This document shows positions 1 through 64,000 of a stretch of DNA of 64,000 bases, in pieces. A model generated the notes under the pieces. That model ran no database searches, was not told the origin of the DNA, and was given only the letters and a program-made list of their open reading frames with translations. Within the stretch, counting starts at the first letter, position 1, and the number at the start of each line of letters is the position of its first letter. Position numbers and translations under genes: made by a program. The stretch lies in contig PHSP01000003.1 of assembly GCA_002862125.1 (NCBI GenBank), positions 620,001 through 684,000 of the forward strand. Reading direction: 5' to 3'. This stretch comes from Methylobacter sp. KS41. GTDB lineage: Bacteria > Pseudomonadota > Gammaproteobacteria > Methylococcales > Methylomonadaceae.

Positions 1-111
1 TTGGTAAAGGATATGAGTATAAATGATGCTGCTCAACGAATCGCTCAACTTCATAACATTGTTAAAGAATATATTCATGATGCCGGTCATAATATTGCGT
101 ATGAACTTTGA
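1..111 (+). CDS. 3' end of an unidentified gene (partial)
   Basis: Frame 1 is open from the first base to a TGA at 109-111 and gives 36 residues with ordinary protein composition (helical, containing DAAQRIAQLHNIVKEY). The beginning lies outside the window, so neither length nor family can be judged. It sits on the element side of the integrase, so it is probably cargo of the integrated element. An internal ATG at 13 could also make this a very short complete ORF, which I consider less likely. Confidence 0.45.
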   Translation: MVKDMSINDAAQRIAQLHNIVKEYIHDAGHNIAYEL

Positions 112-858
112 AAAGAGTGAATTTCAAAAAAATAATAGGCCTTACGCCCTTATAGCTTCTTTCTTAGATTGCTCCCATTACATTCTTATGTTGTTAATGA
201 CGAGCGCTACTGCCTTAGAGCCAGCTTGATACTTAAATTCCAGGCTATAATTTCAGGGCGTCACTATTTATTTAGGGGCGCTCTTGTCAACATATTTGGC
301 AATATATATATCCGACCGGCTGCAGCCCCAATTCTCATCACATAGCCTTTACTTGTTATCCAGTATGGGTTGAACATTTGTACCACATTAACTTAACACT
401 TCAGGAGATGTTTACAGTTTTCTCTGACAGACCAACAACAACCCTAAGTCATACTTGAGCGCTAGGAGGAGGATTAAATTCGTTACTTCGCTATTACTCT
501 TTTTTCAATATTTCAGTTTTGTGATCATTTCAAAGTTAAAAAAATAAGTTTATTTCCTTTTTTCGCAACACTGTTGAGATTAGGATACCTAAAAAATGTT
601 AGGAAAATCGTAAGTAAGGTTATCCGCATAAATTTTAAGGCAACTTTGAGGGTTTTAATTAAAAATGACGTGCAAATTTAGAAATCAATTTGATGGGAAC
701 AAAGCTTTTAGGTGGCAGTCAAGAAAAATTATTTTTATTAGCCTTTCGAGGTTTACAAAATGTAGTTCAAATCTTCGACAAACAACCATTTGTAAACATG
801 AAAACTCGTTAGCATTTAACCTAAGCAATATGTGTAATGGTATTGAAGGACTTACACT
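112..858. other. Gene-free AT-rich stretch inside the integrated element
   Basis: About 750 bases without a convincing gene. Reading frames are short, lack ribosome-binding sites and conflict with each other on the two strands. The stretch is clearly richer in A+T than the housekeeping genes to the right. I saw no tRNA, terminator or long repeat in it. It probably holds the control region for the DUF4224-like gene and integrase downstream, or decayed cargo. Confidence 0.5.
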
Positions 859-1071
859 GTGAATACTCTCATCACTATCGAACAACTCAAATCCGTTACA
901 GGCTACAATCGCCCCGGCGACATAGAGCGCTGCTTGCGAGGAGCTGGGGTTCGTTTCCTGCATGGTAAGGATGGGAAAATTTTCACCACAGTTGATGCAA
1001 TCAACGCAGCAATGGGATTAAAATTTGAAATCTCCGGCACAACTGAAGAGGTAATCGATTTTATCGATTAA
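859..1071 (+). CDS. DUF4224-like small protein next to the integrase
   Basis: A 70-residue protein starting at GTG 859, eight bases after a GAAGGA ribosome-binding site. The N-terminal half (LITIEQLKSVTGYNRPGDIE, then a Gly-rich turn and FLHGKDGKIF) resembles DUF4224. Members of that family are small proteins commonly encoded just upstream of phage and island tyrosine integrases. They are suspected to be DNA-binding or excision-related, but no function is established. Its stop codon touches the integrase ATG, so the two genes are almost certainly co-translated. The C-terminal tail is acidic. Family assignment is by pattern and context only. Confidence 0.65.
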   Translation: MNTLITIEQLKSVTGYNRPGDIERCLRGAGVRFLHGKDGKIFTTVDAINAAMGLKFEISGTTEEVIDFID

Positions 1072-2190
1072 ATGATCATGACTAAAGGCCCTACTCGAAC
1101 TGCTAACATACCTGCTAACATTGATGCAAAAAAATTGCCTACAGGGGTTTGGTGGGATAAATCGGGAGCTGGTAAATGGATGTTCAAATACAAAGACACG
1201 GACTTGGGAAAATGGCGATCAAAGCGACTGATTGGCCCAAAATCTTCTCTGGCAGAAATATGGCAAGCATACGAAAGCCTCAATGCTCCTATGGCTGCTA
1301 CTTTTGCTTCAATTAGTCTTGATTTCCAGTTGACACCTATCTGGCGTAAATTAGCCTCATCAACACAAAAGGATTATTTAGATTGTCATCAGCACATATG
1401 TGGACGCAAAATCTCAACTAATGACACACTTGGTGAGTTACCAATTACTAAATGGACAGTCGGTCTCGTCAGAAAATATCGAGACTCACGCGGCGAATCA
1501 TCGGAAAGCAGGGCCAATAAAGAACTTGCATATATTAAAAGGGTTTTTTCCTGGGCATACGAATATGAAAAAATTAAATTCAATCCAACGCTAGGGGTGA
1601 AGAAGCTATCAATTAAGCCTCGACAACACTACGCCGAAGATCGTGATTACGAATTCATGCTTCAGATTGCTAAAGAGTCTAATTATTGGTATGTATGGCC
1701 GGCAATGGAAATCGCTTATCTATGCCGCATGCGACTATCAGAAGTATTAGATCTTACTGATGCCAATGTCTTAGCAGAAGGGCTGCTAATCAAACGTCGT
1801 AAAGGTTCCCGTGACAATATTACGGAATGGAATACTCGACTTCGTACTGCCTGGGATTTCGCCGTTAACAAAAGAAACCGGATATTGTTAGATCGAAAAC
1901 AGCCTCATCCGATTCGTGCTGAAGATAGACACATCATTATCAGCGAACGCACGGGTGATAAGATCGTAGTCGATAGCCTAAAAACGGCTATGGGACGAAT
2001 AACGGTCGCCACCAAATTAGCTGCGGAAGAAAGAGGAATTAATTGGGCGCCTTTCACTTTTCATGATCTTAAACGGAAAGGTGTTAGCGATACAAAGGGC
2101 AACAAACTGGACGCGAGTGGTCACCGAACAGCTTCAATGATGAATGTTTATGACGTCAAATTGAAAACGGTAAAACCGTCGAATGACTGA
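1072..2190 (+). CDS. Tyrosine recombinase / island integrase
   Basis: A 372-residue phage-type integrase that would catalyse site-specific insertion and excision of the element through a 3'-phosphotyrosine intermediate. The catalytic set is recognisable: Arg221 (RMRLSEVLDL), His331 in the HDLK box with Lys334 where most relatives have Arg, His351 (SGHRTASMM) and the nucleophile Tyr360 (NVYDVK). Residues about 75-180 form the SAM-like core-binding domain, and an Arm-type N-terminal segment precedes it. The start is the ATG directly abutting the upstream stop; an ATG two codons later is also possible. The gene ends 71 bp from the 3' end of tRNA-His, the classic geometry for integration into a tRNA gene. 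No frameshift is visible, so it may be active. Confidence 0.9.
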   Translation: MIMTKGPTRTANIPANIDAKKLPTGVWWDKSGAGKWMFKYKDTDLGKWRSKRLIGPKSSLAEIWQAYESLNAPMAATFASISLDFQLTPIWRKLASSTQKDYLDCHQHICGRKISTNDTLGELPITKWTVGLVRKYRDSRGESSESRANKELAYIKRVFSWAYEYEKIKFNPTLGVKKLSIKPRQHYAEDRDYEFMLQIAKESNYWYVWPAMEIAYLCRMRLSEVLDLTDANVLAEGLLIKRRKGSRDNITEWNTRLRTAWDFAVNKRNRILLDRKQPHPIRAEDRHIIISERTGDKIVVDSLKTAMGRITVATKLAAEERGINWAPFTFHDLKRKGVSDTKGNKLDASGHRTASMMNVYDVKLKTVKPSND

Positions 2191-2261
2191 TCATTTGTCA
2201 GTAGCTTTGTCAGTAGGAGAAAAAACAAGAGGCTGAAAACAATCTAAATCATTGATTTTAA

Positions 2262-2338
2262 TGGGGTGAACGACGGGGCTCGAACCCGCGACAACCGGAA
2301 TCACAATCCGGGACTCTACCAACTGAGCTACGCTCACC
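2262..2338 (-). tRNA. tRNA-His (anticodon GTG)
   Basis: A full cloverleaf reads on the minus strand with anticodon GTG, TTCGA in the T arm and an encoded CCA end. The extra 5' G (G-1) faces C73, the identity feature of tRNA-His. Its 3' end faces the integrase, so it is the likely attachment gene of the element at the left edge. Confidence 0.96.
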
Positions 2339-2360
2339 ATAATATGGGAAATTCTTGGAG

Positions 2361-2437
2361 TGGCGCGCTTGGCAGGACTCGAACCTGCGACCCCCGGCTT
2401 AGAAGGCCGGTGCTCTATCCGGTTGAGCTACAAGCGC
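2361..2437 (-). tRNA. tRNA-Arg (anticodon TCT)
   Basis: A 77-nt cloverleaf on the minus strand with seven-pair acceptor stem GCGCTTG/CAAGCGC, anticodon TCT, a canonical GGTTCGAGTCC T arm and encoded CCA. It is the middle gene of a three-tRNA operon. Confidence 0.96.
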
Positions 2438-2442
2438 TAAAC

Positions 2443-2519
2443 TGGTCGGGGTGGAGGGATTCGAACCCCCGACATCCTGCTCCCAAAGCAGGCGCGCTAC
2501 CAAACTGCGCTACACCCCG
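2443..2519 (-). tRNA. tRNA-Pro (anticodon TGG)
   Basis: A 77-nt cloverleaf on the minus strand with acceptor stem CGGGGTG/CACCCCG, anticodon TGG, GGTTCGAATCC T arm and encoded CCA. It is the first gene of the Pro-Arg-His tRNA operon, directly downstream of a good sigma70 promoter. Confidence 0.96.
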
Positions 2520-2577
2520 ATAATCTTCTTATAGTATTGACTGGCTAGATTTTTAAACCACCCTTGAAGAGCTGACT

Positions 2578-2606
2578 ATTATGACGATATCTCTCTATAG
2601 CGTCAA
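2578..2606 (-). promoter_or_regulatory. Sigma70-type promoter of the tRNA operon
   Basis: Read on the minus strand, TTGACG (-35) is followed after exactly 17 bases by CATAAT (-10), each one base off consensus. It lies just downstream of the fchA stop and about 60 bp before the first tRNA. A second TATAAG-like element sits closer to tRNA-Pro. Confidence 0.6.
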
Positions 2607-2633
2607 TTGTTTTTTCTCAAAGGATGAAATTAT

Positions 2634-3263
2634 TTACAGTTTGGTTTTGACTAATTGATAAATATTTTCTACAGCCACATCAATATCCTGCAAAATAGTT
2701 TCCAATTCACGCAGTTTGGCTTCCGCGAATTGCCTGTCCTTAAGGCTGCCGGTATTAATATAAACATTGAGCGCTGCGCTTTTTAAGCCGCCGTAGCCAG
2801 CCATTACGGCGGCTCCGGCATCGCTGATAACGCCGGAATAACCCTTTTCCGCTGCGCCGCGGCTTAATTCAATAGCCTCCGCACAAGCGCGTGCGCAATC
2901 CAAAGGCACTTCAGTGGCGGCTTTTAATACGGTTTGTATCGCCTCCGTGCGAGCCGCTTTTTCTTCGTCAGTTTCTTTAGGCAAGCTGTAAGCGGCCATT
3001 AAGCGATTAAAAACATCAACATCCGCTTTAATCAAACCGGTCAGTTTTTCACGTAATGCTTCCGACTTTTGCAACAAGTCCAGCATTTGAGTTTCAACTT
3101 CAGCGTACTTTGGTTTGCCAATAGTTAAATTACACACCATGCTGGTTAATGCGGCTGATTGCGCACCCAGCAGCGCTGCAACGCTGCCGCCACCCGGCGT
3201 AGCCGATTTGCTGGCGAGTTCGTCAAGAAAAGTTTGGATTGATTTATCTTTAATTTCGCTCAT
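2634..3263 (-). CDS. fchA: Methenyltetrahydrofolate cyclohydrolase / cyclodeaminase family (FchA-like)
   Basis: A 209-residue all-helical protein of the formiminotransferase-cyclodeaminase C-terminal family. The signature SATPGGGSVAALLGA near residues 20-34 is the conserved glycine-rich folate site, and the length matches stand-alone FchA. In methylotrophs FchA interconverts methenyl- and formyl-tetrahydrofolate between MtdA and formate-THF ligase, in the cytoplasm. With xoxF 3.7 kb away a C1 role fits, though FchA partners (mtdA, fhs) are not in the window. It is the last protein gene before the tRNA promoter and may share transcripts with cysS 100 bp upstream. A histidine-degradation cyclodeaminase is less likely because no formiminotransferase domain is present. 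Confidence 0.8.
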   Translation of the reverse strand: MSEIKDKSIQTFLDELASKSATPGGGSVAALLGAQSAALTSMVCNLTIGKPKYAEVETQMLDLLQKSEALREKLTGLIKADVDVFNRLMAAYSLPKETDEEKAARTEAIQTVLKAATEVPLDCARACAEAIELSRGAAEKGYSGVISDAGAAVMAGYGGLKSAALNVYINTGSLKDRQFAEAKLRELETILQDIDVAVENIYQLVKTKL

Positions 3264-3365
3264 TGGGTAAAGTTTTTGTTATAAATTACAGATTGAGTTA
3301 ATTGCAGTTGCCGGGTTGCACTGCGTTCTCCAACATGCTTGCCGGTGGCCGATTAATTTAGAAAA

Positions 3366-4823
3366 CTATTCGCGGCGCCAGCTGGTTGTGTCATTAGGCG
3401 CATCTTCCAGAATCACGCCTTGCTGCTTTAATTCATCGCGAATCTGATCGGCCAATGCCCAGTTTTTGGATTTTTTCGCATCTAAACGGGCCTGGATTTG
3501 CTGCTCTATATGTTCTTCAGTCAGATCAGTCGCTTTTGCAGTGAATCTATCAGTAAGAGTAAACGATTCTATAATTTCTACATGAAAAACTCGACCCTTT
3601 AAAAAAGCTTCAGGATCATCTTGCAATATCCCCAGCAAGCCGCCTAAATATTTTAAGGTGGCAGCCAACAAGTGAATTTTTTCCTTATTTACTTTTTTAG
3701 CTTTATTCAGTTCTGTAGCCAAATCAAATAACACTGACAGTGCGACCGGCGTATTAAAATCATCATCCATCGCTTGTTGAAAACGAATTTTATAATCGTC
3801 TTCCAGTAGCGCATCAATAACTTCAACACCACGCAGAGCAGTGTACAATCTGGTTAAAGCTGCTTTTGCTTCATTGAGTTGTTCATCGGAATAATTCAAC
3901 GGACTGCGGTAATGGCTGGACAGAATAAAAAAACGTATTACTTCTCCTGCTCCGTCTCCATGTCGATTTCGATAGTGATTCAGCACTTCTCGCACGGTAA
4001 AAAAATTACCCAGCGATTTGGACATTTTTTCTTCATTAATGCGCACAAAACCGTTATGCATCCACAGGTTAACAAATTTCTCGCCGGTCGCGCCTTCTGA
4101 CTGGGCGATTTCGTTTTCATGGTGAGGAAACTGTAGATCCATGCCGCCGCCATGAATATCGAAATGATTGCCCAGGCTACAGGTGGACATCGCAGAACAT
4201 TCGATATGCCAGCCGGGACGGCCCAAACCCCAAGGCGATTGCCATGAAGGTTCGCCGGCTTTGGCCATTTTCCATAACACAAAATCCAGTGGATTGCGCT
4301 TTGCCAAATCAACGTCGACACGCTCGCCCGCCAGTAAATCGTCCGGATTCTTGCCGGATAATTGCCCGTAGTTTTTAAATTTTGACACTGCGTAAAAAAC
4401 ATCGCCATTGCCGCCGGTATAGGCTAGGCCGTTAGCAATCAACGCCTCGATCATGGCAATAATGGCTGGGATTGATTGCGTTGCTCTGGGCTCAATATCG
4501 GGGGGCAAAACTGATAGCGCGCGCTCATCCTCATGCATGGCGTCAATAAAGCGTTCCGTCAATTCGATAAAGGTTTCGCCGTTTTCTTGAGCGCGCTGAA
4601 TAATTTTGTCGTCAATATCGGTAATATTCCGCACATAGGTCAAGTCGTAACCCAAATATCGAAAATAACGCGCGACCGTATCGAACACCACCATCACGCG
4701 GGCATGGCCGATGTGACAATAATCATAAACCGTCATGCCGCAAACATACATGCCGGCCTTGCCCTCGACTCGCGGATTGAAAACTTCTTTTTTTCGGGTC
4801 AGTGTGTTATATATTTTCAACAT
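3366..4823 (-). CDS. cysS: Cysteinyl-tRNA synthetase
   Basis: A class Ia aminoacyl-tRNA synthetase of 485 residues, normal for the family, that charges tRNA-Cys in the cytoplasm. Visible hallmarks are [10 protein letters not shown] with the zinc-ligand Cys28, the HIGH box at residues 37-40, the GWHIECSAM and [15 protein letters not shown] zinc/active-site segments, and [10 protein letters not shown] (KMSKS loop) near residue 270. The C-terminal region ([19 protein letters not shown]) is the anticodon-binding helical domain. It is transcribed away from the cyclophilin gene across a 178-bp divergent intergenic region that should hold promoters for both. Confidence 0.97.
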
Positions 4824-5001
4824 ACATTAATTATTTATAGCGTTAGCCAATTTCCGCTCTCAGCGTTCATCCAAAACAAACGGGTTAGCGGTTCCGGGAT
4901 CGCTTGGCAACAAAACTGTACAATTTACCAAGCACCCACTTCTCTTTCAAGAAAAAAACACATAGAATCTAACATTTGCATCACCCGTAAGGAAAAAATC
5001 A

Positions 5002-5583
5002 ATGCGTACTCTTATTCTTTCTATGATGCTGTTTTTAACCTCAACACTTTCTTTTGCAACGGAAAACAATATGTCAGATACACCAACAAAAGTTAAATTA
5101 ACAACAACGCTCGGTGAAATTATCATTCAATTAAATACTGAAAAAGCGCCTGTTTCATCGGCAAATTTTTTAACTTATGTTAATGAAGGCTTTTATAATG
5201 GCACTATTTTTCACAGGGTTATTCCGGGTTTTATGGCGCAAGGGGGGGGATTTGATACCAGCTTCAATCAAAAAGAAGTTCACCCGCCTATTAAAAATGA
5301 AGCGGATAATGGCCTGACTAACCTTCGCGGCACAATCGCGATGGCTCGCACAAATGATCCAAATTCCGCTACTGCTCAGTTTTTTATCAATTACAAGGAC
5401 AATTCATTTTTAAATTTCACCAGCCAGACACCAAGTGGCTGGGGTTATGCTGTATTTGGGGAAGTGATTGAAGGCATGGATGTTGTCGATGCAATGTCTA
5501 AACAAGCCACCGGTAATCGCGGCGGACATCAGGATGTGCCCAAAACAGACATTGTTATTGAAAAAGCTGAAGTTATAAAATAG
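5002..5583 (+). CDS. Exported peptidyl-prolyl cis-trans isomerase, cyclophilin type
   Basis: A 193-residue cyclophilin preceded by a signal peptide (residues 1-19, ending TLSFA), so it should catalyse proline isomerisation in the periplasm. Core motifs are clear: [13 protein letters not shown] with the catalytic Arg, [20 protein letters not shown] and [16 protein letters not shown]. The ATG at 5002 follows AAGGAAAAA at good spacing. A second in-frame ATG after the signal peptide (5071, MSDTPTKVK) is preceded by GGAAAA and could give a cytoplasmic PpiB-like form, but that is speculation. The next gene follows after 20 bp with its own strong ribosome-binding site. Confidence 0.92.
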
Positions 5584-5603
5584 TTAGAGCCGAGGAGAGA
5601 ATA

Positions 5604-5834
5604 ATGGCACTTGTTAAGAACATCACTCATCAGCCACTCGAAAGAGAATCAAAGCATACCGACGTCGAGTGCACGTTTGATGTCGTCATCGACTCCGATG
5701 GTCGCAAGTGCCTGCAGCTAGATACATATGGGTCAAATCAACGTGAAATTAAAGGCAAAAAAAGTCAGAGTCTACGACTGACCCCGGAGGCCATCGCGCA
5801 ACTCAAGAGCATCTTTGCCGATTATGGTCTGTAG
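5604..5834 (+). CDS. Small conserved protein of unknown function
   Basis: A 76-residue protein with a strong GAGGAGA ribosome-binding site before its ATG. The sequence looks like a compact beta-rich domain (CTFDVVIDSDG, then LQLDTYGS) followed by a basic KGKKSQSLRLTP stretch and a short helix. It resembles a widespread small hypothetical-protein family, but I know no function for it. It lies between ppi and lpxH on the same strand with gaps of 20 and 24 bp, so the three are probably one transcript. Confidence 0.7.
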   Translation: MALVKNITHQPLERESKHTDVECTFDVVIDSDGRKCLQLDTYGSNQREIKGKKSQSLRLTPEAIAQLKSIFADYGL

Positions 5835-5858
5835 TCGTTCAATTAACTGAGTAACCAA

Positions 5859-6584
5859 TTGAGCAAAGAAATTCTATTTATTTCAGATTTACACATCTCA
5901 TTGGAAAAACCAGAAATCACCTGCCGATTTCTTGGTTTCCTCCAACATAGAGCGCCCAAAGCGGCAGCTGTTTATATTCTAGGAGATCTTTTCGATGCCT
6001 GGATAGGCGATGATGATCCGACTCCTCCCAATAACAAAATCCGCAAACATCTCAAGCAACTGACCGATTCAGGAACGCGGGTTTATTTGCAGCCAGGCAA
6101 CCGGGATTTTCTCTTGGGCAAACAATTCTGCCAGGATACCGGCGTTACTCTACTTGATGACTATGTTGTCATTGACTTGCACGGCGCTTCAACATTGCTA
6201 ACACATGGTGATTTATTATGTACCGATGACCTTCCTTATCAGGCCTTTCGCGCCAAATCACATACCCCGGAGTGGCAACAATATGTATTATCTAAGCCCC
6301 TGCTGCTACGGCTATTGGCAGCCCGCTGGTATCGCATCCGAAGTCACTTTCATAAACGCAAAAAATCTCAGAACATTATGGACGTCAATCAGGGCACAGT
6401 GCTTAAAGTAATGCGCGATCACAACAGTCTGCGGTTGATTCATGGGCATACTCACCGTCCTAATGTTCATAACTTTGAAATAGGCGATCAACCGGCGCAA
6501 CGTTTCGTTCTGGCCGCATGGAGCAAGAATGCCGGGGAAATTTTATGTTGGAACAGCAAGGGGTATCAGATAGAAATTATTTAG
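5859..6584 (+). CDS. lpxH: UDP-2,3-diacylglucosamine diphosphatase
   Basis: The LpxH metallophosphoesterase of 241 residues, which cleaves UDP-2,3-diacylglucosamine to lipid X at the inner-membrane surface (fourth step of lipid A synthesis). The binuclear metal site is intact: ISDLH (Asp10, His12), GDLFDAW (Asp43), PGNRDFLL, LTHGD and HGHTH. The start appears to be TTG 5859, because the DLH box begins ten residues in and no ATG fits; the ribosome-binding site is weak. It implies a lipopolysaccharide-bearing outer membrane. Confidence 0.95.
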   Translation: MSKEILFISDLHISLEKPEITCRFLGFLQHRAPKAAAVYILGDLFDAWIGDDDPTPPNNKIRKHLKQLTDSGTRVYLQPGNRDFLLGKQFCQDTGVTLLDDYVVIDLHGASTLLTHGDLLCTDDLPYQAFRAKSHTPEWQQYVLSKPLLLRLLAARWYRIRSHFHKRKKSQNIMDVNQGTVLKVMRDHNSLRLIHGHTHRPNVHNFEIGDQPAQRFVLAAWSKNAGEILCWNSKGYQIEII

Positions 6585-6949
6585 GGAGCCGGGCTGCCCG
6601 CTTAAGGCGTAAGACGAGTAAAGTCGCTCATGGTTTGAGAAGTCATCTCAGAAGATATCCGCAGCACCCGTTTAACCGCCATACCTTTAGGATGCCGGCT
6701 TGAAATAGCCTCTATCAGGCTCAAATTTATAGGGCGGACAAGCTTATTATTTGCGGATTTTGTCTTTTACCTTTAACATTGAGTCCATTAAAAGTTGACT
6801 TTTTAGGCAAAATCATTAAATCTAGTGGCTTGGAGTGAAGAATTCCAGCCTGTATCGGGTCGAAAAAATCACCCAAGAAACTAATATTAGTCTTAAGAAA
6901 TCATAATCAGTATTTTGTCTAACTAACAAAGTACCAGGAGAAAAATAAT
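6585..6949. other. Leader and promoter region of xoxF
   Basis: A 365-bp gap holding no gene. A candidate -35 TTGACT at 6795-6800 is followed by an AT-rich stretch without a good -10, so I do not name a promoter. The ribosome-binding site CCAGGAGAAA at 6933-6942 is strong and fixes the xoxF start. In methanotrophs xoxF is usually controlled by lanthanide availability, so an operator is expected here, but I cannot identify one. Confidence 0.4.
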
Positions 6950-8875
6950 ATGAAGAAGCCTTTAAAAAGTTGGCTGCTTGCTTCGAGTGTAGCGGCAATT
7001 TTAGCTGCGCCGGCAATTTCAACTGCTAACAGTGGTGTTGAATCCCTAACTAAAGATCCAGCTAACTGGGCGACTTGGGGTGGCGACTACGCAGGGACTC
7101 GTTACAGCAAGCTGGATGAAATCAACGTTAACAACGTAAAAAATCTGCAACCTGCATGGTCTTTTTCTACGGGTGTATTGCGTGGTCACGAAGGCGGCCC
7201 ATTGGTTGTTGATGATGTTATTTACATCCACACACCTTTTCCTAACACTGTTTACGCAATCAACCAAAAAACTCAATCCGTTATCTGGGAATTCACGCCA
7301 ACACAAGATGCTGACGTGACAATTCCGGTTATGTGTTGCGATACCGTCAATCGTGGTTTAGCTTACGGCGACGGCAAAATTTTCCTGCAACAATCCAATA
7401 CTGTTTTAACTGCGTTAGACGCTAAAACCGGCAAGCGCGTCTGGAGCGTACAAAACGGTGATCCCAAACTGGGCATGACCAACACTAACGCGCCGTTAGT
7501 TGTTAAAGATACAGTTTTAACCGGTATTTCCGGTGGTGAATTTGGTGTTCGCGGCTTTCTGGCTGCTTATGACATCAATACCGGCAAATTAAGATGGAAA
7601 GGCTATAGCATTGGCCCGGACAAAGACACGCTGATCAACCCCAGCAAAACAACCACTTGGGAAAATGGTAAAGTCACTCCAGTTGGCGCCAATTCCAGTA
7701 TAAAAACCTGGGAAGGCGACCAATGGAAAATTGGCGGCGGCACTACTTGGGGCTGGTCCAGCTATGACCCTAAATTAAACTTGGTCTATTACGGATCAGG
7801 CAACCCGTCAACATGGAATCCTGTACAACGTCCTGGCGACAACAAATGGTCTATGTCATTGTGGGCGCGTGATGCCGACACTGGCGAAGTTAAATGGGTA
7901 TACCAAATGACTCCGCACGATGAGTGGGATTATGACGGTATCAACGAAACAGTTCTGGTTGACCAGGAAGTTAAAGGCAAAATGCACAAAACCATCGTGC
8001 ATTTCGACCGTAACGGTTTTGGCTATACATTGGATCGTGAAACAGGTGAGCTCCTGGTTGCCGAAAAATTCGACAAATCAGTCAACTGGGCATCACACGT
8101 TGACATGAACACAGGACGTCCGCAAGTCGTATCCAAATACAGTACCGAACAAAACGGTGAGGACGTCAGATCAGATGGTATTTGCCCTGCTGCATTAGGT
8201 GCCAAAAACCAACAACCGGTTTCTTACTCTCCGCAAACCGGCTTGTTCTACATTTCAGGCAACCATCTGTGCATGAACTATGAACCTTTCGAAGTATCCT
8301 ACACAGCAGGTCAGCCTTATGTCGGCGCGACTCTGGACATGTTGCCGGCTGGCGCGGACGTTCTGACAGGAAAACCGGATGGTACAACAAACCTGGGTCA
8401 ATTCACCGCATTTGACGCTAAAACAGGTAAAATTGTTTGGTCAAACAGCGAACCTTTCTCAGTCTGGTCCGGTTCAGTTGCAACTGCCGGCGGTGTTGTA
8501 TTCTACGGCACGCTGGAAGGCTATCTGAAAGCAGTTGATGCTAAAACAGGTAAGGAATTGTACAAATTCAAAACACCTTCCGGCATCATCGGCAACGTTA
8601 ATACCTGGAACTATAACGGCAAACAATATGTAGGCGTTCTTTCCGGTATCGGGGGTTGGGCAGGCATTGGTATTGCTACCGATTTCAACAAGCAACTGGA
8701 AGAAGCCCAAGCTAAGGCAGCGGCGGAAACTGATCCAGTGAAGAAAGCTGAATTGGAAAAAATCGCGTTGAAAATATCTCAGGAAGGCTTAGGCGCTACC
8801 GGCGCTTATGCGAGTTTGGGTTCTTTCACCAAACAAGGCGGCACATTTACCGTATTCGCATTACCTGGCAACTAA
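6950..8875 (+). CDS. xoxF: Lanthanide-dependent PQQ methanol dehydrogenase
   Basis: A 641-residue periplasmic quinoprotein that oxidises methanol using PQQ and a rare-earth ion. It has a signal peptide (cleavage near ISTANS), the eight-bladed W-motif propeller (repeated DAKTGK), and a vicinal disulfide pair Cys129-Cys130 that caps PQQ. The active-site segment DEWDYDGIN carries catalytic Asp327 and, two residues on, Asp329. Calcium MxaF enzymes have Ala at that second position, so the Asp-Tyr-Asp pattern marks the lanthanide type. Length and signal match the family. No xoxG, xoxJ or pqq gene is adjacent; it is a single-gene unit closed by a strong terminator. It would feed methanol-derived electrons to periplasmic cytochrome c. 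Confidence 0.96.
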
Positions 8876-8903
8876 TTCATCTGATTTATTGGACTAATCG
8901 ATG

Positions 8904-8941
8904 AAAGCCCTGGTTGATGTATCAACCGGGGCTTTTTTTTT
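8904..8941 (+). terminator. Rho-independent terminator of xoxF
   Basis: A long hairpin, AAAGCCCTGGTTGA pairing with TCAACCGGGGCTTT around a short loop, followed by nine T. It lies 28 bp after the xoxF stop. The A-rich left flank may let it also terminate the convergent adaptor gene. Confidence 0.93.
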
Positions 8942-8973
8942 GGGTTGTGCCGCAAAGTTTTTCAACAAGCCTC

Positions 8974-9981
8974 TTATTCGCTATCTTCTTTAGGAATCTG
9001 TCTGCGCAGTTCTTCTGACAGCAGCATTTGCGCGCCTTTGATAACGACTTGTTCGCCGGGTTTGATGGCGCCGGTAATAAAATAACCGTCAACTGACGTT
9101 GAATAATGATCCAGCGTGCGGCGGCTGAAAGTGTCTTCAGCGGTTTTAAGATACACAATAGCCTGATCCATATACCAGATTAGCGCGTATTTCGGGAGTA
9201 CGACGCCGGTGATTTGCTCGTTTGACTCGGGAATCCAAGCGGTTACGTTCATGCCGGTAATGATGTTTTTGTTGCCGGTTTGGAAGTAATAGCTTTCTCC
9301 TTGCGCGACGGTTTCGGTTCGCGTGGCCACTGAAACCAACTCGGCTTTATGGGCTTTGCCGCGGTTGCCTGATGCATCGATATAAACAGTCTTAACACTG
9401 TCAGGCAAGTGTCTATTGGCAGGTAGAGTGATTTGCAGCAGCCTTTGCCGGCCTGATAAAAATGCGCCCAGCTTTTTTGAATCTCTGGACATCGCCCAGT
9501 CGGTCAGTTCTTTACCCCAAACCAGCATGGCTTCATCAAAAATCGCTTTGCCTTGAAAATATGAGGCGTCGGCTTGAGCTTTAGAAGATTGCCAATGTGC
9601 TTGCTGTTCCTGAAGGTTGCGCTTTGAGCCAACGCCATGACTATATAAGTCTTGCTGGCGATTGATATTCTGATCTTCCTGCTTGAATTTTGCCTGGGCG
9701 CTGCTGCGTTCAGTTAAGGCGAGCAAATAGCGGCTACGCAAGTCCAGCAAGGGTTGTAAATTGATAGCTTTTCCGTATGCGGTAAATTCAGCACGGTGGC
9801 TGGCTGGCTTGAGGGTTAATGTTTCAATGCCGGATAATTTCCGGGCTTCAGCGCCAAGCTTGATAACCGCTTGTCCGTAAATGTTTTGCGCGTCAGATGA
9901 GGGTTTTTCATCATCAGCCATGGTTAAGGGCGGCGAAAAGAGATTGACTATAAAAAGGCAGGCAATTGACAGGATATTCAT
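8974..9981 (-). CDS. RND-type periplasmic adaptor-like protein (orphan)
   Basis: A 335-residue protein with a signal peptide (MNILSIACLFIVNLF, cleavage near TMADDE). Its central helical hairpin (residues about 80-150, rich in Gln/Lys/Glu) is followed by beta-barrel segments (TETVAQGESYYFQTG, ITGVVLPKYALIW) and a C-terminal VKPGEQVVIKGAQMLLSEEL-like end. This is the layout of membrane-fusion adaptors of RND efflux pumps, which link the inner-membrane pump to an outer-membrane channel. I prefer the ATG at 9981 because it opens a clean signal peptide; a TTG at 10035 would extend it by 18 residues. No pump or channel gene is beside it, so the partner is elsewhere or the gene is a leftover. Confidence 0.7.
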   Translation of the reverse strand: MNILSIACLFIVNLFSPPLTMADDEKPSSDAQNIYGQAVIKLGAEARKLSGIETLTLKPASHRAEFTAYGKAINLQPLLDLRSRYLLALTERSSAQAKFKQEDQNINRQQDLYSHGVGSKRNLQEQQAHWQSSKAQADASYFQGKAIFDEAMLVWGKELTDWAMSRDSKKLGAFLSGRQRLLQITLPANRHLPDSVKTVYIDASGNRGKAHKAELVSVATRTETVAQGESYYFQTGNKNIITGMNVTAWIPESNEQITGVVLPKYALIWYMDQAIVYLKTAEDTFSRRTLDHYSTSVDGYFITGAIKPGEQVVIKGAQMLLSEELRRQIPKEDSE

Positions 9982-10460
9982 CTGGGCAAAATAGAAGAAT
10001 GTAAATGATTTGTTTACTTGGGGCCATGCTGCCAAGTTGCTAAAGATTGACTGGCGTAGCGGCCGTGCAGAATTATAATCTTTACGAATTAAAAAAGGCG
10101 AAAAAGCTGCTGCCGCAAATGCTTGATTTCTTCAAGGTCTGATAAGAGACATCAAATCGGATATGGAAAAATACAATATACAGAAAGACATTCGTTGGAA
10201 AATGCGCGCCTTTAAAACTAGTTGGCTTTTCAATGGCTAAAAACCGAGCATTGTCTATGACTTAGAAAAAAATTGTGGAGCAACTTCCGGGGTTCTATTT
10301 TATAATGCTTGCATACATCATCAGAAATTGTTATTAATTAGCGTTTAAAGTTCATGGAATTTTTGTTTATTGAGGATAGTTGGCGCTTTACCTCATAGAT
10401 AAAAGATAACTCAATGAATTGGCCGATATTTTATCTTTATTCGCATTTTAGGGTTTTATT
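9982..10460. other. Intergenic region before the T6SS locus
   Basis: About 480 bp between the divergently transcribed adaptor and OmpA-like genes. It is AT-rich and contains no plausible gene. It should hold promoters for both flanking genes, and probably for the first T6SS transcript. A loose GG-N10-GC match lies at 10224-10237, too weak to call a sigma54 site. Confidence 0.4.
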
Positions 10461-11087
10461 ATGAAAACACTACATCTTTTATTCTGTTTGTTGGGCGTAA
10501 TGGCGCTAACTAAATTTGCTTATGCCGATGAAATTAATTTTGGCAAACAAACACCGTCAACTAATCAAGTGATTGAAGCTCTTACGCCTGCTGCGGCTAG
10601 TCCGGAAGACGCTGGCAATGAAGGAGATGTAAAGCATCTCGGCAAATCACGTTCCATTGATATGAGTAGCCTTTTAGGTTCTCCTCATGCAGACAAAAAA
10701 AAGCTTAAGAAAGAAATTCATGCGGCAGTGCAAAAAGTTAATACCGAGGCGGCTTTGTCCATGGAAATTCTCTTTGGCTATAAGTCATCAGACTTGACGG
10801 AATTGGCGAAGAATCAGCTCAAGCCCGTGGGTGAAGCTTTGGCTTCAGAAAAATTACATGATTTGGATTTTGTCGTGGAAGGCCATACCGATGCAATCGG
10901 CGGTGATGCGTACAACAAAAATCTGTCTAAGGAACGCGCGGACTCGGTAAAGCAGTTTTTGGTTGATACGTTTCATATAGCCCCCTCTCGTATCCGGATT
11001 GTCGGCAAAGGGAAAAGCGATTTGTTCGATCCTAAAAACCCGGACAGTGAAGTTAATAGGAGAGTGCGCATTATTGCCATAAAATAA
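10461..11087 (+). CDS. OmpA-family peptidoglycan-binding protein
   Basis: A 208-residue exported protein. A signal peptide (residues 1-22, ending KFAYA) is followed by a low-complexity region and then, from about residue 100, an OmpA C-terminal domain: ILFGYKSSDLTELAK, VEGHTDAIGGDAYN, LSKERADSVKQFL and a closing NRRVRIIAIK. Such domains bind meso-diaminopimelate of peptidoglycan in the periplasm. There is no beta-barrel or lipobox. It opens the T6SS locus, 111 bp before a Ser/Thr kinase, and may help anchor the apparatus to the cell wall, a role inferred from context. A general envelope protein unrelated to T6SS is the alternative. Confidence 0.85.
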   Translation: MKTLHLLFCLLGVMALTKFAYADEINFGKQTPSTNQVIEALTPAAASPEDAGNEGDVKHLGKSRSIDMSSLLGSPHADKKKLKKEIHAAVQKVNTEAALSMEILFGYKSSDLTELAKNQLKPVGEALASEKLHDLDFVVEGHTDAIGGDAYNKNLSKERADSVKQFLVDTFHIAPSRIRIVGKGKSDLFDPKNPDSEVNRRVRIIAIK

Positions 11088-11198
11088 GTTTATTCACGCA
11101 AGCTAAATTGTTCAGCAATTTTATGAAAAGTCAGCTGGGCGGCGATGATTTATCAAAAATCAATTATCACACATTAAATTAAGCGGCTTGGTTCTTTC

Positions 11199-12890
11199 AT
11201 GATCGAAAATTCTAATACCGAAGATGACAGCGATGTCACTCTTGTTAAATCGGCCGGCTCCGGTAATGTCCTGGCATTAAACCCGGGATTATCAGCAACC
11301 TCTTCGCCAATCCAGCCGCCGGATGAAAATGCGACATCCTTGATAAGCGGCAATTTTAATGCGGGTACTCGCGGTGATTTTCAGTTATCGATAGGCAGCG
11401 TAATTAAAGATACGTATGAACTGGTTGCCGTATTAGGCGAAGGCGGCATGGGAGCCGTTTTTAAAGCGTTGAACAAAGTTTGGGAAGAAGTAGAAGCGCG
11501 CGATCCTTATGTGGCCATCAAGGTCCTTAAACCCGAGTTGTCAGCGAACAAACAGCTGGTCAGGTCCTTATACAGCGACTTTGACAGAACAAAAATGCTG
11601 GCAAACTGCCCGAACATTATTAAGGTTCACGGTTTTGACAGAGATGGACCGCATGTTTACATGACGATGGAATATCTTAGCGGGAAAACCCTTGGCGACT
11701 ACCTCAACCGCACTTCGATGAATCTGGATCAGGCCTGGTTCATCATTGAAGGCATCGGCAACGCCCTGGCTTACGCGCACGAACATAATATCGTACACCG
11801 GGATATCAAGCCAGGGAATGTCATCATTACTGATGACGGCACCGTCAAAGTGCTGGATTTCGGCATAGCTTCCAAAATAAACGAGACCGAAGGCGATGAA
11901 ACAAAATTTGGCGGGCATGAATTAGGCGCATTAACCGTGGCTTATGCCTCTCCGGAAATGCAAAGAGATTACCCGCCCGATGCCCGTGATGATATTTATG
12001 CCTTTGCCTGTGTTATTTACGAGGTATTAACGGGTAAACAATTTTACAAGCAAAAAACCAAAAAGGCCGCGCCTATTCATGGCTTAAACAGCCGGCAAAT
12101 GGAAGCCATAAACAAAGCCTTGGCCTTTGAGAGAAACCAGCGTACAAATAATGTTCATGAGTTGCTGGATAAATTACGGCCGGTTAAGACCCCATGGGTG
12201 AAATACATAAGTATTGGCGGCAGTGTGTGTATTATTGCAGGGCTGTCGCTATGGGGAGTAAACAAGTCAATAACGCCTCCTCGGGTTGAACAAGCCACCG
12301 CCTCTCAAGCTAAAGCTCCTGCAGCCACCCCGCCGCAAGCCCCGACGCCTGCAGCCGTTTCCGGACCATTGCCAGTTGTAGCGCCAGACGCGCCGGCCCA
12401 AGAGCCTGAAGCGATTAACCGCGAACCTGAAGTCGGTCCCATGAATAGACTTCTTCGCCGCCGACTTCTGTCGAACCTGATTAACCGCGAACCTGGATTT
12501 AGTTCCATGAGTAGTGATGGCCTCATTCATCTGCAAACATCAAAAGCTGATTTCAAAAATGGCGAGTCCTTTCATTTGAGCTTTACATTGACACAGCCTA
12601 TGTATGTCCGGGTTATTGACCGGGATACAAAAGGTGACGTAACCATGTTACGTCCTAACCCCAGGCAGCCGGACAAATTACTCCCTGCCGACAGAGCGCA
12701 TTTATTTCCGCCCAATGGTTTTAACGTGCCGGTGAAAGGTTCCTCCGGTAATAACACCGTAACTCTCGTGGCCAGCGCGCAACCTTTTCCAAAGGATATA
12801 GAATTGCTTGACAATGACGGCAGTATTTCTGAACAAGTGCAAAGAGGTCCGTATTCGTGGACACAAATCCGTTATAAATTGCATCGCTAA
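11199..12890 (+). CDS. Membrane Ser/Thr protein kinase with DUF4384-like periplasmic domain (PpkA-type)
   Basis: A 563-residue Hanks-type kinase. After an acidic N-terminus, the kinase domain spans about residues 70-325: GEGGMGAVFKA (P-loop), VAIKVL (Lys), IVHRDIKPGNV (catalytic loop), VLDFGIAS (DFG) and YASPEM. One transmembrane helix lies near 333-353, then a Pro/Ala linker, then a C-terminal domain (about 440-560) resembling DUF4384, a periplasmic domain seen on T6SS-linked kinases. It probably phosphorylates FHA partners such as TagH to switch T6SS assembly, as PpkA does in Pseudomonas; that is inference from family and context. The linker contains an imprecise 66-bp-spaced duplication (AINREPEVGPM / LINREPGFSSM). 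Confidence 0.88.
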   Translation: MIENSNTEDDSDVTLVKSAGSGNVLALNPGLSATSSPIQPPDENATSLISGNFNAGTRGDFQLSIGSVIKDTYELVAVLGEGGMGAVFKALNKVWEEVEARDPYVAIKVLKPELSANKQLVRSLYSDFDRTKMLANCPNIIKVHGFDRDGPHVYMTMEYLSGKTLGDYLNRTSMNLDQAWFIIEGIGNALAYAHEHNIVHRDIKPGNVIITDDGTVKVLDFGIASKINETEGDETKFGGHELGALTVAYASPEMQRDYPPDARDDIYAFACVIYEVLTGKQFYKQKTKKAAPIHGLNSRQMEAINKALAFERNQRTNNVHELLDKLRPVKTPWVKYISIGGSVCIIAGLSLWGVNKSITPPRVEQATASQAKAPAATPPQAPTPAAVSGPLPVVAPDAPAQEPEAINREPEVGPMNRLLRRRLLSNLINREPGFSSMSSDGLIHLQTSKADFKNGESFHLSFTLTQPMYVRVIDRDTKGDVTMLRPNPRQPDKLLPADRAHLFPPNGFNVPVKGSSGNNTVTLVASAQPFPKDIELLDNDGSISEQVQRGPYSWTQIRYKLHR

Positions 12891-13206
12891 TAACATATCG
12901 GATTAATGGCTGGAAACACTTTTTTCGAGCAAAGCAAAAGTTGTTTCCAGGTAATCTATACTGATGGGTTTAATGACGTAAACACGACATTTTTTATATT
13001 GCTGGAACACGGTAAGCTCATGTTAATTAAAGTTATTAAAATTTATAGTTTGGTTTCGCGGACGTTTATAAGCTCAAGCTGAGCGGAGGTGTTGTTTGAT
13101 GGTTTTCTTTATTAACAATATCCTTTCAAGCGGTTTTTTAGAATTTAATGCGATAGCATTTTTTATTCATGTTTAGATATCAACAATCATGTAAAACCAG
13201 ACAGCT
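12891..13206. other. Gap with a large hairpin after the kinase gene
   Basis: A 316-bp gap with no gene. At 12910-12950 CTGGAAACA and TGTTTCCAG, extended by CTTTT/AAAAG with one bulge, form a stable hairpin. No T-run follows, so it is either a Rho-type or processing signal or a regulatory palindrome. A degenerate GCTGAGCGGA motif at 13079-13088 resembles the left arm of the palindrome at 31085. The promoter for tagH and the main T6SS operon is expected here, but none is clear. Confidence 0.4.
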
Positions 13207-15030
13207 ATGAGTTTAATTTTAAAAGTTTTATCGTTTAAAAATAAGACAGTTACTGAAATTGAACCAGTATTTATCGGCAATGATGGCGGCAGTATTGGCC
13301 GCTCGGATGATAATGCTTTGGTACTGCCCGATACGGAAAAATTCGTCTCAAGGCATCATGCAACGATCAGTTTTGCCAACGGCGGCTATTACTTGTCGGA
13401 CACCAGCTTGAGCGGCGTTTACCTTAGCAACCGGGAAACGCCGTTGCATAATGCTACTGAACGCATTGAAAACGGTATGATATTAAAAGTCGGCGAGTAC
13501 GAAATTGCCGTAGCTATTTCCGGTGATTCAGGCATTGATGGCTTTTCCGGTATATTTGATTCAATAACACCAGAGCCGCAAGAGTTTCTTTCAGTTGATG
13601 AGCCGTGGCTGGAATCTGAAAATTTGGGTTCCAATAAATTAATGACTGACAATTTTCCAAGTCATGAAGAGCTGGTGCAATCGAAAACCGGCGAACAACA
13701 TCATGCTTCCTTTGAGAGCCGCTTGCAAGGCAATCATTCTCCGCTTTTTGATAGTTATATAGCTCCTGACATTGTGCCGGCTTCCCCTGCTTCAGCCGAT
13801 GAAGTAATTCCGGAAAACTTTAGTTTTGATGATTTTTTTTCAGCGAGTGACGACAAACCGGGAAACTACTCACAGCCGGCGGAGAAAATAAATAAACCGG
13901 TAGTGGATGATGATTTTGAGGATTTTTTCGGGGCGGCTATCGGCGATATGGCCGCAAAGGATGATCAATTCATAGCAAGCAGCAAAACACCCAGGGAAGA
14001 TATATGCGGGCCGGATGAAATCGATGCTATTTTAGCAAGCAATGAATTAATGGTTGAGCCGCCGCTATCTCCGGGTTTTGCTCAAGCAGCTGATTCCAGT
14101 CTATTCAGTGATTCATCCGCAGCGGATAATAATGAACTCAACCAATCCGCTGATCTTTCCGTTAACAAAGAATCAGTGATTGAGCAGCCGCCTTATTCCA
14201 GTCCGCAAAAGACAGCGGCGATTATTCCGATAAGCAAAACATTTGCAGAGCGTAATATTGAAGCCAGCGTCGAAGCATTGGACGACAAAGGATGCAAATC
14301 GTTAGCAATGGGGACGCCTTTTTCCGCCAGTGCCGGCAAGCCGGCTGACATTTGCCGCGAAACCGGCGCCGGCAGTGAAGATAGCAAAGACAAGGCAGAG
14401 CCTGCTAATGGTTGGGCTGGGGATAGGCAGGCCAACTTGGCTGACGGTAACCTTTTAAATGCGTTTTTACAGGGCGCCGCTCTAGAGAACAGCGAAATTC
14501 GACCCGAGCAACAAACAGAGACCTTGCGCAGAATCGGGCAGATGTTCAGAAAGCTGATTGATGGCACGATGGCGGTATTAAGGAGCAGAGCAGAGTTTAA
14601 AAGCTTATGTCGCGTTAATATGACTGTCATCAAAGCCGCAAATAATAATCCGTTAAAATTTACCGTATCAACCGATGATGTTTTACGGCAACTGCTTGAA
14701 AATAAAACAGAAGGTTTTCTTGCTTCAACGCTCGCCATTGAAGAAGGCTTCAACGATATTATGAATCACCAGATTGCGATGCAGGCGGGAATTCAGGCTT
14801 CTTTAACCGAGTTATTGAAAACCTTTGATCCCCAAATCATCGAAAAACAATTTGAACAAGGTATTGTTTTACAAAAAAAATCTAAATGCTGGGACAGGTA
14901 CGAAGAAGTTTATCGCAATACCGTGGAAGACGCGGTGGAAAATTTTTTTGGCGAAGCGTTTGTAAAGGCTTATGAAAAGCAGATGAGCCTGTTAACAAAA
15001 TCTCGCGAAAGAGACAAGATGGATAGCTAG
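13207..15030 (+). CDS. tagH: T6SS-associated FHA-domain protein TagH
   Basis: A 607-residue cytoplasmic protein. Its N-terminal FHA domain (about residues 20-90; GSIGRSDDN, FVSRHHATI, LSGVYLSN) binds phosphothreonine. A long acidic, low-complexity middle (repeated DDFF motifs) leads to a helical C-terminal TagH domain (about 430-605; FRKLIDGTMAVLRSRAEFK, EGFNDIMNHQIAM). TagH/Fha1 is the phospho-switch that activates T6SS assembly when modified by PpkA and is reset by PppA; here the kinase is upstream and the phosphatase domain is fused to TagF downstream. The start is ATG 13207 with a weak ribosome-binding site. First gene of the core operon. Confidence 0.92.
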   Translation: MSLILKVLSFKNKTVTEIEPVFIGNDGGSIGRSDDNALVLPDTEKFVSRHHATISFANGGYYLSDTSLSGVYLSNRETPLHNATERIENGMILKVGEYEIAVAISGDSGIDGFSGIFDSITPEPQEFLSVDEPWLESENLGSNKLMTDNFPSHEELVQSKTGEQHHASFESRLQGNHSPLFDSYIAPDIVPASPASADEVIPENFSFDDFFSASDDKPGNYSQPAEKINKPVVDDDFEDFFGAAIGDMAAKDDQFIASSKTPREDICGPDEIDAILASNELMVEPPLSPGFAQAADSSLFSDSSAADNNELNQSADLSVNKESVIEQPPYSSPQKTAAIIPISKTFAERNIEASVEALDDKGCKSLAMGTPFSASAGKPADICRETGAGSEDSKDKAEPANGWAGDRQANLADGNLLNAFLQGAALENSEIRPEQQTETLRRIGQMFRKLIDGTMAVLRSRAEFKSLCRVNMTVIKAANNNPLKFTVSTDDVLRQLLENKTEGFLASTLAIEEGFNDIMNHQIAMQAGIQASLTELLKTFDPQIIEKQFEQGIVLQKKSKCWDRYEEVYRNTVEDAVENFFGEAFVKAYEKQMSLLTKSRERDKMDS

Positions 15031-15080
15031 TAACGTCACACGATAATTAACTTTAAAAGCTGAAGCGCGATACCAAAAAA

Positions 15081-16418
15081 ATGTCAGAAAACAATAAGAC
15101 AGTCTGGTCGGAAGGCATGTTCCTTAGACCGCAACATTTCCAGCAGCATGATCGCTATCTTGAAACGCTGGTGCGTGAACGCTGTGGCGGTTTGCAACCC
15201 TACGATTGGGGCCTTAAGACACTTAAAATAGATTCACGCCTCACTTCATTAGGCAAGTTCGCCCTGGCGGAATGTAGCGGGATTTTTCCCGACGGCACGC
15301 CATTCAATTTGCCTGGTGATGACGATCTGCCGCTGCCCATCGATATTCCCGCCGATGTGCAAAATAATATTATTTATTTGTCCTTGCCCGCGCAACGCCC
15401 CGGCGCGGTTGAAGTTGATACCGATGAGAACACCAACAATCTGGCAAGATATCACGCTGCGGAATGTGAAGTAAGCGATGCAAACGTCGCCACCAATGCA
15501 ACATCCCCAGTCATGATTGCCAAGCTGCATACCAGTTTGATGCTGGAAAGACAGGAGAGGGCGGGGCACGTTTGCATCGGTATTGCCCGGGTCATAGAAT
15601 CACGCATAGATAAGAACGTTATACTCGATGAGTCTTATATTCCTCCAAGCCTCAACTGTAATGCCATTCCCCAATTACACAGTTATATCAAGGAATTGTA
15701 TGGATTGTTGCATACGCGCGGCGAAGCTTTAGGCGGCCGGGCAGCCGAGGCGGGAAGGGGCGGCGTCGCAGAAATTTCAGATTACCTGTTATTGCAATTA
15801 GTTAATCGTGTAGAGCCGCTATTTGAACATTTAAAAAACATCCCCGCTTTGCATCCTGAAAATTTTTATCGCATTACGGTGCAGCTTGCAGGGGAGTTAT
15901 CAACTTTCTGCAGGGCGAATAAAAGACCGGTTAATTTTTCCGCGTACAGGCACGATGACTTGCAGCTTACGTTTAAGCAAGTGATGGATGAATTGCGTGA
16001 TTTGCTGAGCTCCGTCCTGGAACAAAACGCTATTTTTATCCCGCTGACCGCGCCAAAATTTGGCATACGAGGCGCTAAAATTCCGGATCCTAATCTCCTT
16101 AAAGATGCGGTTTTTGTCCTGGCGGTTAACGCACAGGTCTCAATTGAGCAACTTCGCAGCGGCTTTCCGACACAAGTAAAAATTGGCCCGGTCGAACAAA
16201 TTAATCTTTTAATTCGCAACGCTTTGCCGGGGATTACCATTCAAGCCCTCCCGGTTGCTCCACGGCAAATACCTTATCATGCCGGATTTGCCTATTTTGA
16301 ATTAAATAAACAAAGTGAGTTGTGGAAACAAATGCAGCACTCGGGAGGTTTTGCCATTCATATAGCAGGCGAGTTCCCCGGGCTTGAATTAGAATTCTGG
16401 GCAATAAAAAACGGGTAA
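15081..16418 (+). CDS. tssK: T6SS baseplate protein TssK
   Basis: TssK, 445 residues, the trimeric cytoplasmic adaptor that docks the T6SS baseplate to the TssL-TssM membrane complex. The N-terminal signature VWSEGMFLRPQHFQQHDRY is diagnostic, and HYRITVQLAGEL-like and VKIGPVEQINLLIRNALPGI segments match the family's middle and C-terminal parts. Length is typical. It lies 50 bp after tagH and four bases before tssL, so it is within one operon. Confidence 0.96.
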   Translation: MSENNKTVWSEGMFLRPQHFQQHDRYLETLVRERCGGLQPYDWGLKTLKIDSRLTSLGKFALAECSGIFPDGTPFNLPGDDDLPLPIDIPADVQNNIIYLSLPAQRPGAVEVDTDENTNNLARYHAAECEVSDANVATNATSPVMIAKLHTSLMLERQERAGHVCIGIARVIESRIDKNVILDESYIPPSLNCNAIPQLHSYIKELYGLLHTRGEALGGRAAEAGRGGVAEISDYLLLQLVNRVEPLFEHLKNIPALHPENFYRITVQLAGELSTFCRANKRPVNFSAYRHDDLQLTFKQVMDELRDLLSSVLEQNAIFIPLTAPKFGIRGAKIPDPNLLKDAVFVLAVNAQVSIEQLRSGFPTQVKIGPVEQINLLIRNALPGITIQALPVAPRQIPYHAGFAYFELNKQSELWKQMQHSGGFAIHIAGEFPGLELEFWAIKNG

Positions 16419-16422
16419 TAGC

Positions 16423-17772
16423 ATGAGTAACGATGATCCTTTTGGAAATAACTACATCGATGATGACAAAACCATCCTCAGACCTATGCCGGGAGGGCGA
16501 AAACCGCAAGCTCAATCAACCCCGCTGCCCGACACTCACGCTGCCGCTTTTAATGCGGGAATTTCCAAAAATCTGCGCGAAGAAATGGCTCGTTCCACGC
16601 GCAATCCTATAACGGGCGCGGCTATTTCTTTACTATTATTAGTCGCGCAATTACGCAACACCTCAACACATCCTGATGTTGCGGGACTTAGAGCGAGTAT
16701 TATCGAAGAAATAAAACTGTTTGAAAGCAAAATTAAAAGTCAGGGCATTCACGGCGAACAAGTCCAGGCCGCCAGATATGCGTTATGCACATTGCTGGAT
16801 GAAACGGTATTAAATACGCCCTGGGGATGTAACAGCATCTGGAGCACTCAAAGCCTGCTGATTTATTTTCATAAAGAAGCCTGGGGAGGCGAGAAGTTTT
16901 TTCTCATATTAAAGAACTGTATGCAGCAACCCGGGACGCATTTGAATTTGCTGGAGCTGCTGTATTTTTGTTTGTGTCTAGGCTTTGAAGGCAGATACCG
17001 GGTTGAGGACCACGGCTCGAGCAAGCTGGAAGAAATCCGGGAAAACGCCTATCAGATTATTCAAAATCAACGTGGCGATGTTGAACGAACCCTGTCGTTG
17101 CATTGGCAGGGCATTAAAGATAAACGCAATGTACTCGCCAAATTTGTGCCTTTGTGGGTTATTGCGTCATTTGCGGCTTTGGTATTGATGCTTAGCTTTT
17201 TAGGCTTTCTTTATTTAATTAATTCAGCCTCCAATCCGGTGTTATCCAAGTTGTACGCGCTTAAAGACAGCTTTGATGTACAACCGGTTGTCGCCGCGGA
17301 AGTTATTCCCGCGGTTGAAACACCCGCTAATACCGCCGCAGCTCCGTCATTTTTTGATGAGTTAAATACTTTTCTCGAACCCGAGGTTCGTAAAGGCGAA
17401 GTAATGCTCCTTAAAAGAAATGGCAAAATCGTTATTCGAATTATGAGTAAAGGTTTTTTTGCTTCCGGCAGCGATAAAATCATGACCCGATATTATCCCT
17501 TGCTCGACAAAATAAGTCAGGCTCTTGCCAAGGTCACTGACCGTATCCTGGTCGTTGGTCACACCGATAGTTCGCCGATATTTTCCGCAAAGTACCCTTC
17601 AAATTGGGATTTGTCCAAAGCGCGCGCCTTATCGGTGGTCGAAGTTTTAACCAACAACAATAAAATCAGCGCCACGATTGTTTCCGAGGGCCGGGCCGAT
17701 ACGCAGCCCATGGTGGCTAACGATACCCCGGAGCATAAAGCAATGAATCGCCGTGTTGAGATTATTTTATAG
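16423..17772 (+). CDS. tssL: T6SS membrane protein TssL (DotU) with OmpA-like C-terminal domain
   Basis: A 449-residue evolved TssL. Residues about 55-230 are the cytoplasmic DotU domain (NPITGAAISLLLLVAQLR, ALCTLLDETVLNTPWG, KLEEIRENAYQII). A single transmembrane helix lies near 243-266, and from about 310 there is a periplasmic OmpA/TagL-type peptidoglycan-binding domain (VVGHTDSSPIF, NWDLSKARALSVVEVL, NRRVEIIL). TssL and TssM form the inner-membrane base, and the OmpA extension anchors it to the cell wall. It follows tssK by four bases and precedes tssM by 16. Confidence 0.96.
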   Translation: MSNDDPFGNNYIDDDKTILRPMPGGRKPQAQSTPLPDTHAAAFNAGISKNLREEMARSTRNPITGAAISLLLLVAQLRNTSTHPDVAGLRASIIEEIKLFESKIKSQGIHGEQVQAARYALCTLLDETVLNTPWGCNSIWSTQSLLIYFHKEAWGGEKFFLILKNCMQQPGTHLNLLELLYFCLCLGFEGRYRVEDHGSSKLEEIRENAYQIIQNQRGDVERTLSLHWQGIKDKRNVLAKFVPLWVIASFAALVLMLSFLGFLYLINSASNPVLSKLYALKDSFDVQPVVAAEVIPAVETPANTAAAPSFFDELNTFLEPEVRKGEVMLLKRNGKIVIRIMSKGFFASGSDKIMTRYYPLLDKISQALAKVTDRILVVGHTDSSPIFSAKYPSNWDLSKARALSVVEVLTNNNKISATIVSEGRADTQPMVANDTPEHKAMNRRVEIIL

Positions 17773-17788
17773 CCGCAAAGGATAAACC

Positions 17789-20700
17789 GTGAAAATAGTG
17801 ATCGAATTTTTCAAAAAGAAATGGGTTATTCAGCTGCTGGGCATTATTGCCTTGGGACTTTTGATCTGGTTTTTTGGACCGCTCATTGCAGTTGCGGGCT
17901 ATGTTCCCTTGGCGACAGATCTGGTCAGATTGTTAGTGATCCTGATTATAGTGGTGTTATGGGGTTTAAATAATCTGCGTATTCAATTAACAGCGAATCG
18001 GGCTAACGCCCAGATGGCAAATGATCTGGTCTCTCCTTCAGGTGATGCAAGCTCACAGCTTGCTAAAGAAGCCGACGCTGAAATTAGCACAATAGCCAAT
18101 AATTTTGATGAAGCGCTGCAAACTTTAAAAAAGGGCTCAAAAAACGCCCACGGTAAAAACTATCTCTATGAATTGCCCTGGTACATCATCATAGGGCCTC
18201 CCGGTTCGGGTAAAACCACGGCTTTGATTAATTCCGGGCTGGAATTTCCCTTGGCCGATAAGTTCGGGAAAGGCGCCGTGCGCGGAGTCGGCGGGACGCG
18301 CAATTGTGACTGGTGGTTTACTGATCAGGCGGTGTTATTGGATACTGCAGGCCGTTATGTCACTCAAGACAGCCATGGGGCGATCGATAAAGCCGCTTGG
18401 CTTGGTTTTTTGGATTTATTGAAAAAACATCGCCCCAGAAGACCGGTCAACGGCGTACTGATCACCATGAGTTTGTCGGATCTGCTTAAGCAAACTGAAG
18501 AGGAAAGAAGTCTTCATGCTCAGGCGATCAGGCAACGTATTGAAGAATTACACAGCCATTTTGGTATTCGTTTCCCAATTTACATGCTCTTTACCAAAGC
18601 CGATTTAATAGCCGGCTTTAATGATTTTTTTGCGCATTTAAGCAAAGAAGAAAGAGCTCAGGTTTGGGGTGTTACCTTTCCGGAAGAAGACCCTGAAAAT
18701 GCCGTGGATGTGATTGCCAGAGCGGGCAAGGATTTTGACGATTTATTAACGCGCTTAAATGAGCATCTGCCGAAACGCTTACAGGAAGAGCGCGATTTAC
18801 AAAGACGCAATCTGATTTTCGGGTTTCCCCAACGCATGGCGTTGTTGAGAGAAGGCCTGTTGAGCTTTTTACAAGAATGTTACGGGGCTAACCGCTATCA
18901 AAGCGCGCCCAATTTACGCGGTGTATATCTGACTAGCGGCACTCAGGAGGGCACCCCTATTGACCGTTTGATGGGAATGCTAGCTACTACTTTTAAACTG
19001 GACAGGGTTACCGCGCCTTTATTCAGCGGCAAGGGCAAGAGCTATTTTATTACGCGCCTGTTGAAGGAAGTGATTTTTGAAGAGGCTCTGTTAGTCGGGG
19101 TTAATCCTCGCATTGAACGGATGCAATCGCTGTTGCGTAACGGCATTTACAGCGCCGCTTTAGTAAGCATTGTGGCGATGTCGGCATTGTGGATAACCAG
19201 TTATAACAAAAATCAAGCCGCGCTCGCCGAAACTTTGGACAAAATACAGCAATACGAAAGTGTTGCCGCGGCGACTCCGAATTGGCAAAACGATTTTTCA
19301 GCGCTTTTAAAACGCCTGAATGCGATGCAGGCGATTGCCCGGGTTTACCCTGATAACAACGCTCCCTGGTTAATGACCTTTGGGCTTTATCAAGGTGATA
19401 AAATACAACCGGTTATTAAAGAAACGTATAACGAATTACTGCAAAAACAATTTTTACCGCTGATAAAAGCCCGGCTGGAACAGCGCATTAAAGACAAAAC
19501 AGACAATCCCGATATATTGTATTCATTGCTGGAAGTTTATTTAATGCTGGGGGATAGCAAAAGGTTGAATCCTGATTTGCTCAGGCCCTGGATTGCGGTT
19601 GACTGGGAAAACACATACGCCTCCGACACCGAAACTCAGGCCCAACTGCTTAACCATCTGGATAATTTACTTGCGCTGCCGCCCGAGATGCAGACGCTCG
19701 ACCAGCGGCTAATTTCTGCCGCACGGCAAATTCTTAACCGCATTCCAGTGGCGCAACAGATTTATATGCGCATTAAAAATGATGCCCTGCAATCCAAAGC
19801 GCAGGATTTTAAATTGCTTGACGCCTTGGGTATTAATGCCGAGCGGGTGTTTGCGACCAAAAACGGCACCCTTGCGCAACAAAGCATTCCATATCTATTC
19901 ACTTATGATGGTTTTTATTCCGTTTTTTTAAAACAAAGCAAGGATCAGGTGGCAGAGTCGGTGAGCGGAAGCTGGGTGCTTGGCGATACAGCCAAGACTG
20001 AAGCGGTCGACAGCGGCAAGCTGGGAGAGGCGATTCGCAACTACTACTATCAAGACTACATAAAATACTGGGATGGCTTGCTTGATAATTTAAAAATTAA
20101 AAGCACAAGCAGTGCCGGACAAGCAACCGAGGTTCTTGAGTTTGCATCCAGTCCAGACTCGCCCTTGCGGAAGTTGCTTGAGGCTTTAAATAAGGAAACT
20201 TCGCTGACTAACAAACCACCCAGTCCGGAAGATGCCGTTAAAAAACTTCAGGAATCAGGGGCGGTAAAAGCTGTTGACAGCCGCGTCGCCAAATTGCTGC
20301 AGGCGGCTAAATCCCAGGGGCTTGCGGGACAAGTTGAGCAGCCGCTCGGCAGCGAGGTTGAGCAGCATTTTCAGCCTTTAACTTCACTGGTCAGAGGGCC
20401 GGCCGGAGGAGGGCCGGTTCCTTTGGATCGCACGCTTGAAATTCTGGGGCAACTTTATGGTTATATGATAGACCTCAGCGGGACTTCAAACGTGGGTGGT
20501 ATAGCTATAGAAAAAGCGAAACAAAGCGGGGGCGGCGATGCGGTCGCAAAGATGAAAATGGAGTCTGCCCATTTGCCGGAACCGCTTAAAAGCATGACTC
20601 AAGTATTAGCCGCAAGTAATCAAAATGTTATTCTGGATAGCAGTAAATCCCAGTTAAACCGGCTTTGGCAAAGCGAGGTTATGCCTTTATATCAGTCAGG

Positions 20701-21349
20701 GATTCAAGGCCGCTATCCCTTTTCCAAAGCGAGCGCCAGAGAAGTTACCCTGGAAGATTTCAGCCGCTTTTTTGCTCAAGGCGGGGTTGTGGATCAGTTT
20801 TTTAATAATAATTTAAAAGCCTTTGTGGATACAAGCGGCAGAAACTGGCGCATGATAACGCAAAATAATAAGGCTATTGCGGTTTCATCCGCAGCCTTGG
20901 CCCAGCTTCAAGCGGCAACCCGAATCCGCCAGTTATTTTTTGCGGGCGGCGGACTAACACCCTTGGTAAAGTTTAATCTAAAGCCAGTGTTCCTGGACAG
21001 TAATGCCAACTCGTTTGTGCTGAATATTGAAGGACAACAAATCAAATACAGTCAGAATGAATCCGGCAAAAACGCGGCTTTTCAATGGCCGGGAACGGAT
21101 GGCAGCCAGTTGGTGAGTTTTGGTTTTGAAACCAAGGACGGTAAAAATCCGCATAAGGAAATAGATGGGCAATGGGCGTGGTTTAGAGTGCTGGATATGG
21201 CGCGCATTCAACAAATTGACCAGGACAAATACTTACTTACCTTTGATGCAGATGGACTGCAAGCACGTTTTGAACTTAGTGCAAGCAGCGTTGATAATCC
21301 ATTTTCACTTAAAGAATTTGCTAATGTCAACTTTCCATCGAGTCTATAA
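17789..21349 (+). CDS. tssM: T6SS membrane protein TssM (IcmF)
   Basis: TssM/IcmF, 1186 residues, the trans-periplasmic core of the T6SS membrane complex. Two N-terminal transmembrane helices (about 13-35 and 43-63) precede a cytoplasmic NTPase-like domain with intact Walker A GPPGSGKT (136-143) and WLDTAGRY-like Walker B (LLDTAGRYVTQD). A third transmembrane helix is near residue 452-470, followed by the large periplasmic IcmF-related and C-terminal beta domain. The start is GTG 17789 after AAAGGATAAACC. The intact Walker A suggests an ATPase-competent class. TssJ, the usual lipoprotein partner of the C-terminal domain, was not found in this window. Confidence 0.97.
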   Translation: MKIVIEFFKKKWVIQLLGIIALGLLIWFFGPLIAVAGYVPLATDLVRLLVILIIVVLWGLNNLRIQLTANRANAQMANDLVSPSGDASSQLAKEADAEISTIANNFDEALQTLKKGSKNAHGKNYLYELPWYIIIGPPGSGKTTALINSGLEFPLADKFGKGAVRGVGGTRNCDWWFTDQAVLLDTAGRYVTQDSHGAIDKAAWLGFLDLLKKHRPRRPVNGVLITMSLSDLLKQTEEERSLHAQAIRQRIEELHSHFGIRFPIYMLFTKADLIAGFNDFFAHLSKEERAQVWGVTFPEEDPENAVDVIARAGKDFDDLLTRLNEHLPKRLQEERDLQRRNLIFGFPQRMALLREGLLSFLQECYGANRYQSAPNLRGVYLTSGTQEGTPIDRLMGMLATTFKLDRVTAPLFSGKGKSYFITRLLKEVIFEEALLVGVNPRIERMQSLLRNGIYSAALVSIVAMSALWITSYNKNQAALAETLDKIQQYESVAAATPNWQNDFSALLKRLNAMQAIARVYPDNNAPWLMTFGLYQGDKIQPVIKETYNELLQKQFLPLIKARLEQRIKDKTDNPDILYSLLEVYLMLGDSKRLNPDLLRPWIAVDWENTYASDTETQAQLLNHLDNLLALPPEMQTLDQRLISAARQILNRIPVAQQIYMRIKNDALQSKAQDFKLLDALGINAERVFATKNGTLAQQSIPYLFTYDGFYSVFLKQSKDQVAESVSGSWVLGDTAKTEAVDSGKLGEAIRNYYYQDYIKYWDGLLDNLKIKSTSSAGQATEVLEFASSPDSPLRKLLEALNKETSLTNKPPSPEDAVKKLQESGAVKAVDSRVAKLLQAAKSQGLAGQVEQPLGSEVEQHFQPLTSLVRGPAGGGPVPLDRTLEILGQLYGYMIDLSGTSNVGGIAIEKAKQSGGGDAVAKMKMESAHLPEPLKSMTQVLAASNQNVILDSSKSQLNRLWQSEVMPLYQSGIQGRYPFSKASAREVTLEDFSRFFAQGGVVDQFFNNNLKAFVDTSGRNWRMITQNNKAIAVSSAALAQLQAATRIRQLFFAGGGLTPLVKFNLKPVFLDSNANSFVLNIEGQQIKYSQNESGKNAAFQWPGTDGSQLVSFGFETKDGKNPHKEIDGQWAWFRVLDMARIQQIDQDKYLLTFDADGLQARFELSASSVDNPFSLKEFANVNFPSSL

Positions 21350-22891
21350 GTGAATTTACATGCGATAGCTGGTTTTTACGGTAAATTACCAATTGTAGGG
21401 GACTTCGTTTCAAGGCGATTGCCTAACGAATTCGTTAATCCCTGGGATAGCTGGTTACAAAGTGCTGTCGCCGCCAGCCGTGAAGAGCTTGGACCGGATT
21501 GGTTGAATAGTTATTTAACCTGTCCGATATGGCGATTTCTGTTAAGTCCCGGACTTTGCGGCAACCAGGCTGTAGCGGGTATCCTGATGCCCAGCGTTGA
21601 CAAAGTGGGACGTTATTATCCGCTTACCGTTGCGGTATTGTTTGAACCATCGCCGCAATTGCCGTTTTTATTCACTTCGGGCAATAGCTGGTTTGAACAG
21701 CTTGAGGATGCCGCGCTGACCGGCCTGGACGGCGATCTTGATTTGCAGGCTTTTGATCAACTTATTCAAACCATTCCGCCATTTTCAATACCTGTCAGCT
21801 CATCGCCTTGGCAGCAACCCTTTCCGGGGAAAAATCTTTTTCATATAACAATGGAAAATTTTCAGCAACTGGACAATGCCTTTGTTGAACTCGATGCAAA
21901 TTTACTGGCAACTTTTATGCCCGGCTATAGTTTATGGAGCAACGCGGGTTCCGAGTATGTGCAATCAGCACTGCTGGCCTGCCAGGGTTTGCCGCCTATC
22001 AGCAGCTTTTCCGGATTTTTAAGGGGCGGGATGAACAATAAACAAGGGCTCATTCACTCAGGGATTGCCCAAAATGCGCCGGCAAACGCTTCTAAAATTT
22101 CGCTTGCAACCAATGCCAGTCAGGCGCTCGAACCCTTACAACAAAGCTTAAGCAGTATCCTGACCGGTGATAATCCCCCGGTAAAAAAACCGAGTTGGCG
22201 TTCATGGGCTCTCACGGATACCGGCAAGCGCCGCAAACATAATGAAGATTCCTTGCTAAACAGACCCGAAGCGGGCTTATGGGTGGTCGCCGATGGAATG
22301 GGCGGCCATAAAGCAGGCGATGTTGCTAGTCAGTTGATTGTAAATACCCTGAAAAATTTACCGCAAATAGAGCCACTGGAAGACTATGTTAAAGAACTGG
22401 AAAATTGTCTGCAAAACGTTAACAGGCAATTGCGGCAGCTGGCGGCTAAGGAATACGGCAACCAGCTTGTTGGCAGCACGGTGGTCGCCCTGGTTTGCGA
22501 GTCAAATTATTGTGCATTTTTATGGGCGGGAGACAGCCGTTTATATCGCTTGCGCGACAATAAACTGCAGCAACTCACACAGGATCATTGTTTAGATAAT
22601 GAACAAGCTTCGTCAGGCTGGTCAGTTAAAAGCTCCAATGTCATCACTCGTGCGATTGGCGCGGATGAAAAATTGGAACTGGATGCGGAAATGATCGAAG
22701 TGCTTGAAGGGGATGTTTTTCTGCTTTGCAGTGATGGTCTGGATAAGGAAATGAGTTTAAAGGAAGTTGAGCAGGTAATGCAAACCAGTGAGCGCCAGGA
22801 CATCGCCAAGGCCTTGATTAATGAAACCCTGGCTCGCGGCGCCAGGGATAATGTTACCGTTATTGTGGTAACAACCGATCACATTTTGTAA
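21350..22891 (+). CDS. TagF-PppA fusion: T6SS repressor joined to PP2C phosphatase
   Basis: A 513-residue fusion starting at GTG directly after the tssM stop. Residues 1-150 are TagF (AGFYGKLPIVGDFVSRRLP, WDSWLQSA, GVLMPSVDKVGRYYPLT-like segment). A linker follows, and from about 286 to the end there is a PP2C-type Ser/Thr phosphatase with metal motifs intact (NEDS, VVADGMGGHKAG, LWAGDSRLYRL, LLCSDGLDKE, GARDNVTVIVV). TagF and PppA both restrain T6SS: TagF by a post-translational route, PppA by dephosphorylating the FHA protein. Such fusions are known in other T6SS, for example in Agrobacterium. It is the only phosphatase seen for the two kinases in the locus. Confidence 0.94.
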   Translation: MNLHAIAGFYGKLPIVGDFVSRRLPNEFVNPWDSWLQSAVAASREELGPDWLNSYLTCPIWRFLLSPGLCGNQAVAGILMPSVDKVGRYYPLTVAVLFEPSPQLPFLFTSGNSWFEQLEDAALTGLDGDLDLQAFDQLIQTIPPFSIPVSSSPWQQPFPGKNLFHITMENFQQLDNAFVELDANLLATFMPGYSLWSNAGSEYVQSALLACQGLPPISSFSGFLRGGMNNKQGLIHSGIAQNAPANASKISLATNASQALEPLQQSLSSILTGDNPPVKKPSWRSWALTDTGKRRKHNEDSLLNRPEAGLWVVADGMGGHKAGDVASQLIVNTLKNLPQIEPLEDYVKELENCLQNVNRQLRQLAAKEYGNQLVGSTVVALVCESNYCAFLWAGDSRLYRLRDNKLQQLTQDHCLDNEQASSGWSVKSSNVITRAIGADEKLELDAEMIEVLEGDVFLLCSDGLDKEMSLKEVEQVMQTSERQDIAKALINETLARGARDNVTVIVVTTDHIL

Positions 22892-22918
22892 GTTGAGCAA
22901 TACCTTGAGGAAAGAACA

Positions 22919-23950
22919 TTGGCTATCGACATAGATAATTTTTTACAGGACATCGGCCCGGAAAGTCTTTGCGGCGATGATCTGCAATACGACCCCGCTT
23001 TTATCGAGCTTGAACAAGCGATTAAAGGTAAACCCGAACAGCAAATGGGTGATACCGTTGTTGAAGCAGAGCCGCCTAACTGGCGGGACATAAAAAAGCA
23101 ATCCGAAGCTTTATTATCAAGAACTACTGATTTACGCGTATTAATTTGTTATCTGCGCGCGCTGATAGCCCTTGAGGGTTTTTCAGGATTACAGGATGGT
23201 TTAACGCTGATTAAATCAGCCGTAGAGAAGCGTTGGGAAAATATTCATCCGCAACTGGACCCGGATGATGACAACGACCCAACCGAAAGAATTAATGTCC
23301 TTATGTCCTTATGTGACTATGAGACCCTTCTCAGGCCTCTTCAACAAACGCCTCTTGTTGAATCCAAGGCGCTCGGGCGCTTCAATTTTCGCGAAATCAG
23401 CATCGCTTCGGGAAAATCCACCGCGACTGCGAATGAAAGAGAAATCAGCCAAACCACCATTGACGCGGTTGTTCAAGACAGCGATCTGGGACATTTACAG
23501 CAAACTTTCCAGGCAGTAACAGCAAGTCTTGATGATATTAATGAATTAGAAAAACAGTTAACCGACTATGTAGGCATCAGCGAGGCGCCCAGTTTTTCTG
23601 ACATACGCGATTTCTTGAAAGAAAGTAAATTATTTTTAATGGAATCCCTGGAGAAAAGAGGTATTGGCGGCGAGCTGATTACAGAAGAAGATGCGGCCGG
23701 AGGCGAAGCAGTGGCCGTAGCACCGGCAAAATCAATCTCAGGCGCTATCAATAACAACCAGGATGTGATCAAAACACTAAGCCTGGTTTGTGAGTATTAT
23801 AAAAAACATGAACCATCAAGTCCCGTGCCTATATTTATTGACCGGGCGATACGGCTGGTGGGTAAAAGCTTTATGGAAGCGCTAAAAGATATAGCTCCAA
23901 ACGGGGTTGATCAGGCAAAAATAATATCAGGAAAAAATGATGAAGATTGA
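22919..23950 (+). CDS. tssA: T6SS protein TssA
   Basis: TssA, 343 residues. The N-terminal ImpA domain (about 10-125; GDDLQYDPAFIELEQAIKG, EPPNWRDIKKQSEALL, LRVLICYLRALIALEGF) is typical; the C-terminal region (YYKKHEPSSPVPIFIDRAIR) resembles the short class of TssA. It helps prime baseplate and sheath polymerisation in the cytoplasm. The start is TTG 22919, chosen because GAGGAAAG lies at ideal spacing before it. It follows the TagF-PppA gene by 27 bp. Confidence 0.92.
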   Translation: MAIDIDNFLQDIGPESLCGDDLQYDPAFIELEQAIKGKPEQQMGDTVVEAEPPNWRDIKKQSEALLSRTTDLRVLICYLRALIALEGFSGLQDGLTLIKSAVEKRWENIHPQLDPDDDNDPTERINVLMSLCDYETLLRPLQQTPLVESKALGRFNFREISIASGKSTATANEREISQTTIDAVVQDSDLGHLQQTFQAVTASLDDINELEKQLTDYVGISEAPSFSDIRDFLKESKLFLMESLEKRGIGGELITEEDAAGGEAVAVAPAKSISGAINNNQDVIKTLSLVCEYYKKHEPSSPVPIFIDRAIRLVGKSFMEALKDIAPNGVDQAKIISGKNDED

Positions 23951-23982
23951 AATGATTTTAACAACAACAAAAGAGGTGTGAA

Positions 23983-24486
23983 ATGGCACAAAGTAGTCAA
24001 AAGTTTATAGCACGTAACCGCGCGCCCAGAGTTCAAATCGAATATGACGTTGAATTATACGGTGCTGAAAAGAAAGTGCAGTTGCCGTTTGTCATGGGCG
24101 TACTGGCCGATTTGTCCGGTAATCCGGCTGATCCTTTAGCGCCTGTTGCAGAACGCAAGCTGCTGGAAATCGACGTGGACAATTTCGATGACCGGTTAAA
24201 GTCAATGAAACCGCGCGTTGCTTTTAATGTGCCGAATACGCTGACCGGCGAAGGCAATTTGCATGTCGATCTGACTTTTCAAAGCATGGACGATTTTACG
24301 CCTGCGGCGATCGCCAAAAAAGTGGCCGGATTGGATAAGCTGCTTGAAGCCAGAACCCAATTGGCTAACTTAATGACCTACATGGATGGCAAAGGCGGCG
24401 CGGAAGAATTAATCGCTAACGCAATTAAAGACCCCGCCTTGTTACAGTCGCTCATTGCAGCCCCTAAACCGGAAGCAGGAGAGTAA
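23983..24486 (+). CDS. tssB: T6SS sheath small subunit TssB
   Basis: TssB (VipA), 167 residues, the small subunit of the contractile sheath. Diagnostic segments are RAPRVQIEYDVELYG, KVQLPFVMGVLADLSG, DNFDDRLKSMKPR and LTGEGNLHVDLTFQSMDDF. A GAGGTGTG ribosome-binding site precedes the ATG. Its stop lies two bases before tssC, and the tssC ribosome-binding site is inside its last codons, giving coupled synthesis of the two sheath subunits. Confidence 0.97.
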   Translation: MAQSSQKFIARNRAPRVQIEYDVELYGAEKKVQLPFVMGVLADLSGNPADPLAPVAERKLLEIDVDNFDDRLKSMKPRVAFNVPNTLTGEGNLHVDLTFQSMDDFTPAAIAKKVAGLDKLLEARTQLANLMTYMDGKGGAEELIANAIKDPALLQSLIAAPKPEAGE

Positions 24487-24488
24487 AC

Positions 24489-25979
24489 ATGGCTGAATTA
24501 GAAAATGCAACGGCTGCGGCAGTTGGTGAAGTAGCGGAAAGCGACGATTTTTCGGCGCTGTTGAATAGAGAGTTTAAACCCAAGTCTGATAGAGCGAAGG
24601 AAGAAGTTGAAAGCGCGGTACAAACCCTTGCTGAATATGTCCTGAAGGATTCTTCGTTTGTCTCTGATGATGTACTTGATTCAATCCAATCCATTATTGC
24701 GCAAATCGACAAAAAAATTGCCGAGCAAATCAATCTTGTTTTGCATCATGAGGATTTTCAGAAACTGGAAGGCTCATGGCGCGGACTGCATTACATGGTC
24801 AATAACACCGAGACCGACGAGATGCTTAAAATCAAGGTCATGAACATCTCGAAAAAAGAGCTGGGCAAGACTTTAAAGAAATTCAAAGGCACCTCTTGGG
24901 ATCAAAGCCCTTTGTTTAAAAAGCTTTATGAAGAAGAGTTCGGTCAGTTTGGCGGCGAGCCTTTTGGCTGCTTGACGGGTGATTATTATTTTGATCATTC
25001 GCCGCAAGATGTTGAACTGCTGGCGCAAATCGCGCAGATTTCCGCCGCCTCGCATTCACCGTTTATCACCGGAGTCGCTCCTACAACCCTGCAAATGGAT
25101 TCATGGAGCGAACTGGCCAATCCGCGCGATTTGACCAAAATATTTTCCACGCCCGATTACGCCGCCTGGCGGTCGCTACGCGAATCCGAGGATTCGAGGT
25201 ACATCGGCATGGCGATGCCCCGGTTTTTGTCTCGCTTGCCTTATGGCGCTAAAACCGATCCGGTCGATGAATTCGATTTTGAAGAAGACACCGAATCGGC
25301 AAACAGCAGTAATTATACCTGGTCAAATGCGGCTTATGCGATGGCGACCAATATCAACCGGTCTTTCAAACTGTATGGCTGGTGTTCAAGAATTCGCGGC
25401 ATTGAGTCGGGCGGCGCGGTGGAAAATTTGCCGGTGCATTCGTTCCCAACCGATGATGGCGGCGTGGATATGAAATGCCCTACCGAAATTGCCATCAGCG
25501 ACCGCCGTGAAGCCGAGTTGGCGAAATCCGGTTTCATGCCGCTGATCCACAAAAAGAATTCTGATTTTGCCGCGTTTATTGGCGCGCAATCGCTGCAGAA
25601 ACCGGCCGAATATGATGATCCCGACGCCACGGCTAATGCTAATCTTGCAGCGCGTTTGCCCTATTTGTTTGCAACATGCCGGTTTGCGCATTATCTGAAG
25701 TGCATCGTCAGGGATAAAATCGGTTCATTCAAAGAGCGTGATGATATGCAAAGATGGCTCAATAGCTGGATTAGCAATTATGTCTTGCAGAACCCCGCTT
25801 TAGCGACAGAAGAAGATAAAGCCATCCGTCCTTTGTCGGCAGCGGAAGTAGTGGTGGAAGAAGTCGAAGGCAATCCTGGCTATTACTCATCCAAGTTTTA
25901 CTTAAGACCTCACTATCAGTTGGAAGGCTTGACGGTTTCTTTGCGGTTAACATCGAAGCTGCCGTCGCAAAAGAAATAA
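24489..25979 (+). CDS. tssC: T6SS sheath large subunit TssC
   Basis: TssC (VipB), 496 residues, the large sheath subunit that with TssB forms the contractile tube and is later recycled by ClpV. Clear family segments are KLEGSWRGLHYMVNNTETD, PFGCLTGDYYFDHSPQDVE, FITGVAPTTLQMDSW, RFLSRLPYG and the C-terminal GYYSSKFYLRPHYQLEGL. Length is normal. It ends the tagH-to-tssC run; hcp follows after 240 bp with its own apparent promoter and terminator. Confidence 0.97.
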   Translation: MAELENATAAAVGEVAESDDFSALLNREFKPKSDRAKEEVESAVQTLAEYVLKDSSFVSDDVLDSIQSIIAQIDKKIAEQINLVLHHEDFQKLEGSWRGLHYMVNNTETDEMLKIKVMNISKKELGKTLKKFKGTSWDQSPLFKKLYEEEFGQFGGEPFGCLTGDYYFDHSPQDVELLAQIAQISAASHSPFITGVAPTTLQMDSWSELANPRDLTKIFSTPDYAAWRSLRESEDSRYIGMAMPRFLSRLPYGAKTDPVDEFDFEEDTESANSSNYTWSNAAYAMATNINRSFKLYGWCSRIRGIESGGAVENLPVHSFPTDDGGVDMKCPTEIAISDRREAELAKSGFMPLIHKKNSDFAAFIGAQSLQKPAEYDDPDATANANLAARLPYLFATCRFAHYLKCIVRDKIGSFKERDDMQRWLNSWISNYVLQNPALATEEDKAIRPLSAAEVVVEEVEGNPGYYSSKFYLRPHYQLEGLTVSLRLTSKLPSQKK

Positions 25980-26146
25980 GCTGGAAATATATTGAATAAA
26001 GTTTGGCGGTCTCAAAACCAGTGAGTTTATGCTGTTAACTTACTTGCCTTTTTGGACTGCCAAAAGTTTAAGTAAAGAATAAAAGGGAAAATTTTGTGGT
26101 TATAAACTTGGGTATGAAGGATGCTTAAAGCGCCCAAGAAATGAAA

Positions 26147-26162
26147 TGGGTAGATGCTTGCT
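26147..26162 (+). promoter_or_regulatory. Candidate sigma54 promoter of hcp
   Basis: TGGGTAGATGCTTGCT has GG and GC separated by exactly ten bases, as required for -24/-12 sigma54 promoters, with a good TTGCT at -12 and TGG at -24. It lies about 60 bp before the hcp ATG. T6SS hcp genes are often sigma54-dependent. Part of the -24 box deviates from consensus, so this is tentative. Confidence 0.35.
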
Positions 26163-26219
26163 TGGATTTGCCGCTGTATATTAACAATTAATTTCAAATT
26201 ATATTTACGGAGTAGAACA

Positions 26220-26711
26220 ATGATTTTATTAAAACTTGAACCGGAACTAAAAGGTGATTCCATAATTGATGGGCATAAAGACTGGATAAACCTGAATTCA
26301 TTTCAGTTTGGTGTAGGGCGTGGAATTAGCGTGGCTGGCGCGGGTATTGATCGAGAAACCAGCAACCCCTCTTTTTCTGAAATTACGGTTTCCAAAGCGA
26401 TGGATGTTGCTTCGGTATTTTTAATGATGGAAGCTGCTTGCGGGAAATCGCTGACTAAAGCCACGTTTCACTGGATTCAAACATCGGGCACGGATAAAAC
26501 CGGACAACATTACCTGGAGATTATCCTGCAAGACCCCATATTAAGCGGCTATAGCATAAGCAGCGGCGGCGACAGACCTTCTGAATCTCTCTCGATGAGC
26601 TATAACGCGATCACCGTGCAATACAACCAATTTGAAAAAGGCGGTACGGAGAAAGCAGGCGAATCAAAAGGTTATGATATAACGACAAATAAACCAAAGA
26701 ATAAAATTTAA
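26220..26711 (+). CDS. hcp: T6SS inner tube protein Hcp (TssD)
   Basis: Hcp, 163 residues, which stacks as hexamers to form the tube propelled out of the cell and also carries small effectors. Family features are LKLEPELKGDSIIDGHKDWI, LNSFQFGVGRGI, SEITVSKAMDVAS and the C-terminal ESLSMSYNAITVQY. The ATG at 26220 is preceded by ACGGAGTAG; an upstream ATG at 26154 would add 22 residues absent from Hcp proteins and is rejected. It has its own leader and terminator, consistent with separate, high-level expression. Confidence 0.97.
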   Translation: MILLKLEPELKGDSIIDGHKDWINLNSFQFGVGRGISVAGAGIDRETSNPSFSEITVSKAMDVASVFLMMEAACGKSLTKATFHWIQTSGTDKTGQHYLEIILQDPILSGYSISSGGDRPSESLSMSYNAITVQYNQFEKGGTEKAGESKGYDITTNKPKNKI

Positions 26712-26721
26712 TTTTAGCCTC

Positions 26722-26756
26722 AAATGGGCAGTTGCATCACGTACTGCCCATTTTTT
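26722..26756 (+). terminator. Rho-independent terminator after hcp
   Basis: AAATGGGCAGT pairs perfectly with ACTGCCCATTT around a ten-base loop and runs into six T. It begins ten bases after the hcp stop. Partial readthrough could still feed tagJ, whose start is 38 bp further on. Confidence 0.92.
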
Positions 26757-26794
26757 CTTTATAGACGTGTTGGCTACAAGCCCAGGAAAGATTG

Positions 26795-27595
26795 ATGCTT
26801 AACAGTGAACAAGCTTTAAAAGATGGCAATCTCGAACAAGCATTGTCGGATAGTCAGCAATTGGTAAGAAAAGATCCCGCAAACGCCAGGCATAGAATTT
26901 ATTTGTTTCAATTATATGCAGTGCTTGGTCAATGGGAGAAAGCATTAACCCAGCTCAATGTCCTGGCCGATATGGATCCCGCAACACTGGCAATGGTGCA
27001 GACCTACCGCGAAACATTATGTTGCGAGACATTGCGTTCAGAAGTTTTTTCCGGGCGGCGATCGCCGTTGATCATGGGAGAGCCCGAGCCGTGGATCGCA
27101 TTACTGCTGGAGTCTTTACGTTTAACTGCTGACAAGCAACATTCGCCTGCCGATGAACTAAGACGGCAAGCCTTTGAGTCGGCTCCAGCAAGCCCGGGCA
27201 TGATTGATGATGAGGAGTTTGACTGGATTGCCGATGCTGACTCTCGTTTGGGGCCGATGCTTGAGGCTATAGTGAATGGCCTGTATTACTGGATACCGTT
27301 TAATCGTATCAGCATTATCAGAATTACTCCGCCCGAGGATTTGCGCGATCTGGTCTGGACACCTGCGCATTTTACCTGGACTAACGGCGGAGAAACCGTA
27401 GGTTTTATTCCAACCCGATATTCAGGCTCGGAACATTCGTCTGATTCAAACATCCGTTTAGCCCGTAAAACCGAGTGGACAAAACTAGGCGAAGAAGCTT
27501 ATTCAGGTTTAGGGCAGCGCGTATTTTCCACTAATCAGAATGACCATGCCTTGATGGATATCCGCAATCTTCATTTTAATCATACTGATCAGTAG
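26795..27595 (+). CDS. tagJ: T6SS accessory protein TagJ (ImpE family)
   Basis: An ImpE/TagJ protein of 266 residues. An N-terminal TPR-like half (ALKDGNLEQALSDSQQLVRK, YAVLGQWEKALTQLNVLADMDP) is followed by the ImpE domain with FDWIADADSRLGPMLEAIVNG, YYWIPFNRISIIRI and VGFIPTRYSGSE. TagJ binds the TssB N-terminus in systems such as P. aeruginosa H1 and probably tunes sheath handling. The ATG at 26795 is preferred over TTG 26792 because of the spacing from AGGAAAG. The next gene begins two bases after the stop. Confidence 0.9.
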   Translation: MLNSEQALKDGNLEQALSDSQQLVRKDPANARHRIYLFQLYAVLGQWEKALTQLNVLADMDPATLAMVQTYRETLCCETLRSEVFSGRRSPLIMGEPEPWIALLLESLRLTADKQHSPADELRRQAFESAPASPGMIDDEEFDWIADADSRLGPMLEAIVNGLYYWIPFNRISIIRITPPEDLRDLVWTPAHFTWTNGGETVGFIPTRYSGSEHSSDSNIRLARKTEWTKLGEEAYSGLGQRVFSTNQNDHALMDIRNLHFNHTDQ

Positions 27596-27597
27596 CC

Positions 27598-28101
27598 ATG
27601 GCCGAGCTAACCCAAAAAGAACGCTTGCAGCCTTCGTTACTGGACAGGCTTACCGATGAAGCGCCCGACAAGTTAAGCGAAGCGCGCGAACAACGGGTCT
27701 TATCACTGAACAAGTTGCGGCTCTGTGTATTGAGAGATTTGGCCTGGTTATTAAATACCGGGAGGCTTGAAGCCGTGCAGAATCTTGAAACTTACCCTTT
27801 AGCGGCGCATTCCGTCGTTAATTACGGCATACCAGACCTGGCGGGCACGACCTTAACCAGCGCGAAGATAGTAGATATAGAACAGCAGATCAAACAAGCG
27901 ATATGGGATTTTGAACCGCGTATTTTGCGAGATTCAGTTCGCATAAAAGTGTCGGTCTCCGAACAGCAAATGAACCATAATGCGATGGCGTTTGATATTG
28001 AGGGGGATCTGTGGGCGCAGCCGCTCCCTTTGCACCTTTATCTTAGAACTGAATTAGACCTGGAAACAGGTAACATGGAAGTAATTGAAAAGGGCCGCTA
28101 A
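27598..28101 (+). CDS. tssE: T6SS baseplate protein TssE
   Basis: TssE, a 167-residue gp25-like baseplate wedge component. QPSLLDRLTDEAP at the N-terminus and the central LRDLAWLLNTGRLE, VVNYGIPDLAG and FEPRILRDSVRIKVSV segments are characteristic, the last including the conserved EPR motif that nucleates sheath polymerisation. It sits between tagJ and tssF with gaps of two and three bases, so expression is translationally coupled. Confidence 0.95.
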   Translation: MAELTQKERLQPSLLDRLTDEAPDKLSEAREQRVLSLNKLRLCVLRDLAWLLNTGRLEAVQNLETYPLAAHSVVNYGIPDLAGTTLTSAKIVDIEQQIKQAIWDFEPRILRDSVRIKVSVSEQQMNHNAMAFDIEGDLWAQPLPLHLYLRTELDLETGNMEVIEKGR

Positions 28102-28104
28102 GCG

Positions 28105-29982
28105 ATGGATCCAAGGTTATTAAAATATTACAATCATGAATTGCAGCATATTCGTGAAATGGCCGGAGAGTTTGCTCTCGAATATCCAAAAATAGCAGGA
28201 CGTTTGGGCTTGGACGGTTTTGAATGCGCTGACCCTTATGTCGAACGTTTGCTGGAAGGTTTTGCTTATCTTTCAGCCCGGGTCCAACTTAAAGTCGATG
28301 CTGAATTCCCCCGTTTTACCCAGCATTTGCTGGACATGGTTTATCCTCATTATCTTGCTCCGACGCCATCCATGGCGGTAGTGCAGCTGCAGCCCGATTT
28401 AATGGAAGGATCGCTGAACGAAGGCTTTTTAATTCCCAGGACAACGCCGTTACGCAGCCAGATTGGCAAGGGCGAGCAAACCGCCTGCGAATATCGCACC
28501 GCCCACGATCTCACCCTCTGGCCTATAGAACTAATAGAGGCCGAATATTTATCCGGAGCCGGAACAGTCGCCAATTTAGGCGCGCCCAGTTTGCCAGGAT
28601 TAAAAGCCGGCATACGCCTGCGCCTTAAGTCTACTGCGGGCTTGAAATTTAATCAGCTCAAATTAAATAACTTACCGCTTTATCTGCGTGGCGCGGGTGA
28701 GTTACCCATGCAAATTTATGAGCAGCTTTTAGCCAATAGCATCGCTGTCGTGGTTCAGCCAACCAGTAAACCGCTGGCTTGGCAGCATATTATCAAACAA
28801 GGAGCCGTGCTGCCGCTGGGCTTCGCGGAAGCTGAAGCGTTACTGCCTTACACGCCGCGCTCGTTCCAGGGTTATCGGCTATTGCAGGAATATTTTGCAT
28901 TTCCTGAACGTTATATGTTTGTTGAGTTGACCCAATTACAAGCTGCTTTACAACAATGCACCGCTAATGAAGTGGATATTGTTATTTTGTTAAGCCGCAG
29001 TAATTCACGGCTTATTAATGAAATTGACGTGTCACGCTTTGCGTTGTTTTGTACCCCGGCAATTAATGTCTTCCCCAAGCGCGCTGATCGAATTCATTTA
29101 ACCAATCAAACCCATGAATACCATGTTGTTCCAGACAGAACCCGGCCTTTGGACTATGAAGTTTATCAAATCCGGGAGATAACCGGTTTTGGCAGCGCCA
29201 GCGATGATCAGCAAGCATTTTTGCCTTTTTATCAGGCCGGCAGCGATGCCAGTCATCAACAACGACGGGCTTATTATTCGGTCATGCGCTCGCCACGGGT
29301 TGTCTCTTCAAAGCAAAAGCTTCAAGGCCCGCGCTCCAGTTATATCGGCAACGAAGTTTATATCGCCATTGTCGACAGCAATGAAGCGCCTTTTAAAACT
29401 GATTTAAAACAACTAGGCGTGGAACTGCTCTGCACCAATCGCGACTTGCCCTTGCAATTACCTATCGGTATCGGCAAAACCGATTTTACTATCCAGACAG
29501 GCGCACCGGTTGATTGCATTCGTTGCCTGTCCGGACCCACCAAGCCGCGCCCTTCGAACGCCCATAAAGACACCGCCTGGAAGTTGATTAATCATTTGTC
29601 GCTGAACTATTTATCGATCATCAATAACGATGACCAGCAGGGTGCAACTGCGTTAAGGAGCTTATTATCCTTGTATGGCGATAACAGCGAAGCAAGTTTT
29701 CGTAAACAAATCGAAGGCGTCATATCGATACATTCAAAACCGGTTGTCCGGCGCATTAATACTTCGGGGCCTATTGTTTTCGGGCGCGGACTGGAAATAA
29801 CCCTGACCGTTGATGAAACGGCCTTCGAGGGGAGCGGCGTGTTCTTATTAGGCATGGTGCTGGAGCAGTTTTTCGCCCACTATGTATCCCTTAATTCATT
29901 TACCGAAACCGTGCTGACAAGCAGTGACCGTGGAGAAATAAAGCGATGGCCGACGAGACTCGGACAGCGGCATCTAGCCTAG
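28105..29982 (+). CDS. tssF: T6SS baseplate protein TssF
   Basis: TssF (ImpG/VasA), 625 residues, a baseplate wedge protein acting with TssG and TssK. The opening LKYYNHELQHIREMAGEFA is a near-diagnostic signature, followed by DPYVERLLEGFAYLSARVQ and FTQHLLDMVYPHYLAP. Its last 37 bases overlap tssG, so the two are translated together, as in many T6SS loci. Length and order are standard. Confidence 0.97.
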   Translation: MDPRLLKYYNHELQHIREMAGEFALEYPKIAGRLGLDGFECADPYVERLLEGFAYLSARVQLKVDAEFPRFTQHLLDMVYPHYLAPTPSMAVVQLQPDLMEGSLNEGFLIPRTTPLRSQIGKGEQTACEYRTAHDLTLWPIELIEAEYLSGAGTVANLGAPSLPGLKAGIRLRLKSTAGLKFNQLKLNNLPLYLRGAGELPMQIYEQLLANSIAVVVQPTSKPLAWQHIIKQGAVLPLGFAEAEALLPYTPRSFQGYRLLQEYFAFPERYMFVELTQLQAALQQCTANEVDIVILLSRSNSRLINEIDVSRFALFCTPAINVFPKRADRIHLTNQTHEYHVVPDRTRPLDYEVYQIREITGFGSASDDQQAFLPFYQAGSDASHQQRRAYYSVMRSPRVVSSKQKLQGPRSSYIGNEVYIAIVDSNEAPFKTDLKQLGVELLCTNRDLPLQLPIGIGKTDFTIQTGAPVDCIRCLSGPTKPRPSNAHKDTAWKLINHLSLNYLSIINNDDQQGATALRSLLSLYGDNSEASFRKQIEGVISIHSKPVVRRINTSGPIVFGRGLEITLTVDETAFEGSGVFLLGMVLEQFFAHYVSLNSFTETVLTSSDRGEIKRWPTRLGQRHLA

Positions 29983-30974
29983 AAGCGGCGCTTGAAAATA
30001 AACCATATCGATATGGTTTTTTTCAAGTCATGCGTCTTTTAGAATGCGCTTATAAAGACAAAGGCCGGTTTGGGCAATCGCAGCGCCCTGGCCTTGAACC
30101 GCCGGTAAGATTGGGGCAGGAAATCTCCCTGACTTTTGAAACCTCTACGCTAAACTCATTTACCCGCCGCAAAGCAGGGCTGATGCCCTTGCTTAAACAA
30201 CGTTTTTTAGGGTTATTCGGCGCCAATGGACCGATGCCCACTCATTTGACTGAATATATCCGCGAACGCATTCATTATCATCGAGATCACACCTTGTCCG
30301 GTTTTGCCGATATGTTTCATCACCGGATGATCTGCTTATTTTACCGGGCCTGGGCGAATGCCGAACCTGCCGTCAGTTTTGACAGGCCCGAAAGCGATCG
30401 TTTCTCTACTTATATTGGTTCTTTATCAGGCTTTGGCTCGGATGCTTTGCATGAACGCGATGCGATGCCTGACCTTGCCAAGCTTTATTACACAGGTTTT
30501 TTATCCCGCCAAAGCAAACCCGCGGAAAGCTTAAGGGCGTTGCTTGCCGACTATTTTCGCCTGAACATCGGTATTGAACAATTTGCCGGCGAATGGCTGA
30601 ATATTCAAAATGGAGATTTAACCCGCTTGGGCGAGACGCCAAGAACCGGGGAGTTGGGGTGTTCAGCGATATTGGGTTCCCGTGTTTGGGGTTGTCAGCA
30701 TAAATTCAGGGTTCGTTTTGGCCCCCTGAACTTGAACGAATACCTGAGCTTATTGCCGGATGGCTACAGAATAGACCAGCTGATTGCGATTATTAGAAAT
30801 TATATTGGCGATGAATTGAGCTGGGATGTGAATTTGGTGCTAAAAAAAGACCAGGCGCCAAGCGCCCGGTTAGGCGAGAGCACGCGGTTGGGCTGGACAT
30901 CGTGGCTAGGCGTCCGAGGGTCTGATAAAGATGCCGATGACCTTAGGCTGAACCCGTTCTGGGGGAAGCTTTAA
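29946..30974 (+). CDS. tssG: T6SS baseplate protein TssG
   Basis: TssG (ImpH/VasB), 342 residues, partner of TssF in the baseplate wedge. Family features include YRYGFFQVMRLLECAY, LGQEISLTFETSTL, GLFGANGPMPTHLTEYIRER and LSGFADMFHHRMICLFYRAW. The ATG lies inside the tssF coding region, just after GGAGAAATAAAG. It is followed by a 261-bp gap containing a palindromic repeat and then clpV. Confidence 0.96.
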   Translation: MADETRTAASSLEAALENKPYRYGFFQVMRLLECAYKDKGRFGQSQRPGLEPPVRLGQEISLTFETSTLNSFTRRKAGLMPLLKQRFLGLFGANGPMPTHLTEYIRERIHYHRDHTLSGFADMFHHRMICLFYRAWANAEPAVSFDRPESDRFSTYIGSLSGFGSDALHERDAMPDLAKLYYTGFLSRQSKPAESLRALLADYFRLNIGIEQFAGEWLNIQNGDLTRLGETPRTGELGCSAILGSRVWGCQHKFRVRFGPLNLNEYLSLLPDGYRIDQLIAIIRNYIGDELSWDVNLVLKKDQAPSARLGESTRLGWTSWLGVRGSDKDADDLRLNPFWGKL

Positions 30975-31084
30975 ATGTGCAGGGCGCGCTACGCGGACTT
31001 TGGGAAAAAATAATTTTGACTTGAAGAGATTGTTGAGCAAGGATGTATGCAACGGCGAGTGGTTTGCTGGGTGGAACTGTTCGT

Positions 31085-31125
31085 TGAGCGGAGTCGAAGC
31101 GAACAGCCGGCTTCGACTCCGCTCA
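31085..31125. repeat. REP-like extragenic palindrome between tssG and clpV
   Basis: TGAGCGGAGTCGAAG and CTTCGACTCCGCTCA form a perfect 15-bp inverted repeat around an 11-base centre. The TTCGACTCCGCTCAGC core is a common dispersed repeat in many proteobacterial genomes. No T-run follows. It could slow decay of upstream mRNA or mark a transposition-derived repeat. Confidence 0.7.
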
Positions 31126-31235
31126 GCCAGCCAACTGGTTAGTCAGCGAGCAAGCAAGCGTATCGTTAAGTCAACAATTTGACACCGGAAAATCGAGAAA
31201 CAATAAGCAGAATCCATAACAAAAAGGACCAAAAA

Positions 31236-33968
31236 ATGACCGAAATCAGCAGAGTCGCCTTATTTGGCAAACTTAACACCGTTTGTTACAAAGGCATAGA
31301 AGGCGCGACCGTATTTTGTAAAATGCGCGGCAATCCCTATGTCGAATTGGTGCACTGGCTGCACCAGATTTTGCAGTTGCAAGACTCCGACCTGCACAAA
31401 ATCATCCGGCAGTTTAATCTTGACCCTTCGCGGCTCGCCAAGGATTTTACCGATGCGCTGGACCGCTTGCCCCGAGGTTCCAGTTCCATCTCGGATTTAT
31501 CGGCGCATATTGAAGATGCCGTTGAGCGCGGCTGGGTGTTTGGCACGCTGATGTTCGGTGAATCGCAAGTGCGCTCCGGGCATTTAGTTGTGGGCATACT
31601 GAAAACCAAGGGCTTAAGCCACGCGCTAACCGGCATTTCCAAGGAATTCGATAAAATCAAAGTCGAAACCCTGACCGAGCGTTTTGACGAACTGCTTAGC
31701 GATTCGCCCGAACACGGCTTGATTGCCAGAGACGGTTTTCAGGCGGGCGGCGGCGCAGTTCCAGGCGAAGCCAGCGGCGCGATGGCCCCCGCGCAAATGG
31801 GCAAACAACAAGCCCTGAAACAGTTTACCGTGGATTTAACCGAACAGGCGCGGTCCGGCAAAATGGACCCTATCGTCGGACGCGATGAAGAAATCCGTCA
31901 AGTTATCGATATCTTAATGCGCCGCCGCCAGAACAATCCGATTCTTACCGGCGAGGCAGGGGTTGGTAAAACCGCCGTCGTTGAAGGTTTTGCGCAAAAA
32001 ATAGTCGCTGGCGATGTGCCGCCTTCTTTGCATGGCGTGAGTTTATTGACTCTTGATGTCGGCTTGTTACAGGCCGGCGCGAGCATGAAAGGCGAATTTG
32101 AAAACCGTCTGCGCCAAGTCATCGAAGAGGTCCAGTCTTCCGAAAAACCGATTATTTTATTTATCGATGAAGCTCATACGCTGGTTGGCGCCGGCGGCGC
32201 GGCAGGCACCGGCGATGCGGCAAATTTATTAAAACCGGCTTTAGCCCGCGGCACCTTGCGCACCGTTGCCGCCACCACCTTTGCCGAATATAAAAAACAC
32301 ATCGAAAAAGACCCCGCTTTAACACGTCGTTTTCAGGTTGTGCAAGTTAATGAGCCCAGCGAGGAAAAAGCCATCCTGATGATGCGCGGCGTCGCCTCGG
32401 TCATGGAAAAGCATCATCAAGTGCAAATCCTTGATGAAGCCCTGGAAGCGGCGGTGCGCTTATCACATCGTTATATTCCCGCGCGGCAGCTACCCGATAA
32501 ATCGGTGAGCCTGCTGGATACCGCTTCGGCTCGCGTGGCGATCAGTCAACATGCGGTGCCGGCTGAAGTCGATGATTGCCGGAAACGAATTAACGCGCTG
32601 AATACCGAGCTGGAAATCATTGCCCGTGAAAAAGCCGTCGGCGTGGACACTAAAGACAGGGAAACGCTCGCCGCTGAAAAACTGGCGAGCGAACAGGAGC
32701 GATTGACAGGCTTGGAACAACGCTGGAATGCCGAACGGGAACTGGTCAAAAGCATTCTTGATATACGTCAGCAACTACGCGCTTTGACCGGCAAAGTCGA
32801 AGGCACCGACAGCGACTTGGAAAAAGCGGCCGATGCCGCAGTGGCGGATGCGGAAACAGCAGCGGCCATTGATCCGGTTTCACGCGAGCAGTTGCTGGAA
32901 GACCTGAAAGCCCTGCAGGCCAAACTGCACGAACTGCAAGGCGAATCGCCGCTGATTTTGCCCAGCGTCGATGCGCAAGCAGTCGCTTCGGTGGTCGGCG
33001 ATTGGACAGGCATCCCGGTCGGGCGGATGGTTAAAAATGAAATAGACAACATCATTCACCTTGCCGACAACATCGAGCAACGCATTATCGGCCAACGGCA
33101 CGCGCTGGACATGATCGCCAAACGCGTGCAAACCTCCCGCGCCGGACTGGATAATCCGAATAAACCGGTCGGTGTGTTCATGCTGGCAGGCACTTCCGGC
33201 GTCGGTAAAACCGAAACCGCCCTGGCCTTGGCCGAAGCGCTGTACGGCGGCGAACAAAACATCATCACCATCAACATGAGCGAATATCAGGAGGCGCATA
33301 CCGTTTCCACGCTGAAAGGCGCGCCTCCCGGCTATGTCGGTTACGGCGAAGGCGGCGTGTTGACTGAAGCCGTGCGGCGCAGACCTTATTCAGTGGTGTT
33401 GCTCGATGAAGTCGAAAAAGCCCATCCCGATGTGCATGAGATTTTCTTTCAGGTATTTGATAAAGGCTGGATGGAAGACGGCGAGGGCCGGGTGATTGAT
33501 TTTAAAAATACGCTGATTTTGCTGACCACCAACGCGGGTACGGAGATGATCAGCAATCTTTGCAAAGACCCCGACTTAATGCCGGAACCGGAAGGCATCG
33601 CCAAGGCCCTGCGCGAGCCCTTGTTAAAAATTTTCCCGCCGGCTTTATTGGGCCGCTTAGTGGTCATTCCTTATTATCCGCTCAGCGATGAGATGATAGC
33701 GGCGATAGCGAAGCTGCAATTGGGACGGATTGCAAAACGGGTGATGGAAAGCCATAAAGTGCCGTTTAGTTATGATGACGCGGTGATCAGGCTGATTGCC
33801 AGCCGTTGTACCGAGTTGGAGAGCGGCGGCCGGATGATTGATGCGATTTTAACCAATACCTTGCTGCCCAGCATCAGCGCCGAGTTTTTAAACCGGATGA
33901 TGGAAGGCAAAAGCATTGAACGTGTGCATGTCAGCGTGACTGACGGGGAGTTTGTTTATGAGTTTTGA
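31236..33968 (+). CDS. clpV: T6SS AAA+ ATPase ClpV (TssH)
   Basis: ClpV, 910 residues, which disassembles contracted TssB-TssC sheaths. Order: N-terminal ClpN-like domain (about 1-160), first AAA+ domain with Walker A GEAGVGKT (near 239) and FIDEAHTLVGAGG, a middle coiled-coil (about 430-550), then a second AAA+ domain with GTSGVGKT (near 652) and VVLLDEVEKAHPDV. LFGKLNTVCYKGIEGA at the start matches TssH. I use ATG 31236, which follows AAAAAGGACC; an in-frame TTG 57 bases earlier has no ribosome-binding site. It follows the palindrome and probably has its own promoter. Confidence 0.97.
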   Translation: MTEISRVALFGKLNTVCYKGIEGATVFCKMRGNPYVELVHWLHQILQLQDSDLHKIIRQFNLDPSRLAKDFTDALDRLPRGSSSISDLSAHIEDAVERGWVFGTLMFGESQVRSGHLVVGILKTKGLSHALTGISKEFDKIKVETLTERFDELLSDSPEHGLIARDGFQAGGGAVPGEASGAMAPAQMGKQQALKQFTVDLTEQARSGKMDPIVGRDEEIRQVIDILMRRRQNNPILTGEAGVGKTAVVEGFAQKIVAGDVPPSLHGVSLLTLDVGLLQAGASMKGEFENRLRQVIEEVQSSEKPIILFIDEAHTLVGAGGAAGTGDAANLLKPALARGTLRTVAATTFAEYKKHIEKDPALTRRFQVVQVNEPSEEKAILMMRGVASVMEKHHQVQILDEALEAAVRLSHRYIPARQLPDKSVSLLDTASARVAISQHAVPAEVDDCRKRINALNTELEIIAREKAVGVDTKDRETLAAEKLASEQERLTGLEQRWNAERELVKSILDIRQQLRALTGKVEGTDSDLEKAADAAVADAETAAAIDPVSREQLLEDLKALQAKLHELQGESPLILPSVDAQAVASVVGDWTGIPVGRMVKNEIDNIIHLADNIEQRIIGQRHALDMIAKRVQTSRAGLDNPNKPVGVFMLAGTSGVGKTETALALAEALYGGEQNIITINMSEYQEAHTVSTLKGAPPGYVGYGEGGVLTEAVRRRPYSVVLLDEVEKAHPDVHEIFFQVFDKGWMEDGEGRVIDFKNTLILLTTNAGTEMISNLCKDPDLMPEPEGIAKALREPLLKIFPPALLGRLVVIPYYPLSDEMIAAIAKLQLGRIAKRVMESHKVPFSYDDAVIRLIASRCTELESGGRMIDAILTNTLLPSISAEFLNRMMEGKSIERVHVSVTDGEFVYEF

Positions 33969-34127
33969 GTGAAAAGCAGTCTCAAAGCATATAGGGTGTG
34001 CAACGTCTGTCACTACAATGCTAGTGAAAAGAAAAAGTGGATAAAGTGATATAAGTTTATTCTAACTCCGGTTATTTTTATGAAATTAGAAGTAACAATT
34101 ATTTTAAATTATAAAGGGGAATTGAAA

Positions 34128-34691
34128 ATGGTAGATATTGTTGTAACTGGTCATGGTGGAAGGGAGGTGGGTGCGTTTCAGGGGTCTTATGTTGTGCCTA
34201 AAGGCGTTACTATTTATTTTTTTACTAATGATAATACTGTGCTTTATGCTGGTGCATCAGATAAATTAATGGATAACCTCTGTCGTAACCATCCAAATCC
34301 GCTTCGCGTTCAAGGAGCTGCAGTTGAGATAAAAAGAGAGTTTGAAATTATTCCTAACTATATTTGTTATGGAACTAACGATTTCAGAGATCCCTCGGGA
34401 GCTTATGAAGTTGGTAGGCGCAGAAATCTCGGCCCAACATTGCCAATACCCAACAATACTCAAAAGTATTTATCAGATATTATCGGCGGGGTAGGTGGTC
34501 GTGGTGTCATAGGAAGTAATATTTATTGGCTATGCTGCCGCGCTGCGCCAGACAATTGCAATAATATCGATGATAATTCAGATATCGTCACTGGAATGTT
34601 CCGGGGTAAGCCTATTGGGGCTGTAGAGGTAGGTAGTTCAACCGGACTTACGCCGAGCCAAGTTCGTAATCGAGGTGGAAATTGGCGTTAA
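34128..34691 (+). CDS. Orphan T6SS-linked protein, possible Stv-type (putative adhesin) domain
   Basis: A 187-residue protein. The start is ATG 34128 because AAAGGGGAA precedes it; an ATG 48 bases upstream lacks a site. The N-terminus (IVVTGHGGREVGAF, YVVPKGVTIYFFTND, LMDNLC) resembles the Stv domain, described as a putative adhesin and found in polymorphic-toxin proteins, but the match is by eye. Two Cys-rich points (WLCCRAAPDNC) occur late. No signal peptide or membrane segment. The DNA is more AT-rich than the T6SS core, suggesting acquisition. Together with the next three genes it fills the space between clpV and the regulatory block, where cargo effectors are often found. Confidence 0.55.
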   Translation: MVDIVVTGHGGREVGAFQGSYVVPKGVTIYFFTNDNTVLYAGASDKLMDNLCRNHPNPLRVQGAAVEIKREFEIIPNYICYGTNDFRDPSGAYEVGRRRNLGPTLPIPNNTQKYLSDIIGGVGGRGVIGSNIYWLCCRAAPDNCNNIDDNSDIVTGMFRGKPIGAVEVGSSTGLTPSQVRNRGGNWR

Positions 34692-34735
34692 CTTGAAAAT
34701 CCACGATTAAGATGTTGATAACGTAGGAAAATGGG

Positions 34736-34848
34736 ATCAATGGGGTCAGACTAGATTAATTTTAATCTCAGCCATCCTGAAATAACTGGGAGCTAGAGTA
34801 AACTTAAATTTCCTGATACATAAAATCAATGGAGTTTGACCCATCGAT
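34736..34848. repeat. Short inverted-repeat-bounded element (copy 1)
   Basis: The ends ATCAATGGGGTCAGACT (34736-34752) and, inverted, AGTTTGACCCATCGAT (34833-34848) match in 14 positions with one gap, bounding a non-coding unit of about 113 bp. GGGGTCAGAC followed by ATTAATTTT resembles dispersed spacers seen around REP-associated transposase genes in gammaproteobacteria. Decayed relatives lie after the next two genes. Confidence 0.5.
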
Positions 34849-34884
34849 TTGTCCATTTAAATTATATGAAGGCGGAGAAAATTT

Positions 34885-35520
34885 ATGGAAACACAGAAAT
34901 GGTTGTTATGTGGCTTTAGCCAAGATGAACTCGTCAAGCTAGGAATTAAAACATTTTATCAAACAAGCGCAAATGACAGAGTTATAGGTTCTAAATCTGG
35001 GATATGCTTCGCTTTAGTATTGGAATATTTAATCGCGCGTTTTAACGGTACTGATCCGTTTGTGTGGATAGAAGAGGTAATTCCGTACAATTATCAAAAA
35101 TTAATCACCCGGCAGCACGCCTATATCGAAGATCAATCTAATTCCATGAAGGGCACTGATTACATGAATAGTGTTTCACGGCATACGGGATGGAAATTTA
35201 CTGATTTAAAATGTGGCCGATTAGGTACTTTTAGCGGATGCGCCTATTCATTGGATGAAGGTCATTATTTAATTACTTTAGTCTTTGAAGACGGAGATTC
35301 ACATTCTATTGCATTAAGCGTGGATAATGATGGATACAATATATTTTTTGATCCAAACATTGGTATTTTTACTGTTCAACGTAGTTCTGACGGAACCGCG
35401 ACAAGTGAGTTTCTAAAAGCCTTGTCTAATGATTATCGCAATATAGCAGGCTCCCCAATAAATATATGGGGAATGAAAACCGCAACCAAAGTTAAATCTA
35501 CGTTTGATCTATGGAAATAA
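34885..35520 (+). CDS. YopT/AvrPphB-like C58 cysteine protease, candidate T6SS effector
   Basis: A 211-residue protein with a GGAG ribosome-binding site. The papain-fold triad of family C58 is visible: Cys41 in SGICFALVLEYL, His140 in DSHSIALSV, and Asp156 in NIFFDPNIGIF. The FFDPN-x-G-x-F strand after the His is characteristic of YopT and AvrPphB, proteases that cut host GTPases or kinases. Those are type III effectors; here the gene lies inside a T6SS locus, so secretion through Hcp/VgrG is the simplest inference. There is no signal peptide. Whether it attacks bacteria or eukaryotes (for example predatory protists) is unknown. An immunity protein could be one of the flanking orphans. Confidence 0.72.
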   Translation: METQKWLLCGFSQDELVKLGIKTFYQTSANDRVIGSKSGICFALVLEYLIARFNGTDPFVWIEEVIPYNYQKLITRQHAYIEDQSNSMKGTDYMNSVSRHTGWKFTDLKCGRLGTFSGCAYSLDEGHYLITLVFEDGDSHSIALSVDNDGYNIFFDPNIGIFTVQRSSDGTATSEFLKALSNDYRNIAGSPINIWGMKTATKVKSTFDLWK

Positions 35521-35535
35521 ATTAACCGGGCCAGG

Positions 35536-35585
35536 AATAAATGTGGTCAGGCTCGATTGATTTTATTATTTTCGGGTAGGCTCAT
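35536..35585. repeat. Decayed copy 2 of the inter-effector repeat
   Basis: AATAAATGTGGTCAGGCTCG then ATTGATTTTATTATTTTCGG parallels copy 1 (ATCAATGGGGTCAGACT then AGATTAATTTT) and, more closely, copy 3. It begins 16 bp after the C58 protease stop. The match is imperfect and the right boundary is unclear. Confidence 0.4.
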
Positions 35586-35688
35586 TGCCCAGCTATATGA
35601 CTAGCGAAAAAATGGTGCAAAGTAATTTTAATAAGTAGCTGCCATCCTGATTATAGTTAACCAAGGAAAGCAGTTAAGGAGATAAATG

Positions 35689-36300
35689 ATGGCAGAAAAA
35701 CTACCCAAGAAATTCCCTGAACAACTTTTAATCGACGGAAAAACATATCGGTATTTGTCTCCGGACAATGCGGTCCAATGCGGCATGTCTAGTGGCGGGG
35801 AAGGCTACAAGAAGTGGCACTATTACGTGTCTGAAAAGGCGTGGCAAGCGAAAGGCGAAGCGCCAGTCGGTATGAGGCGGCATTTTACGATTTATATTGG
35901 GTCTGGTGGTAAAAATGCCTCGATTCATGTTTCCCTCAAGAGTTCGTCTAAAAAACCGATTAATAATATGAAAGGGGAGGCCCATTTCTGGTTCAAGTAC
36001 GAGACTCAAAACTATGAGGCGGCGCCAAACTGGAAATTTATCGATAAAACACGGCAGATGAAAATCGAAAAACTGTTTTCTGAATTCGTTAAGACGCTCA
36101 CTGCGGTGGATACGCCCAGCAAGAAAACAGAATCCCCACCCCATCAATACGAAGCTCCTTATCCTATAAAGCCAGGAGATGCATGGGATACTGATGAATT
36201 TCTTCCTGAAGGTGTGAAGGATGAACCCAGACCATTGATTTTGGTTCCTACGTTTATCGGAGGTGATCCAGATGACTGGGAAAATTATGAATATCAATAA
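35689..36300 (+). CDS. Unidentified T6SS-linked protein
   Basis: A 203-residue cytoplasmic-type protein I do not recognise. An AAGGAG ribosome-binding site favours ATG 35689, with ATG 35686 also possible. The first 110 residues are basic and aromatic (KWHYYVSEKAWQAKGEAPVG, HFTIYIGSGGK), and the C-terminal third is Pro/Asp-rich and acidic. There is no signal peptide or transmembrane helix. An ORF of similar length runs antisense but lacks a ribosome-binding site. Position suggests an effector, an immunity protein for the C58 protease, or an adaptor. Confidence 0.6.
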   Translation: MAEKLPKKFPEQLLIDGKTYRYLSPDNAVQCGMSSGGEGYKKWHYYVSEKAWQAKGEAPVGMRRHFTIYIGSGGKNASIHVSLKSSSKKPINNMKGEAHFWFKYETQNYEAAPNWKFIDKTRQMKIEKLFSEFVKTLTAVDTPSKKTESPPHQYEAPYPIKPGDAWDTDEFLPEGVKDEPRPLILVPTFIGGDPDDWENYEYQ

Positions 36301-36318
36301 CTAAAAAAGCACTATTAG

Positions 36319-36440
36319 ATATCAATGGTGCGGATTTGATTGATTTTGTTATTTCCGGGAGCATTGGCAACCGGTTTCATAAACCGGAAACTTGGCCCAT
36401 TAACAATAACTGAAGTCAGAATAAACCTAAATTTTACGAA
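36319..36440. repeat. Decayed copy 3 of the inter-effector repeat
   Basis: ATATCAATGGTGCGGATTTG then ATTGATTTTGTTATTTCCGG aligns with copy 2, and AATAACTGAAGTCAG then AATAAACCTAAATTTTACG at 36405-36438 aligns with AATAACTGGGAGCTAG then AGTAAACTTAAATTTCCTG inside copy 1. It lies between two orphan genes. Confidence 0.4.
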
Positions 36441-36535
36441 TCTACGCACTTTACTTTTAAATTATGTTGAGACATAACGGATAAGACCAACTATTGATGT
36501 GATTTCATGAATATTCTTAAAATAAAAGAGAAAAT

Positions 36536-37018
36536 ATGAAAACGACAAAACAGCAAATGACGATGCAAGGTTTTGAGGAAAAAAATACCAATGGCACTTG
36601 GTACTTCAAGGAAATCAAAGGTAAAGGGAAGAGCGGGCCGACAACAAATGATCCGGTCATTACACAATGCTTCGATATCCACATCAGCGTCAACTGCGAC
36701 TCCATGAAGGGTGACGAGATCGGCATCAATACGCCTCACGTTACATTTATCAGGTCAATTTTTATGGGTGCGGAGCAAATTCATGTTTACTATGATTTCG
36801 AAGGTGAGAATGTCTGCAAATATCGTGAAACGAAAAGCAAATCTTCCGGCGCTCTTTTTGAAGTTGCAATGAATTCAACAGCTTCAAAACCCTACGATAT
36901 ATATGCAGACATCCTTATGAGAGTTGAGGCGAACGAGTGGAAAACAACCTTCACGCCTAGCGGACATGCAGTCGAGAATCAAAATAAGCTATCCGCCAAT
37001 GATTTCCCAAGCTTCTAG
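36536..37018 (+). CDS. Unidentified T6SS-linked protein
   Basis: A 160-residue protein of no recognised family, with an AAAAGAGAAAAT ribosome-binding region. It looks beta-rich throughout (GTWYFKEIKGKG, DPVITQCFDIHISVNCDS, GAEQIHVYYDFEG, YDIYADILMRVEA) and has no signal peptide. Size and fold impression are compatible with an Hcp-like or jelly-roll cargo or immunity protein, but nothing in the sequence proves it. It closes the four-gene AT-rich insert between clpV and the regulatory block. The following 270 bp hold no convincing gene. Confidence 0.55.
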   Translation: MKTTKQQMTMQGFEEKNTNGTWYFKEIKGKGKSGPTTNDPVITQCFDIHISVNCDSMKGDEIGINTPHVTFIRSIFMGAEQIHVYYDFEGENVCKYRETKSKSSGALFEVAMNSTASKPYDIYADILMRVEANEWKTTFTPSGHAVENQNKLSANDFPSF

Positions 37019-37288
37019 GTTATAAGCCGGTTTGGCCGGGCACATCTTTTCGACCCCGGAATTTCCATGTTGAAATGCATGAATGAGTATGGTGAAAGCC
37101 ATCGGAACTTTGTCTGTTGTAGGTTGGGAAAGTTTTATGCTATCAGCCGCGCCAAAACGCCGGATATTACCTGTTTTTACGATTTTGTCTTTCCGGCGAA
37201 GGAAAGTCCTGTACAGACCGGAAAACCGTGATTTGTTCCATGGCGCCATGAATTTAAGTTTGGTAATTTAACATGCCCTTGCTGATAA

Positions 37289-38995
37289 ATGGTAAAGATT
37301 ATGGTGTTTAATGATGATGACAAAACGGTTCTTAAGCCTCAGAGTTCCATTGAGAAAGAACCCGATTCAGACCGCACTGTTTTCTTTCAGCCGGATACAT
37401 TAAGCGTCAGCTTGTTGGGCGCTCATGGCGAAACTATTTCGACAGTTTCTTGTACCCGTCATTTCACTGCCGGACGCTCTATGGACAATACGCTGGTGAT
37501 TGATAACGCGCTGGTGAGCCGCCATCACCTCGAAGTGAAGCGGGAAAACGGCAACTGGTGGATTTATAACCTGCAAAGCGCCAATGGTGTTTATATTAAC
37601 GATAAGCTGGTTGAGCATAGGGAAAAATTAAATTTCCCGGTGTTAATTTCATTAGGCCGTTCCAGTATCCGTCTCAAAATTCAGAAAGTAATACCCGGCG
37701 AAAAACTAGACGAAATTTCGAAACGCCTTAGTGAACACAGTCACGGAGTTGAAACAAGTTTTCAATCAATCAAACCGCAACGGAATTTATCCCCGGAAGA
37801 GATCAAAGCCCGGCTGCTGGCGGAAGAAGAAGCTGAAGATTCGGGCGATTACACAAGGATGGTGCGCAGGTTAATTCATGAAGATCGCACAATCCGGAAG
37901 AAAAGTTATAAAAAAGTAATTTGGGCGCTGAGCGCCTTATTTTGTCTGTCGGTTGGCTTGGTGACCTATCAACAAATTGCCCTGTCCAATACCCGCAAGC
38001 TGGCGATTGAAATGTTCTACGACATTAAAACGCTGGAGGTCAGTTTATCGCAAGCGGACATGAAACTTGAAGCAAGCGCCGACGCTCTGGATAAGACCAT
38101 GAAAGCAGTCGACAATGAAAGATTGAGAGTTGTCCATGAGCAGCTGAAAGCGGAGCAAGAAAAAATGGCTGCCGAAAAAAAGCGGATGTTGCGGGAACGG
38201 GAAAAGTTGGCGAATATGAAGGCCAAATACCGGCAGTATGTCAAAGAGGCTAATTCATTACGCCTTCATTTTCCAACGGCCAAGGAATATGAGGAAGAAC
38301 TCATCGCCAAAGTCTCTCGGGAATTAGGGGAAAGCGAATTAGAGCTGCCTGATGATTTTGTGGAGGAAGTGAGAAAATATATTCAATATTGGCAAGGTTC
38401 CCCAAGAATGCCGCAAGCAATAGCTAATATCGAAAAAAATAATTATTTACCTATTGTCATAGAGGCTTTAAAAAAACACGGTTTACCGCTCTATTTTATG
38501 TATTTGCCATTGCAGGAAAGTAATTACGATGCTCAGGCCATAGGCCCTGAAACCCGCTTTGGCGTTGCTAAAGGCGCCTGGCAACTGCTGGCGACGACTG
38601 CGCAGGAATACGGGCTTTCAGCTGGACCTTTAGCAAATGCCGCTGCCTATGACGACCAAGATGCCCGTTTTGATTTTAAGCAATCGACTCAGGCAGGGAC
38701 AAAGTATCTGAAGCGTATCTATAGCACCGAGGCGCAGGCTTCCGGGTTATTAGTGATGGCCAGTTATAACTATGGCGACAACCGGGTGAAAGGAATGATT
38801 AAACAAATGCCGGATAACCCGCGTGATAAAAATTTCTGGAAATTTATTCAGCAATACGATTTACCCAAAGAAACACATGATTATGTTTTTTATATATTCT
38901 CTGCCGCCGTTATTGGCGAAGACCCTCGGCATTTCGGATTTAAATTTAATCCCCCTTTATATAAAGAGGAAGCCGGCGGCAATGCTGAAAATTAG
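37289..38995 (+). CDS. FHA domain - transmembrane - coiled coil - lytic transglycosylase fusion
   Basis: A 568-residue protein with an unusual layout. An N-terminal FHA domain (about 40-135; TAGRSMDNTLVID, LVSRHHLEVKRENG, SANGVYINDKL) would bind phosphothreonine in the cytoplasm. A transmembrane helix follows at about 209-226, then a long periplasmic coiled coil (about 235-335) and an SLT/MltD-type lytic transglycosylase domain (about 385-545) with likely catalytic Glu410 in PLQESNYDAQAIG and GAWQLLATTAQEYGL. It could cut peptidoglycan to let the T6SS span the wall, with activity or placement set by the locus kinases. That link is inference; the domains are clear. Confidence 0.86.
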   Translation: MVKIMVFNDDDKTVLKPQSSIEKEPDSDRTVFFQPDTLSVSLLGAHGETISTVSCTRHFTAGRSMDNTLVIDNALVSRHHLEVKRENGNWWIYNLQSANGVYINDKLVEHREKLNFPVLISLGRSSIRLKIQKVIPGEKLDEISKRLSEHSHGVETSFQSIKPQRNLSPEEIKARLLAEEEAEDSGDYTRMVRRLIHEDRTIRKKSYKKVIWALSALFCLSVGLVTYQQIALSNTRKLAIEMFYDIKTLEVSLSQADMKLEASADALDKTMKAVDNERLRVVHEQLKAEQEKMAAEKKRMLREREKLANMKAKYRQYVKEANSLRLHFPTAKEYEEELIAKVSRELGESELELPDDFVEEVRKYIQYWQGSPRMPQAIANIEKNNYLPIVIEALKKHGLPLYFMYLPLQESNYDAQAIGPETRFGVAKGAWQLLATTAQEYGLSAGPLANAAAYDDQDARFDFKQSTQAGTKYLKRIYSTEAQASGLLVMASYNYGDNRVKGMIKQMPDNPRDKNFWKFIQQYDLPKETHDYVFYIFSAAVIGEDPRHFGFKFNPPLYKEEAGGNAEN

Positions 38996-39236
38996 TCTAT
39001 TTATAAAAGTAAGGAATGGAAGTTAAATAACCCGGAAAAAGAGGGCTAAAGCTGCACCCGCAATAACAAATTTAAAGTTATCTAACGCCGTTGCGAGTTT
39101 TATATGACATATACAGGTTAGCAATCCGGCCTGCTGACAAAGTGCGGCAATTTCATGATTAACCCACTACTAACTTCTGGTAGCGGCCGCCCCTCAAAAT
39201 CGGGAACAGATTTTTTATTACTGATTGGTATTCATT

Positions 39237-40118
39237 ATGAATTTAAAAGTTAAGTTTAATCTCGTGTTAGGGGTGGCTGGTTTGGTGGGCATAGGTTGTT
39301 CCGCGATATTTTCTTATCAATTACTTCAGCGGATTGCCAGGGAGGAAGTATTGGATACGGCGCGTGTTTTAATGGAAAGCGCCATTGCAATCAGAGGTTA
39401 TACCTCAGAAGAAATTAAACCTTTACTTACAGCCCAGCAGAAGAAAAGATTCATACCGCAAACTGTCCCGGCCTATTCCGCCAATCGTTTTGTAACTCAA
39501 TTACAGAAGAACCTGCCTGATTATTCCTATAAAGAGGCCGCTTTAAATCCAACTAACCCCGTTAATCGCGCTCAGACATGGGAGGCGGAAATTGTGGATT
39601 GGTTTAAAAGTAATGAGGCTGAAAAGGAGTTTATCGGTGAACGTGAAAGTATTGCCGGCCCCGTTCTTTTTTTAAGTCATCCCATCAAATTAACCGACCC
39701 CAATTGTTTAGCCTGTCATGATACCCCGGCCAATGCGCCGAAAACCTTACTGGAAACTTATGGCGGCAATAATGGTTTCGGCTGGAAGTTAAACGACGTG
39801 GTAGCCGCGCAAATTGTCACCGTGCCGATGCAGATACCTTTACAAAGGGCGGAAAGAAGTTTTTATATCTTTTTAGCGCTTATTTCAGGTGTATTTGTAT
39901 TGGGTTGTATTTTATTGAATATTCTGCTGCATTTTATGGTGACCAAGAGAATTATTACCATTTCAAAACAGGCTGATAAAGTCAGCATGGGCGGATTAGA
40001 CGTAGCTGAGCTTACTTTTAAAGGAAATGACGAGATTACTTCGCTTAGTCAATCCTTTAACAGAATGCACAGAAGTTTAGTGAATGCTTTTGAAATGCTG
40101 GAAGATAAGAATGACTGA
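39237..40118 (+). CDS. DUF3365 c-type-heme sensor with HAMP domain
   Basis: A 293-residue membrane protein: transmembrane helix at about 8-28, a periplasmic DUF3365 (Tll0287-like) domain at about 35-200 with a CLACH c-type heme-attachment motif (Cys157-His161), a second transmembrane helix near 210-235, and a C-terminal HAMP segment (KQADKVSMGGLDVAEL, NDEITSLSQSFNRM). DUF3365 domains bind heme and are thought to sense redox state or gases. It has no output domain, but its last eight bases overlap the start of a Ser/Thr kinase gene, so the kinase is the likely partner. A TTG 12 bases upstream is an alternative start. Confidence 0.85.
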   Translation: MNLKVKFNLVLGVAGLVGIGCSAIFSYQLLQRIAREEVLDTARVLMESAIAIRGYTSEEIKPLLTAQQKKRFIPQTVPAYSANRFVTQLQKNLPDYSYKEAALNPTNPVNRAQTWEAEIVDWFKSNEAEKEFIGERESIAGPVLFLSHPIKLTDPNCLACHDTPANAPKTLLETYGGNNGFGWKLNDVVAAQIVTVPMQIPLQRAERSFYIFLALISGVFVLGCILLNILLHFMVTKRIITISKQADKVSMGGLDVAELTFKGNDEITSLSQSFNRMHRSLVNAFEMLEDKND

Positions 40119-41481
40119 TGAAAACCGATATGAAATAGGCGCCGTGCTGGGTCAGGGAGCGATGGGAACAGTCTATAAAGCTACCGACAAACAAATTGAC
40201 CGGGAAGTGGCTATTAAGGTCTTGCATGCTCATATACTTGCCGGCGAGATGGGCGCGGAGTTAATTAAGCGGTTCGAGCAGGAAGTCAAGGCAGCGGCCC
40301 GATGTCAACATCCTAACATTGTTACTGTTTATGATTACGGGATTAATAACGACGCGCCTTACATGGTAATGGAATATGTTAAAGGCGTGGATTTGCAGGT
40401 CTTTTTAAAATCCGGGCAAATGCTCAGTCCTGATCAAGCCGTTAACTTAATATTAAAAGTTTTAAATGCTCTTTCAGCCGCTCATGCCATGGGAGTGGTT
40501 CATAGGGATATTAAACCGGCCAACATCATGCTACTGGAAAATGGCCAGATTAAAGTCATGGATTTTGGCGTGGCGCGTATTGATACCTCTGAATTAACCC
40601 AATTGGGTGATGTGATGGGAACGCCCTGTTATATGTCACCCGAGGCGCGCAACGGTCAAGCGACAAATAGCCTTTCCGATCTTTACACCACCGCATTGGT
40701 GTTACTGGAATTGCTCATCAAAAAGCGTCTGAAAATTGAAGACATAAACGGCCAAACCCTGAAAGCCGAATTGGATAAACAGGGTTTGGCTCCTGATTTT
40801 GTCGCCAATCTTGTTCCGGTATTGACAAAAGCATTGCAGAAACAACCCCAACTAAGATACCAAGAGGCCTTGGAATTCTCTAAAGCCTTAGCTGGCTGTT
40901 TAGAAGCGGCGCCCAATGATTATCATCTTTCAGATGATTTGGCCGCTACGGTTTTGCTGGTGCAAAGCAAACTCCTGCAAAATCAAATGCCCCCAGGCAA
41001 TAGCACTATATCAATGTTAAGCAATGACTCGGAGTTGCTGCAAAGTCAGTTAAGCCTGGTTGAAAAAAGTTTAACCAGTTATTTAGGCCCTGTTGCCAAA
41101 ATGCTGGTTAAAAAACACACTCAACAGTCCAATAACTTTGATCAATTACTGGGTTCGCTTGTTGAATACATCCCTTCTGAAACGGAACGGCAAAAATTTA
41201 TTAACAGCCTGGATTCATCAGGCGTTAAGAAAGGGGCGGGTAACGGCATGCGCAGCACATTTACTCATAGCGCGCCCATCGAAAAAAGTGATATTTCATG
41301 TGAATACATTGAGCAATTAACCGCTGGTTTAGCTATTTATCTAGGGCCCATAGCCAAGCATTTAGTAATAGCCACGCAAAAAAAAGCCAGCTCAAAAAAA
41401 GAACTGTGCGCATTATTAGCGGAAAAAATTCCCAATGATAGTGAGCGTAGAAGGTTCTTGATGGCTTGGAGTAAGAAGTAG
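40111..41481 (+). CDS. Ser/Thr protein kinase with duplicated C-terminal domain
   Basis: A 456-residue soluble Hanks-type kinase. The start at ATG 40111 follows GGAAGATAAGA and overlaps the sensor gene in ATGACTGA. The kinase domain is residues about 7-265 (LGQGAMGTVYKA, REVAIKVL, VVHRDIKPANIMLL, VMDFGVAR, GTPCYMSPEA). The C-terminal part contains two copies of a roughly 60-residue module (LGPVAKMLVKK with IPSETERQKF; LGPIAKHLVIA with IPNDSERRRF), resembling the DUF8082-type tail of some bacterial kinases. It lacks a transmembrane helix, so it probably receives the signal from the HAMP sensor encoded before it. Candidate substrates are the two FHA proteins of the locus. Confidence 0.9.
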   Translation: MTDENRYEIGAVLGQGAMGTVYKATDKQIDREVAIKVLHAHILAGEMGAELIKRFEQEVKAAARCQHPNIVTVYDYGINNDAPYMVMEYVKGVDLQVFLKSGQMLSPDQAVNLILKVLNALSAAHAMGVVHRDIKPANIMLLENGQIKVMDFGVARIDTSELTQLGDVMGTPCYMSPEARNGQATNSLSDLYTTALVLLELLIKKRLKIEDINGQTLKAELDKQGLAPDFVANLVPVLTKALQKQPQLRYQEALEFSKALAGCLEAAPNDYHLSDDLAATVLLVQSKLLQNQMPPGNSTISMLSNDSELLQSQLSLVEKSLTSYLGPVAKMLVKKHTQQSNNFDQLLGSLVEYIPSETERQKFINSLDSSGVKKGAGNGMRSTFTHSAPIEKSDISCEYIEQLTAGLAIYLGPIAKHLVIATQKKASSKKELCALLAEKIPNDSERRRFLMAWSKK

Positions 41482-41671
41482 GCTTTTGCCAGCGGGTTAA
41501 AATAACTAGGCATGGCGAATTATATGGTTGATTTAATTAACAAGTACAGGTGATAATTCGCAGGTTTTTTAGTTTCCAAAAGAGAATCTGTTTTGGCGAG
41601 ATTGTCCGCCAAATTTTAATGAAATAGATTAAATAATTTTTAAACGGCTGCTTACAGGAACCATCCAGAAA

Positions 41672-43699
41672 ATGAGTGCACAAGAATTTTCAACGACTGT
41701 TATTACGCCTTTGGGTGAGGACCAGTTGCTGTTTAGCCATTTATCTGGTCATGAAGCAATGGGGCGGTTATTTGAATTTGAACTCGAATTATTCAGGCCT
41801 AATGCGCTTGGCTCTGTCGACAGCAATACGTTGATGGGCAATGACATCACCGTTAAGATAGCGCCGACGGAAACTCAACCCCGTTATATCAATGGCGCGG
41901 TAGTGGAGTTTAAACACACTGGAATGGTGAATCGTTATTACCGTTACCGCGCCATCTTACGCCCCTGGTTATGGTTTCTTACCCTTAATTCCAATTGCCG
42001 CATTTTTCAAGAAAAAACGGCTCCTGACATTCTAAGGGCTGTATTAGACAATTATTCATTTGCCGATGTTGAATACCATCTTGAAGAGACTTATGACACC
42101 CTCACTTATTGCGTGCAATATCGGGAAAGTGACTTTAATTTTATCAGCCGGTTAATGGAGCATGAAGGTATTTTTTATTACTTTAAACACCAGCAAGGCA
42201 AACATACTTTAGTCATTACCGACTCCGGCAGCAGCTACCAGCAAATTGCAGACTATCAGACCATTCCCTATTTTCCGCCAGGGAATATCGCAGGCAGGGA
42301 GCGCGACCATATTTACGAATGGTTAAGCGGTCATCAAGTCTGCACTGGAAAATATGAACACAATGATTTTAATTTTGAAACGCCCAGCGCTGATTTGACC
42401 GCCAAGTCACAGAAATTAGGCGCATATTCGCATAATGACATGGAGGTTTATGATTTTCCAGGGAAATATAAGCAAGCCGATGCCGGAACCAATCTAAGCG
42501 ATAAACGCATAGAAGAATTGCATGGTCAAAATAACCTGATTAACGGCAGCGGTAATGCGCTGGGCCTGCAGCCGGGCATGGAGTTTACTTTAAAGGGCTT
42601 TTATTTTGACGAAGAAAATATCAAATACATTGTCGTGTCCGCAAGCTATGAATTTGCTGGCGGTGGTGGTTATACGTCAGGCAATGCTACCGATGGGCCG
42701 TCATTTAGCTGCAATTTCATTGCCATGAATGCGCAACAATCATTTCGATCGGCCCGGATCACGGAAAAGCCGGTTATATCCGGCGCGCAAACCGCCATTG
42801 TTGTAGGTAAAGACGGTGAAGAAATATGGACGGACCAGTACGGGCGCGTTAAAGTTAAATTTCATTGGGACAGAGACCCTGAAAAAAATGAAAATAGTTC
42901 TTGTTGGATTCGAGTGTCTTATCCCGCGGCGGGTAAAAAATGGGGATGGGTATCGTTGCCGCGCATCGGGCAAGAGGTGCTTGTGAGTTTTCTACATGGC
43001 GACCCGGATCAGCCGCTAATAACAGGCACGGTTTATAATGCCGAACAAATGCCCCCGTATGTGTTGCCGGATAATCAAACCCAAAGCGGCATTAAAAGCC
43101 GCAGCTCCAAGACAGGAGCCGATGATAATTTTAATGAAATACGCTTTGAAGACAAAAAAGACTCGGAACAATTTTATGTTCATGCTGAAAAGGATTTTGA
43201 CTGCGTCATCGAAAATAATGAAACCCGGAAAATCGGCTTGGTAAAAAAGGACCAGGGTAACCAGACGGTGGAAATCCAAAATGACCGGACGGTTACCTTA
43301 AATGAAGGCAATGACACGTTAACCGTCAAACAAGGTAACCGCGTCACTAGCGTGGACACAGGCAATAACAAGCTGACGGTTAAGACTGGCAATCGTGAAA
43401 CCAATGTCGATACGGGTAACGACACGCTGACTGTTAAAACAGGAAATTGTAATACCAAAGTCAATACAGGTAATTATGTGCTTGACGTTGATGCGGGTAA
43501 AGCCACTATTACCGCGATGACGTCTATTGAATTGAAAGTGGGCGGCAACAGCATCAAGATTGAGCAATCCGGCATCACCATTAAAGGCGTTATGGTGAAA
43601 GTACAGGCGGATGCGACACTGGATGCCAAAAGCCCAATGACGACGGTTAATGGCGACGGTATGTTGACACTGAAAGGCGCGTTGACATTAATTAACTGA
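41672..43699 (+). CDS. vgrG: T6SS spike protein VgrG (TssI)
   Basis: VgrG, 675 residues, the trimeric spike at the tip of the Hcp tube. Order: gp27-like hub domains (about 5-370; HEAMGRLFEFELELF, DILRAVLDNYSF, YCVQYRESDFNFISRLMEHE), a gp5-type OB domain (about 385-465; IWTDQYGRVKVKFHWDRD, WIRVSYPAAGKKWGWVSLPR), then a beta-helical needle. The needle includes near-regular repeats of about eleven residues (GNDTLTVKQGN, GNNKLTVKTGN, GNDTLTVKTGN). No extra enzymatic domain is attached, so effectors must bind through PAAR, Hcp or an adaptor. It is followed after 30 bp by an accessory gene and PAAR. Confidence 0.96.
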   Translation: MSAQEFSTTVITPLGEDQLLFSHLSGHEAMGRLFEFELELFRPNALGSVDSNTLMGNDITVKIAPTETQPRYINGAVVEFKHTGMVNRYYRYRAILRPWLWFLTLNSNCRIFQEKTAPDILRAVLDNYSFADVEYHLEETYDTLTYCVQYRESDFNFISRLMEHEGIFYYFKHQQGKHTLVITDSGSSYQQIADYQTIPYFPPGNIAGRERDHIYEWLSGHQVCTGKYEHNDFNFETPSADLTAKSQKLGAYSHNDMEVYDFPGKYKQADAGTNLSDKRIEELHGQNNLINGSGNALGLQPGMEFTLKGFYFDEENIKYIVVSASYEFAGGGGYTSGNATDGPSFSCNFIAMNAQQSFRSARITEKPVISGAQTAIVVGKDGEEIWTDQYGRVKVKFHWDRDPEKNENSSCWIRVSYPAAGKKWGWVSLPRIGQEVLVSFLHGDPDQPLITGTVYNAEQMPPYVLPDNQTQSGIKSRSSKTGADDNFNEIRFEDKKDSEQFYVHAEKDFDCVIENNETRKIGLVKKDQGNQTVEIQNDRTVTLNEGNDTLTVKQGNRVTSVDTGNNKLTVKTGNRETNVDTGNDTLTVKTGNCNTKVNTGNYVLDVDAGKATITAMTSIELKVGGNSIKIEQSGITIKGVMVKVQADATLDAKSPMTTVNGDGMLTLKGALTLIN

Positions 43700-43729
43700 T
43701 GTATTTTTGTATTTACCGATTTTGCCGCC

Positions 43730-44314
43730 ATGACTGAAGCTAATTTAATTAAAATCAAACAACAAAATGCGATCGCCATTTGTCATGGCATAGAGCTTGA
43801 AGAGCAGGCAAATGGCTTGCTTAAAGACAACCCGACATCGGCATTCTATATTAAACAACTGATTGAGTTGCGGCTCTATCCTGATGCAGTACGCTTTTTA
43901 GCGCATGCCCTGCCTAAACGAGAGGCGGTTTGGTGGGCGTGTTTGTGCGCGCGCAACAGCCCAACGGATAAACTTTCAATAAACGAAATTAAAGCCATTG
44001 AGCTGGCGGAAGCCTGGGTTTATAAGCCTACTGAAGAAAATAGAAAATTAACCATGCCCGCTGCCGAGGCGGCAGAGTTTAAAACGGCTGCAAGTTGGGC
44101 GGCTATTGCTGCATTTTGGAGTGGCGGCAATATTTCACCAGTAGCTCAAGCTATTGTTCAACCCGATGAGAAATTGTTTGCCAAAGCCGTGACCGGCGCG
44201 GTTATGCTTGCAGCGACACAGGGTGAACCCGCAAAAGTCAATGACAACTACCGGCTTTTTTTAGAACAGGGAATCAACATCGCCAGTGGCGGCGATGGCC
44301 GGGCAGTGCAATAA
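43730..44314 (+). CDS. VgrG-PAAR linked accessory protein (DUF6931-like)
   Basis: A 194-residue all-helical cytoplasmic protein located between vgrG and PAAR. The segment YPDAVRFLAHALPKREAVWWACLCAR and the later EFKTAASWAAIAAFWSGGNIS resemble DUF6931, small helical proteins encoded next to VgrG/PAAR in other T6SS loci. Its position suggests a chaperone or adaptor that loads PAAR or an effector onto VgrG, analogous to DUF1795/DUF2169/DUF4123 proteins, but this function is not demonstrated. Family assignment is from memory of the motif. Confidence 0.65.
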   Translation: MTEANLIKIKQQNAIAICHGIELEEQANGLLKDNPTSAFYIKQLIELRLYPDAVRFLAHALPKREAVWWACLCARNSPTDKLSINEIKAIELAEAWVYKPTEENRKLTMPAAEAAEFKTAASWAAIAAFWSGGNISPVAQAIVQPDEKLFAKAVTGAVMLAATQGEPAKVNDNYRLFLEQGINIASGGDGRAVQ

Positions 44315-44352
44315 AGAATTTTTTAACAGGTTATTGAAATTCAGGAAATATC

Positions 44353-44646
44353 ATGGGACAGCCCGCCGCAAGAATAACCGATATGCATGTCTGTCCAATG
44401 TTTACCGGCCCTGTGCCCCATGTCGGCGGGCCTATACTGCCTCCTGCCGCGGTTACCGTATTAATCGGCAAACTGCCTGCGGCCCGAGTCACCGACATGG
44501 CAGTGTGCGTGGGGCCCCCTGACGTCATCATCAAAGGTTCCGCAACGGTATTAATTAGTAAACTTCCCGCAGCGAGGATGGGTGATTCAACGGCTCACGG
44601 AGGTACAATAATTCTAGGCTGCCCAACGGTATTAATTGGCGGCTAG
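44353..44646 (+). CDS. PAAR-domain spike tip protein
   Basis: A 97-residue PAAR protein that caps the VgrG trimer as a sharp cone. Typical features are PAARITDMHVCPMFTG at the N-terminus with metal-ligand His/Cys, the repeated TVLIGKLPAARVTDM and TVLISKLPAARMGDS, and the terminal GGTIILGCPTVLIGG. An AGGAAATATC ribosome-binding site precedes the ATG. There is no C-terminal toxin extension. It is the last recognisable T6SS gene of the locus. Confidence 0.95.
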   Translation: MGQPAARITDMHVCPMFTGPVPHVGGPILPPAAVTVLIGKLPAARVTDMAVCVGPPDVIIKGSATVLISKLPAARMGDSTAHGGTIILGCPTVLIGG

Positions 44647-44734
44647 GATACAGCCGGACGGGAAATTTTTAGCCCTATGCCTTCCTAAGCGAACTGATCT
44701 TAATAAGCACAAAGATACACACAAAGCCCGGATT

Positions 44735-44797
44735 ATGAAGCACATCCCCTCAGATTACCTGGAACAAAACCCGAGACGCCTGAATTGTGGCATCTGA
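44735..44797 (+). CDS. Conserved 20-codon leader ORF overlapping the first tpsA start
   Basis: An ATG-initiated ORF (MKHIPSD...NPRRLNCGI) whose last 11 bases overlap the GTG start of the exoprotein in another frame. The second tpsA has an ORF of the same length in the same place with shared residues MKHI, QNPR and CGI. It could be a coupled leader peptide. It could instead be the detached start of the extended signal peptide, joined by frameshifting or lost by mutation before duplication. No strong ribosome-binding site is seen. Confidence 0.35.
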   Translation: MKHIPSDYLEQNPRRLNCGI

Positions 44798-47700
44798 ATT
44801 TGCGAAACAAGGCAAAAAGCGCGGCTCGCTAAAACGTAAGGCCTTAATTTCCCCCTTCCTGGCGCTGTACGCATCGGCTAGTTTCGCCTTGCCCACCGGC
44901 AACGAACTGGTTGCAGGCCAGGCCAGCGTCACCACGCCGGCAGCCGGACAACTGCAAATTAACCAAAGCAGCCAGCAAGCCATAATCAACTGGCAGGGCT
45001 TTTCGATAGGCGCGCACGAAAGCGTCAACATTCAACAACCTAACGCCAGCGCAGTCCAGCTCGATCGCGTAATTGGCCAGGACGCCAGCAACATACAAGG
45101 CCAGCTTAACGCCAATGGCCAGGTATTTCTGATCAACCCCAACGGCGTGATTTTCAGCAAAACCGCCCAGGTTGACGTAGGCGGCCTGATTGCCAGCACC
45201 CATTCGATCAGCAATGCCGACTTTTTAAACGGCAAACTGCATTTCACGCAAGACAACGCGCAAGGCAGCGTGATCAATCAGGGACAAATTAACACGCCGA
45301 AAGGCGGCATAGTCGCCCTGATCGGCGAGCAAGTGCAAAACTCCGGCGCAATCAGCACGCCCGAAGGCGCAACCGTATTGGCGGCCGGTAAAACCATCGA
45401 TCTCGATATCCAGGGTAATGGCCTGGTGGAAGTCAAAATAAGCGAAGCGGCATACAATGCCCAAATCAACAACAACGGCATCATTCAAGCCGACGGCGGG
45501 CAAGTGATTTTGACCGCGCAAGCCGCGGGACAACTGTTAAACACCGTCATCAACAATCAAGGCGTCATCGAAGCGCACGGGCTGGCCGAAAAAAATGGCG
45601 CCATCGTCTTGTCGGGCGGCGACAATGGCATCGTCCAGGCCGGCGGCGTCCTGGATGTCAGCGGGCAGGCGGGCGCTCAGGCCGGCGGCAGCACCTTGCA
45701 GGGCGGAACCATCACGCTAAGCGGCGCGCAAATACAGGTAAGCGGCAACGCCGTACTCAATGCGTCGGGTGATGCCGGCGGTGGAACCATCGCCATTGGC
45801 GATAAGCAAAGCACCAGCCAAGCCAGCATTGAAGCTGGCGCGAGCCTGACCGCGCAAGCATTGGACCACGGCAAGGCCGGTTCGATAGCCGTGCTTGCCA
45901 ACATGGCTAACGGCGCCGTTAAGGTCGGCGGACAGCTGAATGCATCCGCGCCCAAACAAGGCGATGGCGGCACTATTGAAACCTCCGCCGCCCACGTGAA
46001 AATCGCCGATAGCGCGCAAATCAGCACCTTGGCGGCGAACGGCACAACCGGCGAGTGGACAATAGATCCCGCCGATTTTACTATCGCCGCTTCCGGCGGT
46101 GATATGACGGGGGCGGCTTTAAGCGCCAGTTTAACAAGCACAGGCGTGACAATATTCAGCACGAGCGGCGGCAGCGGCGTCAATGGAGACGTCAACGTCA
46201 ACGACGCGGTCAGCTGGTCGGCGAATCTGCTTACGCTAAATGCCCAGCGCAACATCAACATTAATGCCGTAATGACGGCGACGGGGAGCGCCTCTCTTGC
46301 AATGAACCCTTCAACCGCTAATGGCGTCAACGTCGCTTTAAGCGGCAGCGGTTTTACGGGGCGAGTAGACTTCAGTGGAACGGGCGCGTTGTCTATCTTC
46401 GGTAATACCTTTACAGTGATTAATAGCCTGGGCGCGCCGGGAAGCTCCACGGGCGCCGATTTACAAGGCATGAGTACTTCTGGCTTTAACTATTATGCGC
46501 TGGGGTCGAATATTGATGCTACATCTACAAATACATGGAACGGTGGCGCAGGTTTTGTGCCTGTTGGTAATTCGTCAACCCCGTTCGCCGGGTATTTTAA
46601 TGGTTTGGGCCACACTATTAGCGGCCTTTTTGTTAATAATGGGCTCGTCAATGGTGATGCGGGCCTGTTCGGCGCTATCAGCACTACAACTTCGATCAGC
46701 AATGTCGGTTTGCTGAACGCAAATATCACTGGGATAAATTATGCGGGTGCGCTGGTCGGAGAAAGCATTGCTGGTGGTACAAGCGCCATCAGCAACAGTT
46801 ATGCTACGGGCAGTGTTAATGCCACAGGCTTCAATGGCGGGGGTATTTTGGTATCAGCCGGTGGATTGATAGGACGGAGTTTTACTGATATCAGCAATAG
46901 CTACGCCAGTGTCAATGTTCTTTCGCCAAGCGCTACTTGGGTAGGCGGTTTAGTTGGGGAGCAGCAGCGGAATATCGATAACAGTTATGCGACAGGGAAT
47001 GTTAGCGGCCTAGCTGCGGGGGGGCTGGTCGGCTATCTCTGTAACTGTTCCGGCGCCTCCGGCATCAACAATAGCTATGCGACAGGCAACGTGAATAGCT
47101 CTGGCAACAACGGCGGCGGGCTGGTCGGATTTACCTACAGTGGCGCGATCACTAACAGTTATGCCACGGGCGCGGTCAGCGGGACCGGTGCTGGAGGTCT
47201 GCTTGGCGGCAGCATGAGCGGCGTCAGCATCGGCAACTCATTTTGGAATATCCAAACCAGTGGACAAGCAACAAGCAGTGGGGGCGGCACCGGACTGACC
47301 AGCGCCCAAATGATGCAACTTGGCTCCTTCGCTGGCTGGAACATCAGCGGCACAGGCGGCAGCGGAGCGGTTTGGCGCATTTATGAAGGTCATGCCGCGC
47401 CCTTGCTGACCAGCTTCATGACCGGTTTAACGCTCACGGATGTCTCCGTGGCTTACAACGGTTTCGTTCAAAGTGGCGCAAGCGTTGTCAACAGCGTGGC
47501 TGCCAGCGGATTAAACGTGGGGCTTTATAGCCCTTATTCCACCCAACAGGGTTACGATATTACGGGCGGAAATCTAACCATAACGCCAGCCACTTTGACT
47601 TACGCGGCGGCGTTAGCCTCTATACCCTATGGAACAAACAATCCGCTTTTATCCGGCGCCGTGAGCGGTTTTGTTGGTTCCGACACGCTCGCCAATGCCA

Positions 47701-50700
47701 CCACCGGCTCGGCCAGTTTTAGCACTTCCGCACTCAGCACCAGCAATGTAGGCAGTTACGCCATCACGGGTTCAGGATTGACCGCAAATAACGGCAACTA
47801 TACCTTTACGCAAGCGGCAAGCAATGCAACCGCATTAACCATCACGCCCGCCACTTTGACTTACGTGGCGGCTCTAACCTCAATACCCTATGGAACAAGC
47901 AATCCGATTTTGCCAGGGACCGTTACCGGTTTTGTTGGTTCCGACACCCTGGCCAGCGCCACCACCGGCTCGGCCGGCTTTAGCACTTCCGCACTCAGCA
48001 CCAGCAATGTAGGCAGTTACGCCATCACGGGTTCAGGACTGACCGCAAATAACGGCAACTATATCTTTACGCAAGCGGCAAGCAATGCAACAGCCCTGAG
48101 CATCACCCCGGCGCCATTGATCATCACCGCCAACTCATTCAGCAAAAACGATGATGGCCTGGCCTACACAGGCGGCAATGGCGTGACATACTCGGGCCTG
48201 GTTAACAACGAAACCAATAGCGTGCTTTCCGGCACGCTTACTTATGGCGGCGACAGTCAAGGCGCTATTAACACAGGAACTTATGAGATAATTCCCGGCG
48301 GTTTAAGTTCGGGCAATTACAACATTTCTTATCATAACGGCCTGCTCAGCATCGGCAGCGCAACAATTGCCCGCCTCCCTGTCCAGATTTACCCGCCAAT
48401 TTCGGTTCCCCCGGTTGTTCCTGTTTCCACGGCAAGTTCACCTGAAACATCATCTGCAAGTTCTTCCACGAATTCGACTGTTCATGATGTGACTAACAGT
48501 TTTACAGGCAGTAACATCTTGCCCGCGATGTATTCAGAACCGCTGAAAAAGCGAAAGATGATTCAGCCCACGCTTAAAATCAGGAACAGCGCCGGACGCA
48601 TCAAACAGATGCAGATGGATGCGAATAAGCAATATTTGTCCTTATTGCTTGATGATGGAGAGGTTCGCGTTTGGGATTTTCAAGCCGGTTTACAGCGGCA
48701 AATAACGACCGGCAATACCCGGCAAACCTTAACGGCCATCAGTCCGGTGAATGATAAAGGCGAATCCCTAGCCGTCGCCGGCACAACCGGCATAGGCACT
48801 TATGACCTGGTCGGTTCTATTCTCGACGACCAGTTGTCTATCAGCAGGCTTGATGCCCAACATTTTATTACCTCCAGGGATGGTAACTTGCTGCTGGTCA
48901 ATACGGGTGATAATGAGCTGAGTTTATGGGACAACAAGCAAGCCGGAAAACGCTGGGATTTGGCTTATCAGCGCGGCCATGTAAATGGCTTGGACATGAC
49001 GGATAACCAGCGCTACGGCGCGGTGCTGAGCCGGCAGCCGGACACCTATGTGCTGCCCAGCAACCTGCAATTACAGGCGGTAACCGATGCGGTAGACATT
49101 GTTGACCTTGGCAAGGGTCAAGTCATCAAATCCTTGCCCAACCTCGGTGAGCAAATCGTCTACATGCGGTTTAAAAATAACGATACCCTGCAATTAGGGC
49201 TTGCCAGCGGCGAGTTGCTGGACTGGCCCATTGCCACGGATAACCACCTTACGCCCGTCGCTAATTTCGCCGAGCCGGTAACAGCGGTTGATGCCGCCAA
49301 GGATACCTATGCCTATCTGCTTAATGACGGCACGGTGCGCGTTGGCAATGGTCAAGGCAAGATTCTGTTAAGTATTCAAAATGAGAAAAATCCTTTTAAG
49401 GACGCCATGTTGCTGGCGGGGAATAAAAAATTGCTGACGGTCATGGCCAATGGCGAACTGTCAGTCTGGGATGTCGCCACCGGGGTAAAAATGCTGCGCT
49501 TGTTTTCCACCAAACAAGGCTGGACGGCGATGGATGCTTTCGGCCGTTTCGACGGCTCCGAGGAAGCCCTGGAAAATTTCACCTGGGCAGCCAATGAAGA
49601 GGATATTCCATTAGACAGCTTTTCTGAAAACTACTATGAACCCGGCTTAGTCGCCAGTGTTTTACATAATCAGAATTACTTGAATAGTAATCCGATGATG
49701 GTGCAAAACGGCATTACTCTTCCCCCTAAAGTGGTATTGCAGATGGCCGGGCAACAAACTAATAGCGATAAGGCAGCCGTACAGCTGGATGTTTATGATC
49801 GCGGCGGCGGCATTGACAATATCCATATTTACCAGAATGGCAAATTGCTCAACAATAAAGACGTCATTGCAGCGCAACAAGTTTTGCAAAACGATAAAGC
49901 CGAACATCGCGTTTTGACGCTCAATGTTATGCCCAGCGCAGGTAAAAACATACTTAAAGTCATTGCCAGCAATGACATGGGTATCGAAAACGGCAGCACT
50001 GAATTAAGTTTCGACGGGACAACCAAAGTCGCCGCTTCAGCAATCCGTATGCTGACAATCGGCATTGATAAATACAGCGATAGCTCGTTAAATCTGGATT
50101 ATAGCGTTGCAGACGCCAATGCAATTGGACAAGCGTTAACCAAGAGTTCAAAAATCGCCTCCAGTAAAAGCCTTTATAACGAGAATGCGACCAAGCCAAA
50201 GATTTTGGCCGAACTAAAAGAAGTGAGCCGGGGCGACCAGCAGGATACCTTGATCATCTATTTTGCAGGACATGGCATTGCCTTGGGGAAAGAATGGTAT
50301 TTTTTGCCGTATGAAACCAAAATGCAGCCGAGCGTTGAGAAAATTGCCGCCGCAGGCATAACCGCCACCGAGTTACGCGAAATTTTTAAAGATACTAAAA
50401 TGCAGCATATTTTGGTCATGATTGACTCGTGTTATTCCGGAGCGGCTACGGATTCCTTTAACAAGCTGCAAATTGGACAACATTATGTCACCCGAAATTT
50501 GAGCCGTTCCCTGGGTATTACCATGATTACCTCGGCTGCAAAAGACAAGGAAGCCTATGAGTTAAAGAGTCTTGGTCATGGTTTATTTACCTATCTTATG
50601 GCCCAGGATATACAAAATAATAAAGCCAACCATTCCGCTCATGGCATTGCGGAAAACATCGTAAAAACCTTACCCGCCTTTTCTAAAAAAATGGTGGGGG

Positions 50701-50756
50701 CTTCACAAGAATCTGTTATTTATACCAAAGGCAATGATTTCATGTTGACGGACTGA
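44787..50756 (+). CDS. Giant two-partner-secretion exoprotein with WD40-like and caspase domains (copy 1)
   Basis: A 1989-residue TpsA. A basic extended signal peptide (1-34, ending SASFA) precedes a haemagglutinin-type TPS domain (about 35-280; FLINPNGVIFSKTAQVDVGG). Then come beta-helix sequence, GLUG-like repeats (about 650-820; NSYATG, GGLVG), two 87-residue MBG-like repeats plus a third partial, a Pro/Ser linker, a WD40-like propeller (about 1265-1580; GEVRVWDF, ELSVWDV), an Ig-like module (DRGGGIDNIHIYQNGK) and a caspase domain (about 1755-1989). The dyad is His1829 (YFAGHG) and Cys1882 (DSCYSG). It is probably exported by the TpsB encoded downstream. The GTG start is forced by a stop two codons upstream. 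About 1.39 kb of its 5' DNA matches copy 2. Confidence 0.92.
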   Translation: MASEFAKQGKKRGSLKRKALISPFLALYASASFALPTGNELVAGQASVTTPAAGQLQINQSSQQAIINWQGFSIGAHESVNIQQPNASAVQLDRVIGQDASNIQGQLNANGQVFLINPNGVIFSKTAQVDVGGLIASTHSISNADFLNGKLHFTQDNAQGSVINQGQINTPKGGIVALIGEQVQNSGAISTPEGATVLAAGKTIDLDIQGNGLVEVKISEAAYNAQINNNGIIQADGGQVILTAQAAGQLLNTVINNQGVIEAHGLAEKNGAIVLSGGDNGIVQAGGVLDVSGQAGAQAGGSTLQGGTITLSGAQIQVSGNAVLNASGDAGGGTIAIGDKQSTSQASIEAGASLTAQALDHGKAGSIAVLANMANGAVKVGGQLNASAPKQGDGGTIETSAAHVKIADSAQISTLAANGTTGEWTIDPADFTIAASGGDMTGAALSASLTSTGVTIFSTSGGSGVNGDVNVNDAVSWSANLLTLNAQRNININAVMTATGSASLAMNPSTANGVNVALSGSGFTGRVDFSGTGALSIFGNTFTVINSLGAPGSSTGADLQGMSTSGFNYYALGSNIDATSTNTWNGGAGFVPVGNSSTPFAGYFNGLGHTISGLFVNNGLVNGDAGLFGAISTTTSISNVGLLNANITGINYAGALVGESIAGGTSAISNSYATGSVNATGFNGGGILVSAGGLIGRSFTDISNSYASVNVLSPSATWVGGLVGEQQRNIDNSYATGNVSGLAAGGLVGYLCNCSGASGINNSYATGNVNSSGNNGGGLVGFTYSGAITNSYATGAVSGTGAGGLLGGSMSGVSIGNSFWNIQTSGQATSSGGGTGLTSAQMMQLGSFAGWNISGTGGSGAVWRIYEGHAAPLLTSFMTGLTLTDVSVAYNGFVQSGASVVNSVAASGLNVGLYSPYSTQQGYDITGGNLTITPATLTYAAALASIPYGTNNPLLSGAVSGFVGSDTLANATTGSASFSTSALSTSNVGSYAITGSGLTANNGNYTFTQAASNATALTITPATLTYVAALTSIPYGTSNPILPGTVTGFVGSDTLASATTGSAGFSTSALSTSNVGSYAITGSGLTANNGNYIFTQAASNATALSITPAPLIITANSFSKNDDGLAYTGGNGVTYSGLVNNETNSVLSGTLTYGGDSQGAINTGTYEIIPGGLSSGNYNISYHNGLLSIGSATIARLPVQIYPPISVPPVVPVSTASSPETSSASSSTNSTVHDVTNSFTGSNILPAMYSEPLKKRKMIQPTLKIRNSAGRIKQMQMDANKQYLSLLLDDGEVRVWDFQAGLQRQITTGNTRQTLTAISPVNDKGESLAVAGTTGIGTYDLVGSILDDQLSISRLDAQHFITSRDGNLLLVNTGDNELSLWDNKQAGKRWDLAYQRGHVNGLDMTDNQRYGAVLSRQPDTYVLPSNLQLQAVTDAVDIVDLGKGQVIKSLPNLGEQIVYMRFKNNDTLQLGLASGELLDWPIATDNHLTPVANFAEPVTAVDAAKDTYAYLLNDGTVRVGNGQGKILLSIQNEKNPFKDAMLLAGNKKLLTVMANGELSVWDVATGVKMLRLFSTKQGWTAMDAFGRFDGSEEALENFTWAANEEDIPLDSFSENYYEPGLVASVLHNQNYLNSNPMMVQNGITLPPKVVLQMAGQQTNSDKAAVQLDVYDRGGGIDNIHIYQNGKLLNNKDVIAAQQVLQNDKAEHRVLTLNVMPSAGKNILKVIASNDMGIENGSTELSFDGTTKVAASAIRMLTIGIDKYSDSSLNLDYSVADANAIGQALTKSSKIASSKSLYNENATKPKILAELKEVSRGDQQDTLIIYFAGHGIALGKEWYFLPYETKMQPSVEKIAAAGITATELREIFKDTKMQHILVMIDSCYSGAATDSFNKLQIGQHYVTRNLSRSLGITMITSAAKDKEAYELKSLGHGLFTYLMAQDIQNNKANHSAHGIAENIVKTLPAFSKKMVGASQESVIYTKGNDFMLTD
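44810..46198 (+). repeat. 1.39-kb near-perfect direct repeat, copy in the first tpsA
   Basis: From the codons after the divergent start to the first mismatch at 46199 I found no difference from 51161-52549 by eye. Translations are also identical in several frames on both strands. Downstream the two genes diverge quickly. This indicates recent gene conversion or recombination. Confidence 0.9.
47589..48110 (+). repeat. Tandem 261-bp repeat encoding MBG-like domains
   Basis: Two in-frame units of 261 bp (87 codons) start at 47589 and 47850, each opening GCCACTTTGACTTACG and containing a PYGT...GSDTL...SNVGSYAITGSGL pattern. They differ by scattered substitutions. The second tpsA has only one related domain, so copy number probably changes by slippage or recombination. 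Confidence 0.85.
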
Positions 50757-51085
50757 CATAGCCAGGGAAGCAAACAAAGCTAATGCACACGCCATCGCGG
50801 CCAGAATAACTTGTTCAATAACGGCAGAGGCGCTTGCAAACCTCCTGTCAGTCGCCTTCGGCCTTTATTGCCCTTCTGCCCGGTATTTTTTTTCGACGTG
50901 CAATAATCAGCATGTTAGAATCACGGGCAAGTCTTGTCTTACATGCCAATGAATAAGGATTTTCCATATTTATTGGCGGAAAAGATCACTTGCCCTGTTA
51001 GGAAATTTGCAAACCTAAAGCCATTCCGGATTAACCGTTCAGGTTAGTGCTTTTTAACCACAAAGATTCACATTGAGCCCAGTTT
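50757..51085. other. Intergenic region between the two tpsA genes with a nested palindrome
   Basis: No gene is seen. At 50925-50995 GGGCAAGT and ACTTGCCC enclose a second inverted repeat (GCCAATGAATA / TATTTATTGGC, one mismatch, 11-base loop), giving a cruciform-like element of 71 bp. The last 60 bases before the leader ORF (ACAAAGATTCACATTGAGCC) resemble the region before copy 1, so the promoter or leader was duplicated with the gene. Confidence 0.5.
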
Positions 51086-51148
51086 ATGAAGCACATTCTT
51101 CCAAATAATCCGGCACAAAACCCAAGGCATTTAGCTTGTGGCATCTGA
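51086..51148 (+). CDS. Conserved 20-codon leader ORF overlapping the second tpsA start
   Basis: An ATG-initiated ORF (MKHILPN...NPRHLACGI) placed exactly as before copy 1, 52 bases upstream of the GTG and overlapping it by 11 bases. The flanking DNA differs clearly from copy 1 in this stretch, yet length, ends and stop are preserved. Same alternatives: leader peptide, or first half of an extended signal peptide in a shifted frame. Confidence 0.35.
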   Translation: MKHILPNNPAQNPRHLACGI

Positions 51149-54100
51149 ATTTCCGAAGCTAGGCAAAAAGCGCGGCTCGCTAAAACGTAAGGCCTTAATT
51201 TCCCCCTTCCTGGCGCTGTACGCATCGGCTAGTTTCGCCTTGCCCACCGGCAACGAACTGGTTGCAGGCCAGGCCAGCGTCACCACGCCGGCAGCCGGAC
51301 AACTGCAAATTAACCAAAGCAGCCAGCAAGCCATAATCAACTGGCAGGGCTTTTCGATAGGCGCGCACGAAAGCGTCAACATTCAACAACCTAACGCCAG
51401 CGCAGTCCAGCTCGATCGCGTAATTGGCCAGGACGCCAGCAACATACAAGGCCAGCTTAACGCCAATGGCCAGGTATTTCTGATCAACCCCAACGGCGTG
51501 ATTTTCAGCAAAACCGCCCAGGTTGACGTAGGCGGCCTGATTGCCAGCACCCATTCGATCAGCAATGCCGACTTTTTAAACGGCAAACTGCATTTCACGC
51601 AAGACAACGCGCAAGGCAGCGTGATCAATCAGGGACAAATTAACACGCCGAAAGGCGGCATAGTCGCCCTGATCGGCGAGCAAGTGCAAAACTCCGGCGC
51701 AATCAGCACGCCCGAAGGCGCAACCGTATTGGCGGCCGGTAAAACCATCGATCTCGATATCCAGGGTAATGGCCTGGTGGAAGTCAAAATAAGCGAAGCG
51801 GCATACAATGCCCAAATCAACAACAACGGCATCATTCAAGCCGACGGCGGGCAAGTGATTTTGACCGCGCAAGCCGCGGGACAACTGTTAAACACCGTCA
51901 TCAACAATCAAGGCGTCATCGAAGCGCACGGGCTGGCCGAAAAAAATGGCGCCATCGTCTTGTCGGGCGGCGACAATGGCATCGTCCAGGCCGGCGGCGT
52001 CCTGGATGTCAGCGGGCAGGCGGGCGCTCAGGCCGGCGGCAGCACCTTGCAGGGCGGAACCATCACGCTAAGCGGCGCGCAAATACAGGTAAGCGGCAAC
52101 GCCGTACTCAATGCGTCGGGTGATGCCGGCGGTGGAACCATCGCCATTGGCGATAAGCAAAGCACCAGCCAAGCCAGCATTGAAGCTGGCGCGAGCCTGA
52201 CCGCGCAAGCATTGGACCACGGCAAGGCCGGTTCGATAGCCGTGCTTGCCAACATGGCTAACGGCGCCGTTAAGGTCGGCGGACAGCTGAATGCATCCGC
52301 GCCCAAACAAGGCGATGGCGGCACTATTGAAACCTCCGCCGCCCACGTGAAAATCGCCGATAGCGCGCAAATCAGCACCTTGGCGGCGAACGGCACAACC
52401 GGCGAGTGGACAATAGATCCCGCCGATTTTACTATCGCCGCTTCCGGCGGTGATATGACGGGGGCGGCTTTAAGCGCCAGTTTAACAAGCACAGGCGTGA
52501 CAATATTCAGCACGAGCGGCGGCAGCGGCGTCAATGGAGACGTCAACGTTAACGACGTGGTCAGCTGGTCGGCGAATCTGCTTACGTTAAATGCCCAGCG
52601 CAACATCAACATAAACGCCAATATGAATGGTTCTGGCACTGCCCAACTGGCTTTGCAATATGGTCAATCCGGCGGAACCGGCAACTATTTCATGAATAAC
52701 GGGGCTAAAGTCACACTACCCGCAGGTCTAAATTTTAGTACGCAAGAAGGCTCAAATGCTGTCAACCAGTATATGGTCATTACTAGCCTGGGCTCGCCAA
52801 ACAGCATCACTGCCACTGATTTACAGGGCATGAATGGCGATTTGACTTTGAGCTATGCGCTTGGCGGTGATATTAACGCCAGCGCTACCAGCGGTTGGAA
52901 CAGCGGTGCCGGTTTTACACCGATTGGCTCTTCTAATGGTTTCTCGGGTAACTTTGCTGGTTTGGGCCATACCATCACCGGCCTGACGATTAACAGTTCG
53001 TTGGGTCAGGTCGGATTATTTGGACAAACCAATTCCGGCAGTACAATTAGCAACCTGGGCTTGCTGGGAGGCAGTGTGATTGCTGCCAGCTGCGGTAGCT
53101 GTAGCTATGCCGCCGGTGCACTGGTGGGGGCAAACTACGGCACTATCAGCAACGCTTACTCTACAGGCAGTGTGGCAGGAAATTTGATTGATTCTATCTC
53201 CGTCGGTGGTCTGGTGGGGTTGAATTTTGGCGCTATCAGCAACGCTTATGCTACGGGTAATGTGAGTGGTGTTAATTATATCGGAGGATTGGTAGGAGAA
53301 AACTTTGGCGGTTCTATCAGCAACGCTTATGCTACGGGTAATGTGAGTGGTGTTAATTATGTTGGTGGATTGGTTGGTTTCAATAATTCTGGAGATTTTG
53401 CTAGCAGCATCAACAATACTTATGCTAGTGGCATGGTCACGGGTTCTAGCAATGCCGGTGGACTGGTGGGAGTTAATAATTTCAGTTCGGTTAGTAACAG
53501 CTTTTGGGATACCAATAAATCTGGAACATTAATTGGAATAGGTTCTAATACAGGTACTGTCACTGCCGTCACTGGTCTGGGCGCAAGCTTTAATGGCTCC
53601 AGTCCCGATGGGGTTTCTAGCTTGAGTACTGGCTCACCGTATTTATTGAGTAGTTATAGCATTTGGAATACGGCCGCCTCAAATACTATTGCTAACACCG
53701 GAGGCAGCACTGCCGTTTGGCGCATTTATGACGGTTATACCGCGCCTTTATTGCGCAGTTTTCTAATTCCTCTGACCGTCACCGCCAACGCCGACACCAG
53801 AACTTACAATGGCTTGGCTTATACTGGCGGCAACGGCGTTAGCTACACGGGCTCATCCAGCGGCATTTTCGGCAGTTTGAGTTATGGCGGCAGCAGTCAG
53901 GGGGCGATTAATCCGGGTTCCTACGTCATTTCGCCAACCGGGCTTTATTCTAATCAACAGGGTTATGATATTTCCTATGTGAATGCCGTGCTAACCATTA
54001 ATCCTCCGCCTCCGGCGCCTGTTATTCCTCCGCCGCCAGCGCCTATTATTCCTGTTAATCCTAATAATCCTGCTGTTATAGATAACATTGCGCCGCTGGC

Positions 54101-56567
54101 CGCATCGGTTACGTATCAGCCGCCACTGATTTTAACTCCGTATGTTCCGCCAGCCATTTCTGTAAACTCTGATTTGTCAGTCAAAGACACTACTGCTGAT
54201 TTCGCGGGGAATACCCCTCAGTATTGCGGCGACGAGAAAGCGAATACCAAAATGATTGACTGCCGGAAACGGCTAAAGAATAAACAATTAATTCTGCCGG
54301 TGCTCATGGTAAAAAACAGCGCGGGCCGGGTAAAATGCTTGCAGATCAGCGCCAATAAACAGTTTTTGTCGTTATTGCTGGAGGATGGGTCGGTTCGAAT
54401 TTGGGACTTTCAACGCGGTGAGCAACATCAGATTGTGACTCCGGATAAAAAGTCGGCATTAACTGATATCAGCGCCGTTGATAATAATGGCGATCTAATA
54501 TCAATTGCCAGTAAAGCCGGCATCGGCACGCAGGAAGTTATTATTCCGGCTTTCGATAACAAATTGATGATTAATGGGCCTGATATACGCCAATTTATGG
54601 CTTCAAACGATGGCAGCCTGTTATTGGTGAGCATGGGCTCTGATCAACTGAGTCTATGGGATAACAAGCAAAACAAAAGGATTTGGCAAGCGCCCTACAA
54701 GCGCGGCGTGGTGAATGGTCTGGCGCTGTCGGATAACAAGCGCTACGGCGCGGTGCTTAGCCGTCAACCCGGATCTTATGTGCTGGAGCCGGGCAATTTA
54801 CAATTAAAAAGTTTAACGGATGCGGTGGATATCGTTGACCTGAGCGCCGGCAAAGTCATCAAATCCCTGCCTAACGTGGGAGACCAAATTATCGCCATGC
54901 AGTTTACCGGCAATGACACCTTGCAATTAAAGCTGGCCAGCGGCGAGTTACTGAACTGGTCGATTGCCGAGGGCAGCCATAAAATAGCCGGCGCGTTCGG
55001 GGAACCGGTGATTGCTGTTGATGACAACAAACATGCTTATGCATACGTACTTCCGGACGGCACGGTGCGCGTCGGCAATGGCCAAGGCCATGTTCTGTTG
55101 AGCATTAAAAATGAAAAAAATCCTTTTAAGGATGCGATCCTGCTGGAGGGGGATAAAAAATTGCTGACCGTGATGAGCGATGGCGAGTTGTCGCTTTGGG
55201 ATGTCGCATCCGGCAAAAAAATGTTGCGTTTATTTTCCACGCAGCAAGGCTGGACGGTTATGGATGCTTTCGGCCGGTTTGACGGTTCAGAGGAGGCTAT
55301 GGATAATTTCAGCTGGATGGCGAATCAGGAAGATATTCCATTGGATAGTTTTTCTGAAAACTACTATGAGCCTGGCTTATTGAGCAATGTTCTGCAAAAT
55401 CAGGATTATTTAAATAGCAATCCATTCATGGTCAAAGAGGGCATTAGCCTGCCGCCTAAAGTGGATTTACAGCTAGCCGGGCAACAAGAAAAGGCCGGCA
55501 GCGTCGTGTTACAGCTGGATGTTTATGATCGAGGCGGCGGCATTGACCAAGTTAAAATTTACCAAAATGGAAAAATCCTCAACAATGCCGATGTCGTTGC
55601 GGCCCAGCAAACACAGCAAGATAAGGGAGGCGAACATCGCACATTGACGTTGAATGTTACGCCCAGCGCGGGCAAAAACACCGTTAAAGTCATTGCCAGC
55701 AATGACATGGGCATTGAAAACAGCAGCGCTGAGTTAAGTTTCGACGGCAAAACCAAAGCCTACGCCGCGTCCCTAAGACTGCTGACGATCGGTATTGATC
55801 GCTACAGCGACCCTAAGTTGGATCTGGATTACAGCGTTACCGATGCGAACTCGATTGGGCAAGCGATAAAAAATAGCTCAAAAATTGCCTCCGTAACAAG
55901 CTTGTATAACGAAAATGCAACCAAGCCCAAAATTTTGTCGGAACTCAAAGAATTAAGCCAAGGCGCGCAACAGGATGTGCTGGTTATTTACTTCGCCGGT
56001 CACGGCATGGCATTGGGGAAGGAATGGTATTTTCTACCCTATGAAACCACGATGCAGCCTACTCTTGAAAAAATTGCCGCTACCGGCATTACCGCCACGG
56101 AACTGAGCAACATTTTCAAAGATTCGAAAATACAGCACATCCTGTTAATGGTTGACTCGTGTTATTCAGGCGCGGGGTTGGACGCCTTTAGCAAATTACA
56201 AATCGGGCAACATTATTTCACGCGCAAGTTGAGCCGTTCTTTGGGAATTACCGTGATCACCGCCGCGGCAAAAGACCAGGAAGCCTATGAGTTAAAAAGT
56301 CTAGGACATGGTTTATTTACTTATCTGATGACTCAGGAACTGCAAGAAAAGAATGCCGCTCAGCCCGCTACCGCCCATGGCATTGCCGAAAGCATCGTCA
56401 AAACTCTGCCCGTTTTTTCTAAAAAAGTGCTCGGTTCCCGTCAAGAGCCTGTTGCCTATACCAAGGGCAATGATTTTACATTGACGGACGAATCCAAGGC
56501 GGCAAAGCAGGGTGACGCATTTGATAACAACACGCCCGCAATCGCGCCCGAAAAACTTGATCAATAA
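51138..56567 (+). CDS. Giant two-partner-secretion exoprotein with WD40-like and caspase domains (copy 2)
   Basis: An 1809-residue paralogue of the preceding gene. Signal peptide and TPS domain are the same apart from a few N-terminal residues. GLUG-like repeats (about 680-780; SNAYATGNVSGVNY, GGLVG) differ in number and sequence. There is one MBG-like domain (near 875-950), a proline-rich hinge, a WD40-like propeller (about 1060-1380; GSVRIWDF, ELSLWDV), an Ig-like module (DRGGGIDQVKIYQNGK) and a caspase domain with His1622 (YFAGHG) and Cys1675 (DSCYSG). A charged tail of about 25 residues follows the caspase. It lies 27 bp before tpsB, so it is co-transcribed with its likely transporter. 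GTG start, with an in-frame stop just upstream. Confidence 0.92.
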   Translation: MASEFPKLGKKRGSLKRKALISPFLALYASASFALPTGNELVAGQASVTTPAAGQLQINQSSQQAIINWQGFSIGAHESVNIQQPNASAVQLDRVIGQDASNIQGQLNANGQVFLINPNGVIFSKTAQVDVGGLIASTHSISNADFLNGKLHFTQDNAQGSVINQGQINTPKGGIVALIGEQVQNSGAISTPEGATVLAAGKTIDLDIQGNGLVEVKISEAAYNAQINNNGIIQADGGQVILTAQAAGQLLNTVINNQGVIEAHGLAEKNGAIVLSGGDNGIVQAGGVLDVSGQAGAQAGGSTLQGGTITLSGAQIQVSGNAVLNASGDAGGGTIAIGDKQSTSQASIEAGASLTAQALDHGKAGSIAVLANMANGAVKVGGQLNASAPKQGDGGTIETSAAHVKIADSAQISTLAANGTTGEWTIDPADFTIAASGGDMTGAALSASLTSTGVTIFSTSGGSGVNGDVNVNDVVSWSANLLTLNAQRNININANMNGSGTAQLALQYGQSGGTGNYFMNNGAKVTLPAGLNFSTQEGSNAVNQYMVITSLGSPNSITATDLQGMNGDLTLSYALGGDINASATSGWNSGAGFTPIGSSNGFSGNFAGLGHTITGLTINSSLGQVGLFGQTNSGSTISNLGLLGGSVIAASCGSCSYAAGALVGANYGTISNAYSTGSVAGNLIDSISVGGLVGLNFGAISNAYATGNVSGVNYIGGLVGENFGGSISNAYATGNVSGVNYVGGLVGFNNSGDFASSINNTYASGMVTGSSNAGGLVGVNNFSSVSNSFWDTNKSGTLIGIGSNTGTVTAVTGLGASFNGSSPDGVSSLSTGSPYLLSSYSIWNTAASNTIANTGGSTAVWRIYDGYTAPLLRSFLIPLTVTANADTRTYNGLAYTGGNGVSYTGSSSGIFGSLSYGGSSQGAINPGSYVISPTGLYSNQQGYDISYVNAVLTINPPPPAPVIPPPPAPIIPVNPNNPAVIDNIAPLAASVTYQPPLILTPYVPPAISVNSDLSVKDTTADFAGNTPQYCGDEKANTKMIDCRKRLKNKQLILPVLMVKNSAGRVKCLQISANKQFLSLLLEDGSVRIWDFQRGEQHQIVTPDKKSALTDISAVDNNGDLISIASKAGIGTQEVIIPAFDNKLMINGPDIRQFMASNDGSLLLVSMGSDQLSLWDNKQNKRIWQAPYKRGVVNGLALSDNKRYGAVLSRQPGSYVLEPGNLQLKSLTDAVDIVDLSAGKVIKSLPNVGDQIIAMQFTGNDTLQLKLASGELLNWSIAEGSHKIAGAFGEPVIAVDDNKHAYAYVLPDGTVRVGNGQGHVLLSIKNEKNPFKDAILLEGDKKLLTVMSDGELSLWDVASGKKMLRLFSTQQGWTVMDAFGRFDGSEEAMDNFSWMANQEDIPLDSFSENYYEPGLLSNVLQNQDYLNSNPFMVKEGISLPPKVDLQLAGQQEKAGSVVLQLDVYDRGGGIDQVKIYQNGKILNNADVVAAQQTQQDKGGEHRTLTLNVTPSAGKNTVKVIASNDMGIENSSAELSFDGKTKAYAASLRLLTIGIDRYSDPKLDLDYSVTDANSIGQAIKNSSKIASVTSLYNENATKPKILSELKELSQGAQQDVLVIYFAGHGMALGKEWYFLPYETTMQPTLEKIAATGITATELSNIFKDSKIQHILLMVDSCYSGAGLDAFSKLQIGQHYFTRKLSRSLGITVITAAAKDQEAYELKSLGHGLFTYLMTQELQEKNAAQPATAHGIAESIVKTLPVFSKKVLGSRQEPVAYTKGNDFTLTDESKAAKQGDAFDNNTPAIAPEKLDQ
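51161..52549 (+). repeat. 1.39-kb near-perfect direct repeat, copy in the second tpsA
   Basis: Partner of 44810-46198 at a constant offset of 6351 bp. After 52549 scattered changes begin (52550, 52558, 52587), and sequence similarity falls away beyond about 52615. Confidence 0.9.
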
Positions 56568-56594
56568 CTACAGTTAGCGGATTAATATCAGCTC

Positions 56595-58316
56595 ATGAAC
56601 AAAAAACACCGTTTCCTTGTAATTCCCATTCTGCTTGGCAATTGGTCAGCAAACATTAACGCTGAACCCGTCATACCCAATGCGGGCTTACTCATGCGTG
56701 AAAGCAGCAAACTGCCAACGATGCCGGAAAAGCCTGCGGATACTGAGATAGAGCAGCCGCCTCTTAAAAAGCCCATGGCAGTGGATAGTAAACTGAGAGT
56801 AACAGTGCGGAACTTTATTTTTAGCGGAAATAGCCAAGTGCCAACCAGCGTCTTGCAGCCCTTGCTGAGCCAATACACCAACCGCAAACTTAATTTTGCC
56901 GAATTACAGCAGGCCGCCGCGGTAATTACCAAGTATTATCGAAACGCTGGATTTTTGGTTGCCTACGCCTATTTACCCGAGCAAACCCTGAAAAACGGGC
57001 AAGTAGAGTTGGCTGTTTTTGAAGGGCGGCTGGATAACCAGCACTTGGAAGGGGAAAATATCACCCTGCTTAACGACACCCGCATCAAAAAAAGCGTGTT
57101 GCAAAAATTTCTGGGCACTTTGCCTAAAGGCAGCGTGCTTACTGAAAGCAACATGAATCATCTGAGTTTGTTAGTCAATCAACTGCCGGGCATAAATGCC
57201 AAAGTGGTCCTAGCTCCCGGCAAGGAAACGGGAACTTCATCCCTGGCGCTTAAAGTCAAGGAAGCGCCGTTAATAAACGGTTACGCCTCCGCCGACAATT
57301 ATGGCCTGTATGCGACTGGCTATTACCGGTTTAGCGGTGGCGTGAGTATTAACGACCCGTTTGGTTTGGGCGATCAGCTTAATTTAAGGGCACAGACCAC
57401 GGACACGGGAGATACCGTTGCCGGATGGGCGGACTACAGCATGGCGATTAATGGTCATGGGACCCGGCTGGGCGTTAATTTCGCCCAATTGGATTACAGC
57501 CTGGGGCGTAATTTCACGCCCTTGCAGGCCAACGGTATCGCCCGCATCGCCGGCACGACGCTCATGCAGCCGCTGTTTCTTAAACGCAGCGCACAGCTGA
57601 CCGGCATAGCCCATTACGAACATCGCTGGATGCAGGATAATCTTGATTTATATGGAACTCATAATGATCGCGAACTTAATGTAATGAGTTTTTCTTTCGC
57701 TGGAAACTCAAGCGATACATGGCTGACAGAAATGGCGGTGAATCAAGCCTTTATCAATGTTTCGGCTGGACAGGTGGATTTCACCAATCGTCAGGCTTAT
57801 TTAGTTAATCAAAGCTCGGGCTTGGATACCAGCGGCGGCTATCATAAATTCAACTGGTTGATTAATCGCACGCAAAGCGTGTGGGGGCCTTTTAGCCTGT
57901 ACGCAAATTTTCAAGGGCAGGTTGCCAGTAAAAATCTCGACAATTCCGAGCGAATTTCGCTAGGCGGTCCCTATAACATTCGCGCCTATCCAGTCGGGGA
58001 GGGCAATGGCTCTGAAGGCTGGCAATTTAATGGAGAGGCGCGTTACCGGCTGCCCGCTGTTCCTTATCTGCCTGGTTATATGCAATTTATTGGCTTTATT
58101 GATACGGGCTTTTCCCGCATTAACGTCCAGCCATTGCCAGGCGACGCCCATAATTCTCAGCATTTAACAGGCTACGGTTTTGGCCTTAATTGGCTGGAAG
58201 CCAGGGGGTTCAGCTTGCGTCTCAGCCTTGCCTGGCGCGGCTCCAACAAACAACCGGCCGCTGACCCGAACACAAAAGGCCCTATGGGCTATTTTCAATT
58301 GAACAGGTACTTTTGA
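56595..58316 (+). CDS. TpsB outer-membrane transporter (ShlB/FhaC/HecB family)
   Basis: A 573-residue Omp85-superfamily protein. A signal peptide (1-23, ending INA) is followed by two POTRA domains (about 65-230; VTVRNFIFSGNSQVPTSVL, AAVITKYYRNAGFLVAYAYL, GQVELAVFEGRLD). The rest is a 16-strand barrel with the conserved L6 tip motif in SLGGPYNIRAYPVGEG, ending in aromatic YFQLNRYF. TpsB proteins bind the TPS domain of their partners in the periplasm and pass them across the outer membrane. It is the only transporter here and the two upstream exoproteins share one TPS domain sequence, so it likely serves both. Confidence 0.95.
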   Translation: MNKKHRFLVIPILLGNWSANINAEPVIPNAGLLMRESSKLPTMPEKPADTEIEQPPLKKPMAVDSKLRVTVRNFIFSGNSQVPTSVLQPLLSQYTNRKLNFAELQQAAAVITKYYRNAGFLVAYAYLPEQTLKNGQVELAVFEGRLDNQHLEGENITLLNDTRIKKSVLQKFLGTLPKGSVLTESNMNHLSLLVNQLPGINAKVVLAPGKETGTSSLALKVKEAPLINGYASADNYGLYATGYYRFSGGVSINDPFGLGDQLNLRAQTTDTGDTVAGWADYSMAINGHGTRLGVNFAQLDYSLGRNFTPLQANGIARIAGTTLMQPLFLKRSAQLTGIAHYEHRWMQDNLDLYGTHNDRELNVMSFSFAGNSSDTWLTEMAVNQAFINVSAGQVDFTNRQAYLVNQSSGLDTSGGYHKFNWLINRTQSVWGPFSLYANFQGQVASKNLDNSERISLGGPYNIRAYPVGEGNGSEGWQFNGEARYRLPAVPYLPGYMQFIGFIDTGFSRINVQPLPGDAHNSQHLTGYGFGLNWLEARGFSLRLSLAWRGSNKQPAADPNTKGPMGYFQLNRYF

Positions 58317-58449
58317 AAGACGGGAATATAAGTTATTAATTTCTCAAAATAAGCTTTACCTGGCTTAATTGAAGCGTTTTACCAGTCAATTTTTGTTTCT
58401 GAGTATCTTCGCTTGCTTTAGTAGGGCGGTTAGCGGTATGTCAAGCCCG

Positions 58450-58625
58450 TTATAACAGCGCAGCCTGGAGGCGCGCTAAATCCTGTTTTTCTTCAAGCAA
58501 GGCGATAGCCGAGTGGAATTCTGTCAAGTAGCAGGTTTAAGGTCAGGCAGGAGTATTCTGATACGCGATAGTAACCGCCGTGTTTATCCGCTAGCTCATT
58601 CATCCGCCGTTGTATAAAAGCCGGA
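58450..58625 (-). pseudogene. Possible frameshifted relic of a small gene
   Basis: The 435-bp gap before folE has no intact gene. On the minus strand, codons from 58625 downward read FIQRRMNELADKHGGYYRVS and onward, and, after a shift near 58520, continue as EFHSAIALLEEKQDLARLQA to a TAA at 58450. The combined pattern loosely recalls a ParD-like ribbon-helix-helix antitoxin (SEY...LLEE...LA.L..AL). No start or partner toxin is visible. This is weak, and chance coding potential is possible. Confidence 0.25.
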
Positions 58626-58751
58626 TATTTAATATTTCCACAACACGGGATTGAAATTCAACCCGAGATATTGCCGGCATGTTCAAAATGTAGCGGCAAT
58701 GCAAAGGGTAGTGCTATACTTTTGGCAATTTTATATAACCGGGATTGATAA

Positions 58752-59309
58752 GTGAAACTGAAAAACATGGAAGAACATTTTGCCGGAATCATTGAAGGGA
58801 TCGGTGAAAACCTGAACCGTGAAGGGCTGATCGATACGCCAAAACGCGCGGCGAAGGCGTTCAAATTCCTTAATAACGGATACGACAAAACGCTGGAAGA
58901 AGTGCTGAATGGCGCTATTTTTACTGCCGATACGGAAGACATGGTTATCGTTAAGAATATAGAATTATATTCTTTATGTGAACATCATTTATTGCCGTTT
59001 ATTGGCAAATGCCATGTGGGCTATTTGCCGCAAGGCAAGGTGCTGGGTTTGTCCAAAGTGGCTCGTATCATTGATATGTACGCGCGGCGTTTGCAGATAC
59101 AGGAAAAACTAACTAAACAAATAGCCGATGCGATTGAACTGTCAATTGGGGCCAGAGGCGTGGCTGTAGTTATTGAGGCCAAACATCTGTGCATGATGAT
59201 GCGGGGCGTTGAAAAACAAAATTCGGTGATGACGACTTCGGTGATGACGGGCATTTTTCGTAAAGAAATCAGTACGCGCTCGGAATTTCTAAATCTGATT
59301 AACAGATAG
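58752..59309 (+). CDS. folE: GTP cyclohydrolase I
   Basis: A 185-residue GTP cyclohydrolase I, converting GTP to 7,8-dihydroneopterin triphosphate, the first step of folate and related pterin synthesis. Zinc ligands and active site are visible: [37 protein letters not shown] and the late [10 protein letters not shown] with PQ-type spacing. The GTG at 58752 is the most upstream plausible start, with ATG 58767 the alternative. In a methylotroph folate supports the C1 pathway implied by fchA. hemH starts ten bases after the stop. Confidence 0.95.
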
Positions 59310-59319
59310 GCTGTTTATA

Positions 59320-60285
59320 GTGGCAAAAAAGACGGGGGTGCTGCTGGCAAATCTGGGGTCGCCAACAGCGCCTACAACACGGGCTGTCAGGCGGTTTCTT
59401 AAGGATTTTCTGTGGGATCCGCGTGTCGTAAATCTGCCGCGTCCGCTGTGGTGGGTGATATTGCATTTTTTTGTGTTGCCCTTTCGACCTGCTCGATCTG
59501 CACAAGCCTATCGTAAAATTTGGCATGAAAAAGGTTCGCCTTTAACTTACCTGACCAGGGAGTTAACCGGGAAAACAGCGGAACAACTCAGCGCAAAAGG
59601 CATTACGACGGATTTTGTAATGCGCTATGGAGAACCATCCATAGCAAACCAATTAAGAGCGTTTAAAAAAGCCGGTATAACTGATTTGATCATATTGCCT
59701 TTGTATCCTCAGTATTCTTCAACCACTACGGCATCCGTATATGATCATCTGGTTAAAGAACTTAATAAATGGCGGCATCTGCCCAATATTCAATTTATCA
59801 GCGATTATCACCAGGATCAACACTATATAACCGCGGTAGCAGAATCCATCAAAGAGGCATGGGGCGAGCAGGTTAAAAATGAATTGTTGATAATGTCCTT
59901 TCATGGCTTGCCCGCGCAACTGACTAAATGGGGCGATCCTTATTTTCATCAGTGCCACAAAACAGCGGCTTTGATTGCTGAAAAACTGGGTCTCAATGAA
60001 AAAGAATGGATGATCGTCTTTCAATCCCGTTTTGGCAAGGCGGAATGGCTAAAACCTTATTGCGTGGATACATTGCAAGCTCTTCCTGGTCAAGGTATTA
60101 AAACGGTTGATGTCGTGTGTCCTGGGTTTGCGGTTGATTGTCTGGAAACGCTGGAAGAAATAGCGATGGAGAACAAATCAATATTTATGAAAGCCGGTGG
60201 AACAGGATACCGGTATATCCCTGCTCTTAATGATTCAGTAGTCCATGTTAACGCTATCGTTAAATTACTTGAGCAAAAAATTTAA
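59320..60285 (+). CDS. hemH: Ferrochelatase
   Basis: HemH, 321 residues, which inserts Fe(II) into protoporphyrin IX at the inner membrane, the last step of heme b synthesis. The N-terminal GVLLANLGSPTAPT, MRYGEPSIANQL, LPLYPQYSSTTTASVYD, MSFHGLP (catalytic His) and VCPGFAVDCLETLEEI segments are all typical. It starts at GTG and lies ten bases after folE, suggesting a two-gene unit. Heme is needed by the cytochromes that accept electrons from XoxF and by the DUF3365 sensor. Confidence 0.96.
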   Translation: MAKKTGVLLANLGSPTAPTTRAVRRFLKDFLWDPRVVNLPRPLWWVILHFFVLPFRPARSAQAYRKIWHEKGSPLTYLTRELTGKTAEQLSAKGITTDFVMRYGEPSIANQLRAFKKAGITDLIILPLYPQYSSTTTASVYDHLVKELNKWRHLPNIQFISDYHQDQHYITAVAESIKEAWGEQVKNELLIMSFHGLPAQLTKWGDPYFHQCHKTAALIAEKLGLNEKEWMIVFQSRFGKAEWLKPYCVDTLQALPGQGIKTVDVVCPGFAVDCLETLEEIAMENKSIFMKAGGTGYRYIPALNDSVVHVNAIVKLLEQKI

Positions 60286-60350
60286 GCAGCTATAGTTATT
60301 TCTTTAAGCATGGTTTTCGGCGTGCTCTATAAATTTACAGAGTTAAAGCG

Positions 60351-61946
60351 ATGAAAGAAACAATTTTGCAAGGCTGGCAAGATGCCTGGCCCATTGTTAA
60401 GTCCAGCAAGCCTTTGCCCACTGGTACAGGCGTCATAGACGAAAGCGCTTTTAATACCATTGAAGTTGATAAAGTGTTTGAAGCAGTCAATCATTCATCA
60501 ACCATGATAGGGCAAGCTGTTTTATATCGTTCATTAACGCAGCCGCTGGATGCCCTTGATGAGATAAAGGCAAAACAGGAAGCTGTCGAGGAACTGCGTA
60601 ATGATCCCGCTTTAAAAGAAACTCTTGAAAATATTCTGGAAAATGCAGCCAGTCGTGAAACGAGCTTTTATTTACTTCTGTTTGGTGAATTTCTGGGCAC
60701 GTTCGGCACCGCCCGGGAAGAGCATGAAATTGAAGGTTATGGCTATCTGCAATACAAAAGAGGTATTCAGTTCATGCTTGATTTGGTAGACCGGATTCAA
60801 GCAGCTGGAACACCGCAAAGTGATTATTTAAAAACACTGGTTGACAAAATAAAAGCCTTCGCATCTACGCGAAGCTATTCTTTAATGGAAGGCCCTGCTT
60901 ATATTGCTGAAAGCGGCATTCAATCCAAACAGGAAAGAAAGGGCTCATTTTCACCCGCTATCATTTTCAAGCCGCGACTGTTCAAGCCGTTGCTAATTGC
61001 AATGTGTTCCGGAGTTATCTGGGCGCTGGCGCATTTTTTTCCAACGGATATATTTAATATTTCCGTTGAAGCAATTCCTACGGCGACCATTTTCTTTGTG
61101 CCTTTGTTGCTGGTCTATTATCCAGTAGTTGGGAGCTTTGATCGTGACAGCTGCATTATTCCGTTAAGAAATGAATTTAAGAACTCGCCTGAGGTTGCAG
61201 AAACACTGGATGCGTTAGGTCAGTTGGACGAATTGCTGTCATTTATTAAATTCGCCGATGCATTTGGCGGCAGCGTGGTTTTACCGGCCCTGATTGACGG
61301 TGAGCATCATCGAATCAATCTGGTTGATGCCAAAAATCCGGTATTAGGCAAACAAAATTACGCCTACATCGGCAATGATTTTGTTCTCGAAGATGACAAG
61401 CTGGTGTTAGTGACTGGTCCGAATAGCGGCGGTAAAACGGCATTTTGTAAAACTGTCACGCAGATTCAACTGCTGGCGCAAATAGGTTGTTATGTGCCTG
61501 CGCAATCGGCAACGCTTACCGTAGCCGACAGGATTTATTATCAAGCTCCTGAAATCAGCCATCTTGTTGATGGCGAAGGCCGGTTTGGTACGGAATTAAA
61601 AAGAACCAAGGATATCTTTTTGTCAACAACCTCAAAGAGTTTAGTGGTGTTGGACGAATTATCCGAAGGCACGACCTTCGAAGAAAAAATGGAATCATCG
61701 TCTAACGTTCTGAATGGCTTTTATCGTAAAGGCAACAGCACCATTTTAATTACCCACAACCATCAATTGGTTGATAGTTTTGTGCGTCAGGGAATAGGTC
61801 TGCCAAGACAAGTCGAATTTGCTGATGATGGGCCTACGTTTAAACTGATAGAAGGTATTTCACGCGTGAGTCATGCTGATCGTGTGGCTAAAAAAATCGG
61901 ATTTTCAAAAGAAGATATAGACAACTATCTGGCGGATACAAAATGA
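60351..61946 (+). CDS. MutS-like ATPase with membrane segments
   Basis: A 531-residue protein with a C-terminal MutS ATPase domain: Walker [11 protein letters not shown] (356-363), Walker [19 protein letters not shown] and ITHNHQLVD in place of the MutS THYHEL. The N-terminal 200 residues are a helical lever/clamp-like region, and mismatch-recognition domain I is absent. Between them two hydrophobic stretches (about 211-228 and 241-260; [35 protein letters not shown]) look like transmembrane helices, which true MutS lacks. It therefore belongs to the small, poorly characterised MutS-related group and is unlikely to do classical mismatch repair. Its last four bases overlap purT (ATGA). Confidence 0.85.
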
Positions 61947-63145
61947 AAATAGGCACGGCATTAACTGACAATGCAACGAAGGCTTTACTGCTGGGCAGCG
62001 GCGAATTAGGCAAGGAATTGACTATTTCGCTGCAACGCTACGGCGTGGAAGTGATTGCTGTTGATCGCTATCAGGATGCGCCTGCACACCAAGTCGCCCA
62101 TCGCAGTCATGTTATTGACATGACCGATACAGAGGCGGTGAAAAAGTTAATAGCACTGGAGCGGCCCAATTTCATTATTCCTGAAATTGAAGCTATTGCA
62201 ACCCAGGCGCTTGCTGATATTGAGGCGGAGGGGCAATGTACAGTCGTGCCGAATGCCAGGGCTATCCAGTTGACCATGAATAGAGAAGGGATCAGAACCC
62301 TTGTCGCTGAACAGCTGAAAATTCCGACTTCAAAGTATTCTTTTGCGCAAAGCTTTGAAGAATTGCAAGCCGCTGTTGAAAATGGGATCGGTTATCCTTG
62401 CTTTATTAAGCCGACTATGTCATCTTCAGGCAAGGGTCAGTCCATGGTTAAAAGTTCCGGTCAGCTTAAGCAGGCATGGGAATACGCTAAAACCAGCGGG
62501 CGGGTTGATACAGGCAAAGTCATTGTTGAAGCCAGGATTGATTTTGACTTCGAAATCACCTTACTGACTGTCCGCGCATTGAATGAGAACGGCGAAGTCC
62601 AAACTTATTTTTGCGACCCCATCGGACATATACAGGAAAGTGGCGATTACCGGGAAAGCTGGCAGCCGCAGGTAATGAGCGCTGTCTCCCTGAAACTATC
62701 CCAGGACATTGCTTTTAAAGTAACCAATGAAATCGGCGGGCTCGGATTATTTGGGGTTGAATTATTTATTAAAGGCGATTATGTGTGGTTTAGCGAGGTG
62801 AGTCCCAGGCCTCATGATACCGGCATGGTGACTATGGTTACGCAAAGTCAGAATGAATTCGAGTTGCATGCAAGGGCAATTTTAGGTTTGCCAGTGAACA
62901 CCGGCTTGCAGGCGCCGGGGGCTAGCGCGGTTATTTTAGGAGGTATTAATGCTAAAGGCGTTGTGTATGAAGGGCTTGATCAGGCGCTTGCGGTGCCGGA
63001 TAGCCAAGTCAGATTATTCGGCAAGCCGGAAGCATTTTTAAAAAGGCGGATGGGCGTTGCTTTGGCAACTGCTGAAAGCGTCCTTGAGGCTAGAAATAAA
63101 GCGGTTAAAGCCGCTAGTTTAGTGGTGGTTAAGCAGGTGGTTTAG
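61943..63145 (+). CDS. purT: Formate-dependent phosphoribosylglycinamide formyltransferase 2
   Basis: PurT, 400 residues, an ATP-grasp enzyme that makes formyl-GAR from GAR, formate and ATP in purine synthesis, bypassing formyl-tetrahydrofolate. The start [53 protein letters not shown] and [21 protein letters not shown] with HDTGMVTM are diagnostic. Formate is a normal intermediate of methanol oxidation, so the formate-using isozyme suits this organism. It is translationally coupled to the MutS-like gene by an ATGA overlap. Confidence 0.96.
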
Positions 63146-63163
63146 GTAAAAATAGGTAAACAA

Positions 63164-63754
63164 ATGATGAAAATTGCAGTTATTTTTTTAGCTTTATTCA
63201 TCTCAAATGAGGTGGTGGCTGATATTTATAAGTACACTGATAATGTTGGTCGTGTCTACTATACTGATGAACCGCGAAATAGCTTGTATAAGCGAATTAT
63301 CAAGACAAAAGCATTTCGGTATTCAAGTTCAAACAATTACACTGGAAAAGTTAATGCTTTTTCAGGAGTCAACAAAAAAAGGTTTACGGATCTTATTGAG
63401 CAGGCTGCCAACAGGCATCAGGTTGATGCCAAATTGGTACATGCCGTTATTCAAACGGAATCAGCTTATAATTCAACCGCGCAATCACCCAAGGGGGCGG
63501 TGGGGCTAATGCAGTTGATGCCGGATACGGCAAGGCGGTTTGGCGTTACCGACCGCAATGATCCGGATCAGAATGTCGATGGCGGCACGCGCTATCTAAA
63601 ATATCTGATCAATCTTTTTAATCCCAATATAGATCTAGCTGTTGCCGCCTACAATGCCGGTGAAAATGCTGTTATACGATATAACAACTCTATCCCACCG
63701 TATCCTGAAACACAAAATTATGTGAAACAGGTGCTGGCCCTGTACAATCATTAG
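63164..63754 (+). CDS. Small lytic transglycosylase with DUF4124-like N-terminus
   Basis: A 196-residue exported protein. A signal peptide (1-19, ending VVA) is followed by a DUF4124-like segment (DIYKYTDNVGRVYYTDEP) and an SLT domain (about 75-190) with catalytic Glu in VIQTESAYNSTAQSPKGAVG, LMQLMPDTARRFGV, GGTRYLKYLINLF and AVAAYNAGENAV. It would cleave peptidoglycan glycan strands in the periplasm, forming 1,6-anhydro ends. It follows purT by 18 bp. The remaining 246 bases to the window end hold no gene I can support. Confidence 0.93.
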   Translation: MMKIAVIFLALFISNEVVADIYKYTDNVGRVYYTDEPRNSLYKRIIKTKAFRYSSSNNYTGKVNAFSGVNKKRFTDLIEQAANRHQVDAKLVHAVIQTESAYNSTAQSPKGAVGLMQLMPDTARRFGVTDRNDPDQNVDGGTRYLKYLINLFNPNIDLAVAAYNAGENAVIRYNNSIPPYPETQNYVKQVLALYNH

Positions 63755-64000
63755 CCACCTTCTTTTTTTCATGGATTACATAGGAGCAGATGTTGAGCAG
63801 GCTATGATGCATAATCCAATCCGGTATCCGGCAACTCTTCAAATAGCTGTTAATTACATAGTTAGTGGTTTTCTCGTCTCCCGCGAAGCTTGCTGGGCCC
63901 CATGTCCTTCTTAGATATCGCAAAAGCAATGTGTTTTGCTGAATTAAGATTTTATCATCAATGATTTATCAAATAATGGGCCGTTCGTGATGCAAAGGGA

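What the first reader, a model, noticed from the sequence alone, without database searches (positions are those of the whole stretch)
44787..56567. Two-partner-secretion exoproteins fused to WD40-like and caspase modules
Both giant proteins join a complete secretion front end (signal peptide, TPS domain, GLUG/MBG-like repeats) to a C-terminal half resembling free-standing WD40-caspase proteins. Caspase-fold proteases are usually intracellular regulators of cell death or defence; here both copies keep His/Cys dyads (1829/1882 and 1622/1675) and would be displayed on, or released from, the cell surface by the adjacent TpsB. They could act as contact-triggered surface proteases, kin or predator responses, or self-processing adhesins. 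I do not know of a described system of this kind.
Basis: partly seen in the sequence, partly recalled or inferred. Interest (0 to 1): 0.8.

Follow-up and report, generated by a model that had tools for sequence, protein, structure and literature searches.

The report
Secreted filament proteins carrying caspases
Two giant bacterial export-filament proteins end in a cell-death-type protease (caspase) and sit at the end of a contact-weapon gene cluster, which suggests that such proteases may work at the cell envelope in bacterial combat rather than only inside the cell.

The parts
44787..50756 (+). copy 1: TpsA-type exoprotein with WD40-caspase C-terminal half, 1989 aa, GTG start
51138..56567 (+). 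copy 2: the same architecture, 1809 aa, GTG start
56595..58316 (+). TpsB outer-membrane transporter (POTRA_2, ShlB), 27 bases after copy 2
44735..44786 (+). remnant of an extended signal-peptide region (ESPR) upstream of copy 1; reading frame interrupted, intact in relative L007
51086..51137 (+). remnant of an ESPR upstream of copy 2; reading frame interrupted
44916..45650 (+). TPS domain of copy 1 (aa 44-288)
   Evidence: Pfam PF05860 E 2.5e-35
51267..52001 (+). TPS domain of copy 2 (aa 44-288)
   Evidence: Pfam PF05860 E 2.2e-35
46224..48386 (+). variable repeat region of copy 1 (GLUG, three MBG_2), about aa 480-1200
52575..54005 (+). variable repeat region of copy 2 (GLUG), about aa 480-956
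48378..48560 (+). Pro/Ser-rich linker before the propeller, copy 1
54006..54287 (+). Pro-rich linker before the propeller, copy 2
48561..49586 (+). WD40 beta-propeller, copy 1 (about aa 1259-1600)
54288..55322 (+). WD40 beta-propeller, copy 2 (about aa 1051-1395)
49587..50006 (+). beta-rich (Ig-like by inference) segment between propeller and caspase, copy 1
   Evidence: low confidence
50025..50747 (+). caspase (C14) domain, copy 1; His1829 codon at 50271, Cys1882 codon at 50430
55755..56483 (+). caspase (C14) domain, copy 2; His1622 codon at 56001, Cys1675 codon at 56160
13207..33968 (+). T6SS core: TagH(FHA), TssK, TssL-OmpA, TssM, TagF-PP2C, TssA, TssB, TssC, Hcp, ImpE, gp25-type (TssE-like), TssF, TssG, ClpV-type AAA ATPase
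10461..12890 (+). OmpA-domain protein (10461-11087) and Ser/Thr kinase with DUF4384 (11199-12890)
37289..41481 (+). FHA-SLT protein (37289-38995), Tll0287/HAMP protein (39225-40118), Ser/Thr kinase (40084-41481)
41672..44646 (+). VgrG (41672-43699), DUF6931 (43730-44314), PAAR protein (44353-44646)

Best explanation
These are type Vb (two-partner) exoproteins. The TPS domain and a highly variable repeat filament are threaded through TpsB, and the conserved C-terminal half (WD40 propeller, beta-rich segment, caspase) folds outside the cytoplasm as a regulated metacaspase-like protease. In this lineage the pair belongs to a T6SS island with a threonine-phosphorylation (kinase/FHA/PP2C) pathway. 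I think the filament makes or senses contact, and that this, through the propeller, switches the caspase on; the caspase then cuts an envelope target (the filament's own linker, or a periplasmic partner such as the OmpA protein or the DUF4384 kinase) and so adjusts adhesion or T6SS firing. Shown here: architecture, fold, conservation, purifying selection, gene linkage. Inferred: export itself, place of the C-terminal half (periplasmic until contact, or surface), activity, trigger, substrate, the functional link to T6SS.
For: TPS, TpsB and caspase by Pfam; caspase fold and WD40 fold. His and Cys kept in 18 of 18 methanotroph fusions and 9 of 9 of a second lineage. The catalytic Cys is the only Cys present in 26 of 26 modules; no other column has more than 6, which suits an oxidising compartment. 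Purifying selection between the two copies: dN/dS about 0.19 in the C-terminal half and 0.11 in its last 260 codons. Free-standing relatives with signal-like N-termini, 5 of 8 with an OmpA, kinase or PP2C homologue in the fetched flank. An OmpA-WD40-caspase fusion occurs in one protein, L061 of G226. The window pair ends a T6SS island. Its nearest kin L008 (TpsB, then TagH-TssK-TssL) and L007 (T6SS on the same contig) form one clade with it (32, 35, 41). In family f177, 5 of 7 second-lineage fusions lie within 4 kb of TagH, and 7 of 7 have an OmpA, kinase or FHA homologue in the flank. An unfused version, T6SS-CHAT-TpsB-short TPS protein-WD40/caspase, occurs in L092 and L093. Caspases lie within 40 kb of TssK in 19 of 52 genomes, 2.25 expected.
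Against: Of 15 methanotroph loci with these fusions only 3 (window, L031, L008) have T6SS or phosphorylation homologues in the fetched flank (a ClpV-type match in L039 is taken as a generic Clp ATPase), and G026, G073 and G266 have no TssK match, so T6SS is not required. No TpsB was seen in the flank in 8 of the 15 loci, several at contig ends. Most T6SS-linked caspases are free-standing frames of other lengths (about 760-870 aa for most); the one placed in the tree from that length class, L094, falls elsewhere. A PADLOC 'caspase' defence model matches relatives L047 (E 7.5e-20) and L058 (2.6e-7), though not the window copies, so a defence role is not excluded. No activity, localisation or partner was tested. 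The ESPR is interrupted in both window copies, so their expression is uncertain.
Confidence: 0.4

Rival explanations
1. Self-processing adhesin: the caspase cuts its own polypeptide (Pro-rich linker) to release or remodel the filament, as SphB1 does in trans for FhaB or LapG for CdrA. In the T6SS island the filament is a contact adhesin comparable to TasL of Vibrio fischeri.
For: The densest Pro stretch lies within 150 residues before the propeller in most of the 18 proteins (14 by my count); TpsA maturation by external proteases is known (PMC5422565, passages); a giant protein of a T6SS island promotes contact in V. fischeri (PMC9040878, passages); caspase-like domains are proposed as releasing peptidases in other toxins (PMC3482391, passages).
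Against: Free-standing relatives with signal-like N-termini (8 of 8 examined) have no filament to release, so cis-processing is unlikely to be the ancestral role; the linker sequence itself is not conserved.
Confidence: 0.22
2. Surface protease against foreign targets: the caspase is shown outside and cuts proteins of neighbours, predators or phages.
For: TPS export route; conserved dyad; variable filament ahead of a constant enzyme.
Against: The caspase part evolves slowly (dN/dS about 0.11 in the last 260 codons) and free-standing forms with signal-like N-termini exist; nothing shows that the C-terminal half crosses the outer membrane.
Confidence: 0.18
3. CDI-like or polymorphic toxin with a caspase as its toxin domain.
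For: TPS plus a C-terminal enzyme, near VgrG and PAAR.
Against: The C-terminus is conserved and the middle varies, the reverse of CDI; no ORF of 120 aa or more, thus no obvious immunity gene, lies between copy 1 and copy 2 or between copy 2 and TpsB (shorter ORFs were not ruled out); the 2012 survey lists HINT, not caspase, as the protease of T5SS toxins (PMC3482391, passages).
Confidence: 0.06
4. The T6SS link is hitch-hiking: the TPS-caspase does something unrelated (for example adhesion or stress response) and sits there because islands collect surface genes.
For: 12 of 15 methanotroph loci show no link in the fetched flank; three fusion-bearing genomes have no TssK match.
Against: Enrichment of caspases near TssK, seen in 12 of 19 genera, and a like neighbourhood in the second, separate fusion lineage.
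Confidence: 0.25

Closest known systems
TpsA exoproteins (FhaB, HMW1, CdrA, CdiA, LepA) of two-partner secretion
   Same: Signal-like N-terminus, TPS domain, long repeat region, TpsB partner next door. LepA is a TpsA that is a protease (PMC5422565, passages).
   Different: C-terminal WD40-caspase module. 'Caspase' does not occur in the held text of that TPS review, and caspase is not listed for T5SS in the toxin survey (PMC3482391, passages).
Prokaryotic metacaspases/orthocaspases (Pfam Peptidase_C14)
   Same: Fold, His/Cys dyad, WD40 as the commonest partner domain (10.9% of 671 sequences in PMC3501461, passages).
   Different: Fused to a TPS filament. That survey put 30 of 671 sequences as extracellular (529 could not be placed), and 'haemagg' or 'hemaggluti' does not occur in its main text. 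The window caspases match NCBIfam caspase_w_EACC1 below its cut-off (73.8 and 72.4 bits against 140).
TasL, T6SS-island contact lipoprotein of Vibrio fischeri
   Same: Giant putative surface protein coded in a T6SS island (PMC9040878, passages).
   Different: Putative lipoprotein with fibronectin-type repeats; the passages seen mention neither a TPS domain nor a protease (one occurrence of 'two-partner' in the paper was not shown).
TPP input proteins TagQRST and RtkS
   Same: RtkS was found as a predicted periplasmic product of a gene just downstream of fha and pppA (PMC6082577, passages); TPS-caspases of f177 sit near FHA and PP2C genes.
   Different: No sequence comparison with these proteins was made.

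Membership tests
TpsA (type Vb) exoproteins | N-terminal TPS secretion domain | tested here: met
   PF05860 E 2.5e-35 and 2.2e-35
TpsA (type Vb) exoproteins | cognate TpsB transporter | tested here: met
   POTRA_2 and ShlB, 27 bases downstream of copy 2; a TpsB in the fetched flank of 7 of 15 methanotroph loci and 8 of 9 second-lineage loci
TpsA (type Vb) exoproteins | Sec signal peptide | tested here: inconclusive
   Signal-like N-terminus by eye; hydropathy no higher than in some cytosolic controls; ESPR interrupted
TpsA (type Vb) exoproteins | secretion to the surface through TpsB | not testable with these tools
   needs experiment
Peptidase C14 caspase/metacaspase | caspase fold | tested here: met
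Peptidase C14 caspase/metacaspase | His/Cys dyad | tested here: met
   18 of 18 and 9 of 9 fusions
Peptidase C14 caspase/metacaspase | proteolytic activity, Arg/Lys preference | not testable with these tools
   needs enzyme assay
CDI / polymorphic toxin (CdiA) | conserved N-terminal bulk and variable C-terminal toxin | tested here: not met
   middle variable, C-terminal half 69% identical between copies
CDI / polymorphic toxin (CdiA) | adjacent immunity gene | tested here: inconclusive
   no ORF of 120 aa or more between the two copies or between copy 2 and TpsB; shorter ORFs not examined
Known anti-phage defence systems (PADLOC) | match of the window proteins to a defence model | tested here: not met
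   copy 1: none; copy 2: Cas7g E 0.0059, 14.6 bits, over 60 residues, taken as chance; relatives L047 and L058 do match a 'caspase' model (E 7.5e-20, 2.6e-7)
T6SS/TPP accessory proteins | functional effect on T6SS | not testable with these tools
   only gene linkage shown

The most novel reading that the evidence does not exclude
Exported caspases are a general, overlooked input of T6SS and its threonine-phosphorylation pathway: a TPS filament outside senses contact, the caspase at the envelope side cuts a periplasmic partner of the kinase (the OmpA protein is a candidate, since an OmpA-WD40-caspase fusion exists in L061), and T6SS firing follows. The TPS-caspase fusion arose at least twice for this purpose, and the unfused T6SS-CHAT-TpsB-TPS-WD40/caspase clusters are its separate-subunit form.
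Probability: 0.2. Interest if true: 0.9.

Novelty: new variant of a known kind. Interest (0 to 1): 0.7.

Why it matters
Bacterial caspases are mostly discussed as intracellular death or defence proteases (general knowledge). A conserved family that exports them on TPS filaments, evolved at least twice and repeatedly linked to T6SS and kinase/FHA genes, would place caspase proteolysis at the cell envelope in bacterial antagonism. It also offers a testable candidate for an open question: what feeds the T6SS phosphorylation pathway outside Pseudomonas, where the TagQRST sensor is absent (PMC6082577, passages).

Tried and rejected
CDI-type toxin: rejected as the main reading because the C-terminus is the conserved part. 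Defence system: no convincing PADLOC match for the window proteins, though two relatives match a 'caspase' model. NCBIfam: caspase_w_EACC1 only below cut-off. Single origin of all TPS-caspases: rejected on 27 fusions against 22 others (AU p 4.75e-66). Dropped before that test: seven long-branch or divergent rows, and before the first tree two rows by choice (L003, L073) and two for a score under 70; the free relative L048 was not in the set. The group was named after the first tree was seen, and the program warns that long branches meet.

The phylum search (398 genomes, 134 with C14) was of no use for fusions: its list was cut and shows no frame above 1088 aa. Of 7 frames over 1200 aa outside the window, 3 are TPS fusions; the other 4 showed no TPS match (L059 with my profile; L060-L062 with Pfam, whose lists for L060 and L062 show the best 25 families only). 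In one search, 9 frames exceed 1200 aa: 7 are TPS fusions, L090 and L091 are not; most shorter frames were not examined. Class search with the second-lineage profile: matches over the whole profile only in G472 and G266 of 369 genomes.

Of 18 methanotroph fusions, 14 carry the TPS match in one frame, one of them partly (L040); 2 are cut by a contig end just inside it (L008, L037 first copy), 1 further in with no TPS seen (L036), and 1 is split by a stop from a TPS frame upstream (L041; not joined). Free-standing relatives: 9 places have E below 1e-100; 8 were examined, the ninth (G116 C374, a 376-aa frame) was not. Hydropathy: 6 of 8 of these exceed all 8 cytosolic T6SS controls; L046 (2.18) and L048 (1.87) do not, nor do the window copies.

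The statistic used coordinates typed. Of 68 genomes with TssK, 11 with weak TssK-like matches (E above 1e-60) were left out, and 5 of the remaining 57 have no C14. The C14 list is cut; places for G000, G023, G070 and G088 came; without these four the count is 15 of 52. Distances are start to start; G023 (39.4 kb) is borderline. Within 10 kb the count is 11 of 52 (0.57 expected). The null is random placement and ignores kinship, hence the genus count (12 of 19 within 40 kb, 6 of 19 within 10 kb).

Promoter and terminator scan: about as many sites as in shuffles. Gene conversion in other paralogue pairs: not seen in L005, perhaps in L037. The fold search of the whole half covered the propeller only; a plain Foldseek search of that model was never accepted.
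Full report

THE TWO COPIES. A stretch of 1565 bases over the 5' parts (44704-46268 and 51055-52619) is 98% identical, the middle is divergent, and the C-terminal halves are 73% identical in DNA. Synonymous divergence is 0.006 in the TPS part and 1.2 in the C-terminal half, so the TPS part was homogenised recently, probably by gene conversion. The C-terminal half is under purifying selection (dN/dS about 0.19; 0.11 in the last 260 codons). The extended signal-peptide region that 10 of 11 relatives with a held N-terminus carry is interrupted in both copies; a plain signal-like N-terminus remains, with a modest hydrophobic core.

RELATIVES. One scan of named genomes gave 7 loci, all Methylococcales. 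Among 151 genomes of the window's family, 10 hold a fusion-type match, counting the window; with the L008 record this makes 18 proteins. All 18 keep the dyad; for 14 the TPS domain is seen in the same frame, the others are cut or split. They form one clade (100/100) next to free-standing WD40-caspases of the same family; 8 of 8 of these that I examined have signal-peptide-like N-termini. The catalytic Cys is the only Cys kept in 26 of 26 modules. The module was thus probably exported before it was joined to a TPS filament.

A SECOND ORIGIN. A class search (369 genomes) led to TPS-caspase fusions in G266 (two) and G472 (one); a search of 100 genomes of the family of G472 gave 7 fusions, counting G472. 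Of the five scanned with Pfam none has a WD40 match; the three from f177 have FG-GAP repeats and MBG_2, two of them also YDG. Their caspase is of another lineage. The data reject one origin for all.

NEIGHBOURHOOD. The window holds a T6SS core (TagH, TssK, TssL, TssM, TagF-PP2C, TssA, TssB, TssC, TssF and a ClpV-type ATPase; Hcp, ImpE, a gp25-type protein and TssG), OmpA and kinase genes, then FHA-SLT, kinase, VgrG and DUF6931 and PAAR (E 3.2e-27); the pair and TpsB come next. Its nearest kin, L008 and L007, are also linked to T6SS, and the four proteins form one clade (99/94, 98/94). In the second lineage 5 of 7 fusions of f177 lie within 4 kb of TagH, with TssM in four of these flanks and TssM, TssL and TssK in the fifth (L084); G266 has no TssK match. 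In L092 and L093 the T6SS cluster runs into a TPR-CHAT protein, a TpsB, a short TPS protein and a WD40-caspase as separate genes. In L061 of G226 an OmpA domain, a WD40 part and a caspase share one polypeptide. In 52 family genomes that have both TssK and a caspase, 19 have them within 40 kb (2.25 expected; none of 200,000 simulations reached it), in 12 of 19 genera. Against this, 12 of 15 methanotroph fusion loci show no T6SS or phosphorylation gene in the fetched flank, setting aside a generic Clp ATPase match in L039, and G026 and G073 have no TssK match. The link is recurrent, not obligatory.

HOW IT MAY WORK. A TPS-type front end with a partner transporter and an intact caspase are shown; export is inferred. 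Where the C-terminal half ends up is open: CdiA holds its C-terminal half in the periplasm until receptor contact (PMC7644211, passages). A Pro-rich linker before the propeller, in 14 of 18 proteins by my count, would suit such a boundary; that is an analogy. Many T6SS clusters have the phosphorylation pathway, but the TagQRST sensor is restricted to Pseudomonas, and Serratia uses a periplasmic protein coded beside fha and pppA (PMC6082577, passages). I therefore favour an envelope protease tied to contact sensing. A self-processing contact adhesin, comparable to TasL in setting (PMC9040878, passages), is the closest rival.

WHAT IS KNOWN. Papers were seen as passages only. The 2012 survey of prokaryotic metacaspases mentions WD40 and extracellular forms; 'haemagg' and 'hemaggluti' do not occur in its main text (PMC3501461). 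The survey of polymorphic toxins lists HINT for T5SS and places Tox-Caspase with T2SS, T6SS, T7SS and PVC (PMC3482391). A TPS review does not contain the word caspase (PMC5422565), nor does a secretome study of Methylococcus capsulatus, which has a TPS pair (PMC4257694). My ten searches showed no paper on TPS-caspase fusions or on a caspase-T6SS link; two found nothing, three were listed whole (25, 26, 44), and of the other five only the top 8 to 12 rows were seen. The library is open-access only. Each part is a known kind; the combination and its recurrence are new as far as I could see.

Noticed in passing
44704-46268 and 51055-52619: TPS-coding parts of the two copies are 98% identical while the C-terminal halves are 73% identical: recent gene conversion of the secretion domain.
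   Followed up: yes
44735-44786 and 51086-51137: The extended signal-peptide region is interrupted in both copies but intact in relatives.
   Followed up: yes
34885-35520: A Peptidase_C58 (Yersinia/Haemophilus virulence surface antigen family) protein of 211 aa between ClpV and the FHA-SLT gene of the T6SS island.
   Followed up: no
L092:10361-18913 and L093:7736-16246: T6SS cluster followed by TPR-CHAT, TpsB, short TPS protein and WD40-caspase as separate genes.
   Followed up: partly
L061:617-5572: One 1651-aa protein with a signal-like N-terminus joins an OmpA domain, a WD40 part and a caspase.
   Followed up: no
L094:6518-8788: Sel1-repeat caspase, lipoprotein-like by eye, directly before TagH-TssK-TssL-TssM.
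   Followed up: no
L049:5221-6201 and L050:6073-7041: A protein with an autotransporter barrel domain lies upstream of the WD40-caspase in two genomes.
   Followed up: no
own genome C1:414357-416221 (outside the window): A third TPS protein (open frame 3429 aa) with a TpsB beside it.
   Followed up: no
own genome C1:603657-604229 (L003): A third C14 protein, 602 aa, without a signal-like N-terminus by eye.
   Followed up: no
L041:2442-10164: A TPS-caspase gene split by a stop into a TPS frame and a caspase frame.
   Followed up: no
45677-46471 and 52028-52639, minus strand: Long antisense frames inside the TPS genes, probably shadow ORFs.
   Followed up: no
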